A stretch of DNA of 64,000 nucleotides. Origin: Bradyrhizobium liaoningense. GTDB lineage: Bacteria > Pseudomonadota > Alphaproteobacteria > Rhizobiales > Xanthobacteraceae. The stretch is from positions 1 through 64,000 of the forward strand of contig NZ_JAFCJM010000006.1 of the NCBI RefSeq assembly GCF_018130955.1, written 5' to 3'. Both the position numbers and the translations under genes were made by a program. Under the pieces are notes generated by a model. That model was not told the DNA's origin. It ran no database searches and saw only the letters and a list, made by a program, of their open reading frames with translations. This document shows, piece by piece, positions 1-64,000 of the stretch; position 1 is the stretch's first letter, and each line of letters begins with the position of its first letter.

Positions 1-600
1 CGCAAGCATCCGCAGCAGGAGTTCCTGCAGGTGGATACCACCAACATCCTGTTCATCTGCGGCGGCGCCTTCTCGGGGCTCGAGAAGATCATCTCCGCCC
101 GGGGACGTTCGACCTCGATCGGCTTCGGTGCATCGGTGCTCGCGCCGGAGGACCGCCGTACCGGCGAGATCTTCCGTCACGTCGAGCCCGAGGACCTCCT
201 GAAGTACGGCCTCATCCCCGAGTTCGTCGGCCGTCTGCCCGTCGTGGCGACGCTCGAGGACCTCGACGAGACCTCGCTGAAGAAGATCCTGACCGACCCG
301 AAGAACGCGCTGGTGAAGCAGTACCAGCGCCTGTTCGAGATGGAGAACATCGAGCTGACCTTCGCCGATGAGGCGCTTGGCGCGGTCGCCCGCAAGGCGA
401 TCGAGCGCAAGACCGGCGCGCGCGGTCTGCGCTCGATCCTCGAGGCGATCCTGCTCGAGACCATGTTCGACCTGCCGGGCCTGGAAGGTGTGGAGGAAGT
501 AGTGATCTCCCGCGAGGTAATCGGGGGGACGGCGCGCCCGCTCTATATCTACGCCGATCGCTCCGATCGCCCGGTGGAAAGCAGCACCATGGCCTACTAA
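1..600 (+). CDS. clpX: ATP-dependent Clp protease ATP-binding subunit ClpX, C-terminal part (5' end outside window)
   Basis: The open frame runs from base 1 to a TAA at 600. It covers the end of the AAA+ core and the C-terminal domain: an [10 protein letters not shown] segment, the sensor/pore region with [15 protein letters not shown], the sensor-2 [10 protein letters not shown] arginine motif and the [13 protein letters not shown] tail. ClpX unfolds tagged substrates as a hexamer and feeds them to ClpP in the cytoplasm. The tail ends in SSTMAY, which differs from the usual ending, and the next gene is not lon, the common neighbour of the housekeeping clpX in this group. It may therefore be an extra copy in an accessory stress region. 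Family assignment is secure; the paralogue idea is inference. Confidence 0.93.
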
Positions 601-744
601 CTCGACCGAACTAAACCACGGTGCCTTACATCATCCGACCCCTTCACCAGTTGTTTGTCCCCTCGTTACTGCGCGGGGCTTCGACGTCGATGTCAAGGAG
701 ACATGACCAGATGGAAGATTTTCTTAGTATAAGAGGAGTGAAGC

Positions 745-927
745 ATGGGTGAGGTTATTCGATTTGCTCCAAAGTCCGAGCGGGAGCGAACTCGGCTTAT
801 TCGAGAAGCCCGAGCGATCTACGACAGTGTCTTTCCGCCATCTGTCCGCGAGCAACCGGACGATGTATCCGCAAGCCATATGCTCATCGGTGCAGAAGTC
901 GATCGCAGCGATGGAGTTCTATCATGA
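745..927 (+). CDS. Small conserved hypothetical protein, 60 aa
   Basis: This short soluble protein begins MGEVIRFAPKSERERTRL and has a charged, helical N-terminal half. It follows an AAGAGGAG ribosome-binding site, 7 bases before the ATG. The stop TGA overlaps the ATG of the next small gene (ATGA), so the two are probably co-translated. I recall similar small proteins in Bradyrhizobium genomes, without a known function. A nine-codon open frame with its own AAGGAG site (703-732, MTRWKIFLV) lies just upstream and may be a leader or a gene stub. Confidence 0.6.
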   Translation: MGEVIRFAPKSERERTRLIREARAIYDSVFPPSVREQPDDVSASHMLIGAEVDRSDGVLS

Positions 928-1133
928 TCGCGATCATCGCCGTGCTCTGCAGTTTGTCTTCTCCAGCAAATTGCCACGAGCAGACCGTCACCACCTCGAA
1001 CTTCGCTGACGTCTCGATGCAATCCTGCCTGATGGGCGCACCGCAGCTCGCCGACTGGATGAATCAGCATCCGAGCGAGCGCCTTGCGGCATGGCGCTGT
1101 GTGTTCGGTAAAAAGGATGGCAGGGGAGCTTAG
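924..1133 (+). CDS. Small secreted hypothetical protein, 69 aa
   Basis: The product starts with a hydrophobic stretch (MIAIIAVLCSLSSPANCHEQ) that looks like a signal peptide. A short mature part follows, with two cysteines (MQSCLMGAPQ and AAWRCVFG) that could form a disulfide in the periplasm. It is translationally coupled to the preceding gene. A decayed paralogue lies at 12217-12424, which shows that this family is mobile or duplicated inside the region. No function is known to me. Confidence 0.6.
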   Translation: MIAIIAVLCSLSSPANCHEQTVTTSNFADVSMQSCLMGAPQLADWMNQHPSERLAAWRCVFGKKDGRGA

Positions 1134-1395
1134 GAGCCCTAGGTCGTTTTGCTCCTAAAAAGACTCTGCGCGCGATGGCGAGGAGCAAATTTGCCTCGAT
1201 CCGGGTAGGCCTTGAGGAAAATCCGCCAGGATGGGATGAGATGAGCGCGACCGAGTCCGAGCAAAGCAGTCATGATCAGTTTTTCAGAGCGGAGCGCGGT
1301 ATTCGCCGTTGGCGGCGCGCCAGGCGGTCACATCAGCGAGAGACGTCGATCACCACCTGAGCGCCGGCCATGACTTCTTTGACTATCATTATGCT

Positions 1396-1910
1396 TCACT
1401 CTCCTTCGACAGTCGCGGGACAGGGGACTTCCGCTATGACCGTCAGGTCGATCGCCGCGAGCGCTTTCTCCCTCGCTGATGTGGCCTTGTCACCCCCGAG
1501 AAACGCGGTGGCCTGTACGGGGAGGAATTGCAGGGTTTTCAGCCCAATGGAGCCCAGCACAGCCGCAAGGTACGGCGTGAGAAAATCGGGCTGGTTGGCC
1601 CGGTCGCCGGTGAAGACACCACCGGAAGCGATGCCGATGAACACCGGACGATCACGGCCGCCTCGACTTCCTCAATGAGCATTTCGGAAAGATCCAGCGA
1701 CCCCTTCAGCGGGGCCGCCAACGTGGCTGGCGACGACAGGGTACTCGCATAGTCGGGCGCGGCGTGCGGCAAACGGGCAGCCGCAAAATCTCGCCGGCTG
1801 ATGCTCGCGCCAGGTGCGACCTCTAGGATCTTTTTGACGATCGCCCCCGAAAGCTGGCGGCTGTGCGACTCCGGGCGCGGGCTGCAATCAATATGGAGGA
1901 TGCTCTTCAT
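1396..1910 (-). pseudogene. azoR: FMN-dependent NADH-azoreductase, internally deleted
   Basis: The N-terminal part reads MKSILHIDCSPRPESHSRQL and on to IEEVEAAVIV, which matches AzoR/AcpD flavodoxin-fold azoreductases. Near 1646 the sequence jumps to the C-terminal part (VFIGIASGGVF, then TPYLAAVLGSIGLKTL) in another frame. About 40 residues that should carry the FMN-contacting P(M/W)xN loop are missing, so the protein cannot be functional. The ATG overlaps the TGA of the upstream GST gene (ATGA), so the pair was an operon. Intact family members are about 200 aa. The junction carries ATCGTC, which fits both sides and suggests a short-homology deletion. Confidence 0.8.
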
Positions 1911-2620
1911 AATCTACTCTCCTCGGTCAGTGCCGTCACTTCGAGTCCGCGCTGCACCGCCGGACGCGCGAGGCCGCGGTCGAGCCACGCCTGCACATGG
2001 AGAAAGCGGTTGAAGCCGACGAGATCGCGTGCTTCGTAAAAGCCGATCAGGTTGCGCACCCGGCCGAGCAGCGAAATATCGGCGATGCTGTAGTCAGCGC
2101 CCATCACCCAGTCGCGGTCCGCGAGCCGTTCGTCGAGGACACCGAGCAGCCGCGCTGATTCGGCTGCGTAGCGGTCGCGCGGGCGCTTGTCCTCATAAGC
2201 CTTACCGGCGAATTTGTTGAAGAAGCCGACCTGGCCGAACATCGGCCCGACTCCGCCCATCTGCCACATCACCCACTGGATCGTTTCATAACGGGTGTTT
2301 GGATCGGCCGAGATGAATTGTCCGGTCTTGTCGGCGAGGTAGAGGAGGATCGCGCCCGATTCGAACAACGCGAGCGGCGTGCCGCTCGGCCCATCAGGGT
2401 CGTAGATTGCGGGAATCTTTCCGTTGGGGTTGAGTGCGAGAAAGGCCGGGTCGCGGGCTTCGTTCGCCATGATGTCGATCCGGTGCGACTCGTAAGCAAA
2501 GCTCGTTTCCTCAAGCATGATGCCGACCTTCACCCCATTGGGCGTGGGCGTAGAAAAGAGTTGCAGCCGATCGGGGTACTGCGCCGGCCAGCGCGTAAAA
2601 ATTGGATGATCTATTGTCAC
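1907..2620 (-). CDS. Glutathione S-transferase, YghU/YfcG-like disulfide-bond oxidoreductase
   Basis: A 237-aa cytosolic GST with an N-terminal thioredoxin-fold domain and a C-terminal all-helical domain. Visible motifs are the glutathione-site TPTPNGVKVGIMLEE start, the NPNGKIPAI cis-proline segment and the FESGAILLYLADK loop; the helical domain has a SIADISLLGRVRN N-cap motif. The GTG start at 2620 is chosen because GGAGG lies 7 bases upstream; the longer open frame to 2710 lacks such a site. Members use glutathione to reduce disulfides or organic hydroperoxides. It overlaps the azoreductase remnant downstream, giving a quinone/xenobiotic-reduction operon. Confidence 0.85.
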   Translation of the reverse strand: MTIDHPIFTRWPAQYPDRLQLFSTPTPNGVKVGIMLEETSFAYESHRIDIMANEARDPAFLALNPNGKIPAIYDPDGPSGTPLALFESGAILLYLADKTGQFISADPNTRYETIQWVMWQMGGVGPMFGQVGFFNKFAGKAYEDKRPRDRYAAESARLLGVLDERLADRDWVMGADYSIADISLLGRVRNLIGFYEARDLVGFNRFLHVQAWLDRGLARPAVQRGLEVTALTEESRL

Positions 2621-2899
2621 GTTCTTCCTCCTAGATGAATGGGCCGAGCTGGGCCGGGACATCGCCGAATCCTCCACTTGGATGCGCGTTGAGCTGGCCC
2701 GCAGGCGCATCCAAAAAAGCAGGCAGCGATACGGCCGCGGTACACGCTTGTTTGCGATAGGCAGGGGGCACCCTGTGGATCCCCTCGGCGTCGCTGCATC
2801 AGTCGCTCATCGAACCGCCTCATCATGCGGCCTCACGAAACTTGGGCCGCAAGCGCCTGGTGGATCTGTGCGACTACCGCCTGCGCCTTCGCTGTTTCT

Positions 2900-3817
2900 T
2901 CACGGACGAACTCGGATGATCGTCTTCCCGCTGATCCGCCTTGTCGGATTGAAAGCGGCGACGGCCTCGTCGAGGGTCGCGATGTTGCCGATATTTGTAC
3001 GCAGTCGTCCGTCCCGTACCCGCTTGACGATCTCACTCAGTTGGGCGCGATCGGACACCAGAACAAAGTCGATCGCCAAGCCGTCGGCGGGCCGCGCCTC
3101 GGTCGGCCCGGCGATAGTTACCAGCGTTCCTCCGGTTCGAATCAGGTCGGCGGACCGCTTCCCGATGTCGCCGCCGATGACGTCGAAAACCAGATGGACT
3201 CCGCCGACGTCTTCGAGAACGTCGTTCTCGAGGTCGACGAACTCCTGCGCGCCGAAGTCGAGCGCCTTCTGATGGTCGGCAGCGCGTCCGGTGCCGATAA
3301 CGTAGGCGCCGGCCTCACGTGCGAGTTGCGTCACCATCGAGCCGACTGCGCCGGCCGCGCCGTGCACGAGAACGCTCTGCCCCGCCTGAAGGCGGCCGTG
3401 CACGAACAGTCCCTGCCACGCGGTCAAGCCGGGCATCGCCACGGCCGCACCCACTGAGAAGTCGACGTCGCCCGGAAGCGGCGCGAGGTTGCGTGCCTCC
3501 ACGGCCACATACTCCGCCAAGGTGCCGCTGCGGTACGAGTCAGAGAGACCGAACACTCGTTGTCCCACCGACAGTCCGGTCGTGCCATAGCCGAGAGCGG
3601 TGACAACACCCGCCAGCTCCTGGCCGGGAATCGTCGGCGACCGGTCACGGTCGAGCCGATCGGTCCAGGTCGAAGGCCACGTCAGCTCACCCGAGGTGAA
3701 TCCGGACGCATGAACCTGAACGACGACGTCGTTTATCGCTGCCTGCGGCTCGGGTCGCTCCACCAGCTTCATCCCGGCCGTTCCCCCAGCCTGGTCCGTC
3801 ACAACGATCGCTTTCAT
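2900..3817 (-). CDS. NADPH:quinone oxidoreductase-like zinc-independent MDR protein
   Basis: A 305-aa medium-chain dehydrogenase/reductase. The N-terminal GroES-like domain (residues about 1-120) contains IPGQELAGVV, and the Rossmann domain has GAAGAVGSMVTQLA followed by a RAADHQKALDFGA segment typical of quinone oxidoreductases. No catalytic-zinc Cys/His set is present. It should use NADPH to reduce quinones or enones. The ATG at 3817 has GAGGAGG 9 bases upstream, which is preferred over a 64-residue low-complexity extension. It lies about 100 bp downstream of an MFS gene on the same strand and may share its transcript. Confidence 0.85.
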   Translation of the reverse strand: MKAIVVTDQAGGTAGMKLVERPEPQAAINDVVVQVHASGFTSGELTWPSTWTDRLDRDRSPTIPGQELAGVVTALGYGTTGLSVGQRVFGLSDSYRSGTLAEYVAVEARNLAPLPGDVDFSVGAAVAMPGLTAWQGLFVHGRLQAGQSVLVHGAAGAVGSMVTQLAREAGAYVIGTGRAADHQKALDFGAQEFVDLENDVLEDVGGVHLVFDVIGGDIGKRSADLIRTGGTLVTIAGPTEARPADGLAIDFVLVSDRAQLSEIVKRVRDGRLRTNIGNIATLDEAVAAFNPTRRISGKTIIRVRP

Positions 3818-3917
3818 GGGAATTGCCTCCTCGGTCATTTGTCTCTTTGCTGGATATGTTCCGGCGATAATCTGCGCTTCCATCCGGATAAAGCGACGCC
3901 CAAGACAGCGACGATCC

Positions 3918-5207
3918 TCACGACACTGTTCCCTGTATTGGTGAACCGGTAGCGTTCGAGCTGTCGCACGTGCTGTTCCCCGTCGTGTCGGTTTGCGGAT
4001 TGCGTGCACCGAGAACAGTGAACAGGGTGGCGACGACGGCGAGCCCGCCGTATCCGAGCGCGATCTGCGGTAGCGAGAACGTGTTGGAAAGTTGGCCGGA
4101 GATGAGGCTGGGGAAGGCGGCGCCGCTGTAGCAGAGAAGGTAGATCGCGCTGAAGATGGGTGGCCGTTCGGCCAGGGTGCTGCCGTGCAGCAGGCCGCGT
4201 GTGGCGGCGCTGATGGCGATGCCTTGGCCGGCGCCGGCGACTATGGTTGCGATGATGAACAACATCAGCGTGCTGGCGGCGATCGCAATGCTGATGCCGA
4301 TCATTCCGGCCCGGAAGGTGATCATACCGACGCGTTGGGCTACCGCGGATGTGAACCGCCCGCCGATGGGGGCGCCGAGGACGCTGGGGATCATATAGGC
4401 GGCGAACACCAGTCCGAGGATCAACGGGCTCCTCGTGTGGAGTTGATCCTCGACAAGCACAGGCATGAACGGTTGATAGAAGCCCCCGCTCGCCCAGGTG
4501 GCTAGGAACACCGCCGCCGCGACAGGGAGCAGATGCCTGACCCGAGCTGGTACGCTGACTCTGGGAAGCAGCGATCGCCAAGCGCCCGGCGTCGGAGTTG
4601 CTGTTTCCGGACTGATGACGTCGAGTGCAGCAGAAGGTAATAGGAAGCAGACGCAAACGAGGTAGATGAGGTCGCGTGCCCAGGGGCCGAACCGGACCAA
4701 GGCGCCGGAGGCGACGGCACCGACAGCGACGCCGAGCATCGGTCCTTGGCTGGAGACGAAAGACGCTAGCCATTCTGGTCTGCTGGGTGCGGCATCGACG
4801 ATGTAGGAGGTCAGGCTGCTGCCGGCCAGCCCGGTACCGATGCCCACGATGAGCCGACCGGCCAGTAGGGTGCCGATATCGTGCACATTCAGCAGCAACA
4901 GACAGCCCAGCAGCAGAAGGCTGAGGCTGGTGATCGCAGTGAGTCTCCGGCTCAGATGATTGGACAGCCGTCCCAGCACCAACATTGCGGCGATGGTGCC
5001 GACTGCGTAGGCGACGATGGCCATCGAGATGCCGGCGTTTTTGAACTCGTCACCTGCCGGGTAGATGTTGTAAAGGGGGATTGGAGCGGCCGCCGCGGAA
5101 AACGAGACCACCAGGGAAAATACCGCAGATAAGAATGCCAGCCGGGGCGTTGCGCCCCGGTGCGCCCGGTTGATTACTGGTGCCAAGTTTTGCATCGAGC
5201 CGCGCAT
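3918..5207 (-). CDS. MFS family drug/metabolite exporter
   Basis: This protein of about 429 aa has twelve hydrophobic segments and no soluble domain. The loop GRLSNHLSRRLTAI between segments 2 and 3 fits the MFS loop-2/3 signature, and GRLIVGIGTGLAGSSLTSYI fits the segment-4/5 region of 12-TM exporters. It should be a proton-driven exporter in the inner membrane. I start at the ATG at 5207 (MRGSMQNLAP); the upstream frame is arginine-rich and low in coding character. The neighbouring quinone reductase suggests a detoxification pair. The substrate is unknown. Confidence 0.8.
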   Translation of the reverse strand: MRGSMQNLAPVINRAHRGATPRLAFLSAVFSLVVSFSAAAAPIPLYNIYPAGDEFKNAGISMAIVAYAVGTIAAMLVLGRLSNHLSRRLTAITSLSLLLLGCLLLLNVHDIGTLLAGRLIVGIGTGLAGSSLTSYIVDAAPSRPEWLASFVSSQGPMLGVAVGAVASGALVRFGPWARDLIYLVCVCFLLPSAALDVISPETATPTPGAWRSLLPRVSVPARVRHLLPVAAAVFLATWASGGFYQPFMPVLVEDQLHTRSPLILGLVFAAYMIPSVLGAPIGGRFTSAVAQRVGMITFRAGMIGISIAIAASTLMLFIIATIVAGAGQGIAISAATRGLLHGSTLAERPPIFSAIYLLCYSGAAFPSLISGQLSNTFSLPQIALGYGGLAVVATLFTVLGARNPQTDTTGNSTCDSSNATGSPIQGTVS

Positions 5208-5342
5208 TCGTCGTTTTCCGGAGAATTCGTGCGCACAGATCCAAAATCTCCGACTAGTTGGTTTCACTAGGCGGCGGTGATCGTCGACGCCAAGCTGAAG
5301 GCGACACTGAGAGGTGCTGTGGCTCACATATGTCAGGCGGGG

Positions 5343-5738
5343 CTATCGCACCGCCGTCCCTTGGTTATTGTCGATCAGGTACCGCCATCGTCCATCCGCG
5401 CCGCGGCGCACGACATCGCTCGCCGAGCCTCCAAGATGCATGTGTTTGCCGTTGGGATCTGTGCCATCAATTAACCAGTCCTGCACGATCTGAGCGATAT
5501 CGCCGGGAACGAACACATGGCGCGCCTTGGCCTTCAGCGGCAGACCATGCCTGAGATCGCGCTCGAGTCGGGCGGCGATCTCGGTGTGATCAGTGATGGT
5601 TCGTCCGTCATTTGCGATGAACACGGCCTCTGGGTCATACAATGCCATCATCGCGCTGACCTTGCCGGAGTGAAATCGCTCGAGCAGCGATGTGACACTG
5701 CCTTCGGGTTCAGTAGGGAGCGGATAGGAGTCGGACAT
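5343..5738 (-). CDS. SnoaL/NTF2-like protein (DUF4440-type), 131 aa
   Basis: The sequence has the cone-fold pattern of the NTF2/SnoaL superfamily: an N-terminal helix (LLERFHSGKVSAMMALYDPEA), FIANDGRTITDHTEIAARL, and a C-terminal beta pair ending in GADGRWRYLIDNNQG. Such proteins are small cytosolic enzymes or binding proteins with varied substrates, often stress-associated. An AGGAG site lies 8 bases before the ATG. It stands upstream of the MFS gene on the same strand with a 135-bp gap, so a shared transcript is possible. The substrate cannot be deduced. Confidence 0.75.
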   Translation of the reverse strand: MSDSYPLPTEPEGSVTSLLERFHSGKVSAMMALYDPEAVFIANDGRTITDHTEIAARLERDLRHGLPLKAKARHVFVPGDIAQIVQDWLIDGTDPNGKHMHLGGSASDVVRRGADGRWRYLIDNNQGTAVR

Positions 5739-5956
5739 CAGGGTCTCCTGTTCGTATCGGCTGAAACGCTTGCCCTGGGCGTTACTCGATGAAATCTGGG
5801 ACAGTGACTCTCATTGGTCGCAGCGCGGGACGAAAGTTTCCAATGGCCGGTACTTATAGTTTCCATAGCGGCGCGGAATTGTGCGGCGACAGTCCTCACT
5901 TCCATTCAAAAATCAAGGCAAGTTGCTCAGGCCCCGACGGCGTGATGCCGCGCGGC

Positions 5957-6015
5957 GAGCGGCAATAACGATTGTCTATCGATTCGATGAAGAGTGGTGA
6001 TTTCCCTCGGCGGTA
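5957..6015 (+). repeat. Dispersed element, copy A
   Basis: The core is GCAATAACGATTGTCTATCG followed by ATTCGATGAAGAGTGGTGATTT. It matches copy D near 18250-18310 (reverse strand) over about 50 bases, and copies B and C more distantly. Reading through it in one frame gives a peptide ending AITIVYRFDEEW before a TGA. Nature unknown. Confidence 0.6.
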
Positions 6016-6264
6016 ACCGCCACGGTGTGAGCCCGCACTCCATCCCGACTTCTCGACGAAGAGAGCGCACGCAACGCACTCGTCACCGAGCAATTGATCC
6101 GTCTTCAGCGACCGCGGCGCCGTCGCTTCGGCTTACGACGGCGCTCGCGCCGCCAGCCGTATTGCCGTGTAATCGGCTAGTAGAGCTACCATCCCGATAG
6201 CCGACCGCAGCGCCGCGCAGCCGGCAAGATAGCCGCGAGAGTACCGGCAACAGTGGTGCGCGGG

Positions 6265-6410
6265 CGAGTCCTCGCGGATAAACGCGGCGCAAAGCTCCTG
6301 CAGCGGCGCTCAGTCGTTTCGATAACGGTCGGCTATCAACTCCATGGCGCGAGGTAATTTTCCTTTCCATCATCATGGATTCAATCTTCGATCCATCGTC
6401 GCCTGTATTT
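6265..6410 (+). repeat. Dispersed element, copy B
   Basis: The core TTTCGATAACGGTCGGCTAT is identical to copy C (8397 on). Similarity extends both upstream (GGCGAGTCCT...GCGGCGC) and downstream through CTTCGATCCATCGTCGCC, so the copies match over more than 120 bases. The element precedes a small open frame at 6437. Confidence 0.65.
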
Positions 6411-6436
6411 GGGTTGCGTGCACGTAAGAGGATAAC

Positions 6437-6727
6437 ATGAGCAGCCTCAAATTTCTGGGCGTAACGGTCGTTCTTTCCGCGCTCCTGCGACGCGTGGCAT
6501 GGGAAGTTTCAGAGCCCGCCGCGCCCGCAGCCGCGGACCCGCCTTCTCCATCTATTCGAACGATGGCCGCGGATACTCCGCGTACGGGATGGTCTCGCGG
6601 GTACCACTCGGCGACGTGTCGGGATTGCATACGTTCGTACGGCCGCATCGCCGAAGACACACAGCGGACGTCAAGCGCTACTGAACAGGAGTTCACATCA
6701 CGCACAATCACCCCGAATGTTATCTGA
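6437..6727 (+). pseudogene. Small secreted-protein gene, probably frameshifted
   Basis: The start MSSLKFLGVTVVLSALL looks like a signal peptide and follows AGAGG 5 bases upstream. After VSEPAAP the frame becomes arginine/proline-rich noise, while the +2 frame (6499-6684) continues with SIYSNDGRGYSAYGMVSRV, which looks like the mature part of a small Bradyrhizobium secreted protein. I read this as one small gene with a frameshift, but the family is not known to me and it could also be an intact unrelated ORF. Confidence 0.35.
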
Positions 6728-6890
6728 TCGTGACGGCGCGGGTGGCTGGCTTCTGCGGGGCTCACTTCTGCCCGCGGCAACTGCTTTGCCGGTGTTTGGC
6801 GCCACTGCACCTATGTCGGGTAGCGCATCGCCAAGTTTTCTGGAATTGCTTGGTCCGAAGGGCACCTGGCTGAATCAGCGCTGGCGGTGA

Positions 6891-7214
6891 TACGCGGGTT
6901 CGTCGGGATCGTGCAAGATCGGCGTCGAGACCAACGGCACGATCCTGCCTCAGCACGGACTCGACTGGACCTGCGTCAACCCGAAAGCGGGCGCCGAGCT
7001 CGTGCTGCGGCGCGGCCACGAGCTTAAGCTGGTCTATCCGCGGGAGAAGGCGATGCCGGATGCTTTCGAGGGCCTCGCCTTCGAGCACTTCTCGCTGCAG
7101 CCGATGGACGGGCCCGAGATCGGCGAGAACACGGTGCGCGCCATCGACTATTGCCTGCGTTATACGCAATGGCGGCTCAGCGTGCAGACGCACAAGACGC
7201 TCGGGATCAGATGA
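6891..7214 (+). pseudogene. queE: 7-carboxy-7-deazaguanine synthase, C-terminal remnant
   Basis: The frame opens after a TGA at 6888 and reads [13 protein letters not shown], then [35 protein letters not shown] and a final [20 protein letters not shown]. This is the end of QueE, the radical-SAM enzyme of queuosine/deazapurine synthesis. The N-terminal half with the CxxxCxxC iron-sulfur motif is absent, so the piece is dead. It ends 25 bp before hemF, a junction probably made by rearrangement. Confidence 0.8.
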
Positions 7215-7239
7215 GCGGGCATCAAGACAGGACAGGCAC

Positions 7240-8127
7240 ATGGACGTATCAGCGATCGATGAACGCAAGGCGCGTGCGCACGCCTGGTTCGAGCGGCTGC
7301 GCGACGACATCTGCGCAAGCCTCGAGCGGCTCGAGGACGACGCACCGGCCGCGCTCTATCCGAGCGAGGCTGGCCGTTTCGTGCGCACGCCCTGGCAGCG
7401 CACCGACCACAGCGGTGCGCCCGGCGGCGGCGGCCTGATGTCGATCATGCAAGGCCGCCTGTTCGAGAAGGTCGGCGTGCACTGCTCGACCGTGCATGGC
7501 GAGTTCGCGCCGGAATTTCGCGCTCAGATCCCGGGCGCATCCGAGGATCCGCGCTTCTGGGCCTCCGGCATCTCGCTGATCGCGCATCTGCGCAATCCGA
7601 ACGTGCCGGCCGTGCACATGAACACGCGCTTCGTCGTCACCACCAAAGCCTGGTTCGGCGGCGGCGCCGATCTCACTCCCGTGCTCGACCGCCGGCGCAC
7701 GCAGGACGATCCGGATACGCTCGCCTTCCACGCCGCGATGAAGGAGGTGTGCTCAGGGCCGAACGGCGTTGCCGACTACGACAAGTACAAGAACTGGTGC
7801 GATGAATATTTCTTCCTGCCGCACCGGAAAGAGGCGCGCGGCATCGGTGGCATCTTCTACGACTGGCAGGACTCCGGCGACTGGGAGGCCGATTTCGCCT
7901 TCACTCAGGACGTCGGCCGGGCCTTCTTGAAGATCTATCCAGAAATCGTGCGGCGCAATTTTACGGCGCCGTGGACCGAGGCCGATCGCGGGGAGCAGTT
8001 GATCCGCCGAGGACGCTACGTCGAGTTCAACCTGCTCTACGACCGCGGCACCATTTTCGGGCTCAAGACTGGCGGCAATGTGGATTCGATCCTGTCGTCG
8101 CTGCCGCCAGAGGTGAAGTGGCCGTGA
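7240..8127 (+). CDS. hemF: Oxygen-dependent coproporphyrinogen III oxidase
   Basis: The 295-aa product converts coproporphyrinogen III to protoporphyrinogen IX with O2 in haem synthesis, as a cytosolic dimer. Family signatures are clear: [38 protein letters not shown], the [18 protein letters not shown] segment and the [20 protein letters not shown] terminus with the conserved dimer-interface region. The ATG at 7240 gives the normal length. It may serve the same haem-demanding module as hemC and hemA further along, although 5 kb of debris separates them. Confidence 0.95.
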
Positions 8128-8545
8128 CGATGATGCCGCCTTTGCCGCGTGCCATGCTGATCGACATGCTGACACCATCCTGTCGGCCTATGGCCGTCCC
8201 GAGATCGCCTGTAACCATGTCGCCGCCGAGTGCGCCGAGGAGTTCGGGCGATCCCGCCACGACAACCGTTCGTTGGGACATCGCCAACTGTTCTGGACCA
8301 CTGCGCTCGTTGCCTGGCAATCGGCCAACATTGCTGCTCGGCGAATCCTTGCAGAGACGCGGCGCGCAGCCCCTGCGCTCCAGGCGCCATCAGTCATTTC
8401 GATAACGGTCGGCTATCGACTCCATGGCGAGGTGTGATTTTTCTTTCGACCGTCATGGACTTAATCTTCGATCCATCGTCGCCCGCTCTTGTGATCGGGC
8501 CGAAGCCGGCGTTCCGTTGAAGGATCGCAGGCCAGGAAGTCCGAC
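8128..8545 (+). other. Intergenic stretch with an open frame lacking a start, and repeat copy C
   Basis: In one forward frame (about 8129-8438) a start-less peptide is open. It includes GRPEIACNHVAAECAEEFGR and LVAWQSANIAARRILAETRR and looks helical and protein-like. It ends SVISITVGYRLHGEV inside repeat copy C. I do not recognise the family. It is probably the 3' end of a gene whose beginning has been lost. Confidence 0.35.
8330..8485 (+). repeat. Dispersed element, copy C
   Basis: It shares TTTCGATAACGGTCGGCTAT with copy B and stays similar downstream through CTTCGATCCATCGTCGCC and upstream over about 70 bases. CGATA and TATCG flank the centre and could pair in a short hairpin. The putative kinase N-terminal fragment at 8546 follows. 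Confidence 0.65.
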
Positions 8546-8830
8546 ATGCAGATCAAAGAGACAATTGGCGTTTCATTCCCCGGCTCTGTCGAAAGCCTGC
8601 CGCTAGAGGATATCGTCGTGCTCGTGGATGGTGCCGGCGTCGCGCTTGGAGTGCAGCGTGCGTTCAGCGCAAGGGCAGATCGCGTGCGCGATGGCGGTGG
8701 CGGCCTCATCGCGAGGTGCGTGGAGATCCCGCTCGTCGGGTCCGACGGCGAAGTCTGGGGATTTTGTGCCGCGCCAGTCCGCGGTCCGACGCGCGAGGTG
8801 TGGTCGCCGCTGGCGGGCGGGCGAAGGTGA
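8546..8830 (+). pseudogene. Possible N-terminal sensor fragment of a histidine kinase, 94 aa
   Basis: The start has AGGAAG 9 bases upstream. The protein contains LPLEDIVVLVDGAGVALG and, near the end, CVEIPLVGSDGEVWGFCAAP, which resembles the end of a PAS-like sensory domain ahead of a kinase. The frame stops at 8830, 6 bases before the ATG of the kinase fragment at 8836. I infer that both come from one gene that lost its middle, but an independent small gene cannot be excluded. Confidence 0.4.
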
Positions 8831-8835
8831 GCGCG

Positions 8836-9546
8836 ATGCCAGAGGCCATCGTGGACAAAATGCAGGAGGCAATCTCGCGAGGCGCGCTGCTTAGCCGACA
8901 GCTCCTCGACGCTGCGCGACCGCGTCCCACGTCCATCGAGGGGGTTGTCGCAGGCGGTCGCCTTGCAGCGATAGCGGGTCCGCTTGATCGGGCGTTGCGT
9001 CCGGACATCGCGGTCCGCACCCAGATCGCCCCTGACTTATGGGCCTTCAATGCCGACCCGGAAGAGCTGTACTTCGCTTTGCTCAACCTCTGCCGAAACT
9101 CGGCCGATGCTATGCCGGACGGCGGCGTGATCACCGTCGCGGCGCGGAACGTCGAATCTTCCTCTAGCGCGGCACGGGAATTCGTCGAGATTATCGTCGC
9201 CGACGACGGGGTCGGCATGCCCGAGGAGGTCCTGTCGCAGGCGTTCACCCCTTACTTCACGACAAAGGCCGCCGGCAGCGGCACAGGCCTCGGACTCGCC
9301 CAGGTCCGGCGATTCGCCGAAGGGCGAGGCGGTGCGATCGGTATAGAGAGCGAGCGAGGTGCCGGCACGCTGGTGCGCCTCTTTCTCCCGCGCGTCGCCG
9401 ATGCGGCGGTACAGAGCAGTATCGTCGGCACGGAGATCGCGTGCGCGCCGTCACTCAACGGCAGAATATTCCACGTCGTCAACACGGCGTCGGGCTGCGC
9501 CGATGTCGTAGCGGGCGCGAGCGCCTGGAGACCGGTTCAGCGATGA
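8836..9546 (+). CDS. Histidine kinase fragment: ATP-binding domain without the H-box
   Basis: A 236-aa protein with the last dimerisation helix (EAISRGALLSRQLLDAAR) and a full HATPase domain: N-box LLNLCRNSADAMPDGG, G1 box DDGVGMP, F-box FTPYFTTK and G2 box GSGTGLGLAQV. The helix that should carry the phospho-accepting histidine is missing, and no receiver follows. The start at 8836 has an AAGGTGAG site. The last bases overlap the start of the DsbA-NhaA gene (ATGA). It cannot autophosphorylate by itself; it is a remnant, or acts in trans. Confidence 0.6.
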   Translation: MPEAIVDKMQEAISRGALLSRQLLDAARPRPTSIEGVVAGGRLAAIAGPLDRALRPDIAVRTQIAPDLWAFNADPEELYFALLNLCRNSADAMPDGGVITVAARNVESSSSAAREFVEIIVADDGVGMPEEVLSQAFTPYFTTKAAGSGTGLGLAQVRRFAEGRGGAIGIESERGAGTLVRLFLPRVADAAVQSSIVGTEIACAPSLNGRIFHVVNTASGCADVVAGASAWRPVQR

Positions 9547-11411
9547 AGCTCATGATCCCGCCCGGCCGCCTCGACCGTCCGGTCGACCACGAGAAGGACC
9601 ACGTGCTCGGCCCCGCCGCCGCCGAGATCACGCTCGTCGAATACGGCAGCTACGCGTGCCAGCACTGCAGGGCTGCCAACGAGCGCATTGCGCAAGCGCG
9701 CGACCAACTCGGCGACCGCGTCTGCTACGCCTTCCGCCATAGGCCGCTCACGGACAACAGCCTTTCGTTTCGGGCCGCCGAGCTCGCCGAGCTTGCCCAG
9801 ACGCCCGAAGCGTTCTGGTCCGCGCACATCAAGCTGATGACGAGGTCGATGCAGCTCACAGAGGCCGACCTCTTCGCGGTGGCCGCCGACCTCGGCGTGA
9901 ACGCCGACTTTGTGCTCGGCGACAGCGACGCTATGCGGCGCGCGAGGGCGAGGGTGGAGGCGGACATCGCAAGCGCGCGCGCAAGCGGCGTGAGATTCAC
10001 GCCGACTTTCTACATCAACCGGCGGCGCTACGACGGGCCGTGGGATGAGAGCTCTCTCGTCGATGCGATGCTTGGCACGCTCGGCCACCGCGTCCGTACG
10101 GCAACCCTGGACTTCGCGAGCTGGGGCCCGTCCGCCGGCTTTTTGCTCGTCCTCGCGACCGTGGCGGCGATCGTCTTGACGAACTCGCCGATCAGCCCGG
10201 CCTTCGAGGCGCTCTGGCGCCAGGAGCTCGGCGTGAGCCTAGGCAATGCAATCTTTCGGATGTCCATCCTTCATTGGGTCAATGACGGCCTGCTGACGGT
10301 GTTCTTCCTCGTCGTGGGCTTGGAAGTGAAGCGCGAGATGACAGTTGGCCACCTCGCGAGCCGCCGCTCCGTCGCGCTTCCGCTTGCCGCTGCGCTCGGC
10401 GGCATGGTCGTGCCGGCGCTTCTGTATGCGCTGGTCATTCCTGCGGGGCCGTGGTCGCGCGGGTGGGGTATTCCGATGGCGACCGACACCGCGTTCGCGA
10501 TTGCCTTGATCGCCGTGATGGGCGTCCGAGTCCCCGTCGAGCTACGCATTTTCCTTACCGCAGCGGCCATCTTCGACGACATCGGTGCGATCGTCGTCGT
10601 CGCCGTGTTCTACTCTGGCGAGATCCATCCGGCCTATCTTGCCGCGGCCGCGGCTGTTGTGGTTGCGCTGGCGCTGCTGAGCCGATCGAAGGTCTACCTT
10701 CTCTCACCTTACCTCCTGTTGGGCGTCGCGTTGTGGGCTTTCGTCTACATGGGCGGCCTCCACGCTACGCTGGCCGGCGCGGTACTTGCGCTGTTCATTC
10801 CGACGCGGCCGCCCGCTGACTTGGCCGCCCTGATGACGCAAGCGAGCACCATCATCGCCTCCGAGGCCCGACATGAGGGCGAGGTGCTCAGGCACGGCCC
10901 CTCCACACCGGCACTGCACGCGCTCGATGCGATCTACGACAGACTTGAATCGCCCGCCGATCGGCTGCTACGGCGCGCCGGCGCGCGGTCGAGCTACGCG
11001 GTGCTTCCGATCTTCGCGCTGGCTAATGCGGACGTGACGATCGACCCGGGCGTCCTCGTTGGGCATGGCTGGCTGATGGCCGCGATCGTCGCCGGCCTCG
11101 CCATAGGAAAACCGCTCGGCGTCTTCCTCGCGGCCGCCGCGGCAGTGCGCGCGGGCATATGCGTCAAGCCGGCGGAGTACACGTGGCGGCAGTTGGCCGG
11201 GGCGGGAGCCCTCGCTGGCATTGGCTTCACGATGTCCCTCTTCATCGCCGGGCAGGCGTTTCCAAGCGCCACCGACTTCTCGGCCGCCAAGATCGCCGTG
11301 TTCGCCGCGTCGATTCTTTCGGCGGTCGTCGGGACTGCTCTGCTCTGGGGCGCTTCGCGCCAGGAGCTTTTCGAAGAGGCGCCGCAGAGCGCCGGCGTGC
11401 AAGTATCATAA
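9543..11411 (+). CDS. nhaA: DsbA-like thioredoxin domain fused to Na+/H+ antiporter NhaA
   Basis: A 622-aa fusion. Residues 1 to about 185 form a DsbA/thioredoxin-fold domain with a CQHC redox motif (YGSYACQHCRAANERI) and FTPTFYINRRRYDG carrying the cis-proline. From about residue 200 to the end it is NhaA with 11-12 membrane segments, including the transport-site aspartate pair (AAAIFDDIGAIVVVAVFY) and FLVVGLEVKREM near the start. NhaA imports protons for sodium export at alkaline pH in the inner membrane. Fusions of this kind are known in several bacterial groups. ATG 9543 gives the full redox domain. It overlaps the kinase fragment upstream by four bases. Confidence 0.9.
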   Translation: MKLMIPPGRLDRPVDHEKDHVLGPAAAEITLVEYGSYACQHCRAANERIAQARDQLGDRVCYAFRHRPLTDNSLSFRAAELAELAQTPEAFWSAHIKLMTRSMQLTEADLFAVAADLGVNADFVLGDSDAMRRARARVEADIASARASGVRFTPTFYINRRRYDGPWDESSLVDAMLGTLGHRVRTATLDFASWGPSAGFLLVLATVAAIVLTNSPISPAFEALWRQELGVSLGNAIFRMSILHWVNDGLLTVFFLVVGLEVKREMTVGHLASRRSVALPLAAALGGMVVPALLYALVIPAGPWSRGWGIPMATDTAFAIALIAVMGVRVPVELRIFLTAAAIFDDIGAIVVVAVFYSGEIHPAYLAAAAAVVVALALLSRSKVYLLSPYLLLGVALWAFVYMGGLHATLAGAVLALFIPTRPPADLAALMTQASTIIASEARHEGEVLRHGPSTPALHALDAIYDRLESPADRLLRRAGARSSYAVLPIFALANADVTIDPGVLVGHGWLMAAIVAGLAIGKPLGVFLAAAAAVRAGICVKPAEYTWRQLAGAGALAGIGFTMSLFIAGQAFPSATDFSAAKIAVFAASILSAVVGTALLWGASRQELFEEAPQSAGVQVS

Positions 11412-11457
11412 CCGGCTGGCGCGGAGCTATGCCCGACCGTGAACTGGAGGTTTTCCG

Positions 11458-11784
11458 ATGATTCTACCCACCGGTGCGACAGTAGCATTCGCCGATGGCG
11501 AGACGGTCGGACTGTTCCACAATACGGGCGTGAAGCCTTGGGTGCACTTGATGGAGATCACGGCGGCTCCGCCTGCGCCCGTCTACTCAGGCTCGGGTGC
11601 GCTATTACACCGGATCTGCCAACCCCCATGGCAGGCGGCCCGTCGAGGCGGCTTCGCGGCCGCGACGGCCGCGTTCCTGAGCAAGCTCAGCCCGGACGGA
11701 ACCACAGAACACCTGTCGTTGTCTGCGACCCCAGGCCCCCGGGGAGATGCGCAGGCACTTCCACAGCGATGTGAAGGAGGTTGA
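11458..11784 (+). pseudogene. Host-attachment-protein family (AtsA/RpfA-like) gene, frameshifted
   Basis: The start MILPTGATVAFADGETVGLFHNTG matches the N-terminus of the host-attachment protein family. The reading then switches frames at least twice: GSGALLHR... should read SGARYYTGSANPHGRRP in another frame, the original frame returns at AAATAAFLSKLSPDGTTEHL, and a third frame reads EMRRHFHSDVKEVEH. The expected C-terminal half is also missing. It is therefore a decayed copy that ends against the next gene. Confidence 0.7.
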
Positions 11785-11786
11785 AC

Positions 11787-12020
11787 ATGACCCAGGTATA
11801 TTTCCACTGCTCGAACACGAACAAGGTGTTCGTCGATCGCCGCGGCACCGTGGTGGAAGATCTTGCTGAGGCGCGCGATCACGCGACCCGTGTCGTACGA
11901 TCCTTAACCGGCGAGCGCAGCCTCGAGGATTGGCGTGACTGGGTCCTGCATGTCAGCGACGACCAGGGCGATGAGCTCTTCGTTGTGCCATTCACTTTCG
12001 TGCTCGGTGAGCCGAATTGA
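11787..12020 (+). CDS. DUF6894-type small protein, 77 aa
   Basis: The sequence TQVYFHCSNTNKVFVDRRG followed by LAEARDHATRVVRSL and WVLHVSDDQGDELFVVPF is the pattern of the DUF6894 family, common in Bradyrhizobium and mostly of unknown role. GGAGG lies 6 bases before the ATG at 11787, so I prefer it to the TTG two codons upstream. The protein looks complete and soluble. Confidence 0.75.
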   Translation: MTQVYFHCSNTNKVFVDRRGTVVEDLAEARDHATRVVRSLTGERSLEDWRDWVLHVSDDQGDELFVVPFTFVLGEPN

Positions 12021-12079
12021 GGTCGCTATGGTCCGGGCGATTCTTTGAGCCAAAGGTCCCACCTAGAAAGCAGGCAGTT

Positions 12080-12190
12080 GGGGCACCGCGAAGGCATCTC
12101 TTCAGCCTCGGCACCGCAAGGTCAATGAAAGCGCGCATCTTGGTCGGGGGAAACCTCGATCCCGTCAGCGAGCTGCGGGACCAGGCGCCC
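12080..12190 (-). pseudogene. LysR-family regulator, C-terminal scrap
   Basis: On the reverse strand a frame contains FPPTKMRAFIDLAVPRLKR, which resembles the last helix of LysR effector domains (PTKVRAFIDF...). No helix-turn-helix or further effector-domain sequence is present nearby in any frame. It is a short fossil, assigned from one motif only. Confidence 0.4.
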
Positions 12191-12216
12191 CGCAACTCAG
12201 CGAGCCATTGGGGCTC

Positions 12217-12424
12217 GTGATCAAGATCATTGCCGCGCTCCACAGTCTGTCTTCTTCTGCAAATTGGCACGAGCAGGCCGTCACCCCCTCCGGACTTCGC
12301 TGACGTCTCGATGCAGTCCAGCCTGATGGGAGCCCGCTCATCGGATGAAGTACCATTCGCCCGAGCGCCTTGTTGGCGTGGCGCCGTGCGATCGGCGAAC
12401 AGGACGGCAGGGAGTTCAGGGTGA
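12217..12424 (+). pseudogene. Decayed paralogue of the small secreted gene at 924
   Basis: Base by base this segment follows 924-1133: GATCATTGCCGCGCTC matches GATCATCGCCGTGCTC, and GACTTCGCTGACGTCTCGAT matches with one change. The encoded DFADVSMQSSLMGA corresponds to NFADVSMQSCLMGA. Frameshifts and a lost ATG break the frame. It shows duplication of this small gene family inside the region. Confidence 0.75.
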
Positions 12425-12752
12425 AAGCGATCGCTTCTCATGGCGAAAGTGGCCGATGCACTGGGATATGCATTTGCCACGATTTGTCGAGATATGGACT
12501 GCTTTACTCGCATCGATATCCCTCGTCGGATACCATTTTTCCTAGCGGATGGAGACAGCTTCCCAACTGCTTGGCCCCGGCGCGCCGTCCCTTCGCCGTG
12601 GGTCCCCGCGGCCGGTTCTTCCCTCCCGAGGACCGGCCGTCCCCTTCAGGCCCGATAGGGACGGCGCCTGAGCGGACCCAGGCACGGCGGCTCCTTGGAT
12701 CGGAAGTCCCAATCGTTGAGCGCAAACTGGACGGAGATTTTGCTCTATAACC
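12425..12752. other. Intergenic stretch without a recognisable gene
   Basis: Short overlapping open frames exist on both strands, but none has a good start site or family resemblance. It lies between two fossils. Confidence 0.4.
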
Positions 12753-12925
12753 TATGATCATTCCTTTTCCGCCGTGCTTGCTCGCCTACGCGAGGAACGG
12801 CGCTACCGCATGTTTGCCGATTTCGAGCGCATCACAGGTCGTTTCCCGAACGCTACATGGCATTCTCCGGACGCCCGCGCAGGGGACCCGCATGGGTGCT
12901 GGCGCGGGCGGCCGTATCGACGCCG
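12753..12925 (+). pseudogene. hemA: 5-aminolevulinate synthase, N-terminal remnant
   Basis: A frame reads ARLREERRYRMFADFERI, then GRFPNATWHSPD, matching ALAS N-termini; the intact hemA of this window has [17 protein letters not shown] and [12 protein letters not shown] at the same place. Downstream in the +1 frame GAGAGG matches the [13 protein letters not shown] motif, so the intervening part is deleted and frameshifted. The rest of the enzyme, including the PLP lysine, is absent. A second, older ALAS copy therefore once stood near hemC. Confidence 0.7.
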
Positions 12926-13196
12926 AGCCCCGCGAGCGCTGCGCGGCCTTAACCCATCCGGCTTGCGAGAGGTTTGCTATGCGCTTAAGCCGAGATGCAG
13001 CTTGACGCGCCCGACACGAATTGCGGCCGAGTGCTCGAGCTGGGCAGGCAAACGCGCCCGACAGCTTTGGTTTCGGGCGGTTGGGGCATGTTCGGGCTTT
13101 GCAACTCGTTTCTCTGAAATCGTATGCGGCGTTCTGGCGGTTTGCCAGCTATGCTGGTTTCCCAAGAACATAAAGTCGTCATGCTAGGTAGCGGAT
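12926..13196. other. Intergenic, no gene recognised
   Basis: Only short ORFs without starts or family signals are visible between the ALAS fossil and the 3' end of hemC. Confidence 0.4.
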
Positions 13197-14132
13197 TCAG
13201 ATTGGCCTTTGCTCTTCCACGGTACGGCGCGCAGCCTTCAATATCTCCTCCGCACCTTGCTGAAGAAGTTTGTGCCCGAGACTTCTGCCTATTGCATCGG
13301 CTTGATCGGCCAGACCTACGCTTTCATCGGCAATCTTCGTTTGGCCGTCCGGATGAGTCACCTGTCCTCGAAGTGTTAATGTGCCGGCGAGCCATGTGGC
13401 AGAGACCCCGACGGGTAGGCTGCAACCCGCATCGAGACTTCTCATTAATGCGCGCTCTGCATCCACTTCGGCGCGCGATTGCCGATCTTCAATCTCTTGA
13501 AGCAGCGCTATGAGCGCCGTATCCTCTTCGCGAGCTTCGACCGCGAGAGCCCCTTGGCCGACTGCGTACGGGAAAACATGCGCGTCTAAAATCTGTGAGG
13601 CCTCATGCAGCAACCCTAGCCGGGACAAGCCCGCCGCTGCCAATAGAGTCGCGTCTATTCCCTCTCGGTTCTTTGCCTTACGCAGCCTTGGAGAAACGTT
13701 CCCTCGGATGGGTCGAATATCCAGACCATTGCATAGAGCGAGAAGTTGAGCCTTGCGACGAATTGATCCAGTGCCGACGCGCAGCCCCGGTCGTAGCTGA
13801 TCTAGTGTAACTCCGCAAATCGCGTCGCGAGGATCCCCTCTTTTGGGAACGGCTGCCAATACCAAACCGGGCTGCAATTTTGTCGGAAGATCTTTGAGGG
13901 AATGAACGACCAGGTCAACTTCGTTGCGTAGAAGCGTGTCTTCACTCTCGTTCGTGAATGCACCGATGCCGCCAATCTGCTGAAACCCCGACCGTCGATC
14001 TTTATCGCCAACCGAACTAATCAAGACCGTTCGTACCTCAGCGGCCGGTTCGACGCTACGAATAAGATCGGCGACGTGATTGGCTTGCCAGCGGGCCAAA
14101 TCACTTCGCCTGGTACCGACCCGAATTTCCAC
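13197..14132 (-). CDS. hemC: Hydroxymethylbilane synthase (porphobilinogen deaminase)
   Basis: The 311-aa enzyme polymerises four porphobilinogens to hydroxymethylbilane, on the route to haem. Motifs: RVGTRRSDLARWQ at the N-terminus, DLVVHSLKDLPT, GTGSIRRKAQL (usually GTSSLRR), and RSLDAGCSLPVGV with the cysteine that binds the dipyrromethane cofactor. The GTG at 14132 has AGAGG about 8 bases upstream and gives the normal length. A reading frame resembling the end of hemB stops 2 bases upstream, as expected for a hemB-hemC operon. The altered GTGSIRR and a divergent sequence suggest an accessory copy. Confidence 0.92.
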   Translation of the reverse strand: MEIRVGTRRSDLARWQANHVADLIRSVEPAAEVRTVLISSVGDKDRRSGFQQIGGIGAFTNESEDTLLRNEVDLVVHSLKDLPTKLQPGLVLAAVPKRGDPRDAICGVTLDQLRPGLRVGTGSIRRKAQLLALCNGLDIRPIRGNVSPRLRKAKNREGIDATLLAAAGLSRLGLLHEASQILDAHVFPYAVGQGALAVEAREEDTALIALLQEIEDRQSRAEVDAERALMRSLDAGCSLPVGVSATWLAGTLTLRGQVTHPDGQTKIADESVGLADQADAIGRSLGHKLLQQGAEEILKAARRTVEEQRPI

Positions 14133-14134
14133 GA

Positions 14135-14308
14135 TCAAACCTCTTGCTTCTTGAGTGGTTCGCCGACTTCTGGTGCTGCGCAAGTAGCTATAAAATCGGC
14201 ACCTGCTCGTTTAGCTGCACGGCAGAACTCCGGTGCGGTAGTCTTTGCATGAGCATCTTCCCTCGGATCATATTTCATCAATTCACTGTCGTCCGAAACG
14301 GAGAAGTA
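14135..14308 (-). pseudogene. hemB: Possible delta-aminolevulinic acid dehydratase C-terminal fragment
   Basis: The frame ending at 14135 contains PISYFSVSDDSELMKY and then FCRAAKRAGADFIATCAAPE. The second part fits the last helix-strand of HemB (usually ...IRRAGADxILTYxA), and the first resembles the VAAYxVSGEY segment. The active-site lysines and metal site are not present nearby. The stop abuts the hemC start, as in a coupled operon. The assignment rests on weak similarity plus context. Confidence 0.4.
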
Positions 14309-14668
14309 GGAAATAGGAGTCCCGGTTCGACGAGAATGGAGTTTGCGCCTTTGGATACAAGTGCGCCGATGCGTCCATGCATCCTTTCGAGTCGAAGGGG
14401 CGATCCGAAACGCCGGACGTGAGCTGCCGCCACGTGTGTTCAGAACGGAACGATAAGGGTAGTGGAACGATGATCGAAATATCATGTGCGGGACCACGCT
14501 ACCCAAGAGAACCCTCAGTCGTCAGAGCCATAGCCCTCGATCAGATCGCGTCGCTTCTGATTACCTCCACGCAGTGTGTCATGAACGCGCATATTCGTCT
14601 TGACTCGCGGATATCCGGGTGAGTCAGTAGCCCCAGCTCATCGTTGAGCTCTTTGATCTCGGGGCGCG
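14309..14668. other. Intergenic stretch between hemC and the oxidase operon
   Basis: No clear gene. A reverse frame ending near 14541 contains PEIKELNDELGLLTHPDIRE and looks helical, but its start would overlap the upstream gene and I recognise no family. Confidence 0.35.
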
Positions 14669-15124
14669 CTATTTGAATGGATGCATTGACGTGGAATAGG
14701 TTGGTGTTTTCGCGTAATCCGCTGGAACGTTCCAAAGCGTTGCGACATACCAGGCGGTCCAAGCAACGATCAGCAGGCTCAGCACCCACACCCAAACGGG
14801 GATCGGCGAGGGCGATTCGGCCCGGTGCGGCTCGAACGGCTCTTCGGCTCCAAACGCGTTGACCATGAAGCGCAGCGTACCGTGAACGACCGCCCCATCG
14901 CCAAGCCCGCTGACCGTGATCCCGGGGCCGTTACGGACCTGGAATCGAAGGCGTCGGACGCCGACCTGGCCGGTGGCGTCCTGGGCCTCGATGCGGAGGC
15001 CGTGCTCGCCGTCGGCAAGTCTCTTGGTGTCGAGCGCTATCTCTGTCGGTGGCCGCTGATCGGTGACGGGATCGGGCGCTTCGTCGAGGTAGATGCGGAT
15101 GCGCGGGTCGGACACGTGTTGCAT
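14669..15124 (-). CDS. Accessory membrane subunit with Ig-like domain, last gene of the oxidase operon
   Basis: A 151-aa protein. Residues about 5-85 look like a beta-sandwich (IRIYLDEAPDP, LADGEHGLRIEAQDATGQVG, RNGPGITVSGL). A single strong membrane segment follows (IPVWVWVLSLLIVAWTAWYV), then a short tail with PADYAKTPTY. The ATG at 15124 sits directly behind the TAG of the upstream gene. The position, fourth after a ccoN-like and a tri-haem c gene, suggests a small accessory or assembly subunit, but I know no named family. Confidence 0.65.
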   Translation of the reverse strand: MQHVSDPRIRIYLDEAPDPVTDQRPPTEIALDTKRLADGEHGLRIEAQDATGQVGVRRLRFQVRNGPGITVSGLGDGAVVHGTLRFMVNAFGAEEPFEPHRAESPSPIPVWVWVLSLLIVAWTAWYVATLWNVPADYAKTPTYSTSMHPFK

Positions 15125-15128
15125 TCCT

Positions 15129-15374
15129 CTACCGGTCGGCATGCAGGACGCGATATTTTGGATGATTGGCATCCCGTTCGCCGGGGTCGATGAGCATCCA
15201 CAGCGCCGCCACGATGCAGCTGAGGGTCACGAGCCCAGCCCCGCCCGCCACCAGCACGTTGCCGAGAAGTGGGCCGGCAAGACTATGATCGCCGGCGCCA
15301 CCAGCGGTCGCAGGCGCAGTGCACAGGTAGCCAAGCGCCGAGAGTATCCAGGCGGTAATCGTATCGGTCATCAT
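15129..15374 (-). CDS. Small membrane protein of the oxidase operon, 81 aa
   Basis: Two hydrophobic segments are visible (about residues 4-20 and 38-65, the latter LVAGGAGLVTLSCIVAALWMLIDPGE), with a short soluble tail DANHPKYRVLHADR. It begins 6 bp after the tri-haem c gene and ends 4 bp before the next start, so it is translated from the same message. Size and placement are like CcoQ/FixQ, but the sequence is not similar to known CcoQ. Confidence 0.65.
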   Translation of the reverse strand: MMTDTITAWILSALGYLCTAPATAGGAGDHSLAGPLLGNVLVAGGAGLVTLSCIVAALWMLIDPGERDANHPKYRVLHADR

Positions 15375-15380
15375 CGCCTC

Positions 15381-16709
15381 CTATTTGTTGGCGCGGAGCT
15401 TCGTGATGTCGGCGGGCGTCACCAACGGCCCTTGGTTACCCCATGAAGTTCGCTCGTGATTGATGATATCGGCTATCTGCTGATCAGAGAGTCTGTCGGC
15501 GAACGGCGGCATCTCTACCTCGTACTTCTGGCCGTTGATCGCCTTGCCACTAAGCCCGCGCAGCACGGTGGTGATGTGTTCGGCAGGGTCAGTGGCATTA
15601 ACGACCTGATCGCCCGCAAGTGGCGGAAATGTGCCCGGCACGCCCTTACCCTCGGCGCCGTGACAGGCGGCGCAGTTGTCGGCAAAGAGCTTCGATCCTT
15701 CCGCGGCATCGAAACTCGGTGCAGGGGCCGCTACCGGCGAGACCTGTTCCGGCGACGTTGCCTGCTTCTGCAGTGGTTCGTTGGCTCGGGCCGCGACGAC
15801 ATCAGCCGCGCTGATCAAGGCACCACGATTGCCCCACGAGGAGCGCTCGTGGTTGATGATATCGGCGATCTGCTGATCAGCCAATTGATCGGCGAACGCT
15901 GGCATCTGCGCTTCATATTTTTGACCGTTGATCACCTTTCCGCTAAGTCCGTGCAGCACCGCGCCAATGTGAGCCGTGGGATTTGCGGCGTTAACCATGG
16001 GATCTCCGGCGAGCGGCGGAAACGTTCCCGGCACACCCTTGCCTTCCGCGCCGTGGCAGGATGCGCAGTTGTCGGCGAACAATGCTGCGCCCTTGGTGGC
16101 ATCAAACCCTAGGGGTTCGCTCGAAGGACCCAAAGGCGCGGCGCCGGACTGCGTCGGAACGAGCGCGGGCTGCTTCAGCGACAACAGATAGGCCGCCAGC
16201 GCCTTGCCGTCGTCGTTGGGGACGACGACACCGCCTGGCGCGAACTGCGGCGGCAATGGCACCGCTTTCTCTCCGGGAGGTAATTTGTCCACAACCCTGA
16301 ACAGCCAGGGAAAGGCCGGCATGATTGATTGCGGCACCACTGCGCGCGGCTGATAGAGATGGATGTACTGCCATATGCTGCTCGATTGCCGCGTGCCGAT
16401 ATTGCTCAGGTCGGGACCGGTGCGCTCCGAACCCAGCAATTCAGTGGTCTGGTAGGCATAATCGCCCGGCGCAGACGGACGGCCAAAGGGTTTATCTCCG
16501 GAGAGCGGACGTACTTGCTGGGTATGGCAATAGAAGCAGCCTTCCGAGACATAGACATCACGGCCTCGCGCCTCAAGTGGCGTGAGTGGCTTAAGGCCCG
16601 GCGTCGGAGGTACCTTCGATAGCCAGATCCCCGGCAGCACGCCCATAAGAATCGCTAATCCAGCGTAGATCAGCGTTGAACCGCCAGAAATTGCCAATGA
16701 CCTGTTCAT
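15381..16709 (-). CDS. CcoO-like membrane cytochrome c fused to two CcoP-like c domains (tri-haem)
   Basis: A 442-aa subunit. Residues 1-30 form a membrane anchor. Residues 45-180 are CcoO-like, with haem motif CFYCH (58-62), TGPDLSNIG and the axial-methionine segment SIMPAFPWLF (Met130). Two nearly identical class-I cytochrome c domains follow, with CASCH (215-219) and CAACH (346-350) and methionines in QMPAFAD and EMPPFAD. Classic cbb3 oxidases encode mono-haem CcoO and di-haem CcoP separately; no ccoP gene is present here, so this fusion probably replaces both. The ATG overlaps the ccoN-like stop (ATGA). It would pass electrons from soluble cytochromes to the catalytic subunit in the periplasm. 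Confidence 0.85.
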   Translation of the reverse strand: MNRSLAISGGSTLIYAGLAILMGVLPGIWLSKVPPTPGLKPLTPLEARGRDVYVSEGCFYCHTQQVRPLSGDKPFGRPSAPGDYAYQTTELLGSERTGPDLSNIGTRQSSSIWQYIHLYQPRAVVPQSIMPAFPWLFRVVDKLPPGEKAVPLPPQFAPGGVVVPNDDGKALAAYLLSLKQPALVPTQSGAAPLGPSSEPLGFDATKGAALFADNCASCHGAEGKGVPGTFPPLAGDPMVNAANPTAHIGAVLHGLSGKVINGQKYEAQMPAFADQLADQQIADIINHERSSWGNRGALISAADVVAARANEPLQKQATSPEQVSPVAAPAPSFDAAEGSKLFADNCAACHGAEGKGVPGTFPPLAGDQVVNATDPAEHITTVLRGLSGKAINGQKYEVEMPPFADRLSDQQIADIINHERTSWGNQGPLVTPADITKLRANK

Positions 16710-18103
16710 GCCGACACCGTCTTGGCTGCGGCAAGCTCGGCGTAGGACCTACCGTAGGTCATTGTCCAGACGTTGAAAGCGAAGACGAGATGGCCGGCGA
16801 ACATCAGCGAGCCGCCGACGGAACGCCACAACCAATATGGCGCGGCATCTTCGACCGACTGGATAAAGGTGAGTCCTCGAAACCAATCGAGCCCCTGAAT
16901 GGTGCCGGCGGCCGACAGCGCCGCAACGTAGATGACAACACCGACGGCAGACAGCCAGAAATGGATGCCCATGGCCAGGTTGTAGGGATACTTGCCGGTG
17001 GCGCGCGGCAACAGCGCATAGATCCCGCCCCAGATCGCGAAGGTGACGAAGCCATACATCGTCAGGTGCGAGTGCCCTACGGTGTAATTGGTCAGATGCC
17101 AGAGCTGCTGCAGCGAGCGGAATGCCTCGAGTGTGCCTTGCGTTGAACCCAGTAGATAGCCGTAAACGCCGACTAGGATGAACATCGCGGGCGAGCGATA
17201 TATCCATTCGTGAGTCCCCCGGAAGGTGAGAAGGAAGTTCGCGGTGCCGCTCAGCACCGGAACCAGCATGGCCACGCTGAAGACGATGGCCGTAGTCTGC
17301 AGCCACCATGGTAGTGGACTGAATTCAAAATGATGAGCGCCGATGATCGGATAGAAGATGAGATTGGTCCAGAATGCAAAGACGCCGAGAGAATACGAAT
17401 AGATCGGACGGTTCAGGAGCTTCGGCAGCGCATAGTAGGACACACCAAGCGATAGGGGTGTGAACCATAGTCCGACAGCGTTATGCATGAAGAAGGCCTG
17501 TACCGCGACCTGGCCCAGTCCGAACTGGTACCACGGCAGCATCGACACCACGACCATGACAATCGTCCACAGCGTGCCCCCGATAGTATACCAGTTGGAA
17601 ATATAGATATGCTCGCCTTCCCGGTGCTCGACAGTGGCGATCATATTCAAGACCGCGGTGATCAAGCCAAGTCCAAGGATTACGCGAATCCACCACAGCC
17701 ATTCGCGATACTCCTGGCCGTAGGTGAAGCCGAGATCGAGTGTGACCGTGCCCAGTACCGCGGCGAGATTAAGGAGTGCAAGGCTGATCCATGCGAGGCG
17801 CTCGCTGTAGAGCCTCGCGCCGGAACTACGCGCGGCGACGAACAGCGCAAGCCCGATCAGCGCCTGGCTCGCCCACGCATAAAATGTTCCGCTGGTGTGA
17901 ATCGCACGCAACCGTCCGAACGACAGCGCCGGCGTGGTCGCGAAATCGGGATAGGCGAATTTGAAGCTGACTAGGAGTCCCACGGCTGTGCTGAATACGA
18001 GCCAGATTGCCGCCGACGCCACGTAAGCGGCGAACACCCGCGCCAGAACGCGGTCATCCGGAGCGCCTGTGCGAAGTGGAATGGCCGCAGCGCTGTCTGA
18101 CAT
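16706..18103 (-). CDS. Divergent C-family (cbb3-like) haem-copper oxidase catalytic subunit
   Basis: A 465-aa protein with about 12 membrane helices. Recognisable ligands: low-spin haem histidines His69 and His346, high-spin haem ligand His344 (TVGHSHLTMYGF), and CuB histidines His207 (FMHNAVG), His257 and His258 (GAHHFEF). Tyr251, in the place of the cross-linked active-site tyrosine of cbb3 oxidases, is present. The Glu that cbb3 enzymes keep before this helix (EGPMM) is Gln322 here (QGTLE). The second ATG (18103) is chosen for its better spacing from GAGAGG. It should reduce O2, or possibly NO, in the inner membrane. It heads the four-gene operon. Confidence 0.85.
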   Translation of the reverse strand: MSDSAAAIPLRTGAPDDRVLARVFAAYVASAAIWLVFSTAVGLLVSFKFAYPDFATTPALSFGRLRAIHTSGTFYAWASQALIGLALFVAARSSGARLYSERLAWISLALLNLAAVLGTVTLDLGFTYGQEYREWLWWIRVILGLGLITAVLNMIATVEHREGEHIYISNWYTIGGTLWTIVMVVVSMLPWYQFGLGQVAVQAFFMHNAVGLWFTPLSLGVSYYALPKLLNRPIYSYSLGVFAFWTNLIFYPIIGAHHFEFSPLPWWLQTTAIVFSVAMLVPVLSGTANFLLTFRGTHEWIYRSPAMFILVGVYGYLLGSTQGTLEAFRSLQQLWHLTNYTVGHSHLTMYGFVTFAIWGGIYALLPRATGKYPYNLAMGIHFWLSAVGVVIYVAALSAAGTIQGLDWFRGLTFIQSVEDAAPYWLWRSVGGSLMFAGHLVFAFNVWTMTYGRSYAELAAAKTVSA

Positions 18104-18656
18104 CATCCGCCTCTCCGTCTTCTCGGCGACGTTGTCCAGTTCGTTGCTTTGCACATCGAGCCTCCCGGCTTCACAATCTGGTATCGAGTCTGGGTGGCGA
18201 CACTGAAAGTTTTGGTACGACGATGTTTTCGAGAATGATCTTGCAACGCCGGCGACGGAAATCACCTCTGGCCATAGAGTCGATAGACGATCGTTATTGC
18301 CGCCGCCGCGTGACGCTGTAGCGAGGAATGCCACCAGCCGAACCTGCGGAGATTTCGTTGACGCCCTTGGACCAATCGAGGTTCCGGCGTGCGTCGCGCG
18401 GGCGGGGCGGCGAGTGGGGGCGGTCCGCGATTGAAGCAGGCCAAGTCCGGCATGCCGGTCCGCGACGTCGCCGGGGCGTATGACTCAGTGGCGAAGACTT
18501 CCGCCGCTTCTTCGGTTGTGAGCACGACGGAACGAAGCTAACCGGCAGTTGCCTTTTGGCGAATGCCACCCAATCTCCGTGGCCGCGGCGACTCCCTCTT
18601 GCAGTCTGGGATGAAGAGTGCTGGACGCTCGGACACCGATTGGGGACCTCTGAGCA
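18104..18656. other. Intergenic region between the divergent oxidase and cytochrome b561 genes
   Basis: Apart from repeat copy D no gene is evident. I found no FixK/FNR-type TTGAT-N4-ATCAA box by eye, so the regulation of the oxidase operon is unclear. Confidence 0.4.
18245..18312 (-). repeat. Dispersed element, copy D, upstream of the oxidase operon
   Basis: Read on the reverse strand it is GGCAATAACGATCGTCTATC followed by GACTCTATGGCCAGAGGTGATTTCC, close to copy A. It lies 140-200 bases upstream of the ccoN-like start and points the same way, so it could contribute to its promoter region. The in-frame peptide ends AITIVYRLYGQR. Confidence 0.6.
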
Positions 18657-19319
18657 ATGGGTTTGTTATACGATAAAGTCGAGCGAGGCAGGCAATCGGC
18701 CAACCTGCCAAGCGCTCAAATCTCTGGCGACGCGTCGCCACCGTTCATCAACCGCCGCGGCGGGGCATCGGAGTTGATAATCGGTTTGCGCAGCACTTCC
18801 TCTCGCTACGGCGCCGGCGCTCAGACCCTCCATTGGCTGACCGTCGTGCTGGTTCTCGCCGCGTATGTGCTGAGTAGGGGCGACGGCTATTCGCTCTATT
18901 CCGCCGCCGCGGACGGACTCCGCAGGATTCACGAGACGCTCGGAGTGCTGGTCTTCATGGTCGTCGTGCTGCGGCTGCTATGGCGGCTGATCGACAGCGC
19001 GCCCGCGAAGCAGCGGACACCGCGATGGAGGGCGGCGGCCGCTAAACTCGTCCAGTTCGCGCTTTATGTGCTCCTCATCGCGATTCCAGCAACGGCGGTG
19101 CTCGGTACCTGGCTCGAGGGGATTCCCGTCACCCTTCCCGGATTCGACATCGCCCCCCAGATCGCGAAGGCGCATGGACTGGGGCAGCTGATCATGGAAA
19201 TACATACCACCCTCGGCAACGCTATCCTCTGGGTCGCCGGCGTGCATGCAGCCGCGGCCCTCTTCCACTACTTCTATCTGCGCGACGAAGTCTTTCAGTC
19301 GATGGCTCCGGGCTCGTGA
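18657..19319 (+). CDS. Cytochrome b561 family protein
   Basis: The core (about residues 45-220) has four membrane helices and the histidines expected to bind two b haems: QTLHWLTV, RRIHETLGV, KAHGLGQLIMEIHTTLGN and AGVHAAAALFHYF. Family members move electrons from the quinone pool or dehydrogenases, or scavenge superoxide. The ATG at 18657 gives a 40-residue N-terminal extension without homology; TTG starts at 18774 or 18786 (GGAG just upstream) would give the usual b561 beginning, RSTSSRYGAGAQTLHW. It is divergent from the oxidase operon and may feed the same chain. Confidence 0.85.
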   Translation: MGLLYDKVERGRQSANLPSAQISGDASPPFINRRGGASELIIGLRSTSSRYGAGAQTLHWLTVVLVLAAYVLSRGDGYSLYSAAADGLRRIHETLGVLVFMVVVLRLLWRLIDSAPAKQRTPRWRAAAAKLVQFALYVLLIAIPATAVLGTWLEGIPVTLPGFDIAPQIAKAHGLGQLIMEIHTTLGNAILWVAGVHAAAALFHYFYLRDEVFQSMAPGS

Positions 19320-19702
19320 ATGATTAGTCCTGTGCCCCCTTCGACATGCATTCTTGCGGGGACTACGGGACTGTACGCATCGCGTGCGAAGGGAGTTGCT
19401 CGCTGATTGCCACCAATGCAGATAGCCTCCGGACTCAGCCGACGACCTTCCGACAGATTGCTGGCGAGCCGCGTCGAGAGCACCGGCCGCGATGATTGTC
19501 TTATCATCTGCCTTTTCACGCGGTGGAGACCTCTGGCGTGGGCATCGAAACGATAACTGACGATAATTGGCTAAATCGTCTCCCGTGTGATGCAATACTC
19601 ATCGGCTTGCAGACGCCCTAATGGCACGGCCCTTCGTCGCGAGCCGCAGTCGGAAGTGAGCGAATTCCCTACCTGCAGGATGGCTTCGAGGAGATCGGAA
19701 AT
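19320..19702. other. Non-coding leader region of the ccm operon
   Basis: No ORF with coding character. It should contain the promoter of the forward ccm operon, but I can name no regulator site with confidence. Confidence 0.4.
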
Positions 19703-20476
19703 TTGAAGCTGAGCTTCACCCCCTACAGCAATCCCGGCAATTTCGTGCGTCTTGCCGCAAAGCTGGTGCCTTTGCTTTGGGGTTCGACAGCCTTCGCCTT
19801 CGCGCTTGGTCTATTTGGGACGTTCGTCGCGCCACCCGACTACCAGCAAGGCGAGACGGTGCGCATCATGTACGTCCACGTCCCAGCCGCCTGGATAGCG
19901 ATGCTTGCCTACACGTTCATGGCAGTGTCTGCGCTCGGATCCCTAGTTTGGCGTCATCCACTCGCCGATGCAACTCAAAAGGCGGCTGCGCCGCTGGGCG
20001 CAGCTTTCACTTTCATCTGCCTCGTCACAGGCTCCCTGTGGGGCAAACCCATGTGGGGCACATATTGGGTCTGGGACGCACGGCTCACCTCCATGTTGGT
20101 TCTGTTTCTCATCTATCTCGGTCTGATCGCGCTCTGGCAAACGATCGAGGACCCGAGTAGGGCGGCACGAGCGGTTTCGATCATGACCTTGGTAGGCTTC
20201 ATCAACATTCCGATCGTGAAGTTCTCGGTTGATTGGTGGAATACTCTCCACCAACCGGCTTCGGTTCTCCGGATGGAGGGTTCGGCGATTGCTGGCTCGA
20301 TGTTGTGGCCACTAATCGTCATGGCGCTCGCATACACGCTTCTGTTCGCAACCCTCCACGTAATGGCGGTCCGTAACGAGATCATGCGACGCCGAGTACG
20401 GCGGCTTGCGATCACGCTGGCGGCCGCGGGCGAACCCGCGATGGCTCGCATGCTGGTTGCCGAAGTAGCCTCCTGA
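19703..20476 (+). CDS. ccmC: Haem exporter protein CcmC
   Basis: The 257-aa membrane protein has six helices and the tryptophan-rich WWD motif (GKPMWGTYWVWDARLTS) flanked by haem-binding histidines in VHVPAAWIAM and NTLHQPASV. CcmC places haem on the periplasmic haem chaperone CcmE together with CcmD. A TTG start follows GAGGAG. First gene of ccmC-D-G-I-E-F-H. Confidence 0.95.
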   Translation: MKLSFTPYSNPGNFVRLAAKLVPLLWGSTAFAFALGLFGTFVAPPDYQQGETVRIMYVHVPAAWIAMLAYTFMAVSALGSLVWRHPLADATQKAAAPLGAAFTFICLVTGSLWGKPMWGTYWVWDARLTSMLVLFLIYLGLIALWQTIEDPSRAARAVSIMTLVGFINIPIVKFSVDWWNTLHQPASVLRMEGSAIAGSMLWPLIVMALAYTLLFATLHVMAVRNEIMRRRVRRLAITLAAAGEPAMARMLVAEVAS

Positions 20477-20486
20477 GCAGATCATC

Positions 20487-20639
20487 GTGCTGCATGGTGG
20501 ATTCATCACGGCGGCTTTTCTGGTGACGGGCACCATTTTGGCCGGGATGATCGCGGCGGTCCTCATCGACTATCGCGTTCAGCTCCGGAGCTTGCGACGC
20601 CTGCTACCTGATCACTCGGATCCGAACAAACGCGCATGA
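20487..20639 (+). CDS. ccmD: Haem exporter protein CcmD, 50 aa
   Basis: A very short gene with a GTG start. The protein begins MLHGGFITAAFLVTGTILAG with one membrane helix and ends in a basic cytoplasmic tail (DYRVQLRSLRRLLPD), as expected for CcmD, which releases holo-CcmE from CcmABC. It sits 10 bp after ccmC, and its TGA overlaps the ATG of ccmG (ATGA). Confidence 0.85.
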   Translation: MLHGGFITAAFLVTGTILAGMIAAVLIDYRVQLRSLRRLLPDHSDPNKRA

Positions 20640-21259
20640 GCAAAATTCCAGCCTCGATTCACCTCCCATCGAGCGCCGCGGCCCCTCGACGCGCGCTCGC
20701 CCGGCTGTGGGTGATTATCCCGCTTCTAGTCTTCTTCGGAATTGCGGCATTACTCTTGGTGCGGCTCGGCGCCGGAGACCCATCGCTCGTGCGCTCGGCC
20801 CTAATCGGCAAGCCAGCACCGCAGTTTGCGCTGGAGCCACTTGATGGGCTTTCGACGTCCGGTCCACCTGGCTTGTCGAGCGCGGATCTGCGGAGGGGAC
20901 ACGTGACCATCGTGAACGTCTTCGCGTCATGGTGTCTCGAGTGCCAGGAGGAGCAAGGGGCGCTGATGGCGTTGGCCAGCGACCGGACGTTGCAGCGACA
21001 GGGGGTGAAGCTTGCTGGCATCGTCTACAAGGACGTTCCCAGAAACGCGCTAGCCTATCTCGCCGCCAACGGGAACCCTTTTGCGCAGGTTGGCACTGAC
21101 CGGTCCGGCCGAACGGGGATCGATTTCGGGGTCTATGGTGTCCCCGAGACCTATGTGATCAAGGGCGATGGCACAATCGCCTACAAGCTGGTTGGTGGCA
21201 TCTCGGACGCAAGCCGACCTGGCTTGATGGCCGCAATTGCCGAGGCAGAACGTCCATGA
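20636..21259 (+). CDS. ccmG: Thiol:disulfide interchange protein CcmG/DsbE
   Basis: The 207-aa protein has a membrane anchor (residues about 28-45) and a periplasmic thioredoxin domain with VNVFASWCLECQEEQ and the cis-proline segment GVPETYVI. It keeps apocytochrome c cysteines reduced for haem attachment. The active site is CLEC; Pro is frequent at the third position in this family, so the Glu is somewhat unusual and may shift the redox potential. Confidence 0.93.
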   Translation: MSKIPASIHLPSSAAAPRRALARLWVIIPLLVFFGIAALLLVRLGAGDPSLVRSALIGKPAPQFALEPLDGLSTSGPPGLSSADLRRGHVTIVNVFASWCLECQEEQGALMALASDRTLQRQGVKLAGIVYKDVPRNALAYLAANGNPFAQVGTDRSGRTGIDFGVYGVPETYVIKGDGTIAYKLVGGISDASRPGLMAAIAEAERP

Positions 21260-21414
21260 CGACTGCCTTACAAGCTGCCCTACTTACATTATTCAGGAGT
21301 GAACGATCGGACCATGGAAGCGCACACCCAGAAGCAGTCCGATTTTCAAGAACAGCGGATGCCCGACAACGTGGTGCGTTGCGCAGTAGCGAAAACGGAC
21401 GGAGGCCTTGAAAC

Positions 21415-22113
21415 GTGCTGTGGGCCGTCTTTGCAATGATGACGTCCGCGGTCGTGCTGGCGCTGGCCCGGTCGCTCTCTGAGCGGTGCGAGAGCTTTGG
21501 CGCTCACGATTCCGACGTGGATTTCTATCGCGGCCTTCTGGCCGAGGCGGATGATGACGTCCGCCGCGGACTCGTAGCGCCCGAGGATGCCGTGGCGACG
21601 CGTGCCGAGATCGAACGCCGGCTGCTCGCGTCACTCGACTCGCCGTCGGAGAGCCGGCTGCGCGCGTCGCGGCGCTGGCAGCCGAGGCGCGCTGCTGCAG
21701 CCTTGGCGATCGTCCTAGTGCTGCCACTCGTCGCGCTCGCGTCATACCTCAAGGTTGGCGCTCCCAGCCAGCCTGACATGCCGATCGCATCGAGGCGCAC
21801 GGGTGGGGACGTCACCCTCGCTGCCGCCGTTCCTGACATCCACGCCGGCCACGCCCGGGCTGACATCGCAGCGCTTCCTCCGGAGCTGCGGAGCGACGCG
21901 ATCCGCGGGATGGTGGGAGGGCTCGCCGATAAGCTCGCGAAGAACGGCCATGACCTTCGGGGATGGCTGCAACTGATTAGGTCTTACGTCGTATTGGGTG
22001 AACGCCAGGAGGCCGAGGCGGCCGTCGCAAGCGCACGTGCCCAATTAGCAGGCGATGCGCAAGCTGCAGCGCGCATCGATGAACTCGTCAGGCAGCTTGG
22101 TTTGAAGGGGTAG
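21415..22113 (+). CDS. ccmI: Cytochrome c-type biogenesis protein CcmI (CycH)
   Basis: The 232-aa product has an N-terminal membrane helix, the FYRGLLAEADDDVRRGLVAPEDA segment typical of CcmI, a second helix (AALAIVLVLPLVALASYLKV) and a C-terminal TPR-like part with MVGGLADKL and GWLQLIRSYVVLGE. CcmI is the apocytochrome c chaperone of the haem-ligation complex. The start is GTG 21415. A 155-bp gap separates it from ccmG. Confidence 0.9.
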   Translation: MLWAVFAMMTSAVVLALARSLSERCESFGAHDSDVDFYRGLLAEADDDVRRGLVAPEDAVATRAEIERRLLASLDSPSESRLRASRRWQPRRAAAALAIVLVLPLVALASYLKVGAPSQPDMPIASRRTGGDVTLAAAVPDIHAGHARADIAALPPELRSDAIRGMVGGLADKLAKNGHDLRGWLQLIRSYVVLGERQEAEAAVASARAQLAGDAQAAARIDELVRQLGLKG

Positions 22114-22116
22114 ACG

Positions 22117-22569
22117 TTGACCAGAAAGGGCAGGCGCCTCGCTATCATCAGCGCAGCGGGCTTCACTTTAGCCATCGCAGCAGGGCTCATCCTGTTTGCG
22201 TTGCGTGATAGTATCGTCTTCTTCTACGGGCCGACCGAGATAGTCGAAAAAGCGCCGCCGCGAGGAACCCGTCTGCGCATCGGCGGCCTGGTGAAACCTG
22301 GCTCACTTACCTATGGTGGATCGTCGACTGTTGTCTTCGCAGTGACCGACCTGAAGCACGACATCAAGGTTAGCTACACTGGATTGCTGCCGGATCTCTT
22401 CCGTGAAGGACAGGGCGTCGTGGCCGAGGGCACGGTGGAGGGACCAGGCCTCTTTCAGGCTGATACCGTGCTCGCCAAACACGACGAGCGATACATACCC
22501 AAGGATGTAGCCGACAAACTTAAGCAACAAGGCACTTGGCGGAACGAAAGATCCGCGCGAGCGCAATAG
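22117..22569 (+). CDS. ccmE: Periplasmic haem chaperone CcmE
   Basis: A 150-aa protein with an N-terminal membrane anchor ([20 protein letters not shown]), a beta-barrel domain ([32 protein letters not shown]) and the haem-linking histidine in [13 protein letters not shown]. CcmE carries haem covalently from CcmC to CcmF. TTG start 3 bases after the ccmI stop. Confidence 0.95.
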
Positions 22570-22611
22570 CGCCGCCTTCCACGAAACATCACAACCGATG
22601 GGAGCGAAAGG

Positions 22612-24609
22612 ATGATCGTCGAAACCGGACACTACGCACTCGCTCTGGCTCTCGCCGTCGCGTTGCTTCAGTCAGTTCTGCCGCTCTGGGGGACCCGTAG
22701 TGGTGATTCTGGACTCGCTTCCATTGCGGTCCCGGCTGCAATCACTCAGTTCCTGTTGTTGGGTTATGCGTTCGCGGCACTGACTTACGCCCATGTGGTG
22801 TCCGACTTCAGTCTCCTGACAGTCGCCGAGAACTCGCTCACCACCAAACCACTTGTGTACAAAATCGCCGGCGTCTGGGGCAATCACGAAGGATCCATGC
22901 TGCTTTGGGTTCTGATCCTCGCGACATTCGGAGCGGCAGTGGCGATTCTCGGGCGCGGCATGACGAAGGAATTGCGCGCCGATACGCTAGCGGTCCAAGG
23001 CTGGATCTCCCTTGCTTTTCTCTGCTTCATCCTGTTCACCTCCGATCCCTTCGTGCGACGGTTTCCGGCACCTTTTGAAGGCCAGGACCTCAATCCGCTG
23101 CTTCAAGATCCGGGCCTCGCGATACACCCGCCGCTTCTTTACCTCGGTTATGTCGGTTCCTCGATCGTGTTCTCATTTGCGGTGGCGGCGCTGATCAGCG
23201 GCCGACTAGACGCCGCTTGGGCCCGTTACGTTCGGCCTTGGATACTGATTGCCTGGATATTTCTAACGCTTGGCATCGCCATGGGCTCGTACTGGGCCTA
23301 TTACACCCTAGGCTGGGGCGGGTTCTGGTTCTGGGATCCGGTCGAGAACGCGTCGCTCATGCCCTGGCTTGCGGGTACCGCGCTCGTGCATTCGGCTGCC
23401 GTCATGGAGAAACGCGAAGCCCTCAAGATCTGGACGCTGTTCCTGGCGATACTTACATTCTCACTATCACTGCTTGGCACATTCCTGGTGCGCTCGGGGG
23501 TGTTGACCTCCGTTCATTCCTTCGCCAGCGACCCGGCGCGCGGCGTCTTCATCCTGGTCATCCTGACCGTGTTCATTGGCGGTTCTCTCTCGCTTTATGC
23601 CTGGCGCGCACCTTCCCTGAGCCAGCGTGGTCTGTTCGCGCCCGTTTCACGCGAGAGCGCGCTCGCGGTCAACAACCTGCTGCTGACCACCTGCTGCGCT
23701 ACGGTCCTGACTGGCACGCTCTATCCGCTCGCGCTCGAGGCTCTGACCGGGGACAAGATCTCGGTCGGCGCACCATTTTTCAATTTGACGCTCGGTCCGC
23801 TGGTAGCGCTGATCGTTCTGCTGATTCCGCTTGGTCAGTCGCTCGCCTGGAAGCGTGGCGACCTGCTCGGTGCGGCGCAACGGGTGACGGTCGCGGCCTT
23901 GGGGGGCCTCGTCGTCGCCCTTGTGCTCGTTGCTATCATCCGAGGCGGCCCCGTCCTCGCCCCGGTCGGTCTCGGCCTCGCGCTCTACCTCATCGTCGGT
24001 TCGTTCGCCGATGTGGCGTCGCGTATCTGGGCACGTGGGCAGCCCGCTCGGGTGATGCTGGCCCGAGCGGTCGGGCTGCCGCGTTCCGCCTGGGGGGCGG
24101 CGATCGTTCACGCTGGCCTTGGCGTGACACTCATGGGCTTGGCGGCGACCGGTTGGGGCGTGGAGCGGATCGCGACTGTCAAGCTAGGCCAGGGGATCGA
24201 TCTCGGCCCCTATCAGGCCACCATCGAGAATCTTCGATCGCGACAGGGCCCGAACTATTCCGAAGTCCTGGCCCATACGGTCATCAGCCGAGGCGGCGCG
24301 GCCGTGGCCACCGTCGAGCCCGCCAAGCGTAGCTTTCCTGCACGACAGACCGCCGTCACCGAGGCAGGCATCGTGACGCTGGGTTTTGACCAGATCTACA
24401 TTTCGCTCGGAGACCAGCACCCGGATGGCTCAATCGATGCGCGCATGTTCTGGAAGCCGCTTGTGACAGCCATCTGGATCGGCGCCGTCATCATGGCGTT
24501 CGGAGGGATTGTGTCGTTGTCCGATAGACGCCTCAGAATCGGCTTTGCGCGCCGCGCAGCTCGCGTCCGCCCCGCCGCCACCCCCGCAGCGCCGCAGCCC
24601 GCCGAATGA
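22612..24609 (+). CDS. ccmF: Cytochrome c haem lyase subunit CcmF
   Basis: The 665-aa polytopic protein carries the WWD motif ([19 protein letters not shown]) and the [19 protein letters not shown] segment with haem-binding histidine. Conserved [18 protein letters not shown] follows. CcmF ligates haem from CcmE to apocytochrome c. A GAGCGAAAGG site precedes the ATG, and its last bases overlap ccmH. Confidence 0.96.
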
Positions 24610-25082
24610 CTTCGCTTTGTCGCATTATTCTGCTTTCGATCGTACTTGCAGGCCTCGCGCCCAGCTCGGCAAGGGCGGTGCAGCCAGACGAGGTTCTGCC
24701 CGACACGAAACTTGAGGCACGCGCGCGCGCTATTTCCGGCGGGCTGCGCTGCTTGGTCTGCCAAAACGAATCGATCGACGATTCGAAAGCAGAGCTCGCG
24801 CGGGATCTCCGACTGCTGGTGCGCGAACGACTTAAACTCGGCGAGAGCGACGAGCAGGTCCGCGCCTTTCTGGTAAAGCGCTATGGGAACTTTATCCTGC
24901 TGAAACCACCACTCAACTTGGAAACCGCCTTCCTCTGGGGAATGCCCGCTTTGATGCTCGCAGCGGGCGGCATCGCTCTCCTGTTCGGTTTGCGCCGCCT
25001 GCAGTCCACGCCGGCAGCGCCCTTAAGTCAAGCCGAGCGGGATCGGCTCGCGGCTCTGTTGGACACCGATACTCTGTTATAG
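24606..25082 (+). CDS. ccmH: Cytochrome c-type biogenesis protein CcmH (CycL)
   Basis: The 158-aa product has a signal peptide (residues 1-24), the redox motif [13 protein letters not shown] that handles apocytochrome thiols, and a C-terminal membrane helix ([20 protein letters not shown]). It overlaps ccmF by ATGA and ends the forward ccm operon. It faces ccmB, which converges from the other strand. Confidence 0.95.
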
Positions 25083-25179
25083 GCATTTCCTGAGGGTCAA
25101 GCCGCCTCAACTTCGGAGACGTACGGAGTCGTTCCACGGCAGCGACCCCCGAAGCATCTCTTTTCGCTGCATGCGCTCG

Positions 25180-25842
25180 TCATTCTCCCGCGCCGCGAAG
25201 TGCTGCGGCTGCGGCGATTGGGGCGAGGGCGATGGATGCGAGGCCGAGCGCGCTGAGGACCAGAAAGGGCGTCAGAAAGGGCACTGTGCCACTCTGCGCC
25301 GACGAGACACCGAAGATCAGCACCGGTACGGTTAGTGGCACGACCAGGATCGACAGCAAAAGACCGCCGCGCCGCAGCGTCACGGTTAGGGCTGCACCGA
25401 TTGCTCCTAGAAAGGTGAGAGCCGGCGTGCCAACCAACAACGTTGCTGCCACCGCCCTGAGCGCCGGGCCGTCCAAATCCAACATCAGGCCAAACAAAGG
25501 CGAGAGTACAACGAGCGGCAGCCCCGTGACAAACCAGTGGGCCACGCACTTCACCAGAACAATGAGTTCTAGGGGCGCCGGCGATAGCAACACCTGGTCC
25601 AGCGAACCGTCCTCGTGATCCGCCTGGAAGAGACGGTCAAGGCCCAATAGACTCGCGAGGAGCGCTGCTATCCATAGAATGGCTGGACCGATGCGCGACA
25701 GCAAGTGCAGGTCAGGTCCGATCGCGAAAGGTACGATCGTCACGAGACTGAGGAAGAAGACCAGGCCGAGAACCCCGCCTCCACCGATGCGGCGCGCCAG
25801 CATGAGGTCGCGAAGAAAAATGACAAGGAGAATACGGCTCAT
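25180..25842 (-). CDS. ccmB: Haem exporter permease CcmB
   Basis: The 220-aa membrane protein has six hydrophobic helices and the N-terminal RDLMLARRIGGGGVLGLVFF cap, with FQADHEDGSLDQVLLSP typical of CcmB. With CcmA it forms the ABC part of the haem-loading complex. It follows ccmA on the reverse strand after a 124-bp gap, longer than is normal for this pair. Confidence 0.93.
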   Translation of the reverse strand: MSRILLVIFLRDLMLARRIGGGGVLGLVFFLSLVTIVPFAIGPDLHLLSRIGPAILWIAALLASLLGLDRLFQADHEDGSLDQVLLSPAPLELIVLVKCVAHWFVTGLPLVVLSPLFGLMLDLDGPALRAVAATLLVGTPALTFLGAIGAALTVTLRRGGLLLSILVVPLTVPVLIFGVSSAQSGTVPFLTPFLVLSALGLASIALAPIAAAAALRGAGE

Positions 25843-25966
25843 GGCCTCCGTCCGGCGTCACTATCGCGTCGAGACCGCTCCGGAGAAATCGGCAGAGGGG
25901 CGAGACCTCTTCTCTCCCGACCTCGACGGCTACGGGGGTAAAGGTTGCACCCCAACGGCACGACCC

Positions 25967-26599
25967 TCACATCGCTCCGAGCCTGACTTGGATTGTCTCC
26001 GGCAGACCGAGTGGTTCGTGGGTCGCGGCGAGCATCAATCCTCCGCTTCCTAGATGGTCGGCCACAATAACCTTCAGCAAGGCGCGTGCGTGCTGGTCGA
26101 GCGCGGTTAGCGGCTCGTCGAGCAGCCATAGTGGGCGATCGGCAATCAGGAGTCGGGCCAATGCGACACGGCGACGCTGCCCCGCGGAGAGATAGCCGAC
26201 AGGCAGATCGAGAACGTGGGCTAACTCCATACGGTCCAGCGCCTCTAACGGGGTTAGCCGACCTCGGCCCAAAATTCCCAGCCCGATCTCGAGGTTTTCG
26301 CGGGCCGTCAACGCCGATTTCAGCCCGTCGAGATGGCCCACATAGTGGAGGCGCTCTGCCAGGGGCGCGGAATCCATGGCTTCGGACTCCACCCATGACA
26401 TGCGGCCAGATCCCAGTGGCAAGAAACCGGCGATCGCCCGCAAAAACGTGGATTTTCCTACGCCATTGGGACCCGTCACTTCGGCGATTTCGCCCGAGCC
26501 CATTCGCAAAGACACGCCGCCGAACACCACGCGCTCGCCGCGCGCGACGGAAAGATCCTCGATCAGGAGATTGCACCGCTGCGTGATGTTCATTTTCAT
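25967..26599 (-). CDS. ccmA: Haem exporter ATP-binding protein CcmA
   Basis: The 210-aa ABC ATPase shows Walker A GPNGVGKST, signature LSAGQRRRVALARL, Walker B PLWLLDEPLTALD and the H-loop AATHEPL. ATP hydrolysis by CcmAB releases holo-CcmE. Here ccmA-ccmB run opposite to the other ccm genes, an arrangement different from the one-operon layout of many proteobacteria. Confidence 0.94.
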   Translation of the reverse strand: MKMNITQRCNLLIEDLSVARGERVVFGGVSLRMGSGEIAEVTGPNGVGKSTFLRAIAGFLPLGSGRMSWVESEAMDSAPLAERLHYVGHLDGLKSALTARENLEIGLGILGRGRLTPLEALDRMELAHVLDLPVGYLSAGQRRRVALARLLIADRPLWLLDEPLTALDQHARALLKVIVADHLGSGGLMLAATHEPLGLPETIQVRLGAM

Positions 26600-27074
26600 C
26601 TCCAGTTGCCCGTTGTCCCATTCGGATTGTTTTCGAATGCCAGGTTGGAGGGCCTATCGAAATGAACGATTCTGGATCAACGTGTTCGACCGAAAGGCGG
26701 CGCCGTTGGGGAGAACCGCTCAAGACGATGAGGAAGTTCAGTTCTTCGGCGCTGCCCACTAGAAGGATGCGAGCCCGATTGTGAACGTCGGCAGCAAGAT
26801 ATGCCACGTGATGACCCATGCGAACTGGCCACGTGATAGAAAGACTGAATTCGAGCGCATCGCCTCTCTTGTCCGGAAGCGTGTCGAAAATCGGCGGGTA
26901 TGCCCTCAAACGGCTTTCTTTGGATGGTCGAGCGTCCCAACTTGGCTGCCTCTGCCGCAACCTGGGACACGCGACGCCTTCCCAGCATGATCTGCGCCCC
27001 CGGGTAGCCCACGCCCCTTCGATGCATAGTCCGGGGGGAGGCAGTTGCGAAGGCGACGCTCCCAAGTACGGCTC
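26600..27074. other. Intergenic region between ccmA and hemA
   Basis: No gene is assigned. A reverse frame across about 26640-26900 reads AYLAADVHNRARILLVGSAE and looks partly protein-like, but it lacks a start and I recognise no family. Confidence 0.35.
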
Positions 27075-28433
27075 TCAGGCAAGAGAGAGGGTGTCCCAGG
27101 TCTCAACGAGCGCAGCTGTGAGTTCCGCTATCTGGTTATCCCCGTGATATGGCGACGGCGTGATGCGCAGACGCTCCGTCCCACGAGGAACGGTCGGATA
27201 GTTGATCGGCTGGATATAGATGGCGTGGCGCTCTAGAAGGCGATCGGCTGCCGCCTTGCACAATTCCGCATCGCCGACAATCACAGGCACGATGTGAGTT
27301 TCGGTCGGGAGGACCGGAAGCCCGGCGGCTCGGAGCGCCCGTTTCGTTGCAGCGGCTTGCCGCTGGTGTGCTTCGCGCTCGGCAGACGAATGCTTCAGAT
27401 AACGAACTGACGCACGGGCTGCGGCAGCAATTGGTGGAGGGAGTGCTGTCGTGAAGATGAATCCGGGCGCGAAGCTGCGCACCGCGTCGCAGATCAATCG
27501 CGACGCCGAGATATAACCGCCAATGCAGCCAAATCCCTTGGCGAGGGTACCCTCGATCACGGTCACGCGGTGCATCACGCCATCACGCTCGCTGATCCCG
27601 CCCCCGTGAGCGCCGTAGAGACCGACCGCGTGAACCTCGTCGAGGTAGGTCATCGCACCATACCGGTCCGCAAGGTCGCAGATGGCGCCGATCGGGGCCA
27701 CATCGCCATCCATTGAGTATATGGACTCGAACACGACAAGCTTAGGGCGGTCTCCCGCCTCGCGCAGCAACGCCTCAAGGTGACAGAGATCGTTGTGGCG
27801 AAAAATCCGCTTTTCGCAACTTGATTGACGGACGCCTTCGATAATCGAATTGTGGTTGAGTGCATCAGATAAGACCACGCAGTCTGGGATCAGCTTACCG
27901 ATCGTCGAGATGCTGGCCTGGTTCGATACGTAGCCAGAGGTGAAGACGAGGCTCGCTTCCTTACGATGCAGGTCAGCAAGCTCGCCCTCTAAATCAACCA
28001 AGGGCGAATTATTTCCGGCGATGTTGCGCGTTCCGCCCGCTCCGGCGCCGCAGCGGTGTGCCGCTGCGGTCAGCGCGCTCACGACCTCCGGATGCTGTCC
28101 CATGCCGAGATAGTCATTTGAGCACCAAACCGTGATTTCTGTAACGGTTCCGTCAGACCGGCGCCATTTGGCGGCTGGGAAGCGGCCAGAGATGCGTTCG
28201 ATGTCGGCGAAGACGCGATAACGCTGCTCCCCGTGCAGGCGCTCCAGAGAGTCGTGAAAATGACGTTCGTACCCTTGGGCCACGCAATCGTTATCGTCCG
28301 TCGCGAACGTCCCGTCGGAGGACGTCAACGCTCTTTGTCCCGACGCAATATCCACACACAAATGGCTATTACCGACGCTTACGTGCGTCGGATGCCTTCC
28401 TTGCCGCCTTGCCGATACGTCCAGATCGACCAT
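27075..28433 (-). CDS. hemA: 5-aminolevulinate synthase (C4 pathway)
   Basis: The enzyme condenses glycine and succinyl-CoA to 5-aminolevulinate, the first haem step in alphaproteobacteria. Motifs: [40 protein letters not shown], the [11 protein letters not shown] aspartate that binds PLP, and the PLP lysine in [16 protein letters not shown] 28433 is chosen for AGGAG 8 bases upstream. It gives 452 aa, about 45 residues longer than the usual form; the extra N-terminus ([15 protein letters not shown]...) has no known fold. With hemC, hemF and ccm it suggests a private haem supply for the cytochromes here. Confidence 0.94.
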
Positions 28434-28498
28434 CTCAATCACTCCTGACCGTAGCTCGACCATAGCTCATCACGCAGAGCACTTCGCACTCGTCTCAG

Positions 28499-28636
28499 TT
28501 ATAATTTGCATGACCCCCGGTTATGGTCGGGCGCCGCCTGAGGCAGCTCATAAACACAGAGCGGTCCGAACTGCGGTCGCGCGACTTTCGACGGCAGGCA
28601 CGGTTGGATGAAGCCTGAGGGACGCCTCACGGTCAT
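28499..28636 (-). pseudogene. ATP-dependent DNA ligase, N-terminal scrap
   Basis: An ATG at 28636 starts TVRRPSGFIQPCLPSKVARP and then FGPLCVYEL, matching the beginning of rhizobial ATP-dependent DNA ligases (…PSGPLWVHEIKHDG). After about 30 residues the match ends, before the catalytic lysine motif. It follows an SRAP-family scrap on the same strand, so both may come from one lost repair locus. Confidence 0.6.
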
Positions 28637-28656
28637 GGCCGAAGCATGAGCGCGGT

Positions 28657-28753
28657 TATGCTGCTGCTCGATCCTCTTTGTCGGCCCCACGCATGAGGAT
28701 CCTGAGCGCGTCATCCGGCAGCGGCCGCTGCAATGCCTTGGCCTCGTCCCACG
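28657..28753 (-). pseudogene. SOS response-associated peptidase (SRAP/YedK), C-terminal scrap
   Basis: The frame reads [20 protein letters not shown] followed by [11 protein letters not shown] and a stop, which is the characteristic end of Bradyrhizobium SRAP (DUF159) proteins. The catalytic Cys2 and the main domain are absent. The scrap is fused to the tail of the broken response regulator. Confidence 0.6.
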
Positions 28754-28756
28754 GTG

Positions 28757-29099
28757 CGCGCATCCAAACAAAGCATCCTCATCACACGGCTTGGTCAGGT
28801 AGCAAATGATGCCATCAGCCAACGCACGAGCCCGAACGCTGTCGTCGAGGTAACCGCTCAGGATCGTTGGAACGGCATAGCCCGATTCCACCAACCGACG
28901 ATGCAGCTCAATCCCGGTCATTCTCGGCATATGGGCGTCCACGATCAGGCAGGAGGTATTGCGAATTTTTGGGCAGGACAAAAAGCCAGCGCGGAGGGGA
29001 AAGCCTTGACCGTGAACCCCCGCGATTTCATCAGACGCGCTATAGCCTCGCATCGATGATCGAGATCAGGGTCTCCGTAGGCAATTCGGCCGCCTGCAT
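28757..29099 (-). pseudogene. Response regulator receiver domain, frameshifted
   Basis: Pieces in three frames line up with a CheY-like receiver: MQAAELPTETLISIID (start at 29099), ARLMKSRGFTVKAFPSALAF, and CLIVDAHMPRMTGIELHRRL with [13 protein letters not shown]. The acidic DD pair expected after SIID is lost, and at least two frameshifts break the gene. The phospho-accepting Asp and the Lys survive. It lies directly behind the MASE4-type kinase and was evidently its partner. Confidence 0.75.
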
Positions 29100-29102
29100 C
29101 TT

Positions 29103-30758
29103 TCAAGAGGAGCACTGCGCATGGTAGTGCTCCTGGTGGGCGGGCAGCGTGAATTGAAAAATGGCACCTCGGGGCAGATTGGCGGTCACCCACAACTGCC
29201 CCCCATGGGCCTCGATGATCGACCGGCAGATCGACAGCCCCATCCCCATCCCGTGCACCTTGGTCGTAAACTGCGGTTTGAATATCAGATCGGTAGCGCT
29301 CGGCTCGACACCCTTCCCCACGTCTTCCACCGACACCATCAGACTGCCGGAGTCGTATACTTTAGACCTTAAGGAAAGTACCCGGTCCCCAACTTCAGTG
29401 GCCATTGAATCGATCGCGTTGGTGATCAAATTCACGAGCACCTGCTGCAGCTGAACCTGGTTGCCCTCTATCGGTGGGAGCGATTGGTTGTAGTCGGTTT
29501 GAACCGCTACCCGATGCGTCTGCAGGTCGTCGCGCACGAGCGCCAGAGCTTCGCGGATCAGATTGTTGACGTCGAGCAAGGTCCGGGTTCGCGCATCTCT
29601 CTTGAAGAGCGTCCGAATATTCTCGATCACCGCGTCCGCACGGTGCCCGTTGTTCACGATTGCCTGTAATGCGGCTTTGGCCTCATCGATGTTGGGCGTC
29701 GCGCGATCAAGCCAGCGCAGGCTCGTACTGGCGTTCATAATCATCGCCGACAATGGCTGCTTGATCTCGTGCGCAACGGTGGCTGCGACCGCATCCCCCG
29801 TCAGCAGACGCACCTCGCGCTCGCGGCGTTGGGCAAGGACTGCGCGCAGCAGTTCACCGTATAGCATCGTCACTTCTTTCATCAGGATGAGCAGCACAAA
29901 GCTGCCGGAAAGCACGCCGTAAATTCGCCCGGCATACCAGCCGACGCTAAAGCGGTACGGCATAGGAAAGGCGGTGAGGGCGATCTCAATGATGTATGCG
30001 AACAAGACCAACATCAGCCAGAGATCGAGCACCGAGCGGTGCCGGAGCCATAGCAAGACAAGCGCGACGACGAATAATGCCGCCATCGGTCCGATCGCGT
30101 AGTACCAGAGATAGGAAACCTCCGCCGTGTCGAGCATGATGCGCGGGAGAAGCGCATGGCCTGCTGTAACGAAAACTGTTGCGCAACAGACGAGCGCAGT
30201 AACCGATCCGAGAGCCGCAAGGATCCTCGCACGAATGGAGCGTGACGACAGCCACTCCATCGGATCGGCATCCTTCAGTAGTATATAGACGATCGCGAAC
30301 AGGGCGAAGCCCACGTGCGACAGGACATAGAGCCAAACCGTACTCTGGAGGCCGCCGCCAAGGCCGCCCTCCGGCGCCAATACGCCTGGAAATGTGAGCG
30401 TCCAAGGAATTGCGATGAGCGCCGTCAGGAAATAGCCATTCGCCAATGCGAGGAGCGCATGCGAGCGTAGGACGGAAAACTGCGCGAAGAGCAGGGCTGC
30501 GGTGATAGAGTCGATGACGAAAATCGCAGTGCCGTAGGCGGGTATAAAGGCGTCAACCCGCCTCAGTGGCAAGCCCGAGAGCGGGCCTGCCACGATGACA
30601 AAGACAAGGAGCAGCACTAGCACAACGCCAAGCGCGAACCGCCTTTGAGCGACGCTGGGCGAAAGATTCGAGAGTACATGCTCATGCGCCTGTAATCCGG
30701 CCGCCGACCTTTCCATGAACATATTCGCCTCACGTCGAAAGCCCGCGATGGGCGGCAA
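29103..30758 (-). CDS. Membrane sensor histidine kinase with MASE4-like input domain
   Basis: A protein of up to 551 aa. About eight membrane helices (residues 40-310) resemble the MASE4 sensor. The kinase core has the H-box VAHEIKQPLSAM, N-box LVNLITNAIDSMA, G1 DVGKGVE, F-box FKPQFTTK and G2 GMGMGLSICRSIIEAHGG. The core belongs to the FixL/NodV-like group. Its partner regulator immediately downstream is broken, so signalling would need another regulator. A later start (MFMERSAAGL, 12 codons in) is also possible. Confidence 0.85.
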   Translation of the reverse strand: MPPIAGFRREANMFMERSAAGLQAHEHVLSNLSPSVAQRRFALGVVLVLLLVFVIVAGPLSGLPLRRVDAFIPAYGTAIFVIDSITAALLFAQFSVLRSHALLALANGYFLTALIAIPWTLTFPGVLAPEGGLGGGLQSTVWLYVLSHVGFALFAIVYILLKDADPMEWLSSRSIRARILAALGSVTALVCCATVFVTAGHALLPRIMLDTAEVSYLWYYAIGPMAALFVVALVLLWLRHRSVLDLWLMLVLFAYIIEIALTAFPMPYRFSVGWYAGRIYGVLSGSFVLLILMKEVTMLYGELLRAVLAQRREREVRLLTGDAVAATVAHEIKQPLSAMIMNASTSLRWLDRATPNIDEAKAALQAIVNNGHRADAVIENIRTLFKRDARTRTLLDVNNLIREALALVRDDLQTHRVAVQTDYNQSLPPIEGNQVQLQQVLVNLITNAIDSMATEVGDRVLSLRSKVYDSGSLMVSVEDVGKGVEPSATDLIFKPQFTTKVHGMGMGLSICRSIIEAHGGQLWVTANLPRGAIFQFTLPAHQEHYHAQCSS

Positions 30759-31022
30759 TTTCGAGTTCGCCGGCCTCTAATTCGAAGTCAGACTTCCAGA
30801 ATGTGGTGCCTTTCCTACCCACCAGTTGCCCGACGAGATCGTCCGATCTCACAAGCCCGAAGTCGCAGGGCGTCTCGACCACAGTCTAATGCCAGCGATC
30901 ACCTTCGCCAATGCCGGCACGACGCGAGTGCAATTGAGCGATATGGACGTCTCTCTGACCTGACCCCGACCGATGGGTTTATGGGTACACGGCCTAGCAC
31001 CTGAGCTTCGCTTTCCTCACTT

Positions 31023-32804
31023 TTACGAGTATACCGGCAACGTGAATTGGAAAACGGCGCCCCGCGGTACGTTGGCAGCCGCCCACAGTTGCCCCTGATG
31101 CGCCTCAATTATCGAACGGCAAATGGACAGCCCCATTCCCAAGCCGCTCGCTTTGGTTGTGTAGAAAGCGTCAAACACCCGCTCGGTGTTTTCGATAGTC
31201 AGCCCGGGGCCCGAATCCCGCACCGCCACGAGCACACCCTCGGAGCCGTCTTTCCCAGTGCTTATCATCAATTCTTTCGGTCCTTCTCTTGTTCGGCTCA
31301 TCGCCTCGGCGGCGTTAACGAACAAATTGAGAAGAACCTGCTGGATTTGGACACGATCGCCCTGCACGGCCGGTAGGCTCTCGGCAAGCTGCGTCTGAAC
31401 GGAAATGCCATTCTTCGACATCTCGCCGCTCGACAACGCCGCGATCTCTAGCACTGTTGAATTGATATCCAAGCTGTCCTTTCGTGGAGGCGACTTTTTG
31501 ACGAGAGCGCGGATCCGATCAATGATATTGCCGGTTCGAAAGCCGATCTTGACGATCTCAGCAAGTGCCAGCTGGACTTCCTCCAGATCTGGCGGTTGAG
31601 CGCGAAGGAAGTTCAAAGCGGCGTTGGCGGAATTAATTGATGCCCCGATCGGCTGGTTGATTTCGTGAGCAATTGAAGCCAACAGCTGCCCCATCGTTGC
31701 GACCCGGTTGGCATGTGCGAGCTCATTCTGTACTTCGCTATACCGCCGCTCGCTCTCTCGCACTGCCGCTTCCGCTCGCTTGCGATCGGTTAAGTCGAGC
31801 ACGAAGGCGACGCCTTCATCTGACTTTTCTTCGAAGGTCGCACCTCCAACTAATACGGGGACGCGATCGCCATTCTTATGAAAATACTCTTTCTCATACG
31901 GCTTCGCAGTTCCAGTCGTCTCTAATTCTCTGACCCGTCGCTCGTCGGCGTTGCGCCACTCGGCAGGCGTCAATTCTTTCCACAGAAGACGGCCCGAAAC
32001 GAGATCGTCGCGGCCGTAACCCACAATTCGGAGAAAGGCCTCATTAGCATCAATGATCCGGCCATCAAAACTCCAGATGAATATCCCGATAATGTTGGCG
32101 TTGACCAAGCGCCGGATCTTCGCTTCCAACCCACTGGCCAATGCCCGCAAGGCTGTTTCCGCCTGTTGGCGGGCGGCGATTTGCAATTTGAGGTCTTCAA
32201 TGGACTCGACGGTTTGGTACGCTACGGAGGCGAATTGTCCCAAGGTGTTCATGATCCTTTCATCTTCCGAATCGAACTTGCGGCGCTCGCCGTGCGTGAT
32301 CGCCCATATTGTCCCGACAGCCTTGCCCCCGATGTAAAACGGGACGAGCAGGCACTCTTCCGCCGCCGGCGTTATCGGGATGAAGTATGGGTAACGCAGC
32401 TCGAAGTGTCGGAACAACAATGTACGGTTTTGATCGAGCACGTCGCCGCAGGGCCCGAAATCGCGCGGCGTCCCGCGGCCAATATGCCGTTTCCATTCGC
32501 CCGCAATAGCTGGCCAATAAAACCGTTTCCCACCATCATCCTTCGTTAGCAAACTGAGGCCGGAAGAATCACACTGGGTGACGTCGAGAATTATCTCCGC
32601 CAGTGTCTGAAGGATATTAGACGGTGACTCGACAAGCGCGCCGGCCAGCGCTACGAGCGCGCGGTTCTCCTTCTCGTGGTCGGGTGGACGCCACGGGCGA
32701 CGACGCAGCTCCTCTGTGCAAAGGATCGCTTCTAGAGAAACCGCACCAGGGGGTACTGAGGCCTCGACAGGAAAGTAATTTGTCGATTGGGTTGTCTCGA
32801 TCAT
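31023..32804 (-). CDS. Cytoplasmic sensor histidine kinase, GAF-PAS-kinase
   Basis: A 593-aa protein without membrane helices. A GAF domain (about residues 45-215, with CDSSGLSLLTKDDGGKRFYW) is followed by a PAS domain (about 235-355, FDGRIIDANEAFLRIVGYGR) and a kinase core with H-box IAHEINQPIGAS, N-box LLNLFVNAAEAM, DSGPGL and GLGMGLSICRSIIEAH. The ATG 32804 has GGAGG 6 bases upstream. No haem-binding His of FixL type is obvious in the PAS domain. No regulator gene is adjacent. Confidence 0.87.
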   Translation of the reverse strand: MIETTQSTNYFPVEASVPPGAVSLEAILCTEELRRRPWRPPDHEKENRALVALAGALVESPSNILQTLAEIILDVTQCDSSGLSLLTKDDGGKRFYWPAIAGEWKRHIGRGTPRDFGPCGDVLDQNRTLLFRHFELRYPYFIPITPAAEECLLVPFYIGGKAVGTIWAITHGERRKFDSEDERIMNTLGQFASVAYQTVESIEDLKLQIAARQQAETALRALASGLEAKIRRLVNANIIGIFIWSFDGRIIDANEAFLRIVGYGRDDLVSGRLLWKELTPAEWRNADERRVRELETTGTAKPYEKEYFHKNGDRVPVLVGGATFEEKSDEGVAFVLDLTDRKRAEAAVRESERRYSEVQNELAHANRVATMGQLLASIAHEINQPIGASINSANAALNFLRAQPPDLEEVQLALAEIVKIGFRTGNIIDRIRALVKKSPPRKDSLDINSTVLEIAALSSGEMSKNGISVQTQLAESLPAVQGDRVQIQQVLLNLFVNAAEAMSRTREGPKELMISTGKDGSEGVLVAVRDSGPGLTIENTERVFDAFYTTKASGLGMGLSICRSIIEAHQGQLWAAANVPRGAVFQFTLPVYS

Positions 32805-33322
32805 GGTTCGCCTCCGTACGGCGAAAGCGCGCCGAGCAATTGATGAACGTCCCAGGGTAAACGACGTGTCGGTTACCCCGTCATCACCGCCGAACGCTTT
32901 AGAGGCGTGGTGGTTCCGATACAGCGAAAACAACTATTCTCGCCTCCAGGCTACAGGAAAGTCGTTTGAGTGGGCAGCATAAACAGTGATCCGAAGGATC
33001 AAGGGAACGAGGTTAACCTGATGAAAGGTGACAGCCCAAAAGCAAATCGTTCCCAACAAGATGCTAGTCACGGAGGCCTGCCTAGGGGCGCGGCGATCGA
33101 GAAGTCTCTCTCCGCGGGCTGGAAGTGGTCAGACTCTCACGCCGCAAGCCCGACCTGCCCCGTGGTTCGGCTATTGAGTTTGTGCCGATCTCGGGACGCG
33201 GAATGGTGCCGCGGTGCGCCGCGGCGCGACGCGGTGGAACGTTTTGAGGTGAGTGTAGCGCCGGCAGTCAAGTGTCCGCAGCGCTGGCGCGACCATAAAT
33301 AACAGCGCGACACCGAAGCCAC
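32805..33322. other. Intergenic stretch upstream of the GAF-PAS kinase
   Basis: No gene is supported. Short arginine-rich frames are present, and the right end leads into an IS630-type remnant. Confidence 0.4.
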
Positions 33323-33560
33323 GTGGTGGAAGCGCTTCGCCGCTTCGAAGAGTTTGCGACCGAGATCTTGGCTGTGATCGCCAAGAATCCCGACTTGACC
33401 CTGCTGGAGACGATTGCTGAGCTGCGCAAGCGGCGCTTCGGCCAGCCGCAGTTCGCTCTGTCGTTTTCTCGACCGCCACAACATCACCCTCAAAAAAGTC
33501 CGCAAGCCGCCAAACTTCAGCGAGCAGATGTCGCGCGAGCAGGCCGACGTCGGATACCAA
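33323..33560 (+). mobile_element. IS630-family transposase remnant
   Basis: The frame reads EALRRFEEFATEILAVIAKN, then LTLLETIAELRKRRFGQ, matching the helical N-terminal part of IS630-type transposases of rhizobia. After FGQ the expected SRFLDRHNITLKK continues in another frame, so it is frameshifted. The DDE catalytic half is missing. No terminal repeats were identified. Confidence 0.65.
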
Positions 33561-33767
33561 AACTGACGCCGGCAATCCCTAGTCACTGCGCCGTGTTAGT
33601 TCGAGAGGACGTCATTCCGGGTGGGCATCAATTTCATGACCCTTTGTTTCTTTCGCACTAAGGCACCCACGATTAACCTAGTCTGTGCGTAGTCAATGAG
33701 ACCAACTGCGCACGAATGCTGGCATCGCTTCATTCGGCGACATACAGCTGGTCAGAGGAGAGCGATC

Positions 33768-34406
33768 ATGAGACGTACAGTACTAGCACTTTCCACCGTC
33801 CTCGGCGCTGGCGCTATTGCAACCGCAGTCTTCGCACAGCAGCCGCAGCTTCCACCACCCGACGATTGGCACGCTACCAGTCGCTATCTTCCTGAATACA
33901 CGAAGGATGGCGACCTTATTCTGCCGAAGAACTTTCACGAATGGGTTTATGTTGGTTCGCCACTGACGCCAAATTTTTTAAATCCCCCTCAAGCAAACTT
34001 CCCAGAATTTCATAACGTCTATATCGAGCCTGGTTCTTACGATATCTACAAGAAGACAGGCGTCTTCCCTGAAGGAACAATCTTCGTCAAAGAACTGCAG
34101 CTCATGCAGCCCGCCACTCATCCGGACGGTTCGAGAACCGAGCCATCGGGGAAAGGATTCTTCCCGGGCGCCTTCAACGGAGCGGATGTGACCGTCAAGG
34201 ACACCAAGAGATATCAAGCTACCGATGGCTGGGGTTATTACAACTTCAACCATCATGAGCCCAAGGCGGCCACCGCCAAGGTCCGGCCGATCGAGGAATG
34301 CGCCTACTGCCACATTGCAAGTGCGAAACGGGATGACGTATGGACGCAGTTCTATGTGTTGCTCGACCAGGTGCCGGTGCCGCCCGGCCAGACCATTAAG
34401 AAGTAG
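33768..34406 (+). CDS. Cytochrome P460 family protein 1
   Basis: A 212-aa periplasmic protein: signal peptide (MRRTVLALSTVLGAGAIATA...FAQ), then a beta-rich P460/cytochrome c'-beta-like domain with FHEWVYVGSPLTP, KTGVFPEGTIFVKEL and a C-terminal haem motif CAYCH (residues about 184-188). Related proteins oxidise hydroxylamine to N2O, or bind and convert NO. GAGGAG lies 7 bases before the ATG at 33768. It is followed after 11 bp by a second P460-family gene. Whether the haem-lysine cross-link of true P460 forms cannot be read from the sequence. Confidence 0.85.
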   Translation: MRRTVLALSTVLGAGAIATAVFAQQPQLPPPDDWHATSRYLPEYTKDGDLILPKNFHEWVYVGSPLTPNFLNPPQANFPEFHNVYIEPGSYDIYKKTGVFPEGTIFVKELQLMQPATHPDGSRTEPSGKGFFPGAFNGADVTVKDTKRYQATDGWGYYNFNHHEPKAATAKVRPIEECAYCHIASAKRDDVWTQFYVLLDQVPVPPGQTIKK

Positions 34407-34417
34407 GGAGAGCTGCG

Positions 34418-34987
34418 ATGAAATTCCTCGGAAGTGCGGCCGTGGCGTCTGCGTCTTTCGTCGTCGTGACCGTCGGGTGCCTTGTCTCGCAGCCCGTAGA
34501 TAGCAAGCCCGCCCCTGCGCAGGAACAACTTGTTGATGCAGCAGGCAACATGCATATCCCGAAGGACTACCGAACCACCTACGAATTTCTTGGGAGTTGG
34601 TCTGTCGCAGGTGATAAGGGCGCTAAGGAGATTCACGCCGTCTACGCTTCGCCAGGAACTGCGGCGGCCTATCGCACGACAGGCAAATTCCCCGAACGTT
34701 CGATCTTCGTGAAGGAAGTTTACGCCACGGCCACTTCGGATATGACGACTGGGACGGTAAGCCATCAAGATATCCTCAAGGGCTGGTTCATGATGGTGAA
34801 GGACAGTAAGAACAGCTACCCCGATAATAAGCTGTGGGGCAATGGTTGGGGTTGGTCTTGGTTTGACGCGGGTGACCCTGTGAAAACGACCTCAACGAAC
34901 TTCCGCTCAGATTGTCTAGGCTGCCACATCCCTGCCAAGGAGACCGACTGGATCTATGTGCAAGGCTATCCCGGACTGAAGAAGTGA
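34418..34987 (+). CDS. Cytochrome P460 family protein 2
   Basis: A 189-aa protein with a signal peptide or lipoprotein-like start (MKFLGSAAVASASFVVVTVGC; the Cys could be a lipobox). The P460-like domain has YEFLGSWSVAGDKG, TTGKFPERSIFVKEVYAT and a haem motif CLGCH. GGGAGAG precedes the ATG. It is divergent from its tandem neighbour, so the pair is an old duplication or a heteromeric couple. It needs the Ccm system encoded 9 kb upstream. Confidence 0.83.
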   Translation: MKFLGSAAVASASFVVVTVGCLVSQPVDSKPAPAQEQLVDAAGNMHIPKDYRTTYEFLGSWSVAGDKGAKEIHAVYASPGTAAAYRTTGKFPERSIFVKEVYATATSDMTTGTVSHQDILKGWFMMVKDSKNSYPDNKLWGNGWGWSWFDAGDPVKTTSTNFRSDCLGCHIPAKETDWIYVQGYPGLKK

Positions 34988-35058
34988 CAGTTCGTTAGCG
35001 AGCTGCTCGAATGTTACGCGTGCAAAAAACGGACCGGATGCAGAAAAAAGGTAGAGCC

Positions 35059-36153
35059 ATGGAGTCCAGCAAAAGGCGCGGCGGATGCATTTGTGGATCG
35101 ATGATGATCTTTGTGGTGTCGTTCTCGGCACCTCAAGGGAGTCTAGCCGCCAATCCACCTGCCGAGAAGAAAATCACAAAGCAATTCCTTACCTCGGGGC
35201 AGGTGGACCTCGCACGAGAGGTGGTAACGCTGCCGCTTCATCGTGGGCGTCTTTCTTCGGGAGAAACTGTTTGGTTCGTGCTTACCGACGTAAGTGATTT
35301 TGCTACTTCAAAAAAGATGGGGCTCACATGGGCGCCGAGTCTCGCTAAGGCCAAGGACCTGACGAGCACGCGGGTCGCGGAAATGGACGCCGCGGGTAAC
35401 TTCACGTTCAAATCTGGCCGGATCGATTTCTCGCCGTCGCAGACGTTAGTGGGGGGCGAGGCGCCCAATTTTTTTCCTCCTAAAACGGCCCGAGCCGGGT
35501 CTGTCGGGGATGCACACTACAGCCCATTGGTTCGGGTGACGAACGATAAGGACGTTGTCTTTAATGCTCCGGTCATCGCGTTCGACGTCGGGCCCGAGAA
35601 AATCGCGTTCTGCAACGGCAGTCCTGACTACTCTGTCGTGACGGACTCCGTGGCGAGCATCTGTCCTGATAAGGGCACTGTTGACTTGAAACTCCGGTTC
35701 GGCTTCGCGAACGGCAAGCACCTGCGCTACCTTAGCTTTGACGCAAACTCCGAGGAGTCGGCCACCCTCGAGTCGTCCACCTTTGCGCCGGCTGAAAGCG
35801 ACATTCTTCAGAGCGGCGCGATAGAGGTGATCTATACGATTGTGAACGGCAAGATGGGTGCGAAAGATCCGAACCGTCAAGGGCTCGACAGCGCCCTCAA
35901 CGGAGAGGGGCCCTCGCTCGACATCCTCGCGCACTTCACAGAGATCAGCGCCGGATATTCTCCGATGTGGGACGTACGACTGGCCGAGTGGACCAAGGAA
36001 GCTATCTCGAAGGATCAACGGAAACTGATCACTGACGGCGATGATCTCGAAGCCAAGAGTGCGTCAGGTTTACTTGTGAGCCCTGCGGGGGGGCCGGTAA
36101 AGACGACGGGGAATCTGGTGAATTGCCCGGTCGTAGGCTTCACGAATGAATAA
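35059..36153 (+). CDS. Secreted protein of unknown function downstream of the P460 pair
   Basis: A protein of about 364 aa with an N-terminal hydrophobic segment (GGCICGSMMIFVVSFSAPQGSLAA) and a mainly beta mature part: GRLSSGETVWFVLTDVSDF, YSPLVRVTNDKDVVFNAPVI, then two regions with single cysteines (FCNGSPDYS, ASICPDKGT). It contains no CxxCH motif, so it is not a c-type cytochrome. It follows the P460 genes after 71 bp on the same strand. I do not recognise the family; a periplasmic binding or partner protein is a guess. The ATG at 35059 has GGTAGAG just upstream. Confidence 0.7.
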   Translation: MESSKRRGGCICGSMMIFVVSFSAPQGSLAANPPAEKKITKQFLTSGQVDLAREVVTLPLHRGRLSSGETVWFVLTDVSDFATSKKMGLTWAPSLAKAKDLTSTRVAEMDAAGNFTFKSGRIDFSPSQTLVGGEAPNFFPPKTARAGSVGDAHYSPLVRVTNDKDVVFNAPVIAFDVGPEKIAFCNGSPDYSVVTDSVASICPDKGTVDLKLRFGFANGKHLRYLSFDANSEESATLESSTFAPAESDILQSGAIEVIYTIVNGKMGAKDPNRQGLDSALNGEGPSLDILAHFTEISAGYSPMWDVRLAEWTKEAISKDQRKLITDGDDLEAKSASGLLVSPAGGPVKTTGNLVNCPVVGFTNE

Positions 36154-36598
36154 TCTCCTGGCCACATAAGTGCGCTCCCTGTTCATGCGGGGAACGCAAT
36201 CGGTCTCTCAGCCACTGACGCTTCCTTCCCACGTCGATGCGAGTTTGATGAGTACGCGCCCGTGGTTCACCTTGCAGGCGCGGCGTGGCAATCATTTCAT
36301 CAAGTGCGACGGGGGGACGACTCGGATGGTCAAGGGAGCGCCGGGCTGATGAAAGCGCGGTAACCACCGATGACGCGTTCTTTCCTAATGGCCATCACTC
36401 CGAGGGCATTCGCGCAGATCGATCCGCGTGTGGAAGAGCATGTCGCAAAAGCGATGGGATTGAGGGTGGAACCGACCAACCGGCATGGCGTTGCGCTGTA
36501 CGAGCTTGCAGGCGTCCTCGCGGCCGTTCGCGATGGAACATATCGGCGTCACCGCTAAGCGCCCCGACGAGTGCGGCCAAAAAATTGGAGGAAGCGCG
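36154..36598. other. Intergenic region upstream of the hybrid kinase
   Basis: Besides the possible catalase scrap at 36370 nothing is recognised. The last bases hold the GGAGG ribosome-binding site of the kinase. Confidence 0.4.
36370..36558 (+). other. Possible catalase C-terminal scrap
   Basis: A frame after a TAA reads FAQIDPRVEEHVAKAMGLRV, which resembles the end of large bacterial catalases (…NxxxVDPxLAxRVAxGLGL). There is no catalase core nearby. It may equally be a chance frame in the intergenic space before the double kinase. Confidence 0.25.
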
Positions 36599-39500
36599 GT
36601 GATACGGAACGAGGGGTTCAGCCGGCCCCCAGAGTTTCTTTCTGGTGGCGGCGAAATGGGTGCGCTCATGCGTGCCCATGACTGGACGCAGTCGCCATTG
36701 GGGCCACCAGCGCAATGGCCTGATTCGCTAAAGATGGCCGTAAGCATCTGCCTCAACTCGCGGTTCCCGATGGTGCTTTGGTGGGGGCCGGAGTTTATAA
36801 TGCTCTACAACGATGCTTGGCGGCCTATACTCGGTGCGGCGAAGCATCCGATGGGGCTCGGCAGGGCGGGCATCGAGACCTGGCCGGAGATTTGGGACAT
36901 CATTGGTGAGCAGCTTGGCAGCGTATTGAAGCGGGGGGAAGCAACCTGGTCCGAGGACCTGCTGCTTGCGGTGGATCGCTACGGCTATCTCGAAGAGGCA
37001 TACTTCACGTACTCATATAGTCCCATCAAGGCCGCCGATGGTCGCGTCGGCGGCGTGTTCACCGCGGTCAGCGAAACGACAGAGCGGGTTCTCAGCGAGC
37101 GTCGAATGCAGATTTTGCGCGAGCTGGCCGCAAGGACCGCAGAATCGAAAAGCGTCAGGGAGGCATGCCGTACCTTCGCCGAGGTCCTAGGGGAAAACAA
37201 CCCGGAAATCCCTTTCGCCCTCTTATACTTGGTTGATGACGATGGCCAGGGCGTCTCACTCGCGGCTTCTGCCGGTCTCCAAAGGTCGAACTATCATCCG
37301 GCTCGCCATCTCGCGTTAGATGGGAATGACGGGTGGTCCATTGCGCGGGCGGTGCGCCGCGGTGAGCCGGTTCTGCTCGACGATCTACATTTGCGTGTTG
37401 CGGCGCTGCCTGCGGGTATTTGGCCTGAGCCGACGACGCAGGCGATTGTCTTGCCGGTGGCGAAATCGGGCCAGCATGCCGGCGTGACCGGTGTACTCAT
37501 TGGCGGAATCAATCCCCGCCGGGCACTAGACATCCGCTATCGACGGTTTTTCGATCTGGTGGCCGCGCAGATGGCCACGGCGGTCGCCAACAGCCGCGCC
37601 TACGAAGAGGAGCGCCGCCGGTCGGAGGCTCTCGCCGAAATCGATCGCGCTAAGACCGCCTTCTTTTCCAACGCGAGCCACGAGTTCCGCACGCCGCTGA
37701 GCCTGATGCTCGGTCCGCTCGAAGATTTGCTGGTGCGCCATCCGACGGCGGACGCGATCGTCTCCGAGCGGCGCGACCTTGAGATCATGCACCGCAATGG
37801 CCTGCGGTTGCTCAAGCTGGTCAATACGCTGCTCGACTTCTCCCGCATAGAGGCGGGCCGTATCCAGGCGGTCTACGAGCCGGTCGACTTGGCTGTCTAC
37901 ACGGCGGAAGTCGCCAGTAATTTCCGCTCGGCGATGAGCCGGGCGGGTCTGCGTTTCACCATCGATTGCCCGCCTCTCTCCAGCCCCGTCTACGTCGATC
38001 GGGATATGTGGGAGAAGATCGTCCTCAACCTCGTGTCGAACGCCTTCAAGTACACGTTCCACGGAGAAGTCGCAGTGGCGCTTCGGGCCGCGGGGCCCTC
38101 GGTAGAGCTAGTCGTCCGTGACACCGGGGTGGGCATCCCCGAGCCCGAGCTTCCGCGGCTTTTCGAGCGCTTCTATCGCGTCGAGGGCCAGCAGGGCCGC
38201 ACGATGGAGGGGACCGGAATCGGGCTAGCGCTCGTGCAGGAACTCGTCAGGCTGCACGGCGGCACGGTGTGGGCGCAAAGCGTTCTTGGGCGCGGCACAA
38301 CCTTCACGGTGACGATCCCGACGGGCACCGCCCACCTCCCGAGAGAGCGGATCGGCGGCGAGCCGACGACGGCCCCGACGGGGGGCCAGGCGGAAGCCTT
38401 CGTCGAAGAGGCCTTGCGCTCGCTCCCCGGCGGTATAGCCGCACGCGAGGTTGTGATCGAAAAGGAACTGATCAGTCCGCGCCGGGCCGTTGCTGCGGTC
38501 GAACGTGCCACGGTGTTGGTTGCCGACGACAACGCCGATATGCTGGAGTATGTAGGGCGCCTGCTGGCCGGGCGCTATACGGTGGAGGCGGTTCCGGACG
38601 GCCAGGCGGCGCTCGACGCCGCCCGCGCGAGGCGTCCGGACCTCATCCTCACCGATGTGATGATGCCGCGGCTCGACGGGTTCGGCCTCCTTCAAGCGAT
38701 CCGTAGAGATGATGCTCTTCGCGATGTGCCGGTAGTCCTGCTTTCGGCGCGTGCTGGCGAGGAAGCGAAGGTTGAGGGACTCGAAGCAGGCGCCGATGAC
38801 TATCTTCTGAAGCCGTTCAGCGCCCGCGAGCTGATCGCCCGCGTCGATGCAAACCTGCAATTGGCGCGGCTCCGGCGCGAGACCAGCGAAAGCGAGCGGC
38901 GATACCGCCAAACGCAGGCTGAGCTTGCTCACGTTACTCGGGTGATCACCCTTGGAGAGTTAACGGCCTCGATCGCGCACGAGGTGCAACAGCCGCTCGC
39001 CGCCGTCGACAACGGTGCCCTGGCCTGTCGAAAATGGCTCGACCGCGCAACTCCCGACTTGGACGAAGCGCGCGGCTGCTTGGATTTGATCATCAAAGCT
39101 AACAATCGGGCGAGTGAGGTGATCCGGCGCATCCGGACGCTCGCGAAAAAGGCTGAGATTGAGAGAGTAGCGCTCGGCGTCAATGACGTCATCAGGGAGG
39201 TCGTCGCGCTGGTGCAGGGTGAATTAACCGGCCACCTGGTTTCGTTGCATTTGGAGTTGGCCCCCACCCTGCCCACGATCATGGCGGATCGGGTCCATTT
39301 GCAGCAGGTGATTATCAACCTGGTGATGAATGGTATTGAAGCCATGCAATCGATCACGGATCGACCGCGCCAACTGGTGATCCAATCCAGCCAGGAAGAG
39401 ACACAACAAGTGCACGTAAGTGTGACGGATTGCGGCGTCGGGATCTCCACCGAGAATGCGGGGCGGCTGTTCGAGGCCTTCTTCACCACAAAGTCCAGCG

Positions 39501-39634
39501 GCATGGGTATGGGGCTCTCAATCTGCCGTTCGATCATCGAAGCCCACGGTGGCCGGCTGTGGGGCACTCCAAACGTACCCTTCGGTGCCACGTTTGAGTT
39601 CACGCTGCCGGTGAATGCTGACCACGCGGCATGA
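36599..39634 (+). CDS. Hybrid sensor kinase with two kinase cores (PAS-GAF-HK-REC-HK)
   Basis: A 1011-aa cytoplasmic protein. Order: PAS-like domain (about residues 20-165, FPMVLWWGPEFIMLYNDAW), GAF (about 185-345), first kinase core (H-box NASHEFRTPLSLM near 360, N-box LVSNAFKY, DTGVGIP, GTGIGLALVQELV), receiver (about 635-755, VADDNADML, Asp in ILTDVMMPRLDG near 686, YLLKPFS), then a second core (H-box IAHEVQQPLAAV near 793, LVMNGIEAMQ, GMGMGLSICRSIIEAHGG). The GTG start at 36599 has GGAGG 7 bases upstream. The first core is EvgS/ArcB-like, the second FixL/NodV-like, so two unrelated kinases are joined by a receiver. Confidence 0.9.
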   Translation: MIRNEGFSRPPEFLSGGGEMGALMRAHDWTQSPLGPPAQWPDSLKMAVSICLNSRFPMVLWWGPEFIMLYNDAWRPILGAAKHPMGLGRAGIETWPEIWDIIGEQLGSVLKRGEATWSEDLLLAVDRYGYLEEAYFTYSYSPIKAADGRVGGVFTAVSETTERVLSERRMQILRELAARTAESKSVREACRTFAEVLGENNPEIPFALLYLVDDDGQGVSLAASAGLQRSNYHPARHLALDGNDGWSIARAVRRGEPVLLDDLHLRVAALPAGIWPEPTTQAIVLPVAKSGQHAGVTGVLIGGINPRRALDIRYRRFFDLVAAQMATAVANSRAYEEERRRSEALAEIDRAKTAFFSNASHEFRTPLSLMLGPLEDLLVRHPTADAIVSERRDLEIMHRNGLRLLKLVNTLLDFSRIEAGRIQAVYEPVDLAVYTAEVASNFRSAMSRAGLRFTIDCPPLSSPVYVDRDMWEKIVLNLVSNAFKYTFHGEVAVALRAAGPSVELVVRDTGVGIPEPELPRLFERFYRVEGQQGRTMEGTGIGLALVQELVRLHGGTVWAQSVLGRGTTFTVTIPTGTAHLPRERIGGEPTTAPTGGQAEAFVEEALRSLPGGIAAREVVIEKELISPRRAVAAVERATVLVADDNADMLEYVGRLLAGRYTVEAVPDGQAALDAARARRPDLILTDVMMPRLDGFGLLQAIRRDDALRDVPVVLLSARAGEEAKVEGLEAGADDYLLKPFSARELIARVDANLQLARLRRETSESERRYRQTQAELAHVTRVITLGELTASIAHEVQQPLAAVDNGALACRKWLDRATPDLDEARGCLDLIIKANNRASEVIRRIRTLAKKAEIERVALGVNDVIREVVALVQGELTGHLVSLHLELAPTLPTIMADRVHLQQVIINLVMNGIEAMQSITDRPRQLVIQSSQEETQQVHVSVTDCGVGISTENAGRLFEAFFTTKSSGMGMGLSICRSIIEAHGGRLWGTPNVPFGATFEFTLPVNADHAA

Positions 39635-39759
39635 GGTTGCGCGGGTACGCGCCATCCAAAAAAACGGCCGGGGAAGTCGCGGCTTCCACTTGGCAACGAT
39701 TTATGGCGCACACGCCGTGAGGCTGCCGCGCCGCACGCCACAGTCACCGCGGGGCGCCG

Positions 39760-40272
39760 TCAGGCGGCGTTTCTCCGCGGCAACTTCCAATGCGGACGGA
39801 CGAAGTGGCATGTGTAGCCGTTCGGATAGCGTTCCAGGTAATCCTGGTGCTCGGGCTCCGCCTCCCAGAAATCGCCAGCGGGCGAGAGCTCGGTCACAAC
39901 CTTTCCCGGCCACAGTCCAGAGGCCTCGACATCGGCAATGGTATCCTCGGCGACGCGGCGCTGTTCCTCGCTCGTATAGAAAATCGCCGACCTATAGCTT
40001 GTACCTCGGTCGTTTCCCTGCCGGTCGGGCGTCGTCGGGTTGTGGATCTGGAAGAAAAACTCCAGCAGGTCGCGGAAGTTCGTCTGGCTCGGGTCGAACA
40101 TGATCTCAATCGCTTCCGCGTGCGCGCCGTGGTCGCGGTACGTGGCGTTCTTGACGTCGCCGCCCGAGTAGCCGACTCGTGTCGAGACGACGCCAGGCAA
40201 GCGCCGCACCAACTGCTGCATTCCCCAGAAGCATCCCCCTGCCAGCATCGCGCGTTCTGTAGTCGCCGCCAT
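39760..40272 (-). CDS. msrA: Peptide-methionine (S)-S-oxide reductase MsrA
   Basis: The 170-aa enzyme has the catalytic [10 protein letters not shown] motif, [21 protein letters not shown] and the [13 protein letters not shown] segment. It repairs oxidised methionine S-sulfoxides. The ATG at 40272 has AGGAGG 7 bases upstream within the end of the msrB remnant, so both were co-transcribed. A possible recycling cysteine is in [10 protein letters not shown]. Confidence 0.93.
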
Positions 40273-40274
40273 GG

Positions 40275-40515
40275 TCAAGCCTCCTGCTTTGCGGAGAACT
40301 TCACGTACTCGCCGTACCTCTCGCTCTCCAACGGGTTGCGGTGGACGAACCTCAAGCAGGCCGGGTTCATGCAGTACCTCGGCCCGTGGACGCGCGGCCC
40401 ATCCGAAAAGACGTGACCAAGGTGGCTGTCGCCGTGCCTGGACGAACCTCGGTCCGTGCGCGTCATGCCGTGCGGACTGCCGACGTTCTCGACGACGTTC
40501 GCGGCCTCGAGGGGC
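40275..40515 (-). pseudogene. msrB: Peptide-methionine (R)-S-oxide reductase MsrB, C-terminal half
   Basis: The frame reads [20 protein letters not shown], then [14 protein letters not shown] and [17 protein letters not shown], the second half of MsrB including the catalytic Cys (RYCMN). The N-terminal half lies at 41232-41393, cut off by a foreign gene, so no complete MsrB can be made. Some residues are already altered (GSPHG for DRSHG). Confidence 0.8.
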
Positions 40516-40558
40516 CGCATTGTCTTTTTGACAGCGGCGTAATGAGAGACAGCGCGGA

Positions 40559-41122
40559 TCATGTCAGCGCGCCCGGCATGAAACAACGAATGTGCGGTTC
40601 GTCGGTCATCTGAAAACCGGAGCTATACCACACCCATACCAACGTGCTACGGTCCAAGTTCGGGTCGGTCACGAGGGCATCGTCCGGAACATCGACCCAC
40701 TCGGTATCGTCCTTCTTAATGTCCTGACCCTTGGAGGCGGCTCTATAGAGCTCGGCGGTCTTGGGCACCAGAACCCTGTAGTGGCTCTCCTTCTTGTTTT
40801 GAGTGGCCCATTCGACGTCGCGCAGATGTAGGGCGTCGGAGCCGTCACAGCAGGGACCAGACTTACTACGGAGCTTGGCAAACCACGGGTTCAGCTCCGG
40901 GTGCATCGCATCATGACCGTAGGAAGCCGGCAGCGTCATCGTCCACGGTAGCGCGATAATCAGCGTGCACATGACGATCAGGTAACAAGCCAAGATGAGA
41001 GGACCGTAGTTCTCCGTGGGGGGAACACTCGACACTACGGTCCCCTTCATCCGGCCTTGCCAAAACCGGCTCCTTTGGATTGGGGGCGTCGGGGTGGAGT
41101 CAGTCTTGGGGGCTTCAATCAT
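40559..41122 (-). CDS. Membrane-anchored hypothetical protein interrupting msrB
   Basis: A 187-aa protein with one membrane helix ([20 protein letters not shown]) and a periplasmic domain with [43 protein letters not shown] and a C-terminal [12 protein letters not shown] know small Bradyrhizobium secreted proteins with this CC...RCF(M/L)PG pattern; their role is unknown. It sits between the two halves of msrB, so it arrived by insertion or replacement. Confidence 0.7.
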
Positions 41123-41231
41123 CCAATCACTCGGTTACACGAGTCTCCGGATAGTGCAGAAGCGAACGGAGAAACCGGCGTTCCTGTAGAGTGAAGTCAT
41201 GCGACAGCTTGCAATCAGCTTTCGCGTCGAT

Positions 41232-41393
41232 CAAGAAACGAAGCCCGCCGAAACCACGTCGACGTAGAGACCAGCCTCCATGTTGTCCCAGTAGTCGTTG
41301 GCAAATGGCGCTCGGTCCTGTCAGTTTGCGGGAGCGGTACTGCTCAGGAGTCAACTTCGAGACCGCTTCGGGTTTTTCCCTGTAGGTCGGCAT
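41232..41393 (-). pseudogene. msrB: MsrB, N-terminal part, frameshifted
   Basis: The start MPTYREKPEAVSKLTPEQYR is that of MsrB. After this the correct continuation FANDYWDNMEAGLYVDVVS is found in a different frame, so a frameshift is present. The zinc-site and centre of the enzyme (about 20 residues ending ...SGTGWPSF) are missing between this piece and the one at 40275-40515. Confidence 0.8.
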
Positions 41394-41458
41394 TCGCGAT
41401 ACTCCTTGTTCTGCATCGAAGATAGGCGCTGGGTCGTCAACCGTCCAATCACCTCCGG

Positions 41459-41851
41459 CTATCGAAACGATGCCATGAGGATCGCCAGTGGAGGTGCTTC
41501 AATCTGCCGGAGCCGATTCACTTGCCCAGGAGGCGGGTCTGACGTTGCTAGAACAGGACTTGATCGACGCCGTCGTCGCCGGCGTTGCGCGCGGGACGGT
41601 GTACTCCCTGAGGCCTGCGACTCAGCCTCGTCGACCTGATTCAAGAATGCGCTTGCACGCGGATACGTACGCGAGCCCCGCCTCGATCAGCGACAGTTTC
41701 CGCGTCGAGCGGACCAGCATGTTGAGGTGCGCGTCCAGATCAGCGACCTTCCGACTGATGGTCGGTAGGGGACGCCGAGCCGCCGGCCCGCCGCGGAGAG
41801 ACTGCCGGCTTCGGCCGAGGCTACCAAGATCGACATCCCTTCGAGCCGGTC
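41459..41851 (-). pseudogene. LysR-family regulator, N-terminal part, frameshifted
   Basis: On the reverse strand DRLEGMSILVASAEAGSLSA is followed by GRRLGVPLPTISRKVADLDA and LVRSTRKLSLIEAGLAYVSA, the LysR helix-turn-helix region. A frameshift after CKRILE moves the reading to QVDEAESQASG in another frame, and the effector domain is lost. It is oriented away from the decarboxylase-like remnant at 42140, as regulator and target often are. Confidence 0.75.
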
Positions 41852-42139
41852 AGGTAGCGCATCCCAGACCTGGAAAACGAGGTGAGGGCGCTCCGCGCCG
41901 CCGGCTCCTCGCCGGTCAGCGCGGCGAATCGGGCGCGGCTGAGGACGAGGTCCGGGACACGTGACATTAGTGCCCCCGATCGGTGCTCAGCCGATGACCT
42001 GCTGTTATCGATTGCATGATCAAGAAACATGATCGCTGGGGCGCGACGCGCCCTAGGCTGGCTGAGACGGCCGGCGTCAGTGACGGCCCGCATCGTCACC
42101 AACCGAATAATCGTTTGCGGTCTACAGTAGAAAGATCAA

Positions 42140-42462
42140 ATGCCCCGTATCGCCATTCCGAAACGCGAGGTTGCCCCGCGGAGTCCAAGCTGATCCTCGA
42201 CAACGTCGACAAGATGCTGGGCTTCGTGCCCAACCTGCATCGCCTCATGTCGATCAGCCCGAACGCACTCTCCGGCTGGGCTACCCTAATGGGATCGCTT
42301 GCGAAGACGCTGGACGTCAAGACGAGAGACGAAATCGCGCTGGCGGTGTCGGAGGCGGATGCGACTACGCGAACGTCCCATATGTCGATCGGCAGGCGTA
42401 CCGGTCCAGGACAAATGCGAGCCGTTTCTGGACGGCTCGAATACATGGTCTGCTTTACTTAG
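42140..42462 (+). pseudogene. Carboxymuconolactone decarboxylase/AhpD-like gene, frameshifted and truncated
   Basis: The start MPRIAIPKREVAP shifts frame to ESKLILDNVDKMLGFVPNLH and KTLDVKTRDEIALAVSEA; the next motif GCDYANVPY is again in another frame. The CxxC active site expected after GCDYC is not kept. The C-terminal third is missing. It is a decayed alkylhydroperoxidase-like gene. Confidence 0.75.
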
Positions 42463-42472
42463 GAGAACTATC

Positions 42473-42832
42473 ATGACAAAGCGTTCGCTTCTGATCGCGG
42501 CAGCAAGCTGCTTCATTGTCTTTGCACCGGCAGCATACGGGCGCTCGGCGTACGACGGCTCCTGGGACCTTGTCTTCGTGACGCAAAGAGGAACCTGCGA
42601 TTCCAGTTACAGCTTTACTGTCGATGTGACCAACGGAATCGTCACGCATCCCAATCTCGTGAGATTTCGAGGCTACGTCGCAAAATCCGGCGCGGTTCGC
42701 GCTTCGGTGACGGTCCAAGATAAATATGCCGCGGGTGCGGGCAAACTGTTCGCAACGTCCGGTCAGGGGACCTGGAGCGGCCACTCAGGAACGGCGCGAT
42801 GCTCGGGCTACTGGACGGCGCGACGCAATTGA
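42473..42832 (+). CDS. Small secreted hypothetical protein, 119 aa
   Basis: A signal peptide (MTKRSLLIAAASCFIVFAPAAYG) precedes a compact domain with SAYDGSWDLVFVTQRGTCDS, FRGYVAKSGAVRASVTVQDK and GTARCSGYWTARR; the two cysteines may pair. AGGAGA lies 7 bases before the ATG. I recall similar small Bradyrhizobium secreted proteins, without a function. Residue pattern suggests a beta-barrel-like, lipocalin-sized fold, which is inference. Confidence 0.7.
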   Translation: MTKRSLLIAAASCFIVFAPAAYGRSAYDGSWDLVFVTQRGTCDSSYSFTVDVTNGIVTHPNLVRFRGYVAKSGAVRASVTVQDKYAAGAGKLFATSGQGTWSGHSGTARCSGYWTARRN

Positions 42833-42947
42833 AGGACGCAACGGCGTCACGCGTCCGGAGGCGACTGTGGCGCGAATGCTGGCAGCGCCAAGCCATCTTA
42901 CCGAGAGAGGAGCGATTCCTCGGTGAAGTGGAGGAGGCCGTAATGAA

Positions 42948-43823
42948 ATGACATTTCCCAGAATACTAGGCGACGTTGCAGTCCTGCTCGGTTTGCTCTC
43001 AACCGGACTCGGCGGGACAATGCGGTTGGAGAAGCCTCATAACCAGATCATGAGCGCGCCCATCTGTTCTGGTGAATCTGCGCCTCTCGATACTAACCGG
43101 CTAGCTCTGGTGATTGGCAATTCAACCTATCCCGATGCCGACTCTCCTCTTCCCCAAATGACACGAGATGCGGAAGGTTTGACAAATGCTCTTCGCAAAG
43201 ACGGCTTTCTGGTTGACGCCCTTGACAATGCGACTCGTCTCGACATGACCTGCGCAATTGATCATCTAAGGGCAAGCGTACATTTGAACTCAATTGTGTT
43301 AGTCTACTTCGGAGGTTACGGCGTCCAATCTGACGGACAAAATTACTTAATCCCAGTAGATGCGAAGATCTGGAGTGAAGAGGATGTTCGTCGCCAAGGC
43401 GTAAGCATTGACCGTCTCCTTTCGCAACTCGAGACTTCCGGAGCGCGCGTCAGGCTCGTAGTCATTGAGGCCTCACGCCGCAATCCTTATGAGCGACGCT
43501 TCAGGACTTACTCACACGGACTTGCGCCCATTCAAACCGGTGAGAACGCGCTCATCCTGAGCTCAGCAGCGCCTGGCCAGGTCGTCGAAGACCCGGATGA
43601 ACTACATAGTCAGCTGATGACCGCTCTTCTTACGCAGATGGATTCATCGAAGGCGATCGAGGAGGTCTTCAACAACACCCGAAACGCAGTGATGGCTGCT
43701 ACTCAGGGCCAGCAGATTCCAGCTGTGTCATCTACGTTAACCGAGAGCGTTAATCTTTGGCCGGCGCGGAGCGACGCTCCCGTGTTCTCGGTCCGCTCAG
43801 CAGCTAGCGGTCGGCACGAGTGA
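42948..43823 (+). CDS. Caspase-fold (peptidase C14-like) protein lacking both catalytic residues
   Basis: A 291-aa exported or membrane-anchored protein (hydrophobic start). The caspase p20 fold is clear: LALVIGNSTYPDADSPLPQM, RDAEGLTNALRKDGFLVDAL, VYFGGYGVQSDGQNYLIPVD and RLVVIEASRRNPY. Active members have YYAGHGVQ and DACRxNP; here the catalytic His is Tyr (GGYGVQ) and the catalytic Cys is Ser (EASRRNP). It is thus a pseudo-caspase, probably a binding or regulatory protein. GGAGG lies about 10 bases upstream. It shows lower GC than its neighbours, hinting at transfer. Confidence 0.83.
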   Translation: MTFPRILGDVAVLLGLLSTGLGGTMRLEKPHNQIMSAPICSGESAPLDTNRLALVIGNSTYPDADSPLPQMTRDAEGLTNALRKDGFLVDALDNATRLDMTCAIDHLRASVHLNSIVLVYFGGYGVQSDGQNYLIPVDAKIWSEEDVRRQGVSIDRLLSQLETSGARVRLVVIEASRRNPYERRFRTYSHGLAPIQTGENALILSSAAPGQVVEDPDELHSQLMTALLTQMDSSKAIEEVFNNTRNAVMAATQGQQIPAVSSTLTESVNLWPARSDAPVFSVRSAASGRHE

Positions 43824-43965
43824 TCAAACAGATTTCTGCCCTCCAAAGATCAAAGGTCGAGGCTGACTTCCCATGGCGGTCGCCGCTCAATCGTCTCCGC
43901 CACCTCCAACGCCACTGGCGCCGTCCGATATGATGACGCCGCATCACTGAAGATTATTTTTCGCG

Positions 43966-43973
43966 TTTTATGA
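43966..43973. repeat. 8-bp target-site duplication of the IS66 element, left copy
   Basis: TTTTATGA, identical to 46782-46789. It contains the ATG of bfd (46786 in the right copy). Confidence 0.9.
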
Positions 43974-44060
43974 GTATCCCTCCGGCGTCGGCCGCCTTGT
44001 GTAGTTTGAGAGGCTGCCCGAGGATTTGACCTTAAGTCTAGCTTTAAGGTCACGTGGCGA

Positions 44061-44456
44061 ATGCAGGTCAATGTGTTGGGCGCCGAGCGTCGGCGGCGAT
44101 GGAGTTACGACGAGAAGGTTCGCCTTGTCGAAGAAACCTTGCAGGCTGGCGAGACGGTCTGCGGCGTCGCGCGCCGGCACGGGGTGGCTCACAGCCTGCT
44201 GTTCACCTGGCGTCGACAAGCGCGCCAGGGCCGACTGGGCGGAGATTCTGTGCCAGCTCTCGTTCCCGTCGAGATCACGCCCGTGGCGGCCCCGATCTCG
44301 AGCGACGCGCCACAACCGGCGTCTTCGCCGCCTGCGCAGCGTGCAAGGGCTGGAATCATCGAGATCGAGCTTGGCGGCGGCTGTCGCGTTCGCGTTGACC
44401 GTGACGTGGACGTTGAGGCGCTGCAGCGAGTTCTTGAGCTGCTGCGGCGACGATGA
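44061..44456 (+). CDS. tnpA: IS66 accessory protein TnpA
   Basis: The 131-aa protein has a helix-turn-helix (RRRWSYDEKVRLVEETLQAG and GVARRHGVAHSLLFTWRRQA) typical of IS66 TnpA, which binds element DNA. It overlaps tnpB by ATGA. Confidence 0.9.
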   Translation: MQVNVLGAERRRRWSYDEKVRLVEETLQAGETVCGVARRHGVAHSLLFTWRRQARQGRLGGDSVPALVPVEITPVAAPISSDAPQPASSPPAQRARAGIIEIELGGGCRVRVDRDVDVEALQRVLELLRRR

Positions 44457-44800
44457 TCCCGATTCCGAGCGGCGTCAGGGTTTGGATCGCCACTGGCCAC
44501 ACCGACATGCGTCGCGGCATGCGAAGCCTGGCTCTTACAGTTCAGGAGATTCTGAAGCGCGATCCGCACGCTGGCGATCTCTACATCTTCCGGGGCCGCC
44601 GCGGCGATCTGGTCAAGATCCTCTGGCATGACGGATTAGGCATGTCGCTCTACGCCAAGCGTCTGGATCGCGGTAAGTTCATCTGGCCGTCGGCGTCGGC
44701 CGGCGCGGTGTCGATCTCTGCGGCGCAGATGGCTTACATGCTCGAGGGCATCGATTGGAGGAATCCGCAACTAAGCTGGCGGCCGCAGAGCGCGGGCTGA
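44453..44800 (+). CDS. tnpB: IS66 accessory protein TnpB
   Basis: The 115-aa protein carries the conserved core TDMRRGMRSLALTVQEIL, LYIFRGRRGDLVKILWHDG and MSLYAKRLDRGKFIWP of the IS66 Orf2 family. It is required with TnpA for transposition of IS66 elements. Confidence 0.92.
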   Translation: MIPIPSGVRVWIATGHTDMRRGMRSLALTVQEILKRDPHAGDLYIFRGRRGDLVKILWHDGLGMSLYAKRLDRGKFIWPSASAGAVSISAAQMAYMLEGIDWRNPQLSWRPQSAG

Positions 44801-44869
44801 ACGAAGAAACTACGGATGTAGGCATTTTGGGGAGTCCCAACGCGTCCAACTTGTGATTCACTGCGTCGC

Positions 44870-46519
44870 ATGGATGATGATCGCGACGCTGTTCCGAATG
44901 ACGTTGCCGCCCTGAGAGAGGCGCTGGCGGTCGAGCGCGCGAAGGGTTTGGAGATCGCCGCCGAGCTCGCGGTCGCCCGCGCGAAAGCGTCGGAAGACGA
45001 AGCGCTGATCGCCCAGCAGCAGCTGCAGATCGCCAAGCTGAAGCATCAGATCTATGGGCAACGGTCGGAGCGTTCGGCGCGGCTGATCGAGCAGTTGGCG
45101 CTGACGTTCGAAGAGCTGGAAGCCGACGCCACTGAGGACGAGCTTGCGGCGGAACGAGCCTTGGCGAAGACGACGACGGGACGTGGATTTACGCGCAAGC
45201 GCGCTGAGCGCCAGACCTTCCCTGAGCACCTTCCCCGGGAGCGGGTGGTGATCGAAGGACCTACGGCTTGTGAATGCTGCGGCAGCAATCGCCTTCGCAA
45301 GCTCGGCGAGGACGTGACGCGCACGCTGGAAGTAGTGCCGCGGCAGTGGAAGGTGATCGAGACGGTCCGGGAGAAGTTCTCCTGCCGCGATTGCGAGAAG
45401 ATCAGCCAGCCGCCGGCGCCATTCCATGCCATCGCCCGGGGATGGGCCGGCCCGAGCCTGTTGGCCATGATCATGTTCGAGAAGTTCGGCCAGCATCAGC
45501 CCTTGAACCGCCAAGCCGAGCGCTATGCCCTGGAAGGGGTGCCGATCGCGCTATCGACCATGGCCGATGCTGTGGGGGCGGTCTGTGCGTCGCTGGATCC
45601 CCTGCTGCGCCTGGTGGAAGCCCATATCATGGCAGCCGAGCGCCTTCATGCTGACGATACGACGGTGCCGGTCCTGGCCAAGGGCAAGACCGACACGGGA
45701 CGATGCTGGATCTACGTTCGGGACGACCGGCCGTTTGGGGGCGCGGGCCCACCAGCAGCGATGTTCTACTACTCACGCGACCGCAAGGGTGAGCATCCGC
45801 AAGGGCATCTGGCCCGGTATGCCGGCATCCTGCAGGCCGACGCCTATGACGGGTACAACCAGCTCTATCTGGCCGGGCGCCAGCCCGGACCGATCCGGGA
45901 AGCTGCCTGCTGGTCGCATGGAAGGCGCCCATTCTTTGCCATGGCTGACATCGAAGAGAATGCGCGGCGCAAGGGTGCCGGAAAGAAGGAAATCCCGCTC
46001 TCTCCGATTGCGATCGAGGTTGTGCGGCGGATCGATGCGCTGTTCGAGATCGAACGCTCCATCAATGGCAGGAGCCCCGAAGGGCGTCTGGAGGTGCGAC
46101 AGACGCTGAGCCGGCCTCTGGTCGAGGATCTTCAGGTCTACATGCGCGAACAGTTCGCCAAACTGTCTCGTGGGCACGATCTGGCCAAGGCGTTCAACTA
46201 CATCCTGAAGCGATGGACGAGCTTCACGCTGTTCCTGGAAGATGGACGCGTGTGTCTCTCCAACAATGCCGCCGAACGGGGCTTGCGAGGTATCGCTCTT
46301 GGACGGAAGTCCTGGCTGTTCTGCGGATCTGATCGCGGAGGGCGGCGCGCCGCAGCCATGTACAGCCTCATCGTCACGGCGAAAATGAACGGCATCGACC
46401 CGCAGGCCTGGCTCACCGATATCCTCGCTCGCATTGCCGCCCATCCGGCTCATCGGCTGGACGAACTTCTGCCCTGGAATTGGACGCCGGCATCAGCACT
46501 CTCCGCTCGAGCGGCATGA
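44870..46519 (+). CDS. tnpC: IS66 transposase TnpC
   Basis: The 549-aa DDE transposase has an N-terminal coiled-coil/zinc region ([40 protein letters not shown]), the first Asp in [13 protein letters not shown], the second in [13 protein letters not shown] and the Glu in [20 protein letters not shown]. It is full length and unbroken. Confidence 0.94.
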
Positions 46520-46755
46520 CCACGCACGTCAACAACGTCCATCACGTCACCACCATCACCCAGGTCGCGAAAGACCTCGGCGAAGACGAAGATTGGCTGT
46601 GGGACATCGCCAACGAAATGGAGATCGAGGACGGCGTCATCTGGGTCTATGGCGTCGGAGAAGACGGCATCCAGGCGTTCACCGACTTCGGAATCGAAAA
46701 CCTCATCGAGCTCATCAGGTTCTACAAAGAGAACCCTGGACTGCTCAAGCGGTAA
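46516..46755 (+). CDS. Small IS66-associated protein, 79 aa
   Basis: It overlaps the tnpC stop (ATGA) and lies inside the right inverted repeat. The protein ([40 protein letters not shown]) looks acidic and soluble. Such a gene follows tnpC in several rhizobial IS66 elements, as far as I recall; its role is unknown. Confidence 0.75.
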
Positions 46756-46781
46756 CCCTGCGGCCTACGCCGAATGGATAC

Positions 46782-46789
46782 TTTTATGA
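46782..46789. repeat. 8-bp target-site duplication of the IS66 element, right copy
   Basis: TTTTATGA, identical to 43966-43973; its ATG is the bfd start codon. Confidence 0.9.
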
Positions 46790-47010
46790 TCATCTGTTCC
46801 TGCAATTTCCTCAGCGACCGCGATGTTCGCCAAGCCGTGAAGACGGCTGACGACGCGTTGCGCAACGCCAAGCAGGTCTATGGACGCCTTGGCTGCAGCG
46901 CCGAATGCGGCCGCTGCGCGCACACCATCAGGACGATCATCGACGAGGCGTACAGGGAATGTGCACTAGCCTGTCAGGCCAGCCGCCTGCATCGACCGGA
47001 CCATGGATAG
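46786..47010 (+). CDS. bfd: Bacterioferritin-associated ferredoxin
   Basis: The 74-aa [2Fe-2S] protein begins MIICSCNFLSDRDVRQAV and has the second cysteine pair in GCSAECGRCAHTIRTII. Bfd reduces the bacterioferritin core so that iron is released to the cytosol. The start codon lies inside the IS66 target duplication, so its own promoter and ribosome-binding site are now at 43840-43973, 2.8 kb away. Translation would depend on signals at the IS end, where no Shine-Dalgarno is evident. The coding sequence itself is intact. Confidence 0.88.
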   Translation: MIICSCNFLSDRDVRQAVKTADDALRNAKQVYGRLGCSAECGRCAHTIRTIIDEAYRECALACQASRLHRPDHG

Positions 47011-47175
47011 CGCGCAGAATGAGCCCAAATTCGTGCCCACGGCGCCTAACTTCCGTGGATTTGCTGGATAGATACCTCTCGGTTTCGTGCCCAGAGAATG
47101 CCTGCCTGCTTGTTCTTCCTCGGAATCGTTCTAAACTTGAAGGCCAAGACCCGGCCTCAAGTCTTGGAGTTCATC

Positions 47176-47664
47176 ATGCAGGGCGACCCCAAAGTCATCG
47201 AGTATCTTAACAAGGGACTGCGTCACGAGCTCACTGCGATCAATCAGTACTGGCTGCACTACCGGTTCCTCAACAATTGGGGCCTGCTGGAGATGGCCAA
47301 GGTCTGGCGCAAGGAGTCCATCGAAGAGATGGAGCACGCCGACAAGCTCACCGACCGCATCATCTTCTTCGACGGTTTCCCGAACATGCAGGTGCTCGAT
47401 CCCCTGCGCATCGGCCAGAACGTCAAGGAGATCATCGAGTGCGATCTCGCCGCCGAGATGAGCGCGCGTGCCCTCTATCAGGAGGCGGCGACCTATTGCC
47501 ACGGCGTCAAGGACTATGTCACGCGCGACCTGTTCGAGAAGCTGATGAGCGATGAAGAACATCACATCGATTTCCTCGAAATCCAGCTCGACCTGATCGG
47601 TCGTATTGGCCTCGAGCTCTACACCCAGAAGCATGTCGGTGGGCTCGAGACCGAAGAGCACTGA
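47176..47664 (+). CDS. bfr: Bacterioferritin
   Basis: The 162-aa ferritin-like protein stores iron as a 24-mer with haem at dimer interfaces. Motifs: KGLRHELTAINQYWLHYRFL, WRKESIEEMEHADKLTDRII (ferroxidase EExxH), the haem-ligand Met in LNNWGLLEMAKVW or nearby, and SDEEHHIDFLEIQL. The ATG at 47176 follows GGAG by 7 bases and fits the family start MQGDPKVIEYLN. It is downstream of bfd and probably lost part of its transcription when IS66 inserted. Confidence 0.95.
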   Translation: MQGDPKVIEYLNKGLRHELTAINQYWLHYRFLNNWGLLEMAKVWRKESIEEMEHADKLTDRIIFFDGFPNMQVLDPLRIGQNVKEIIECDLAAEMSARALYQEAATYCHGVKDYVTRDLFEKLMSDEEHHIDFLEIQLDLIGRIGLELYTQKHVGGLETEEH

Positions 47665-47853
47665 ACTTTCGTGCCGTCCACGGCAACCGGAGAAGTATGG
47701 CCCAGTGAGGGGTAATCAAAAACGCTGACCGAAAACGCGCGCCTTCGATTTTGCGCGACGAAGGTCGCTTTCACCCGACCGGTAGCCGAAGGTCTTTCAG
47801 TATTCCTCCGTACTAGCGTAGAGCTGAGCAGGTCCATGGGCCCACAAACGACC

Positions 47854-49276
47854 CTATGCGTAAGATTGGATGAGATATCGCAGGTCTGCTCGGTGTGGGG
47901 AAAGGCGGTAGCGCTCCAGTGACTCGTACCCCCGATATTTCGAATATGTCGATCTGCCAACCACGACGAACTTTGCAGTTGGATCTCTCATTGTAAGCCA
48001 TTGATCTCTAATGATCGGATTTTGGCTCAGTTGGAAAAAATCTTTTGTAAAATCAATGATCGTATCGTGTCTCGGCCACAGCGGCACGAATACCTCTTCC
48101 CGGCGCAAACACCGGATCCAGCTTTCGCTCCGGCTTGGATCGGTAGACGACCTGTGCGCGTTCGACGAATTCCGGAAAGGTGGTGCCGTCTGATGATTTG
48201 GCATGCTCAAGAGCGTCCACGAACGAGCGCGGCGCGTCCACTGCAGCCTTGTTGAATCGGACGCTGAAAAAGCTCTGAAAGCGTTGCGGCAGATCAATGG
48301 CGACCCGTGCAAGGGAAAGGTGCGGTTCGCCATCTTCGCGATAATTATTCCAGCCGCCCGCCTGAAGAAGGCGATCATTCCTGTAAAAATAAAATCCCTG
48401 CCGGCGAGCGACCGAGCCGCCGCCGAGCTTGTAACAAGCTTCCTTTGTCCTCGCTGGCCATATGTGCGCGTGGCACGCCAGGTCTCCGACCTGCGGAATG
48501 GCGACGTGAAACTCCTTCGGATATTTTCTCGATCCAGGATGGGAGTAATTGAAGGGATCCAGAGGTGTGACCTTGAAGTCTGGGCTGACCTGGCCTGTCT
48601 GAACGTTGAGTGTATTGACGAGTATCTCCAGTCTGGGCTTGTCACCGGTCAAAAATCGGTGCAATTGCAGTCCAAGGTGCACCGTCAGTGTGTTGCGGAT
48701 GCGCTGAATGTAAGCGTCCACGCGACCGCTTGCTTTTCTGAAGTCGCGGACCTGATCCCATCGCACGATCGTGCCGTGCGACAAATCGAAGCCGTTCAGT
48801 GCGACGTCCAGCGCCTCGTCGGCAAACTGGCCGGATACGACGTCGCATTGCCAGCCGCGTCGAGCCTCTTTTGCCTGCCATCGCCGACCGACCGCTATGC
48901 TACGGTTGGCTCGCGAAATCACAGTGAGATTGTCTGCCTGGCTGAGGGAAGCAGCTTTCAATCCCATCCCGTACATGCCGAGGTCGCCGGTCTGGTAAGT
49001 CCTTTGCCCTCCGAATTTCATGGCGCGATCAATCTCGGCATCATTCATGCCGCGGCCATTGTCCACCACATCCAGACTGTGCAGTTCGTTATCTGTACGG
49101 ACAAAGCGGACGAGAACGCGCTTCGCGCCGGCATCTATTGAGTTATCGATGAGGTCTGCGAGCGCGGCTTCCAGGCTGTAGCCAATATTCTGGAATGCAT
49201 CGACGACCCTTGCGTCTGGCTCGATAACCTTTTGCCCCGTGATGGGCACATCCTCAATCCATACCCTTGAATCCAC
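47854..49276 (-). pseudogene. GHKL (HATPase_c_3, MutL/Hsp90-like) ATPase, frameshifted near the C-terminus
   Basis: The main frame (49276-48053) encodes a Bergerat-fold ATPase: LADLIDNSIDAGAKRVLVRF, VVDNGRGMNDAEIDRAMKFG, DLGMYGMGLKAASLSQADNL. Such GHKL proteins occur in defence and DNA-repair operons. Near 48100 the reading should move to the frame EEVFVPLWPRHDTIIDFTKD that runs on to FQLSQNPIIRDQWLTMRDPT and stops at 47854. One frame slip explains it; a sequencing error would give an intact gene of about 470 aa. It lies downstream of an SF2 helicase on the same strand. Confidence 0.75.
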
Positions 49277-49396
49277 TCAATCCCCCCTTGAAATCCCGTT
49301 TCCAATCAACATTGTCGGTAATTCAGACATCCGATAGCGCTGGCATCGTCTGATTCTTGAAAAAGTTGTGCCGCTGTCAGTATCGATCAATTGTTC

Positions 49397-51037
49397 TCAG
49401 GACATGTAATGCTGTTCGAAATAACGGTGAGCAAGCTTCCCGGTAAACTGATCGAGGTTGTCCTGAATAGTCAGGATACGACACTGTTGCTTGCCGCCGT
49501 TAGCCGGGCCACGCAAGCCGCGTCCCACCATCTGCATGTACAGGGACGGACTGAAGACCGGCCGTGCAATGACAATCAAGTCAGTTGCGGGCGCATCGAA
49601 CCCCGTCGTCAGCGCCGAGTGATTGCAGAGCACCCTGACGTCTCCGCGTCGAAACCTGTCGATGAACCAGCGTCGGGAGCTTCTGTCGGTTTCTCCCGAC
49701 ACTGCTGCTGCCGGAATTCCGAGCAAGGTCAGTCGCGCAGCAAGACGGTTTGCATGCGCAACCGAAGTTGCAAAGATCAGGATCGATTGCTCAGACGCCG
49801 CTGCGACGGCCGACAGAATTCGATCATTTCGCTCGGGATCATTTCCGAGCCTTTCCATTGCGGACTCGGGCAGTCGGTGAAATGTCTCGAGGCTGCGGAT
49901 TTCGTCCGGCGTCAGCTCGAACCGGTCGCTCATGTCCAGTCGAGTGTATTTGAATCGCGCAAGTACACCTTGCTCCTGAAGATGTTCGAACAATGTTGAC
50001 TGCGTCTTTGGGATCAAGCGTTCATCGAAGCGCCGCGCGAGCTGTTTGGTTTCTTCCTCATTGAGACCGCGGAATGGTGTTGCGCTCAGTCCCACGATCG
50101 GAGGCTCCTGCACTCCGTCTGTTCGATCTGTGTTCAGCCAGCGAAGAGCACCGGTATATGATGGAGTGAGAGCGTGGTGACATTCATCGATCACGAGAAG
50201 TCCCGGGTCGCCCGCCCAGGCCAGGCTGCTGCCGACTGTGCGAGAGCTCAACGTCTGGATCGAGGCTACGATGACCGTCGGCTCGCCTGGCCGGGATGGG
50301 CTCGGATTTGCTTGCCCGCCCCAGAATCGTATCAGTCTTAGCGTCTCACCCTGGGATCCTCGGTTAGGCCAGAGCTGGCGGAAGCACTGGACGGCCTGTT
50401 CGCAAAGCTCTTCGGACTGCGCGATCCAGAGGACAAGGCGATTTGGGCTGGTGGGAGCCAGAACGCGCGTTACGGCAACCTCGGCAACGACTCTGGTCTT
50501 GCCGGCTCCGGTTGGCAGGCTGACAACACACCGGCGCCGCTTCGCAGCTGTGTCAGCAAATATGCCATCGAGGCTGGCTGCGACGTCTTCCTGAAAATCA
50601 TGCAACGGCTTGAGAGGAAACGGTCCCGGGACCGAGAGCTCCGGTTCGCTGCGACGATTCGGGGGTGTAGCAAATTCGGGCGGAAAACCCAGGGCAGCAA
50701 CAAATTCTGTGGCCGCCTCAGAACCCCAGCGCGATGGTGGATCAAGTCCTTCCGCGTTCATTGCATCCCGAATTGCCTGGCGCGTAAGGAGGGCTGGGCC
50801 GAAGAGGGTGACCGCCATGCGAGCGAGCTCTGTGGGCGAACCTTTCAGTTCGGCAATAACATCTGGCTCGAACAATCCCAGTATGGGGCTGGTCCCACCA
50901 GTCGCGGCGAGCAAGCGAGCTGGAAGGTCGGGCTTTGCTGCAACGAGACGTCGACGTGCTGCCGGTCCCGAGAGACGCATGCGGTCCATGGCGCTGTTGT
51001 CGCGGATCCAGCCAAGTGCGGTCGCGCCGTCTGCCAA
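49397..51037 (-). CDS. SF2 DEAD/DEAH helicase, probably missing its N-terminus
   Basis: The 546-aa frame carries a complete helicase core: Walker A SLPTGAGKTRVVAEVAV, IAQSEELCEQAV, DEAH-like VIDECHHALTP, motif III LSATPFRG, and helicase-C motifs ILIFATSVAHANRLAARL, VLCNHSALTTGFDAP and QMVGRGLRGP. It resembles the type III restriction/UvrB-like group found in defence operons. The only start is a TTG at 51037 without a ribosome site, directly after an in-frame stop, and it opens in mid-sequence (ADGATALGWIRD). An upstream domain has probably been lost. It pairs with the GHKL ATPase downstream. Confidence 0.75.
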   Translation of the reverse strand: MADGATALGWIRDNSAMDRMRLSGPAARRRLVAAKPDLPARLLAATGGTSPILGLFEPDVIAELKGSPTELARMAVTLFGPALLTRQAIRDAMNAEGLDPPSRWGSEAATEFVAALGFPPEFATPPNRRSEPELSVPGPFPLKPLHDFQEDVAASLDGIFADTAAKRRRCVVSLPTGAGKTRVVAEVAVTRVLAPTSPNRLVLWIAQSEELCEQAVQCFRQLWPNRGSQGETLRLIRFWGGQANPSPSRPGEPTVIVASIQTLSSRTVGSSLAWAGDPGLLVIDECHHALTPSYTGALRWLNTDRTDGVQEPPIVGLSATPFRGLNEEETKQLARRFDERLIPKTQSTLFEHLQEQGVLARFKYTRLDMSDRFELTPDEIRSLETFHRLPESAMERLGNDPERNDRILSAVAAASEQSILIFATSVAHANRLAARLTLLGIPAAAVSGETDRSSRRWFIDRFRRGDVRVLCNHSALTTGFDAPATDLIVIARPVFSPSLYMQMVGRGLRGPANGGKQQCRILTIQDNLDQFTGKLAHRYFEQHYMS

Positions 51038-51162
51038 CTTTAATCAGCACTGTCACAGGGATGGATCGGTCGATGATTCCTCGTTCACTCTCGGACTGGA
51101 GGCGACCGTAAAAAAAATTCCGTATAAGTTCAACGTCGGCTCTACGTCTAACAGAGCAAAGA

Positions 51163-52037
51163 TGGAGGAGTTTTGCAAAACGGGGCTAGCTCAAAACTTT
51201 TTCGAGGCAACGAGCAACCAATTTTACAACACGGTCGTCGTGCCCGCATTGACGAACTTCAACGAGTGTCTAAGACTTGAGAATGAAGGGCTTAGAATCA
51301 CGCACCAGGAGCAGGCGCCTAGATCTGTTTTGATTTTCGGAGAAATAACGAAGAGCACGTTGAACGCAACATTGGATGTCGTGGAATACGACAAGGATCG
51401 AGTGAGTTGTGCCACTCCAAACTTCTCTGATCAGTCGGAAGCCATCGGCCCGGGTGATCCGACAAGAGAGATCAAGCGAAATTTCACCATAACTTGTGTC
51501 CGCACCCCAATCGAGGAGGACGGCAAGAAGACCTACCCGCCGACCAAAATTGGCATCTCAACCTCCGTTGGGCCGTACACGGTCAGTCTCATTGAGGATC
51601 AACTCAATGGTTTCTTTCTGGCAAGCGAGGCTAAGGCCAAATTTGACGATGCAATACGCCAGCTCGGTCAAGCAAGGATCAACGCTGACCTGTTGCTAGA
51701 GCGCATCAAGAAGGCCAACGTGACAATGCAGCGCTTCTACAATGGCGATCCAGGTGGCGACTCCGCCGTAACGGGCCCACGGCGGAATTGTGAAGACCCC
51801 AACGCGTACGCGAAAGCCGTTTGCGGCAACAAGAGGGTCTTCCTTAGTCGTATCGCCGCTTCAGGGGGAGGACGATGTGGGTACGATCATTGGAACCTTG
51901 CTTGTCTCGATCTGGATCAATCGCCTCCAAGCGCAAGGGCCGCAAGCATTCCTCCGGGACCATCTGAAGCAGTAGCAGCTGCAGTGGCGGCGCAGGCAAT
52001 CGCAGCCGAGACAGCTGCGTCACGACCGGCTCAATAG
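51163..52037 (+). CDS. Hypothetical protein, 5'-truncated
   Basis: Coding character on this strand begins at about 51050 (SFTLGLEATVKKIPYKFNVG), but the first ATG is 51163; no start with a ribosome site is near, so the 5' end is missing. The protein has long helices (FNECLRLENEGLRITHQEQA, DDAIRQLGQARINADLLLER), two late Cys-containing stretches, and an alanine-rich tail. I recognise no family. It faces the truncated helicase head to head at the same place. Confidence 0.5.
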
Positions 52038-52727
52038 AAGATCGCATTTGTGCTCCCTGAGCAGGCATGCGTCGTTCGGGCGCGTCCTCGTCCCTTGTGG
52101 GTCAGAATGCGACTTGGCGGCGAAGGCCACTTGCGGTGCAAGCCGGACCATCAATGTCCAGCTTGACTGGCTATTGACGGTATCGTGCGGAAATCGGCGA
52201 GGGGCCAAGAGGAGGCCGTTCGGACTTGGCATCTGTCTACTGCGTCGATTGACTCCGATACTTGCCGAAGTTGCCATCCCGCCGAGTCGAGCAAATTTTC
52301 CTGTGGACTCAAGACCGAAAAATTAGGGCGGGCATACCGTCGGGATTTGACCGTCAGCTTTGAGAATTTGTGCTTGCAAATCAACGCGGAAATATCTTCG
52401 TAAATGATTGAGTGGGAGTAGGGGGAACGGCTGCTACCGCGTGGTTTGGCGTAGGTTTGGGTCGGGCAGTTCTCCACTTCCTTCATCGCCGGGCACTGTC
52501 CAAAACTGTGACTTCCACTTACCTGATCGCGGTAGGTCTTTCATCCTGCTTTCGCCAAGTGGGTATTGCGGCGCGTTGCAGCGTACAGAAAGGTCGGAGC
52601 TTGGTGGTCCCAAGCATCAGTTGAAGGAAGGCAGCTCTTGGCGCAAACCGGACGCTCGGCCGGTCCCGCATGTCTCAGAAGGGCGAAGCCGAAATGATCG
52701 GTTCGCAGACCGCCGGGTGTTGATGCC
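52038..52727. other. Gene-poor stretch with a coding-like repeat
   Basis: Apart from repeat R1 (52241-52426) no gene can be named. A frame at 52185-52403 is open through R1 and may be a small gene. Confidence 0.4.
52241..52426 (+). repeat. Paralogous segment R1 (pair with 60246-60427)
   Basis: The 185-bp segment matches R2 with scattered substitutions and no long gap: AAATCAACG, GAGTGGGAGT and AATTTTCCTGTG are shared. In one frame both encode related peptides: KFSCGLKTEKLGRAYRRDLT here, KFSCEFKTTKLRRVYRRHLS in R2, then LCLQIN in both. The frame ends at TAA here, whereas R2 continues. It is therefore a duplicated piece of a small gene and not a structural repeat. Confidence 0.7.
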
Positions 52728-53141
52728 CTAGTGAATGGCCGCCACCGCGGTTATGGCCAAGAGAACGATTGTTACGAGCGCACCTGAAACATAAAGAATG
52801 GTTCTGATGCTGCCGCCTTTGGCGGCGTTGCCGCCGCGCAAATAGACAGCAACGTGGATCAGACGAATTGCGATATAGATCCATACGAGCGTTGCAAGCG
52901 TGGCGGGTCCTACCCCCACCATCATAGCCAGTACAGCCGGCACGACAAAAGGCGTCAGCGCCTCCACCGCATTCATGTGGACGCGATCAATCCGGTAGAG
53001 CAAGTTGTCGTCATTCGCCGGCAGGACAGGTCCAGAGAGTGCGCCGGCCCTGCCTTTGGACGATCCTGAATAGACCGCCAGCAAAATTGACAGGAGGCAA
53101 AGGACAAGCACTCCGACAATGCTAAGCGAGTAGGCTGCCAT
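52728..53141 (-). CDS. MAPEG-family membrane protein
   Basis: The 137-aa protein has four membrane helices. The core RIDRVHMNAVEALTPFVVPA matches the MAPEG signature (R-x-H-x-N-x2-E), where the arginine and histidine bind glutathione in active members. Family roles are glutathione transfer or peroxide reduction in membranes. The ATG at 53141 has GGAGG 6 bases upstream. Confidence 0.85.
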   Translation of the reverse strand: MAAYSLSIVGVLVLCLLSILLAVYSGSSKGRAGALSGPVLPANDDNLLYRIDRVHMNAVEALTPFVVPAVLAMMVGVGPATLATLVWIYIAIRLIHVAVYLRGGNAAKGGSIRTILYVSGALVTIVLLAITAVAAIH

Positions 53142-53186
53142 ACGGACCTCCGCAATGACGATCACTTCGCATGGGACACGCGAGCA

Positions 53187-53672
53187 TCATGCCTCGCGGG
53201 CAATACGCTCGGCGTACCGTTTCAGATAGAGCGGCCAACCCTGATCACCCTCAACGCCGTCGCGCACGCCTTCCCAACCTTCGCCATGACGTTCGAGATG
53301 GCGGTGCTCCAGTTCCAATCGCGTCCGGCTCGGCGTCTCGGCGATGAACCGCACCTCCCACTCACTGGTCTTGTCGGGATCGGTTTCGATTTGCCAGCGC
53401 GGGCTGATGTCCCAGCTTAGAACCACGCGATCTGGCGGCTCAAAAGCCAACACACGCGCCCAGCGACACTCGCTGCCATCGACACCCCTATCATAAACGT
53501 GACCCCCAACCCGAGGTTCGAACACGGTCTCTGCGATGGGGACGGAGAGGAGATTGTGCTCGCGAGGTTTGAAGCTGCCGAAGTCTTCAGTGAAGACCTT
53601 GAACGCGCGCTCGATTGGCGCTTCGACCACGACAGATTGTTTGATGGGCGCGGCCGATACACGTTTACTCAT
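53187..53672 (-). CDS. SRPBCC/AHSA1-like protein
   Basis: A 161-aa START-fold protein: SVVVEAPIERAFKVFTEDFG, EPRVGGHVYDRGVDGSECRW, PDRVVLSWDIS and an RLELEHRHLERHG strand, ending in a long helix. Members bind hydrophobic ligands. It overlaps the ArsR regulator gene (ATGA) upstream; such SRPBCC-ArsR pairs are common and the regulator controls both. Confidence 0.88.
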   Translation of the reverse strand: MSKRVSAAPIKQSVVVEAPIERAFKVFTEDFGSFKPREHNLLSVPIAETVFEPRVGGHVYDRGVDGSECRWARVLAFEPPDRVVLSWDISPRWQIETDPDKTSEWEVRFIAETPSRTRLELEHRHLERHGEGWEGVRDGVEGDQGWPLYLKRYAERIAREA

Positions 53673-54007
53673 CGCTGGTCCTCCACTGATTTTTCGACGG
53701 CCACTTTGTAAGCTGCCAGTGTGCTGCTCCAGAACTGGTCCAGCCAGGCGCGCATCTGGCCGAGCCCTGTTGGATCGATGTGATAAATGTTGCTGGCCCC
53801 CTTTGGTTCGGCACGAACCAATCGAGATTCACGCAGCACCTTCAGATGCTGGGAGACGGCTGACTGGGAGACCGTGAGCTCTCGCGTAAGCTCAACGACA
53901 GTGCGAGGCCGAGCGCCCACCAGTTCGAAAATACGTCTGCGAGTGGAATCGCCCAGAGCGGCCAATTGCACGCTGTCTTTAGCCATGGCTGGTCGATGTC
54001 CAATCAT
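53669..54007 (-). CDS. ArsR-family transcriptional regulator
   Basis: The 112-aa winged-helix protein has LGDSTRRRIFELVGARPRTV, ELTVSQSAVSQHLKVLRESR and the wing AEPKGASNIYHIDP. No metal-binding Cys motif is visible, so it probably senses a ligand together with its SRPBCC partner. The first ATG (54007) lies within a palindromic operator, so the start at 53986 (MAKDSVQLAAL) is more likely, although its ribosome site is weak. Confidence 0.87.
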   Translation of the reverse strand: MIGHRPAMAKDSVQLAALGDSTRRRIFELVGARPRTVVELTRELTVSQSAVSQHLKVLRESRLVRAEPKGASNIYHIDPTGLGQMRAWLDQFWSSTLAAYKVAVEKSVEDQR

Positions 54008-54043
54008 CAGTTTATACTAATGATTAGCGTAGACTGATGATTG
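54001..54043. promoter_or_regulatory. 43-bp palindromic operator upstream of the arsR-SRPBCC pair
   Basis: CAATCATCAGT (54001-54011) is mirrored exactly by ACTGATGATTG (54033-54043), and the centre CTAATGATTAG (54017-54027) is itself a perfect palindrome with the same midpoint. ArsR dimers bind such sites, so it is probably the autoregulatory operator. Confidence 0.75.
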
Positions 54044-54091
54044 CGTCAAATGGAGATTTAGCCAAGCTTTCGCATACCGATCACAGGCAGG

Positions 54092-54916
54092 TCATGATCC
54101 GGAACTTCGCCACGCCCGCGCCGCAGCGGCGACGACGGCGAGCGTGGCTTTGGTGCCGTCCGCCTCGCCTTTCTCGAAGTCGCCTTCGGTCTGCGCCATC
54201 GAGTTCGTGACGTGCGCGAAGCAGACGATCGAGTTGCCGCTCGTCGTACCGAAAGCGTAGAGGGCCGCGGCCTCCATCTCCACGGCGAGCGTCCCCAGAT
54301 TGCGCGCTCGCGCGATCGCCGCTTCAGTCTCGCGATACGGAGCATCTGTCGTCCAGGTCGAGCCGCGATGCAGTTTCTCCGGCAGCGATTGGCTCGCCCG
54401 CTCGACGCGATCCAAAAGCGATACGTCAGGTGCTGCAGCGAAAGTCGAGCCAGGCAGGTAGTGATAACTCGTCCCCTCGTCGCGCAGCGCGCGGTCGATC
54501 AGGACGAAATAGGGAGTCGGTCCGATGGGATTGATCTGGCCCGCCGAGGTGACGCTGATGAGCAACCGGCAGCCCGAAGCGAAGAGCTGTTCGGCGACCA
54601 GGACGGCGAAGGGGGCGCCGACCGCGCAGCCGACAATTCCGACCTCGCCGATGCCGTCGAGATCGAAGGCCAGAAGCTCGGTGTGATAGCAGGCCCAACC
54701 TTCGTGGATGCGGCCGGTGTCGGTCCGCTTGAGGTGACGGACGACGTCACCGTCCGGATCGAGCAGGCAGATTTCGGGCACTGCGACAAGCGGCAACTGC
54801 CTCTGCCGGCGCGCCTCCCTTAACAGGGATTCAGGCCGGAACACCGAGGGCGCCTTGTGATCCTTGATGCCGACGATTGGCCACGCGGGTTCCGTGCGAT
54901 GAGGCTGATCATCCAT
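54092..54916 (-). CDS. Nucleoside phosphorylase superfamily protein
   Basis: A 274-aa protein of the PNP/UDP family. Visible features: CAVGAPFAVLVAEQLFASGC and LISVTSAGQINPI in the substrate pocket, DAPYRETEAAIARAR, and the ribose-binding VEMEAAALYAFG. It should cleave a nucleoside or related N-glycoside with phosphate; the base is unknown. It lies tail to tail with nothing and about 90 bp from the operator of the ArsR pair. Confidence 0.8.
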   Translation of the reverse strand: MDDQPHRTEPAWPIVGIKDHKAPSVFRPESLLREARRQRQLPLVAVPEICLLDPDGDVVRHLKRTDTGRIHEGWACYHTELLAFDLDGIGEVGIVGCAVGAPFAVLVAEQLFASGCRLLISVTSAGQINPIGPTPYFVLIDRALRDEGTSYHYLPGSTFAAAPDVSLLDRVERASQSLPEKLHRGSTWTTDAPYRETEAAIARARNLGTLAVEMEAAALYAFGTTSGNSIVCFAHVTNSMAQTEGDFEKGEADGTKATLAVVAAAARAWRSSGS

Positions 54917-54937
54917 GATGCACCTGACGAGTTTGTC

Positions 54938-55606
54938 TCAAGCCGCGGATTCGATCGGCAGGCCTGCGGCCTTCCACTCCGGGTAACCGTCCTCAAGACG
55001 GCGAATGCGATAACCGCGCGCCCTTAGCGCCGCCACGGCCTCGAACGAAAGCACGCAATAGGGCCCGCGACAGTAGGCGATCACTTCACGGCCTTTCGGC
55101 AACTCGCTCAAACGTCTTTCCAGTTCGGGCAGTGGAATGTTGAGCGCCCCCGGTAGATGGCCAAGGGCGAACTCATCGTCGGGCCGCACGTCGAGCAACG
55201 TAACCAGGTCGTCCCGCAATCGCGCGACCAGATCGTCACGCGAGACGGGCTCAAGCGCATCACGGGCCTGGAAGTAATCGGTCACAACACGACCGATCTC
55301 GGCGACATTCCGTTCACCGACGCGCCCCAGCGCTTTGATCAGCGTGACCACTTCGGCATCGCCGGCGAGACGATAGAGGATGTGTTTGCCGCGACGCTCG
55401 GTCTCGACGAGACGCGCGCGCCTCAAGATCTGCAGGTGCCGCGACGTGTTGGCGAACGTCACATGTGCCCGAGCCGACAGTTCCTCGACGGTGCGTATCC
55501 CCTGCGCAAGGTGCTCCAGGAGCTCAAGACGGTGAGCATGGCCGAGCGCCTGCGCCACTTGGGCAAGATTTTCATAGATGGCCTGTTTTGGTCCCGAGCT
55601 TGACAC
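54938..55606 (-). CDS. ArsR-type repressor fused to rhodanese domain (BigR-like persulfide sensor)
   Basis: The 222-aa protein has an N-terminal winged helix (HRLELLEHLAQGIRTVEELS, HVTFANTSRHLQILRRARL) and a C-terminal rhodanese domain with LLDVRPDDEFALGHLPGALN and the active-site loop YCRGPYCVLS. Related regulators sense reactive sulfur species and repress sulfide-detoxifying genes. Here it is divergent from an MBL dioxygenase gene with one palindrome between them. The two sensing cysteines of BigR are not both visible in the winged helix, so sensing may use the rhodanese Cys. Confidence 0.85.
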   Translation of the reverse strand: MSSSGPKQAIYENLAQVAQALGHAHRLELLEHLAQGIRTVEELSARAHVTFANTSRHLQILRRARLVETERRGKHILYRLAGDAEVVTLIKALGRVGERNVAEIGRVVTDYFQARDALEPVSRDDLVARLRDDLVTLLDVRPDDEFALGHLPGALNIPLPELERRLSELPKGREVIAYCRGPYCVLSFEAVAALRARGYRIRRLEDGYPEWKAAGLPIESAA

Positions 55607-55624
55607 GACGCTCCTTCAATATAT

Positions 55625-55646
55625 CATTCAGCAGATCGATTGAATG
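55625..55646. promoter_or_regulatory. Putative operator between arsR-rhodanese and the MBL gene
   Basis: CATTCA (55625-55630) and TGAATG (55641-55646) form an inverted repeat with a 10-bp spacer, framed by TTCAATATAT and TATCTATC. It sits in the 73-bp divergent intergenic region, the expected place for the repressor site. Confidence 0.55.
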
Positions 55647-55679
55647 TATCTATCGTTTCTTGCGAGGGAGTGCAAGTCC

Positions 55680-56420
55680 ATGATTCTTCGCCAGTTCTTG
55701 CATAGCGATCCAGTCGGTATCTCCTACCTTTTCGGCTGCGGCGGCAAGGCCGCCGGCGCGGTCGTCGATCCGGTTGGCGATATTCAGCCCTACCTGCAGG
55801 CCGCCGACAATGCCGGCATGCGGATACATTTCGTCATCGATACCCATGTCCATGCCGATCACCTGTCGGCGGGCCGCGCGCTCGCGGCCGCAGCGGGAGC
55901 CGAGTACGTGCTCTCGACGGAGGCTGGCGTATCGTTCCCGTACAAGGCAGTGAGAGACAGGGAGGTTCTTCCGCTCGGCAATGTGTCGGCGACGGTGATG
56001 CACACGCCTGGTCACACGCCCGAGCACATCTGCGTCCTTGTGACGGACCGAACACGCGCCGACGAGCCGTGGTTCGTATTAACCGGACACACCCTCATGG
56101 TCGGCGATCTCGGCCGCACCGAACTTGCGGCGAGCGCGGAGGAAGGCGCGAGGCAATTGTTCAAGAGCGTGCGAAGACTGAAGGAGCTCCCCGACTACGT
56201 CGAGGTGCTGCCGGGCGCCTATGCGGGCTCGGTCTGCGGTCGCCGCCTGAGCGGCAAGCCATCATCCGCAATCGGCTTCGAGAAGCGGCACAATCAGGCG
56301 TTTAAGATCGAGGACGAAGCCGAGTTTGTCCGGTTCATGGTCGCCGAGATTCCGCCGGCACCACCGGAAGCCGCGAAGATCAGGGCGGCAAACTCAGGCA
56401 CGGCCACGGCGGCGGCCTGA
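55680..56420 (+). CDS. Metallo-beta-lactamase fold persulfide dioxygenase-like protein
   Basis: The 246-aa protein has the metal motif THVHADHLSAG, further ligands in MHTPGHTPEHICV and GDLGRTELA, typical of ETHE1/Blh-like persulfide dioxygenases, which oxidise glutathione persulfide to sulfite with a mononuclear iron. The ATG at 55680 follows GAGGGAG. It is the first gene of a forward operon with an MFS transporter, a GFA protein and a cysteine desulfurase. Confidence 0.85.
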   Translation: MILRQFLHSDPVGISYLFGCGGKAAGAVVDPVGDIQPYLQAADNAGMRIHFVIDTHVHADHLSAGRALAAAAGAEYVLSTEAGVSFPYKAVRDREVLPLGNVSATVMHTPGHTPEHICVLVTDRTRADEPWFVLTGHTLMVGDLGRTELAASAEEGARQLFKSVRRLKELPDYVEVLPGAYAGSVCGRRLSGKPSSAIGFEKRHNQAFKIEDEAEFVRFMVAEIPPAPPEAAKIRAANSGTATAAA

Positions 56421-56424
56421 TCTC

Positions 56425-57684
56425 ATGGCCGAGGCTGTAAGCGGTCCACAGACTGCTCCGTCTGTCCGACTGGGGCTGAAAGAGAACTGGCCGCAGTTCG
56501 CCTTGCTTGTCCTGATCAACGCCTTCGTCGGCGGAATGGTCGGAATCGAGCGGACGGTCGTGCCGCTGATCGGCTCCGAGGAGTTCAAGATCAGTTCGAC
56601 GACGCTCGTCGTTTCCTTTATTGTCAGTTTCGGCGTAGTGAAGGCCTGCGCCAACCTGGTCTCCGGCCAGCTTGCCGATGCTTGGGGACGCAAACCTGTT
56701 TTGATCCTCGGCTGGCTCGTCGGGCTGCCGGTGCCGTTCATGATCATGTGGGCGCCGAGCTGGGGATGGGTCATCGCAGCAAACGCCCTTCTCGGCATCA
56801 ACCAAGGTCTTGCCTGGTCGATGACCGTGATCATGAAAATTGATCTCGTCGGGCCGAAGTCGCGAGGGCTTGCCGTCGGCCTGAACGAGTTCGCCGGCTA
56901 TCTTGCGGTCGGCGTGACCGCCTTCCTCACCGGATATCTTGCGTCGGAGTACGGGCTGAGGCCGGCGCCGATCTACCTTGGCGTAGCCTACGCCGTCCTT
57001 GGCGCCGCTCTGTCGATTCTGCTGGTGCACGATACCCGGGAACACGTCCGGCTGGAGACTGCGGCGCATGCGCGTCAAGCGTCTCCGCTCAGCTTCCGGG
57101 AGATATTCGTCCTCACGTCGTTCGGAGATCGCAATCTGTTCGCCGCTTCGCAGGCCGGGCTTGTCAACAATCTCAATGATGGGATGAGCTGGGGAATCTT
57201 TCCCCTGTTCTTCGCGTCGTTCGGCCTCCACGTCGATCGCATCGGCATACTGAAGGCCGTCTATCCGGCGACCTGGGGCATCCTGCAGATCGCCACCGGC
57301 CCTCTTTCCGATCGGTGGGGCCGCAAGGGACTGATCGTGGCCGGCATGTGGGTGCAGGCCGCGGGCTTGTTCCTGACCGCCGCAACAAACCGTTTCGAAT
57401 GGTGGCTTGTCGGCAGCCTGCTTCTCGGGCTCGGCACCGCCATGGTGTATCCGAGCCTGATCGCCGCCGTATCCGATGCCTCGCATCCAAGCTGGCGGGC
57501 GCGCTCACTCAGCGTCTACCGCTTCTGGCGCGATCTCGGCTACGCGATCGGGGCGCTGTCGGCCGGCATCATCGCCGACCTGTTCGGCATGGCCTGGGCG
57601 ATCGGAACGATCGGCGCTCTGACCTTCCTGTCGGGGGCGATCGTATTCGTCGCCATGGAGGCCAGACCCGGAGCACGACAATGA
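56425..57684 (+). CDS. MFS transporter in the sulfur operon
   Basis: The 419-aa protein has 12 membrane helices, with the MFS loop GQLADAWGRKPVLILGWLVG between helices 2 and 3 and GPLSDRWGRKGLIVAG between helices 8 and 9. It starts 4 bases after the dioxygenase stop and overlaps the next gene by ATGA. Substrate unknown; context suggests a sulfur compound. Confidence 0.87.
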   Translation: MAEAVSGPQTAPSVRLGLKENWPQFALLVLINAFVGGMVGIERTVVPLIGSEEFKISSTTLVVSFIVSFGVVKACANLVSGQLADAWGRKPVLILGWLVGLPVPFMIMWAPSWGWVIAANALLGINQGLAWSMTVIMKIDLVGPKSRGLAVGLNEFAGYLAVGVTAFLTGYLASEYGLRPAPIYLGVAYAVLGAALSILLVHDTREHVRLETAAHARQASPLSFREIFVLTSFGDRNLFAASQAGLVNNLNDGMSWGIFPLFFASFGLHVDRIGILKAVYPATWGILQIATGPLSDRWGRKGLIVAGMWVQAAGLFLTAATNRFEWWLVGSLLLGLGTAMVYPSLIAAVSDASHPSWRARSLSVYRFWRDLGYAIGALSAGIIADLFGMAWAIGTIGALTFLSGAIVFVAMEARPGARQ

Positions 57685-58070
57685 GCGAGACTTTTTCAGG
57701 ACGCTGCCTCTGCGGGGCGGTGCGTTTCGAGGCGCGAGGCCGGCCGAAAGGAGTCTTCTGGTGTCACTGCGATAGCTGCCGCCGCCATTCCGGTGCCCCT
57801 GTCAGCGTGTTTGTCGGGTTCGAGAACGACGCTGTCACGGTGATCGAGGGCACCATTACCACGTTCAAATCATCGCCGAGAACCACACGCGGCTTCTGCT
57901 CCCGCTGCGGCTCGACGCTGACCTGCGCTACCGTGCATTTTCCGACGGAGACGCACTACCACGTCGGCGCCTTCGACCGGGCGTCGGAGCTGCAACCCGG
58001 CAAGCACTTTTTCGCCAATGAGCAACTGCCATGGCTGCGGCTCAACCACACGCAGGAAGAAGACAAGTGA
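57681..58070 (+). CDS. GFA-family (glutathione-dependent formaldehyde-activating-like) protein
   Basis: The 129-aa zinc protein shows GRCLCGAVRFEARG, WCHCDSCRRHSGAP and GFCSRCGSTLT, the Cys-rich zinc sites of the GFA family. Members bind glutathione adducts. In this operon it may act on a glutathione conjugate of a sulfur compound, which is inference. Confidence 0.85.
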   Translation: MSETFSGRCLCGAVRFEARGRPKGVFWCHCDSCRRHSGAPVSVFVGFENDAVTVIEGTITTFKSSPRTTRGFCSRCGSTLTCATVHFPTETHYHVGAFDRASELQPGKHFFANEQLPWLRLNHTQEEDK

Positions 58071-59200
58071 CGGCGACGATGCGGCAGATCTATCTCGATT
58101 ACAACGCGAGCACACAGGTTGATCCAGCCGTGGCGGAGGCGATGCGGCCATTCTTGGACGACGCGTTCGGCAACCCCTCCAGCGGCCATTGGGCCAGCGC
58201 GCCGGCGAAGGCCGGGCTGGATCGTGCGCGCAGCCAGGTCGCCGCGCTCCTCGGTGCCTCACCTGACGAGATCGTATTCACCAGCGGCGGCAGCGAAGCA
58301 AACAATCTGGCAATCAAGGGAGCGTTCCTTGCGCTGAACCGCCAAGGGGCGCACATCATCACCTCTGCAATCGAACATCCCGCTGTTCTTGCTCCCTGCC
58401 GGTTTCTCGAGCGGCTCGGCGGTTCGGTCACATACCTTCCGGTGGATCGAACAGGGCTGATCGATCCTGAGGATGTGTGCCGCGCCATTACGCCACAGAC
58501 GCTGCTGATCAGCATCATGCACGCCAACAACGAAGTCGGTACCGTCCAGCCGCTCGCGGAAATCGGCGCGATCGCGCGGCAGCATGGAATCCGCTTTCAT
58601 ACCGACGCAGCGCAATCGGTCGGGAAAATCCCAACCAAGGTGAATGAACTCGGCGTCGATATGCTGACGATCGCCGGTCACAAGCTCTACGCCCCGAAAG
58701 GCGTCGGTGCGCTTTATGTCAGGCGAGGCATTGAACTTGAGCCGTTGATCCACGGTGCTGGTCACGAATCGGGCCGGCGCGCCGGAACCGAGAGTGCCCT
58801 GCTCGCAGTTGGGCTGGGGACGGCCTGTGCGATGGCGGCAGACCTTGTACCGATGAACCGCATTGAGGCCTTGCGCGATCGCTTATGGCAGGCGCTGCAG
58901 GACAGGTTCGGCGAAGGCGTTACGCTCAACGGCCATCCCACGCGTCGCTTGCCCAACACCCTCAACGTATCGTTCGTTGGCAGAATAGGCGCGGACATCT
59001 TGGGGCAGTTGCGTGATGTCGCAGCATCGACGGGTTCGGCGTGCCATTCGGGGAAGATCGAACTCTCACCGGTTCTCGCGGCCATGCGCGTGCCCGAGAA
59101 GATCGGAATGGGAGCAATCCGCTTCAGCCTGGGAAGGCAAACGACAGTCGACGAGATCGACCAGGTGGTCGCACGCCTGGCCGCGAGCGCGGCGGTCTGA
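58067..59200 (+). CDS. Cysteine desulfurase (NifS/IscS-like)
   Basis: The 377-aa PLP enzyme takes sulfur from cysteine as a persulfide. Motifs: YLDYNASTQVDPAVAEAM, HVHANN-type segment ISIMHANNEVGTVQPL, TDAAQSVGKIP, the PLP lysine in TIAGHKLYAPKGVGALYV and the persulfide cysteine in ASTGSACHSGKIELSPVL. The GTG at 58067 overlaps the GFA stop (GTGA). It has no iscU, iscA or sufE next to it, so it serves the sulfur operon and not general cluster synthesis. Confidence 0.88.
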   Translation: MTATMRQIYLDYNASTQVDPAVAEAMRPFLDDAFGNPSSGHWASAPAKAGLDRARSQVAALLGASPDEIVFTSGGSEANNLAIKGAFLALNRQGAHIITSAIEHPAVLAPCRFLERLGGSVTYLPVDRTGLIDPEDVCRAITPQTLLISIMHANNEVGTVQPLAEIGAIARQHGIRFHTDAAQSVGKIPTKVNELGVDMLTIAGHKLYAPKGVGALYVRRGIELEPLIHGAGHESGRRAGTESALLAVGLGTACAMAADLVPMNRIEALRDRLWQALQDRFGEGVTLNGHPTRRLPNTLNVSFVGRIGADILGQLRDVAASTGSACHSGKIELSPVLAAMRVPEKIGMGAIRFSLGRQTTVDEIDQVVARLAASAAV

Positions 59201-59204
59201 TCGT

Positions 59205-59822
59205 CTACCGCTTCATCGCCAGCACAAGAGCTGGTTGGCTCGCGCCATCCTCCACAAGGTGGATGTCCATGCCGGCACGTTCGAGCGCTGCGGATACGTC
59301 GACCAGCGCGGGAAAGCTGTAGATTTCCGGCGGGAAAGACGCGATGGCTTTCGAGTCTGCGTTCGTCCGGAACAGCAGTCCGAGACGGCCTCCCGGCTTC
59401 AGCACGCGCGCGATCTCCCGCAGCGACGTCTCGACGTCTTTCCAGAAATAGAGCACGTGGACGCACTGCGCCTTATCGAACACGCCGTCAGGAAAAGGTA
59501 GCGATTCCACTCCAGAGTGGACGACTTCAACGCGAGCGGCTTCGATGAGGGGCCGGGTCCGTTGCTCCGCGATCTCGACCATCAGCTCAGAAGGGTCTAC
59601 CCCGACGATGTGGCCCTGAGGAGCTCGCGCAGCCAATTCCGTCAGGCTGCGGCCGTGGCCGCATCCCACTTCTAGAATATGATCGGCCTGCTCAATGCGG
59701 AGCGCATCCATCACGCGCAAGTTCTGGCTCCAGGTCTCGCGGGCCATGATGAAGGCAATTAGCCGGCCCAACAGGCCTCGCGCATTTCGCGCGTGTTCGG
59801 CGATAAACTGCGGACGACGCAT
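59205..59822 (-). CDS. SAM-dependent class I methyltransferase
   Basis: The 205-aa protein has motif I ILEVGCGHGRSLTELAARAP, the acidic VGVDPSELMVEIAE and motif IV DKAQCVHVLYFWKD. The ATG 59822 follows GGGAAGGC and is preferred over an upstream extension. It converges on the desulfurase gene with a 4-bp gap. The substrate (possibly a thiol or metalloid given the context) is not defined. Confidence 0.85.
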   Translation of the reverse strand: MRRPQFIAEHARNARGLLGRLIAFIMARETWSQNLRVMDALRIEQADHILEVGCGHGRSLTELAARAPQGHIVGVDPSELMVEIAEQRTRPLIEAARVEVVHSGVESLPFPDGVFDKAQCVHVLYFWKDVETSLREIARVLKPGGRLGLLFRTNADSKAIASFPPEIYSFPALVDVSAALERAGMDIHLVEDGASQPALVLAMKR

Positions 59823-60479
59823 CTGCCTTCCCTTGGACTCAACAACCTCATGACAGAATGCCTTAGCTCTGCAGAAGCGGCTCGCCGAAAATGAAATGCG
59901 GCTAGTCGTTTTTGAAAACACTATCATAGATCAATGCGTTGGACGCCGTCTGAGGCGGCGCGTCCCGCGGCGGGCTGGCTGCTTGCGGAGTGGGCAAAGT
60001 ACCGCTTCGGCATTTTCCGAACATTAGCCGGCGATTACGATCCGCCAATGCAGTCCGCTATGGATCACGAACCGAACTGGCGGGTGGGCGGCTCTTGAAT
60101 GCGGAGCGGACTTGTATGGCTGGCGCACTTAAGGGGGAGGAGCGGCGCCTGGACCGAATGTGTCTTCCTGATCTCTGACGGTATCTGAAGCTCTGTGCCA
60201 GTGCGAGCTGCGTTAGTCCTGATTACGCATGGGGCGCGCCATCCAGTCGATAGACTCCGATAGGTAGCGGAATTGCTAGTGCTTGTGAGGAGCAAAATTT
60301 TCCTGTGAATTCAAGACCACAAAATTGCGGCGGGTATACCGTCGGCATTTGTCCGTCAGGCTTGAAGAATTGTGCTTGCAAATCAACGACGATACGCTGT
60401 CCGAAATGATAGAGTGGGAGTGAGGGGCGGTGGCGTTCAATCTCGACTAACGCTCCGGGAAGGCGGCGCCGCGTAGATC
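59823..60479. other. Intergenic stretch with repeat R2
   Basis: No gene is named here. The right part is repeat R2, whose open frame ends 52 bases before the HNH gene. Confidence 0.4.
60246..60427 (+). repeat. Paralogous segment R2 (pair with 52241-52426)
   Basis: The frame reads KFSCEFKTTKLRRVYRRHLS, then LCLQINDDTLSEMIEWE and a TGA, after an upstream in-frame TGA. R1 has the same residues with changes of coding type. It directly precedes the HNH nuclease gene. Confidence 0.7.
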
Positions 60480-61379
60480 ATGGGATTTGGGGTATTCATC
60501 CATCGATCGGACTCGATCTACGATGACAGCCCAGCTGAACAATATCAATTTCCCAGTCAGTATCTCCGTCGTGTTGAAGCCTGCATCGGTGATTGGATAA
60601 TCTATTACGAACCGAGCAAGGTAGCCGAGACGCGCGGCTACTTCGCGATAGCTCGGGTTCAGCAGGTTATCCCCGACCCCGGTACTTCGGGGATGTATCT
60701 CGCTCTGATCGAACCCGGAAGCTATCTGGATTTTGCCAATCCGGTCCCCTTCAACGGGCCGACAGGTCCAGTTGAGCGCGGTGTCCTCAATGAACAGGGA
60801 CGAATTTCAGGACGCGCTCAGTCGGCCGTCCGTCCAATCTCTCCCGACGATTTCAACAGAATATGCGAACGTGGTCTCGCGGAGAATGCGCCGATGCTGC
60901 CACGGCGCGATGGTGACATCCGGTCGTTCGATCTCAACGAGAATCAGGTGCCATTTGCGTTCGAACAGCAACGCGACCGCGTTAGCCTGACGGTGTCGAG
61001 AGTTTTGCGTGATCGAGTTTTCCGCCGCATCGTGCTTCGCGCCTATGATGAGCGCTGCGCGATCACCGGGCTGAAGCTCATCAATGGAATGGGGCGTGCG
61101 GAAGTTGCGGCTGCTCACATACGGCCAGTTGAAGAAAACGGGCCAGACATCATCAGCAATGGCATAGCTCTTTCTGGCACCGCGCATTGGATGTTTGATC
61201 GTGGCCTCATCAGCTTGGCGGACAATTTAGAGATTTTGATCTCGCGCCAGACAAACGATCTGGACGGGGTGCGGTCGATCATCAACAAGACGGGCCACGC
61301 ACGAGCGCCTCAACGGATATCGGATCGCCCACATCCACATTTCCTAAGGTGGCACCGTGAGTATTGCTTCAAGCAATAG
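60480..61379 (+). CDS. HNH endonuclease with N-terminal EVE/PUA-like domain
   Basis: A 299-aa protein. The N-terminal half (GDWIIYYEPSK...GYFAIARVQQVIPD...LIEPGSYLDFANPVPF) has the order of strands expected of an EVE/PUA-like base reader. The C-terminal nuclease has RCAITGLKLING, AAHIRPVEENGPDIISNGIA and SGTAHWMFDRGLISL, the HNH metal-finger motif of McrA-like enzymes. Combined domains suggest a modification-dependent restriction nuclease; the reader identity is inferred from pattern only. The ATG at 60480 is used; there is no partner methylase. Confidence 0.8.
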   Translation: MGFGVFIHRSDSIYDDSPAEQYQFPSQYLRRVEACIGDWIIYYEPSKVAETRGYFAIARVQQVIPDPGTSGMYLALIEPGSYLDFANPVPFNGPTGPVERGVLNEQGRISGRAQSAVRPISPDDFNRICERGLAENAPMLPRRDGDIRSFDLNENQVPFAFEQQRDRVSLTVSRVLRDRVFRRIVLRAYDERCAITGLKLINGMGRAEVAAAHIRPVEENGPDIISNGIALSGTAHWMFDRGLISLADNLEILISRQTNDLDGVRSIINKTGHARAPQRISDRPHPHFLRWHREYCFKQ

Positions 61380-61390
61380 GCTCATAGTGC

Positions 61391-61458
61391 GTAGGGTGGA
61401 TTGCCGCTAGGCGTAATCCGCCACATATGGCGGGTTACGCTTTTCGCTAACCCGCCCT
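61391..61458. repeat. Rhizobial palindromic intergenic repeat
   Basis: The GTAGGGTGGATTGCC...GTAATCCGCC unit is followed by GGCGGGTTA (61429-61437), TTTTC loop region and TAACCCGCC (61448-61456), a perfect 9-bp stem. Such repeats are widespread in Bradyrhizobium. Placed between two convergent genes it may also end transcription. Confidence 0.75.
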
Positions 61459-61465
61459 GCGGACC

Positions 61466-62725
61466 CTAGCCGGTGGCGCCAAACGTCCCATAGGGCGCGG
61501 TCAGCGAACTGTAGGACGGGCTCTTGATGATGTTGTGCAGGTTTCTGCGGCGGGCGCCCATGTTGCCGCCGTCATAGAGCGGGAAACACATGGCGTCGTT
61601 CATCAATTCCGCCAGCGGGTGCATGTCGGTGTAGCTGTCGACGCCGACCAGCCGCATGGCGTCATAGACGACGTCGACGCAGGTCTCCGAGCAGAACACC
61701 TTTGTCATCACGGCAAGTTCGTGCTCTTTGCCTTTGGAAAGATCGTATTGCTGGCAGGCTTTCCAGGTCAGGTAGCGGCATGCCTCGATCTTCATCTTCA
61801 TGTCGGCGAGCATGTAGCCCACGGTCGGATATTCGATGATCGGATGCGGGCCGGAGCGGGCGTCGCTTTTCGCAAATTCGACCGCATGGTCGAAGGCGGC
61901 GCGCATCACGCCGACGCAGGCCGCACCGATCAGCGCCGCGGTCCAGGCAAAATTCGTGGAGACGATCTCGATGCCGTCGCCCGGCTTGCCGATGATATTG
62001 CCAGCGGGAACGCGGACATTCTCGAACTTCATGCGCGGCGATATCGTGGCCCGGTGTCCGGCCGTGTCGAGAATTCCGGTCACCTTGACGCCCGGCGCGC
62101 TGCCGGGGACCATGATCACGGCGAGGGATTCCTGGGCGTTCTTGTTCGGGTCGGTGCGGCAGACCACGGCGTAGAGATGGCAATTCTTGCCGTCCCAGCC
62201 GGTGCCGTTGGTGGTGTAGTGCTTTTCGCCGTTGATGACCCATTCGTCGCCCTCGCGAATGGCGAAAGTCTTGACGCCGTAGCGCGGGTCGGGCGCGTCG
62301 AAATTTGCGCCGCCCGTCACCTCGGTGAAGGCGAGTGCGCCGAGCAGCGATCCGTCCCTGATGAAATCGGGAAGGAAGCGGCGCTTCTGCTCGTCGGTCC
62401 CGAACATGATGATTGGCTTGACGCAAAGCCCGGTCCCGAGCATCGCGCTGGGGACGTTGACGTCGACGACGCACAATTCCTCCGCGGCGACCGCAAAGTC
62501 GAGCGTCGAGATGTCCATGCCGCCGACATCCTGCGGAAACAGTCCTTTGACGAATCCCGCGTCCACCGCCTGCTTGTGGAACGGACGGATGGCATAGAAG
62601 CGGTCCTCGGGCTTGGCGTGCTTGCGAATCGTCGGACGGACGTCCCTGAGGACACCGTTGGCGAAGGCGCGCGCACCGTCCCGCAGGGCGATTTGATTTT
62701 CGTTGAGCCTGAAATCGATAGCCAT
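61466..62725 (-). CDS. Acyl-CoA dehydrogenase
   Basis: A 419-aa FAD enzyme. The N-terminal helical domain begins MAIDFRLNENQIALRDGARA; the FAD-binding middle has LGALAFTEVTGGANFDAPDP and YTTNGTGWDG; the C-terminal domain contains RLVGVDSYTDMHPLAELMND. It oxidises an acyl-CoA at the alpha-beta position, passing electrons to ETF. The ATG at 62725 has GAGG 6 bases upstream; the longer frame to 63064 covers a repeat. The catalytic glutamate is not identified with certainty. Confidence 0.88.
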   Translation of the reverse strand: MAIDFRLNENQIALRDGARAFANGVLRDVRPTIRKHAKPEDRFYAIRPFHKQAVDAGFVKGLFPQDVGGMDISTLDFAVAAEELCVVDVNVPSAMLGTGLCVKPIIMFGTDEQKRRFLPDFIRDGSLLGALAFTEVTGGANFDAPDPRYGVKTFAIREGDEWVINGEKHYTTNGTGWDGKNCHLYAVVCRTDPNKNAQESLAVIMVPGSAPGVKVTGILDTAGHRATISPRMKFENVRVPAGNIIGKPGDGIEIVSTNFAWTAALIGAACVGVMRAAFDHAVEFAKSDARSGPHPIIEYPTVGYMLADMKMKIEACRYLTWKACQQYDLSKGKEHELAVMTKVFCSETCVDVVYDAMRLVGVDSYTDMHPLAELMNDAMCFPLYDGGNMGARRRNLHNIIKSPSYSSLTAPYGTFGATG

Positions 62726-62901
62726 CGCGACCTCGCAAGAATGATTGAATGCACCATTCTTGCACCGCGACGACGCGTGTTCTTGGCGAGGAGGGACAAA
62801 ATAGTTGACTGGGAGCGCACGGGTCGCTCGGGCGGGGTCGGCGCACCGCGCAACTAAAGCGTCGTGGCGTTTAGTTGAATCGCGTGTCCGCAGGCTCCGT
62901 T

Positions 62902-63075
62902 CACCTCTCCCCAGCGGGGAGAGGTCGATTTTCGCCTCGCGATGCGCAGCATCGTCGAGTGCAAATCGGGTGAGGGGGTGCTGAGCAACGTGAGACCGTA
63001 ACCCCTCACCCGGATTGCTCTGGACGATGCTTCGCATCGCCATGCGCAATCCGACCTCTCCCAAGGGAGAGGTGG
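62902..63075. repeat. Large palindromic intergenic repeat with terminal CCTCTCC hairpins
   Basis: CCTCTCCCCAGCGGGGAGAGG at the left and CCTCTCCCAAGGGAGAGG at the right flank GCATCG/CGATGC stems and a GGGTGAGGGG/CCCCTCACCC arm in the middle. The whole can fold into a long hairpin. This type of element is common in Bradyrhizobium genomes and may be a REP-like or MITE-like unit. Confidence 0.75.
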
Positions 63076-63159
63076 ATTCCGATGCCGCGCCAACTTAACC
63101 TATTCTCATCACGGTTTAGGCAACGATCGAGGCGAGCGAGTTGCGATATCCTATCCGGT

Positions 63160-64000
63160 CTATTGCCTGGAGCGGTACTCGCGAGGAGAAAACCCAAAGC
63201 GCTGACGGAAGCTGCGATTGAAGTGTGAGATATCGCGAAAGCCCCAGCGGAACGCGACGTCGGAGATACGCGATTGGTCCGACGCTTCGAGATCGCCGGC
63301 GCAACGCACCAGTCGCCGTTCCAGAACGACTTGCCCGAACGATTTGTCGCTCTCCTCGAACACCCGGTGCAGATAGCGGACGGAAATGCCGAAATGCGCA
63401 GCGACCGACGATGCGGCGAGCTGCGGATCGGCCAAATTCGTCTCAACGAACTTCATGATGGCGGAGAACAGCCCGCGCCGCACGGATTGAGGCTGGCCCA
63501 TTCGGGCTTCCTCGGTGGCCCCCAGCGCCAGCGCCGTCAGATTGACGAGATCGCCCGCAAGCGTCTCCACCGCTTGCGCCGGCAAGTCACCCCTCTGCAT
63601 CGCGATGGATTTTAGAAAGCCGACCGTGATCTCGCCCAGGGCATGCTTATCAGACACGCAGATGCCGGTCGAACAGTCGGGCTTCTGCAACAGAGGTCGC
63701 AGCATGTGTCGCGGAATCCGGAACGAGAACACGTTCCAATCGTCCATGAAGTCCAGAAAGTAGGGCCGGGTCGAGTCGACGACCGCGAACTGGTTCGGCC
63801 CGACGATCGTCTCCCGTCCCTCGGTCTCGTAGCGGCATCGGCCGCTCAATTGAAGATTGACGAAATAGACCTCCTGCGATGCCCTGCGGATCTCGGCATC
63901 GCCCCTGATGACGTGATGCGCCTTCGACTGAACCGTCGTGACGTTGATTGTCGAAAGCGGATAGGCCGTGACACGGCTGGGGAAGCGGGCGGCACCTTGC
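63160..64000 (-). CDS. AraC-family transcriptional regulator (5' end outside window)
   Basis: The frame is open to the window end. The N-terminal cupin-like sensor part is incomplete; QPQSVRRGLFSAIMKFVETN precedes two helix-turn-helix motifs (LAASSVAAHFGISVRYLHRV and ISDVAFRWGFRDISHFNRSF) and the end RFGFSPREY. This is the AraC-binding-like type with a catechol-type signal sensor. It may regulate the acyl-CoA dehydrogenase gene that lies downstream on the same strand. Confidence 0.88.
   Translation of the reverse strand, partial: QGAARFPSRVTAYPLSTINVTTVQSKAHHVIRGDAEIRRASQEVYFVNLQLSGRCRYETEGRETIVGPNQFAVVDSTRPYFLDFMDDWNVFSFRIPRHMLRPLLQKPDCSTGICVSDKHALGEITVGFLKSIAMQRGDLPAQAVETLAGDLVNLTALALGATEEARMGQPQSVRRGLFSAIMKFVETNLADPQLAASSVAAHFGISVRYLHRVFEESDKSFGQVVLERRLVRCAGDLEASDQSRISDVAFRWGFRDISHFNRSFRQRFGFSPREYRSRQ

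Follow-up and report, generated by a model that had tools for sequence, protein, structure and literature searches.

A Bradyrhizobium operon with a tri-haem CcoO-like chain: a probable cytochrome c:O2 oxidoreductase from an uncharacterised C-family lineage

Introduction

What kind of haem-copper enzyme is encoded by an operon in which a cbb3-like catalytic subunit carries Gln in place of a conserved Glu, a CcoO-like chain carries three haem c motifs, and a ccoP gene is missing? The question is raised by a locus in the window, the 64,000-nucleotide stretch of Bradyrhizobium liaoningense DNA analysed here, which belongs to a genome of 8.29 Mb in 158 contigs. The initial annotation of this stretch described a catalytic subunit and a 442-aa CcoO-CcoP-type fusion, with coordinates, strand and lengths that we find to be correct. 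Two further genes of the operon, at 15129-15374 and 14669-15124, had been overlooked.

Gene organization and conservation

The features of the locus are the following.

16706-18103, minus strand: ccoN-like catalytic subunit (P0001), 465 aa, assigned from homology, predicted model and residues read from the DNA
15381-16709, minus strand: ccoO-like tri-haem subunit, 442 aa, overlapping the ccoN stop by 4 bases
15774-16109, minus strand: first added cytochrome c domain, ccoO-like residues 201-312
15384-15719, minus strand: second added cytochrome c domain, ccoO-like residues 331-442
15129-15374, minus strand: single-helix membrane protein, 81 aa, with AGGAGG immediately 5'
14669-15124, minus strand: protein with an Ig-like part and one membrane helix (Ig-TM), without haem, 151 aa, start uncertain
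18657-19319, plus strand: cytochrome b561-type membrane protein, divergent neighbour

The four minus-strand genes are tightly spaced in the order ccoN-like, ccoO-like, 81-aa gene and 151-aa Ig-TM gene, and the operon contains neither a separate ccoP nor a di-haem CcoP with a FixP_N anchor. The first Met of the 151-aa gene abuts the stop of the 81-aa gene and the frame is open from 15172; its start codon is uncertain, since the Met at 15124 varies among Bradyrhizobium copies, being kept in L046/L168, L163, L165, L166 and L167, and replaced by Leu in L162 and L164 and by Lys in L045. The initial annotation had raised the prospect of a ccoP elsewhere in the genome that completes a standard complex. 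Such a gene does exist, as fixN, fixO and a di-haem fixP (L005/L180, named from sequence) lie together elsewhere, but these belong to a different complex and leave the operon itself without ccoP. A cNOR, likewise named from sequence, is also encoded elsewhere (L007), and because of these two systems neither an O2 nor an NO function need depend on the window operon. An argument from relatives in which the operon would supply the sole oxidase proved untenable, with at least three COX1-family matches in each of the 16 genomes tested.

Nine other Bradyrhizobium loci (L045, L046 and seven more stretches) were compared, of which L046 and L168, on contigs of equal length (103,755 bases) and with equal values, count as one, leaving eight distinct copies. 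All four operon frames are free of stops within the aligned stretches of 8/8 distinct copies, and the identities of the four proteins to these copies are 94-98, 86-96, 82-98 and 89-94%, respectively. The genes hemC and a DsbA-NhaA fusion lie near the operon in 9/9 of these loci, and the cytochrome b561 gene in 8/9 (7/8 distinct), with a stop within the aligned stretch in four. The regions upstream are poorly conserved among the copies: a single TTG-N8-CAA in the window, considered as an Fnr/FixK/NnrR-type box, had no counterpart in the remaining Bradyrhizobium loci, and a microaerobic role is without regulatory support because no Fnr/FixK-type box is conserved. Within the genus the gene set is a rare optional one, detected in 8 of 195 sampled genomes at 1e-80, the present genome included. 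This rarity and the poor upstream conservation would suit a set of genes that is mere cargo, or is decaying, and has no present function; set against four frames that stay open in eight distinct other copies at 82-98% protein identity, two of the genes being short, we regard such a reading as highly improbable.

Catalytic subunit and phylogeny

P0001 matches the COX1 profile at 1.8e-73 and five PDB CcoN chains at 7e-61 to 5e-52, and scores 238 bits against TIGR00780, the ccoN equivalog model, below its 583-bit cut-off. Its predicted model (pLDDT 86.5) superimposes on cbb3 CcoN with TM values of 0.87-0.90 (E 1e-23 to 7e-22, identity 29-30%) and more poorly on cNOR (TM 0.79-0.85, E about 2e-12). 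The residues read from the DNA, His207, Tyr251 (codon 17351-17353), His257, His258, Gln322 (CAA, 17138-17140), His344 and His346, reproduce the C-family layout of His ligands and of Tyr251, the tyrosine at the cross-link position, in keeping with cbb3 as the best fold match. In the alignment with P. stutzeri CcoN1 (3mk7) their counterparts are His207, Tyr251, His257, His258, Glu323, His345 and His347, the window numbering running one lower after a one-residue gap, and Gln322 stands opposite Glu323. Thus, the initial annotation, which had given the CuB-site residues the P. stutzeri numbers and had noted the exchange of Glu for Gln, was right on both counts, and the exchange is no alignment slip. 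We take Glu323 of P. stutzeri cbb3 to hydrogen-bond the proximal haem ligand, and the position to tune haem b3; a search of the open PMC literature for this hydrogen-bond role returned no confirmation.

To place these residues in context, we aligned 128 rows, 127 from the C family and one A-type oxidase (L139), leaving out the short fragment L133 and the window-gene duplicates L006 and L009; some duplicates, such as L010/L046 and L058/L150, remain among the rows. The CuB ligands, the haem ligands and Tyr251 are invariant in 127/127 C-family rows. Tyr237, Thr293 and Tyr316 are, by role, what we take to be K-channel residues; the first two are kept in 86/90 rows that carry Gln and Tyr316 in 90/90, and the K-channel residue Ser240 is replaced by Gly in the window protein and 15 others (16/90 Gln rows). 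At the Glu323 site, counted over 125 rows with the window protein, P. stutzeri and L139 set aside, Glu occurs in 32/32 standard CcoN rows, a row counting as standard when its score to the window protein is lower than its score to P. stutzeri CcoN. Gln is found in 18/18 rows of the window lineage, in 67/71 of a proteobacterial lineage (the other four, L099, L106, L110 and L114, having Glu) and in 4/4 of a fourth, L013-like lineage, or 89/93 rows of the three non-standard lineages together. Gln is therefore not the special mark of this enzyme for which it had been taken, being usual in all three, and its interchange with Glu within the proteobacterial lineage suggests that the position tolerates both.

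A tree of 54 rows resolves the same four groups, standard CcoN, window lineage, proteobacterial Gln lineage and L013-like lineage, each split from the rest by a branch of 99-100% support (100/100 for standard CcoN), and a quick 68-row tree that included NorB as outgroup returns them again; the standard rows number only 12-14, and both trees are flagged for long branches that meet. The separation of the standard rows at 100/100 answers the question of clustering posed in the initial annotation and places the window protein outside the ordinary CcoN clade. Window copy and Eremiobacterota copies group at 96/96, with Chryseobacterium outside. On this tree, whose root is not settled, at least three changes between Glu and Gln, in either direction, are implied. 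According to a 2022 review (PMC8780969), cbb3-type enzymes are the only ones reported for the C family, and PMC4584964 mentions a second clade of CcoN, found in Sulfurimonas and Aquificales, one member of which has been shown to reduce O2. No description of the window lineage was recognised in the open PMC literature searched, including PMC8780969, PMC8756737, PMC4584964, PMC13038864, PMC11257404, PMC6710368 and PMC7876108, and the earlier label of an uncharacterised oxidase remains apt for this unusual C-family member.

These data bear on the simplest alternative, namely an ordinary cbb3 oxidase whose subunits have been rearranged and in which Gln322 is neutral. The overall fold is that of cbb3, and the interchange in the proteobacterial lineage (4/71 Glu, at least three changes on the tree) would suit a neutral change; the four clades at 99-100% support with standard CcoN as one of them, the 238 bits against a cut-off of 583 and the strict retention of Glu in the 32 standard rows all speak against it, and we judge it rather unlikely.

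Haem c domains and small subunits

The ccoO-like chain matches PF02433 (CcoO) with 123 bits at a cut-off of 29.6, and falls below the cut-offs of both the ccoO equivalog model (119 bits, cut-off 200.65) and the ccoP equivalog model (92 bits, cut-off 180). As first described, three haem motifs lie on this one 442-aa chain: CxxCH occurs at residues 58, 215 and 346, and a Met-Pro motif follows in every case. Compared with each other, the two added domains reach 72% identity. They share 51-61% with the haem domains of ten Eremiobacterota third subunits, 55-62% with the domain that CcoO bears in the FW021 bins, 37-48% with the haem domains of proteobacterial third subunits and 28-37% (first domain 31-36%) with the domains of the organism's own FixP, the sole classical CcoP compared directly with them. 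The argument on domain origin is the stronger for this low control value, and the greater nearness to Eremiobacterota subunit III and to the FW021 CcoO domain led us to reject a merger of CcoO with a classical CcoP. The chain had initially been read as such a merger; its added domains instead match the lineage's subunit III, the Ig-like/membrane part of which is still encoded two genes downstream. The added domains also resemble the cytochrome domain at the C-terminus of a copper nitrite reductase (82 bits), and we take this as the general resemblance of such domains.

The layout in relatives is informative here. The Eremiobacterota operon L052 encodes ccoN, a one-haem ccoO, a membrane protein of 60 aa, and a protein of 287 aa that combines an Ig-like stretch (weak match to Pfam Big_13) with a single helix and a single haem domain; a haem domain on the third subunit is present in 10/10 Eremiobacterota-type loci (L049-L057, L061). 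The ccoO of the FW021 bins, of Chryseobacterium and of four phylum relatives of Chryseobacterium (L176-L179) bears one added haem domain, and an Ig-TM gene without a haem domain accompanies it in the two FW021 bins and two Chryseobacterium loci read. Bradyrhizobium has two added domains on ccoO, the second being a tandem duplicate that among the sampled copies occurs only there. From these locations, the identities above and the homology of the Ig-TM parts, the haem domain appears to have moved from subunit III to subunit II and to have been doubled in Bradyrhizobium.

By alignment, the 151-aa protein is the counterpart of the N-terminal part of the Eremiobacterota Ig-TM-cytochrome c subunit III: the Ig-TM parts align along their whole length, with Glu103 and Pro109-Val110-Trp111 invariant in 12/12. 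In a profile comparison the helix region of these parts matches that of the proteobacterial third subunit at 95.6% probability (7 rows from 14 loci tried). We also considered the helix as a FixP_N anchor, with which, in the own FixP, it shares an E...P.P.W pattern, but rejected this at 1.3% probability; in Pfam, FixP_N gave non-significant hits in 2/12 family members (best E 0.021) and none in the window protein. A structure search with the Ig-TM model (pLDDT 65.9) gave weak beta-sandwich and unrelated matches, none with E < 0.001. The 81-aa protein, considered for the place of CcoQ, has no Pfam or NCBIfam match, nor do two counterparts in Pfam; by eye its gene resembles short genes in Eremiobacterota and, less clearly, in Chryseobacterium. 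Assignment of this gene as CcoS/FixS, to which it also looks alike by eye, was abandoned at 1-3% probability in profile comparison, and a search of the own genome for FixS found one only, in the fix region.

Distribution and gene neighbourhood

Among the best 80 of 561 named-genome relatives considered, Bradyrhizobium copies are 94-98% identical (B. nanningense 98%), those of the little-studied Candidatus Eremiobacterota and like bins, two of them from FW021, 60-67%, Chryseobacterium 42% and then Proteobacteria 36-41%. At E <= 1e-75, positives comprise 18/118 genomes in the phylum of Eremiobacter, one only 36% identical; 15/296 in the phylum of Chryseobacterium, at 35-54% identity and with window-lineage membership not certain for all; and 4/398 in Pseudomonadota, two being the own genome and one congener. 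FW021_bin.48 (G149) is placed in the Eremiobacter phylum because it was recovered by the search of that phylum. Transfer between Bradyrhizobium and Eremiobacterota is likely, and we infer that it ran from Eremiobacterota to Bradyrhizobium.

Around window-lineage copies only DUF488 stands out (8 of 115 proteins scanned, a chosen part of 171 neighbours from which very large or doubtful frames were dropped). Neighbours were further clustered for 86 loci, 68 of them of the proteobacterial lineage, with simple gene calling and many loci cut short. SCO-like proteins were found in 20/68, metal P-type ATPase-like proteins in 20/68 and SoxA/TsdA-like cytochromes in 10/68 of the proteobacterial-lineage loci, the clusters being named from one representative each and the ATPase cluster also including L047 and L048 of the window lineage; in P. 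aromaticivorans a molybdopterin oxidoreductase and a cytochrome c lie close to the oxidase locus. This context, which is that of the sister lineage and not of the window lineage, fits a copper oxidase that takes electrons from periplasmic cytochromes and ends periplasmic oxidations. Near the Chryseobacterium copies flavohaemoglobin-like and Rrf2-type genes, named from sequence reading, were noted, which would fit NO stress.

Function

The operon probably encodes a cytochrome c:O2 oxidoreductase with four subunits, from an uncharacterised C-family lineage whose members have, to our knowledge, no activity on record. The stop-free frames in 8/8 distinct copies, the PF02433 match and the haem domain locations count for a four-subunit oxidase, and the retention of Tyr251 and K-channel residues, together with a model nearer to cbb3 than to cNOR, argues for an O2 reductase that draws its electrons from c-type cytochromes. 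The substrate favoured by Tyr251 and by most of the K-channel-type residues is O2 rather than NO, with the change of Ser240 to Gly counting against the K-channel part of this reading. Electrons from a periplasmic c-type cytochrome would enter at the haem c domains on the CcoO-like C-terminus and proceed to the CcoO haem c and then to low-spin haem b (His69/His346), from which they would reach the high-spin haem (His344)/CuB (His207/257/258) centre with Tyr251, the predicted place of O2 reduction. Protons may enter by a K-channel-like path of Tyr237, Thr293 and Tyr316. The 81-aa product is a putative subunit, and the haem-free Ig-like/TM product would be another, replacing the membrane anchor of CcoP. 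Gln322, by removing the acid at the Glu323 site, would shift the haem b3 potential and leave the substrate unchanged.

An NO reductase arisen within the C family, or an oxidase kept chiefly for NO detoxification, has to be weighed against this assignment, the former having been proposed initially as an NO-reducing subtype. The residues are compatible with some NO turnover, since known cbb3 enzymes also reduce NO in vitro (PMC8780969); the Glu to Gln change, at a site that we take to lie by the proximal haem ligand, and the NO-related-looking genes near the Chryseobacterium copies point the same way. Table A4 of PMC8756737 lists as active-site residue Tyr for O2 reductases, Glu for cNOR and qNOR, Asn for sNOR, Gln for eNOR and Asp for gNOR; on our reading this residue is the Tyr251 site, where the window protein has the Tyr of the O2 reductases and the NOR classes another residue. 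With most K-channel-type residues kept as well, and a cNOR already in the genome, we consider the proposed NO-reducing subtype unsupported, and a chief role in NO reduction improbable.

More broadly, the Gln-bearing proteins of Eremiobacterota, Bacteroidota and Proteobacteria might form a functionally distinct C-family class, marked by Gln where cbb3 has the proximal-ligand Glu and by mobile haem domains, and unlike cbb3 in haem b3 potential and O2/NO preference; we put this forward tentatively, as a possibility we doubt more than we believe. Were it true, the window copy, whose single chain holds three haems, would amount to a self-wired intake for electrons, able to replace CcoP. At least three further C-family lineages stand beside ordinary CcoN, and the database label "cbb3-type subunit I" takes in proteins whose oxygen affinities may not be alike. 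The natural Glu/Gln swaps at a position that we take to tune haem b3 make the role of Glu323 directly testable, and a haem domain carried on subunit II instead of III, and doubled, is a natural experiment through which the role of CcoP can be tested.

Comparison with known systems

With cbb3 CcoNOQP (P. stutzeri 3mk7, R. capsulatus 6xkw and the own fixN/O/P) the window enzyme has in common the subunit I fold, the haem and CuB ligands, Tyr251, most K-channel-type residues and a CcoO-type haem c subunit; it differs in having Gln for Glu323, two haem domains on the CcoO C-terminus and an Ig-TM gene, in being without di-haem CcoP, and in its separate clade. The best sequence match of P0001 is the cbb3-2 "NOH complex" (PDB 9g6b), presumably from P. 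stutzeri, by its title a core of N, O and H, with matches seen to both its CcoN and its CcoO; unlike the window enzyme it has an ordinary CcoN with Glu. The eNOR, gNOR and cNOR enzymes belong, like the window enzyme, to the haem-copper superfamily, whereas the active-site Tyr is kept in the window protein only, and the Gln listed for eNOR in Table A4 of PMC8756737 is read by us as belonging to the Tyr site rather than to that of Glu323. The proteobacterial lineage (Paraburkholderia aromaticivorans L039, Azoarcus KH32C L041), at 36-41% identity among the best 80 of 561, resembles the window in its Gln at the Glu323 site (67/71) and in a TM-anchored third subunit homologous to window parts (helix 95.6% probability, haem domain 37-48% identity), but its haem stays on that third subunit, no Ig domain was seen in it, and its subunit I carries a fused FixS-like helix at the N-terminus (93.6%).

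Genes surrounding the oxidase operon

Haem synthesis genes lie around the oxidase, and the region therefore looks like an island for haem and cytochrome supply. These genes and other neighbors of the oxidase, named by sequence reading (the last by eye), are the following, in window coordinates.

7060–8127, hemF
9441–11411, DsbA-like domain fused to an NhaA-like antiporter
13197–14183, hemC
19703–26599, second cluster of cytochrome c maturation genes: ccmC, ccmG, ccmI, ccmE, ccmF and ccmH, with divergent ccmB and ccmA
27075–28463, hemA
33696–34406, cytochrome P460-like protein with one haem motif

The identity of hemC was confirmed by family-model matches (Pfam and NCBIfam), and the genome holds two CcmF matches. 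Among the nine other Bradyrhizobium oxidase loci, only L045 has a ccm cluster near the oxidase within the compared stretches; as these extend only some 7–11 kb to each side of ccoN, a cluster may lie beyond them in the other loci. The DsbA-NhaA-like fusion is found close to the oxidase operon in all nine of these loci, eight of which are distinct. No cytochrome P460-like gene was found in the examined stretches of the other oxidase copies.

At L058 (1901–3599) we noted a Chryseobacterium copy near Rrf2-type and flavohaemoglobin-like genes, the latter two again named by reading of the sequence. A gene cluster read as DUF488 recurs near oxidase copies from three phyla; this recurrence was taken from clustered neighbor genes, with DUF488 also counted separately. 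The loci listed for these neighbors are L049, L050, L054, L057–L060 (L058 among them) and L087.

Residue variation among C-family relatives

A further C-family lineage (L013, L014, L017 and L019) comes from the same taxonomic family as the window's organism. In the alignment, its four members carry Gln at the position of Pseudomonas stutzeri CcoN Glu323, the haem-ligand motif SHSH in place of GHSH and His in place of Tyr237. In L013 and L017 the CcoO is long and bears three or more haem motifs.

Within the non-standard proteobacterial lineage, Marinobacter aromaticivorans (L104) has two Gln-type subunits I (9730–11416 and 17951–19541), which lie about 8 kb apart and fall on different branches of that lineage. 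Four members (L099, L106, L110 and L114) have Glu instead of their relatives' Gln, and these natural Glu/Gln swaps are useful for testing the role of the residue found as Glu323 in P. stutzeri CcoN.
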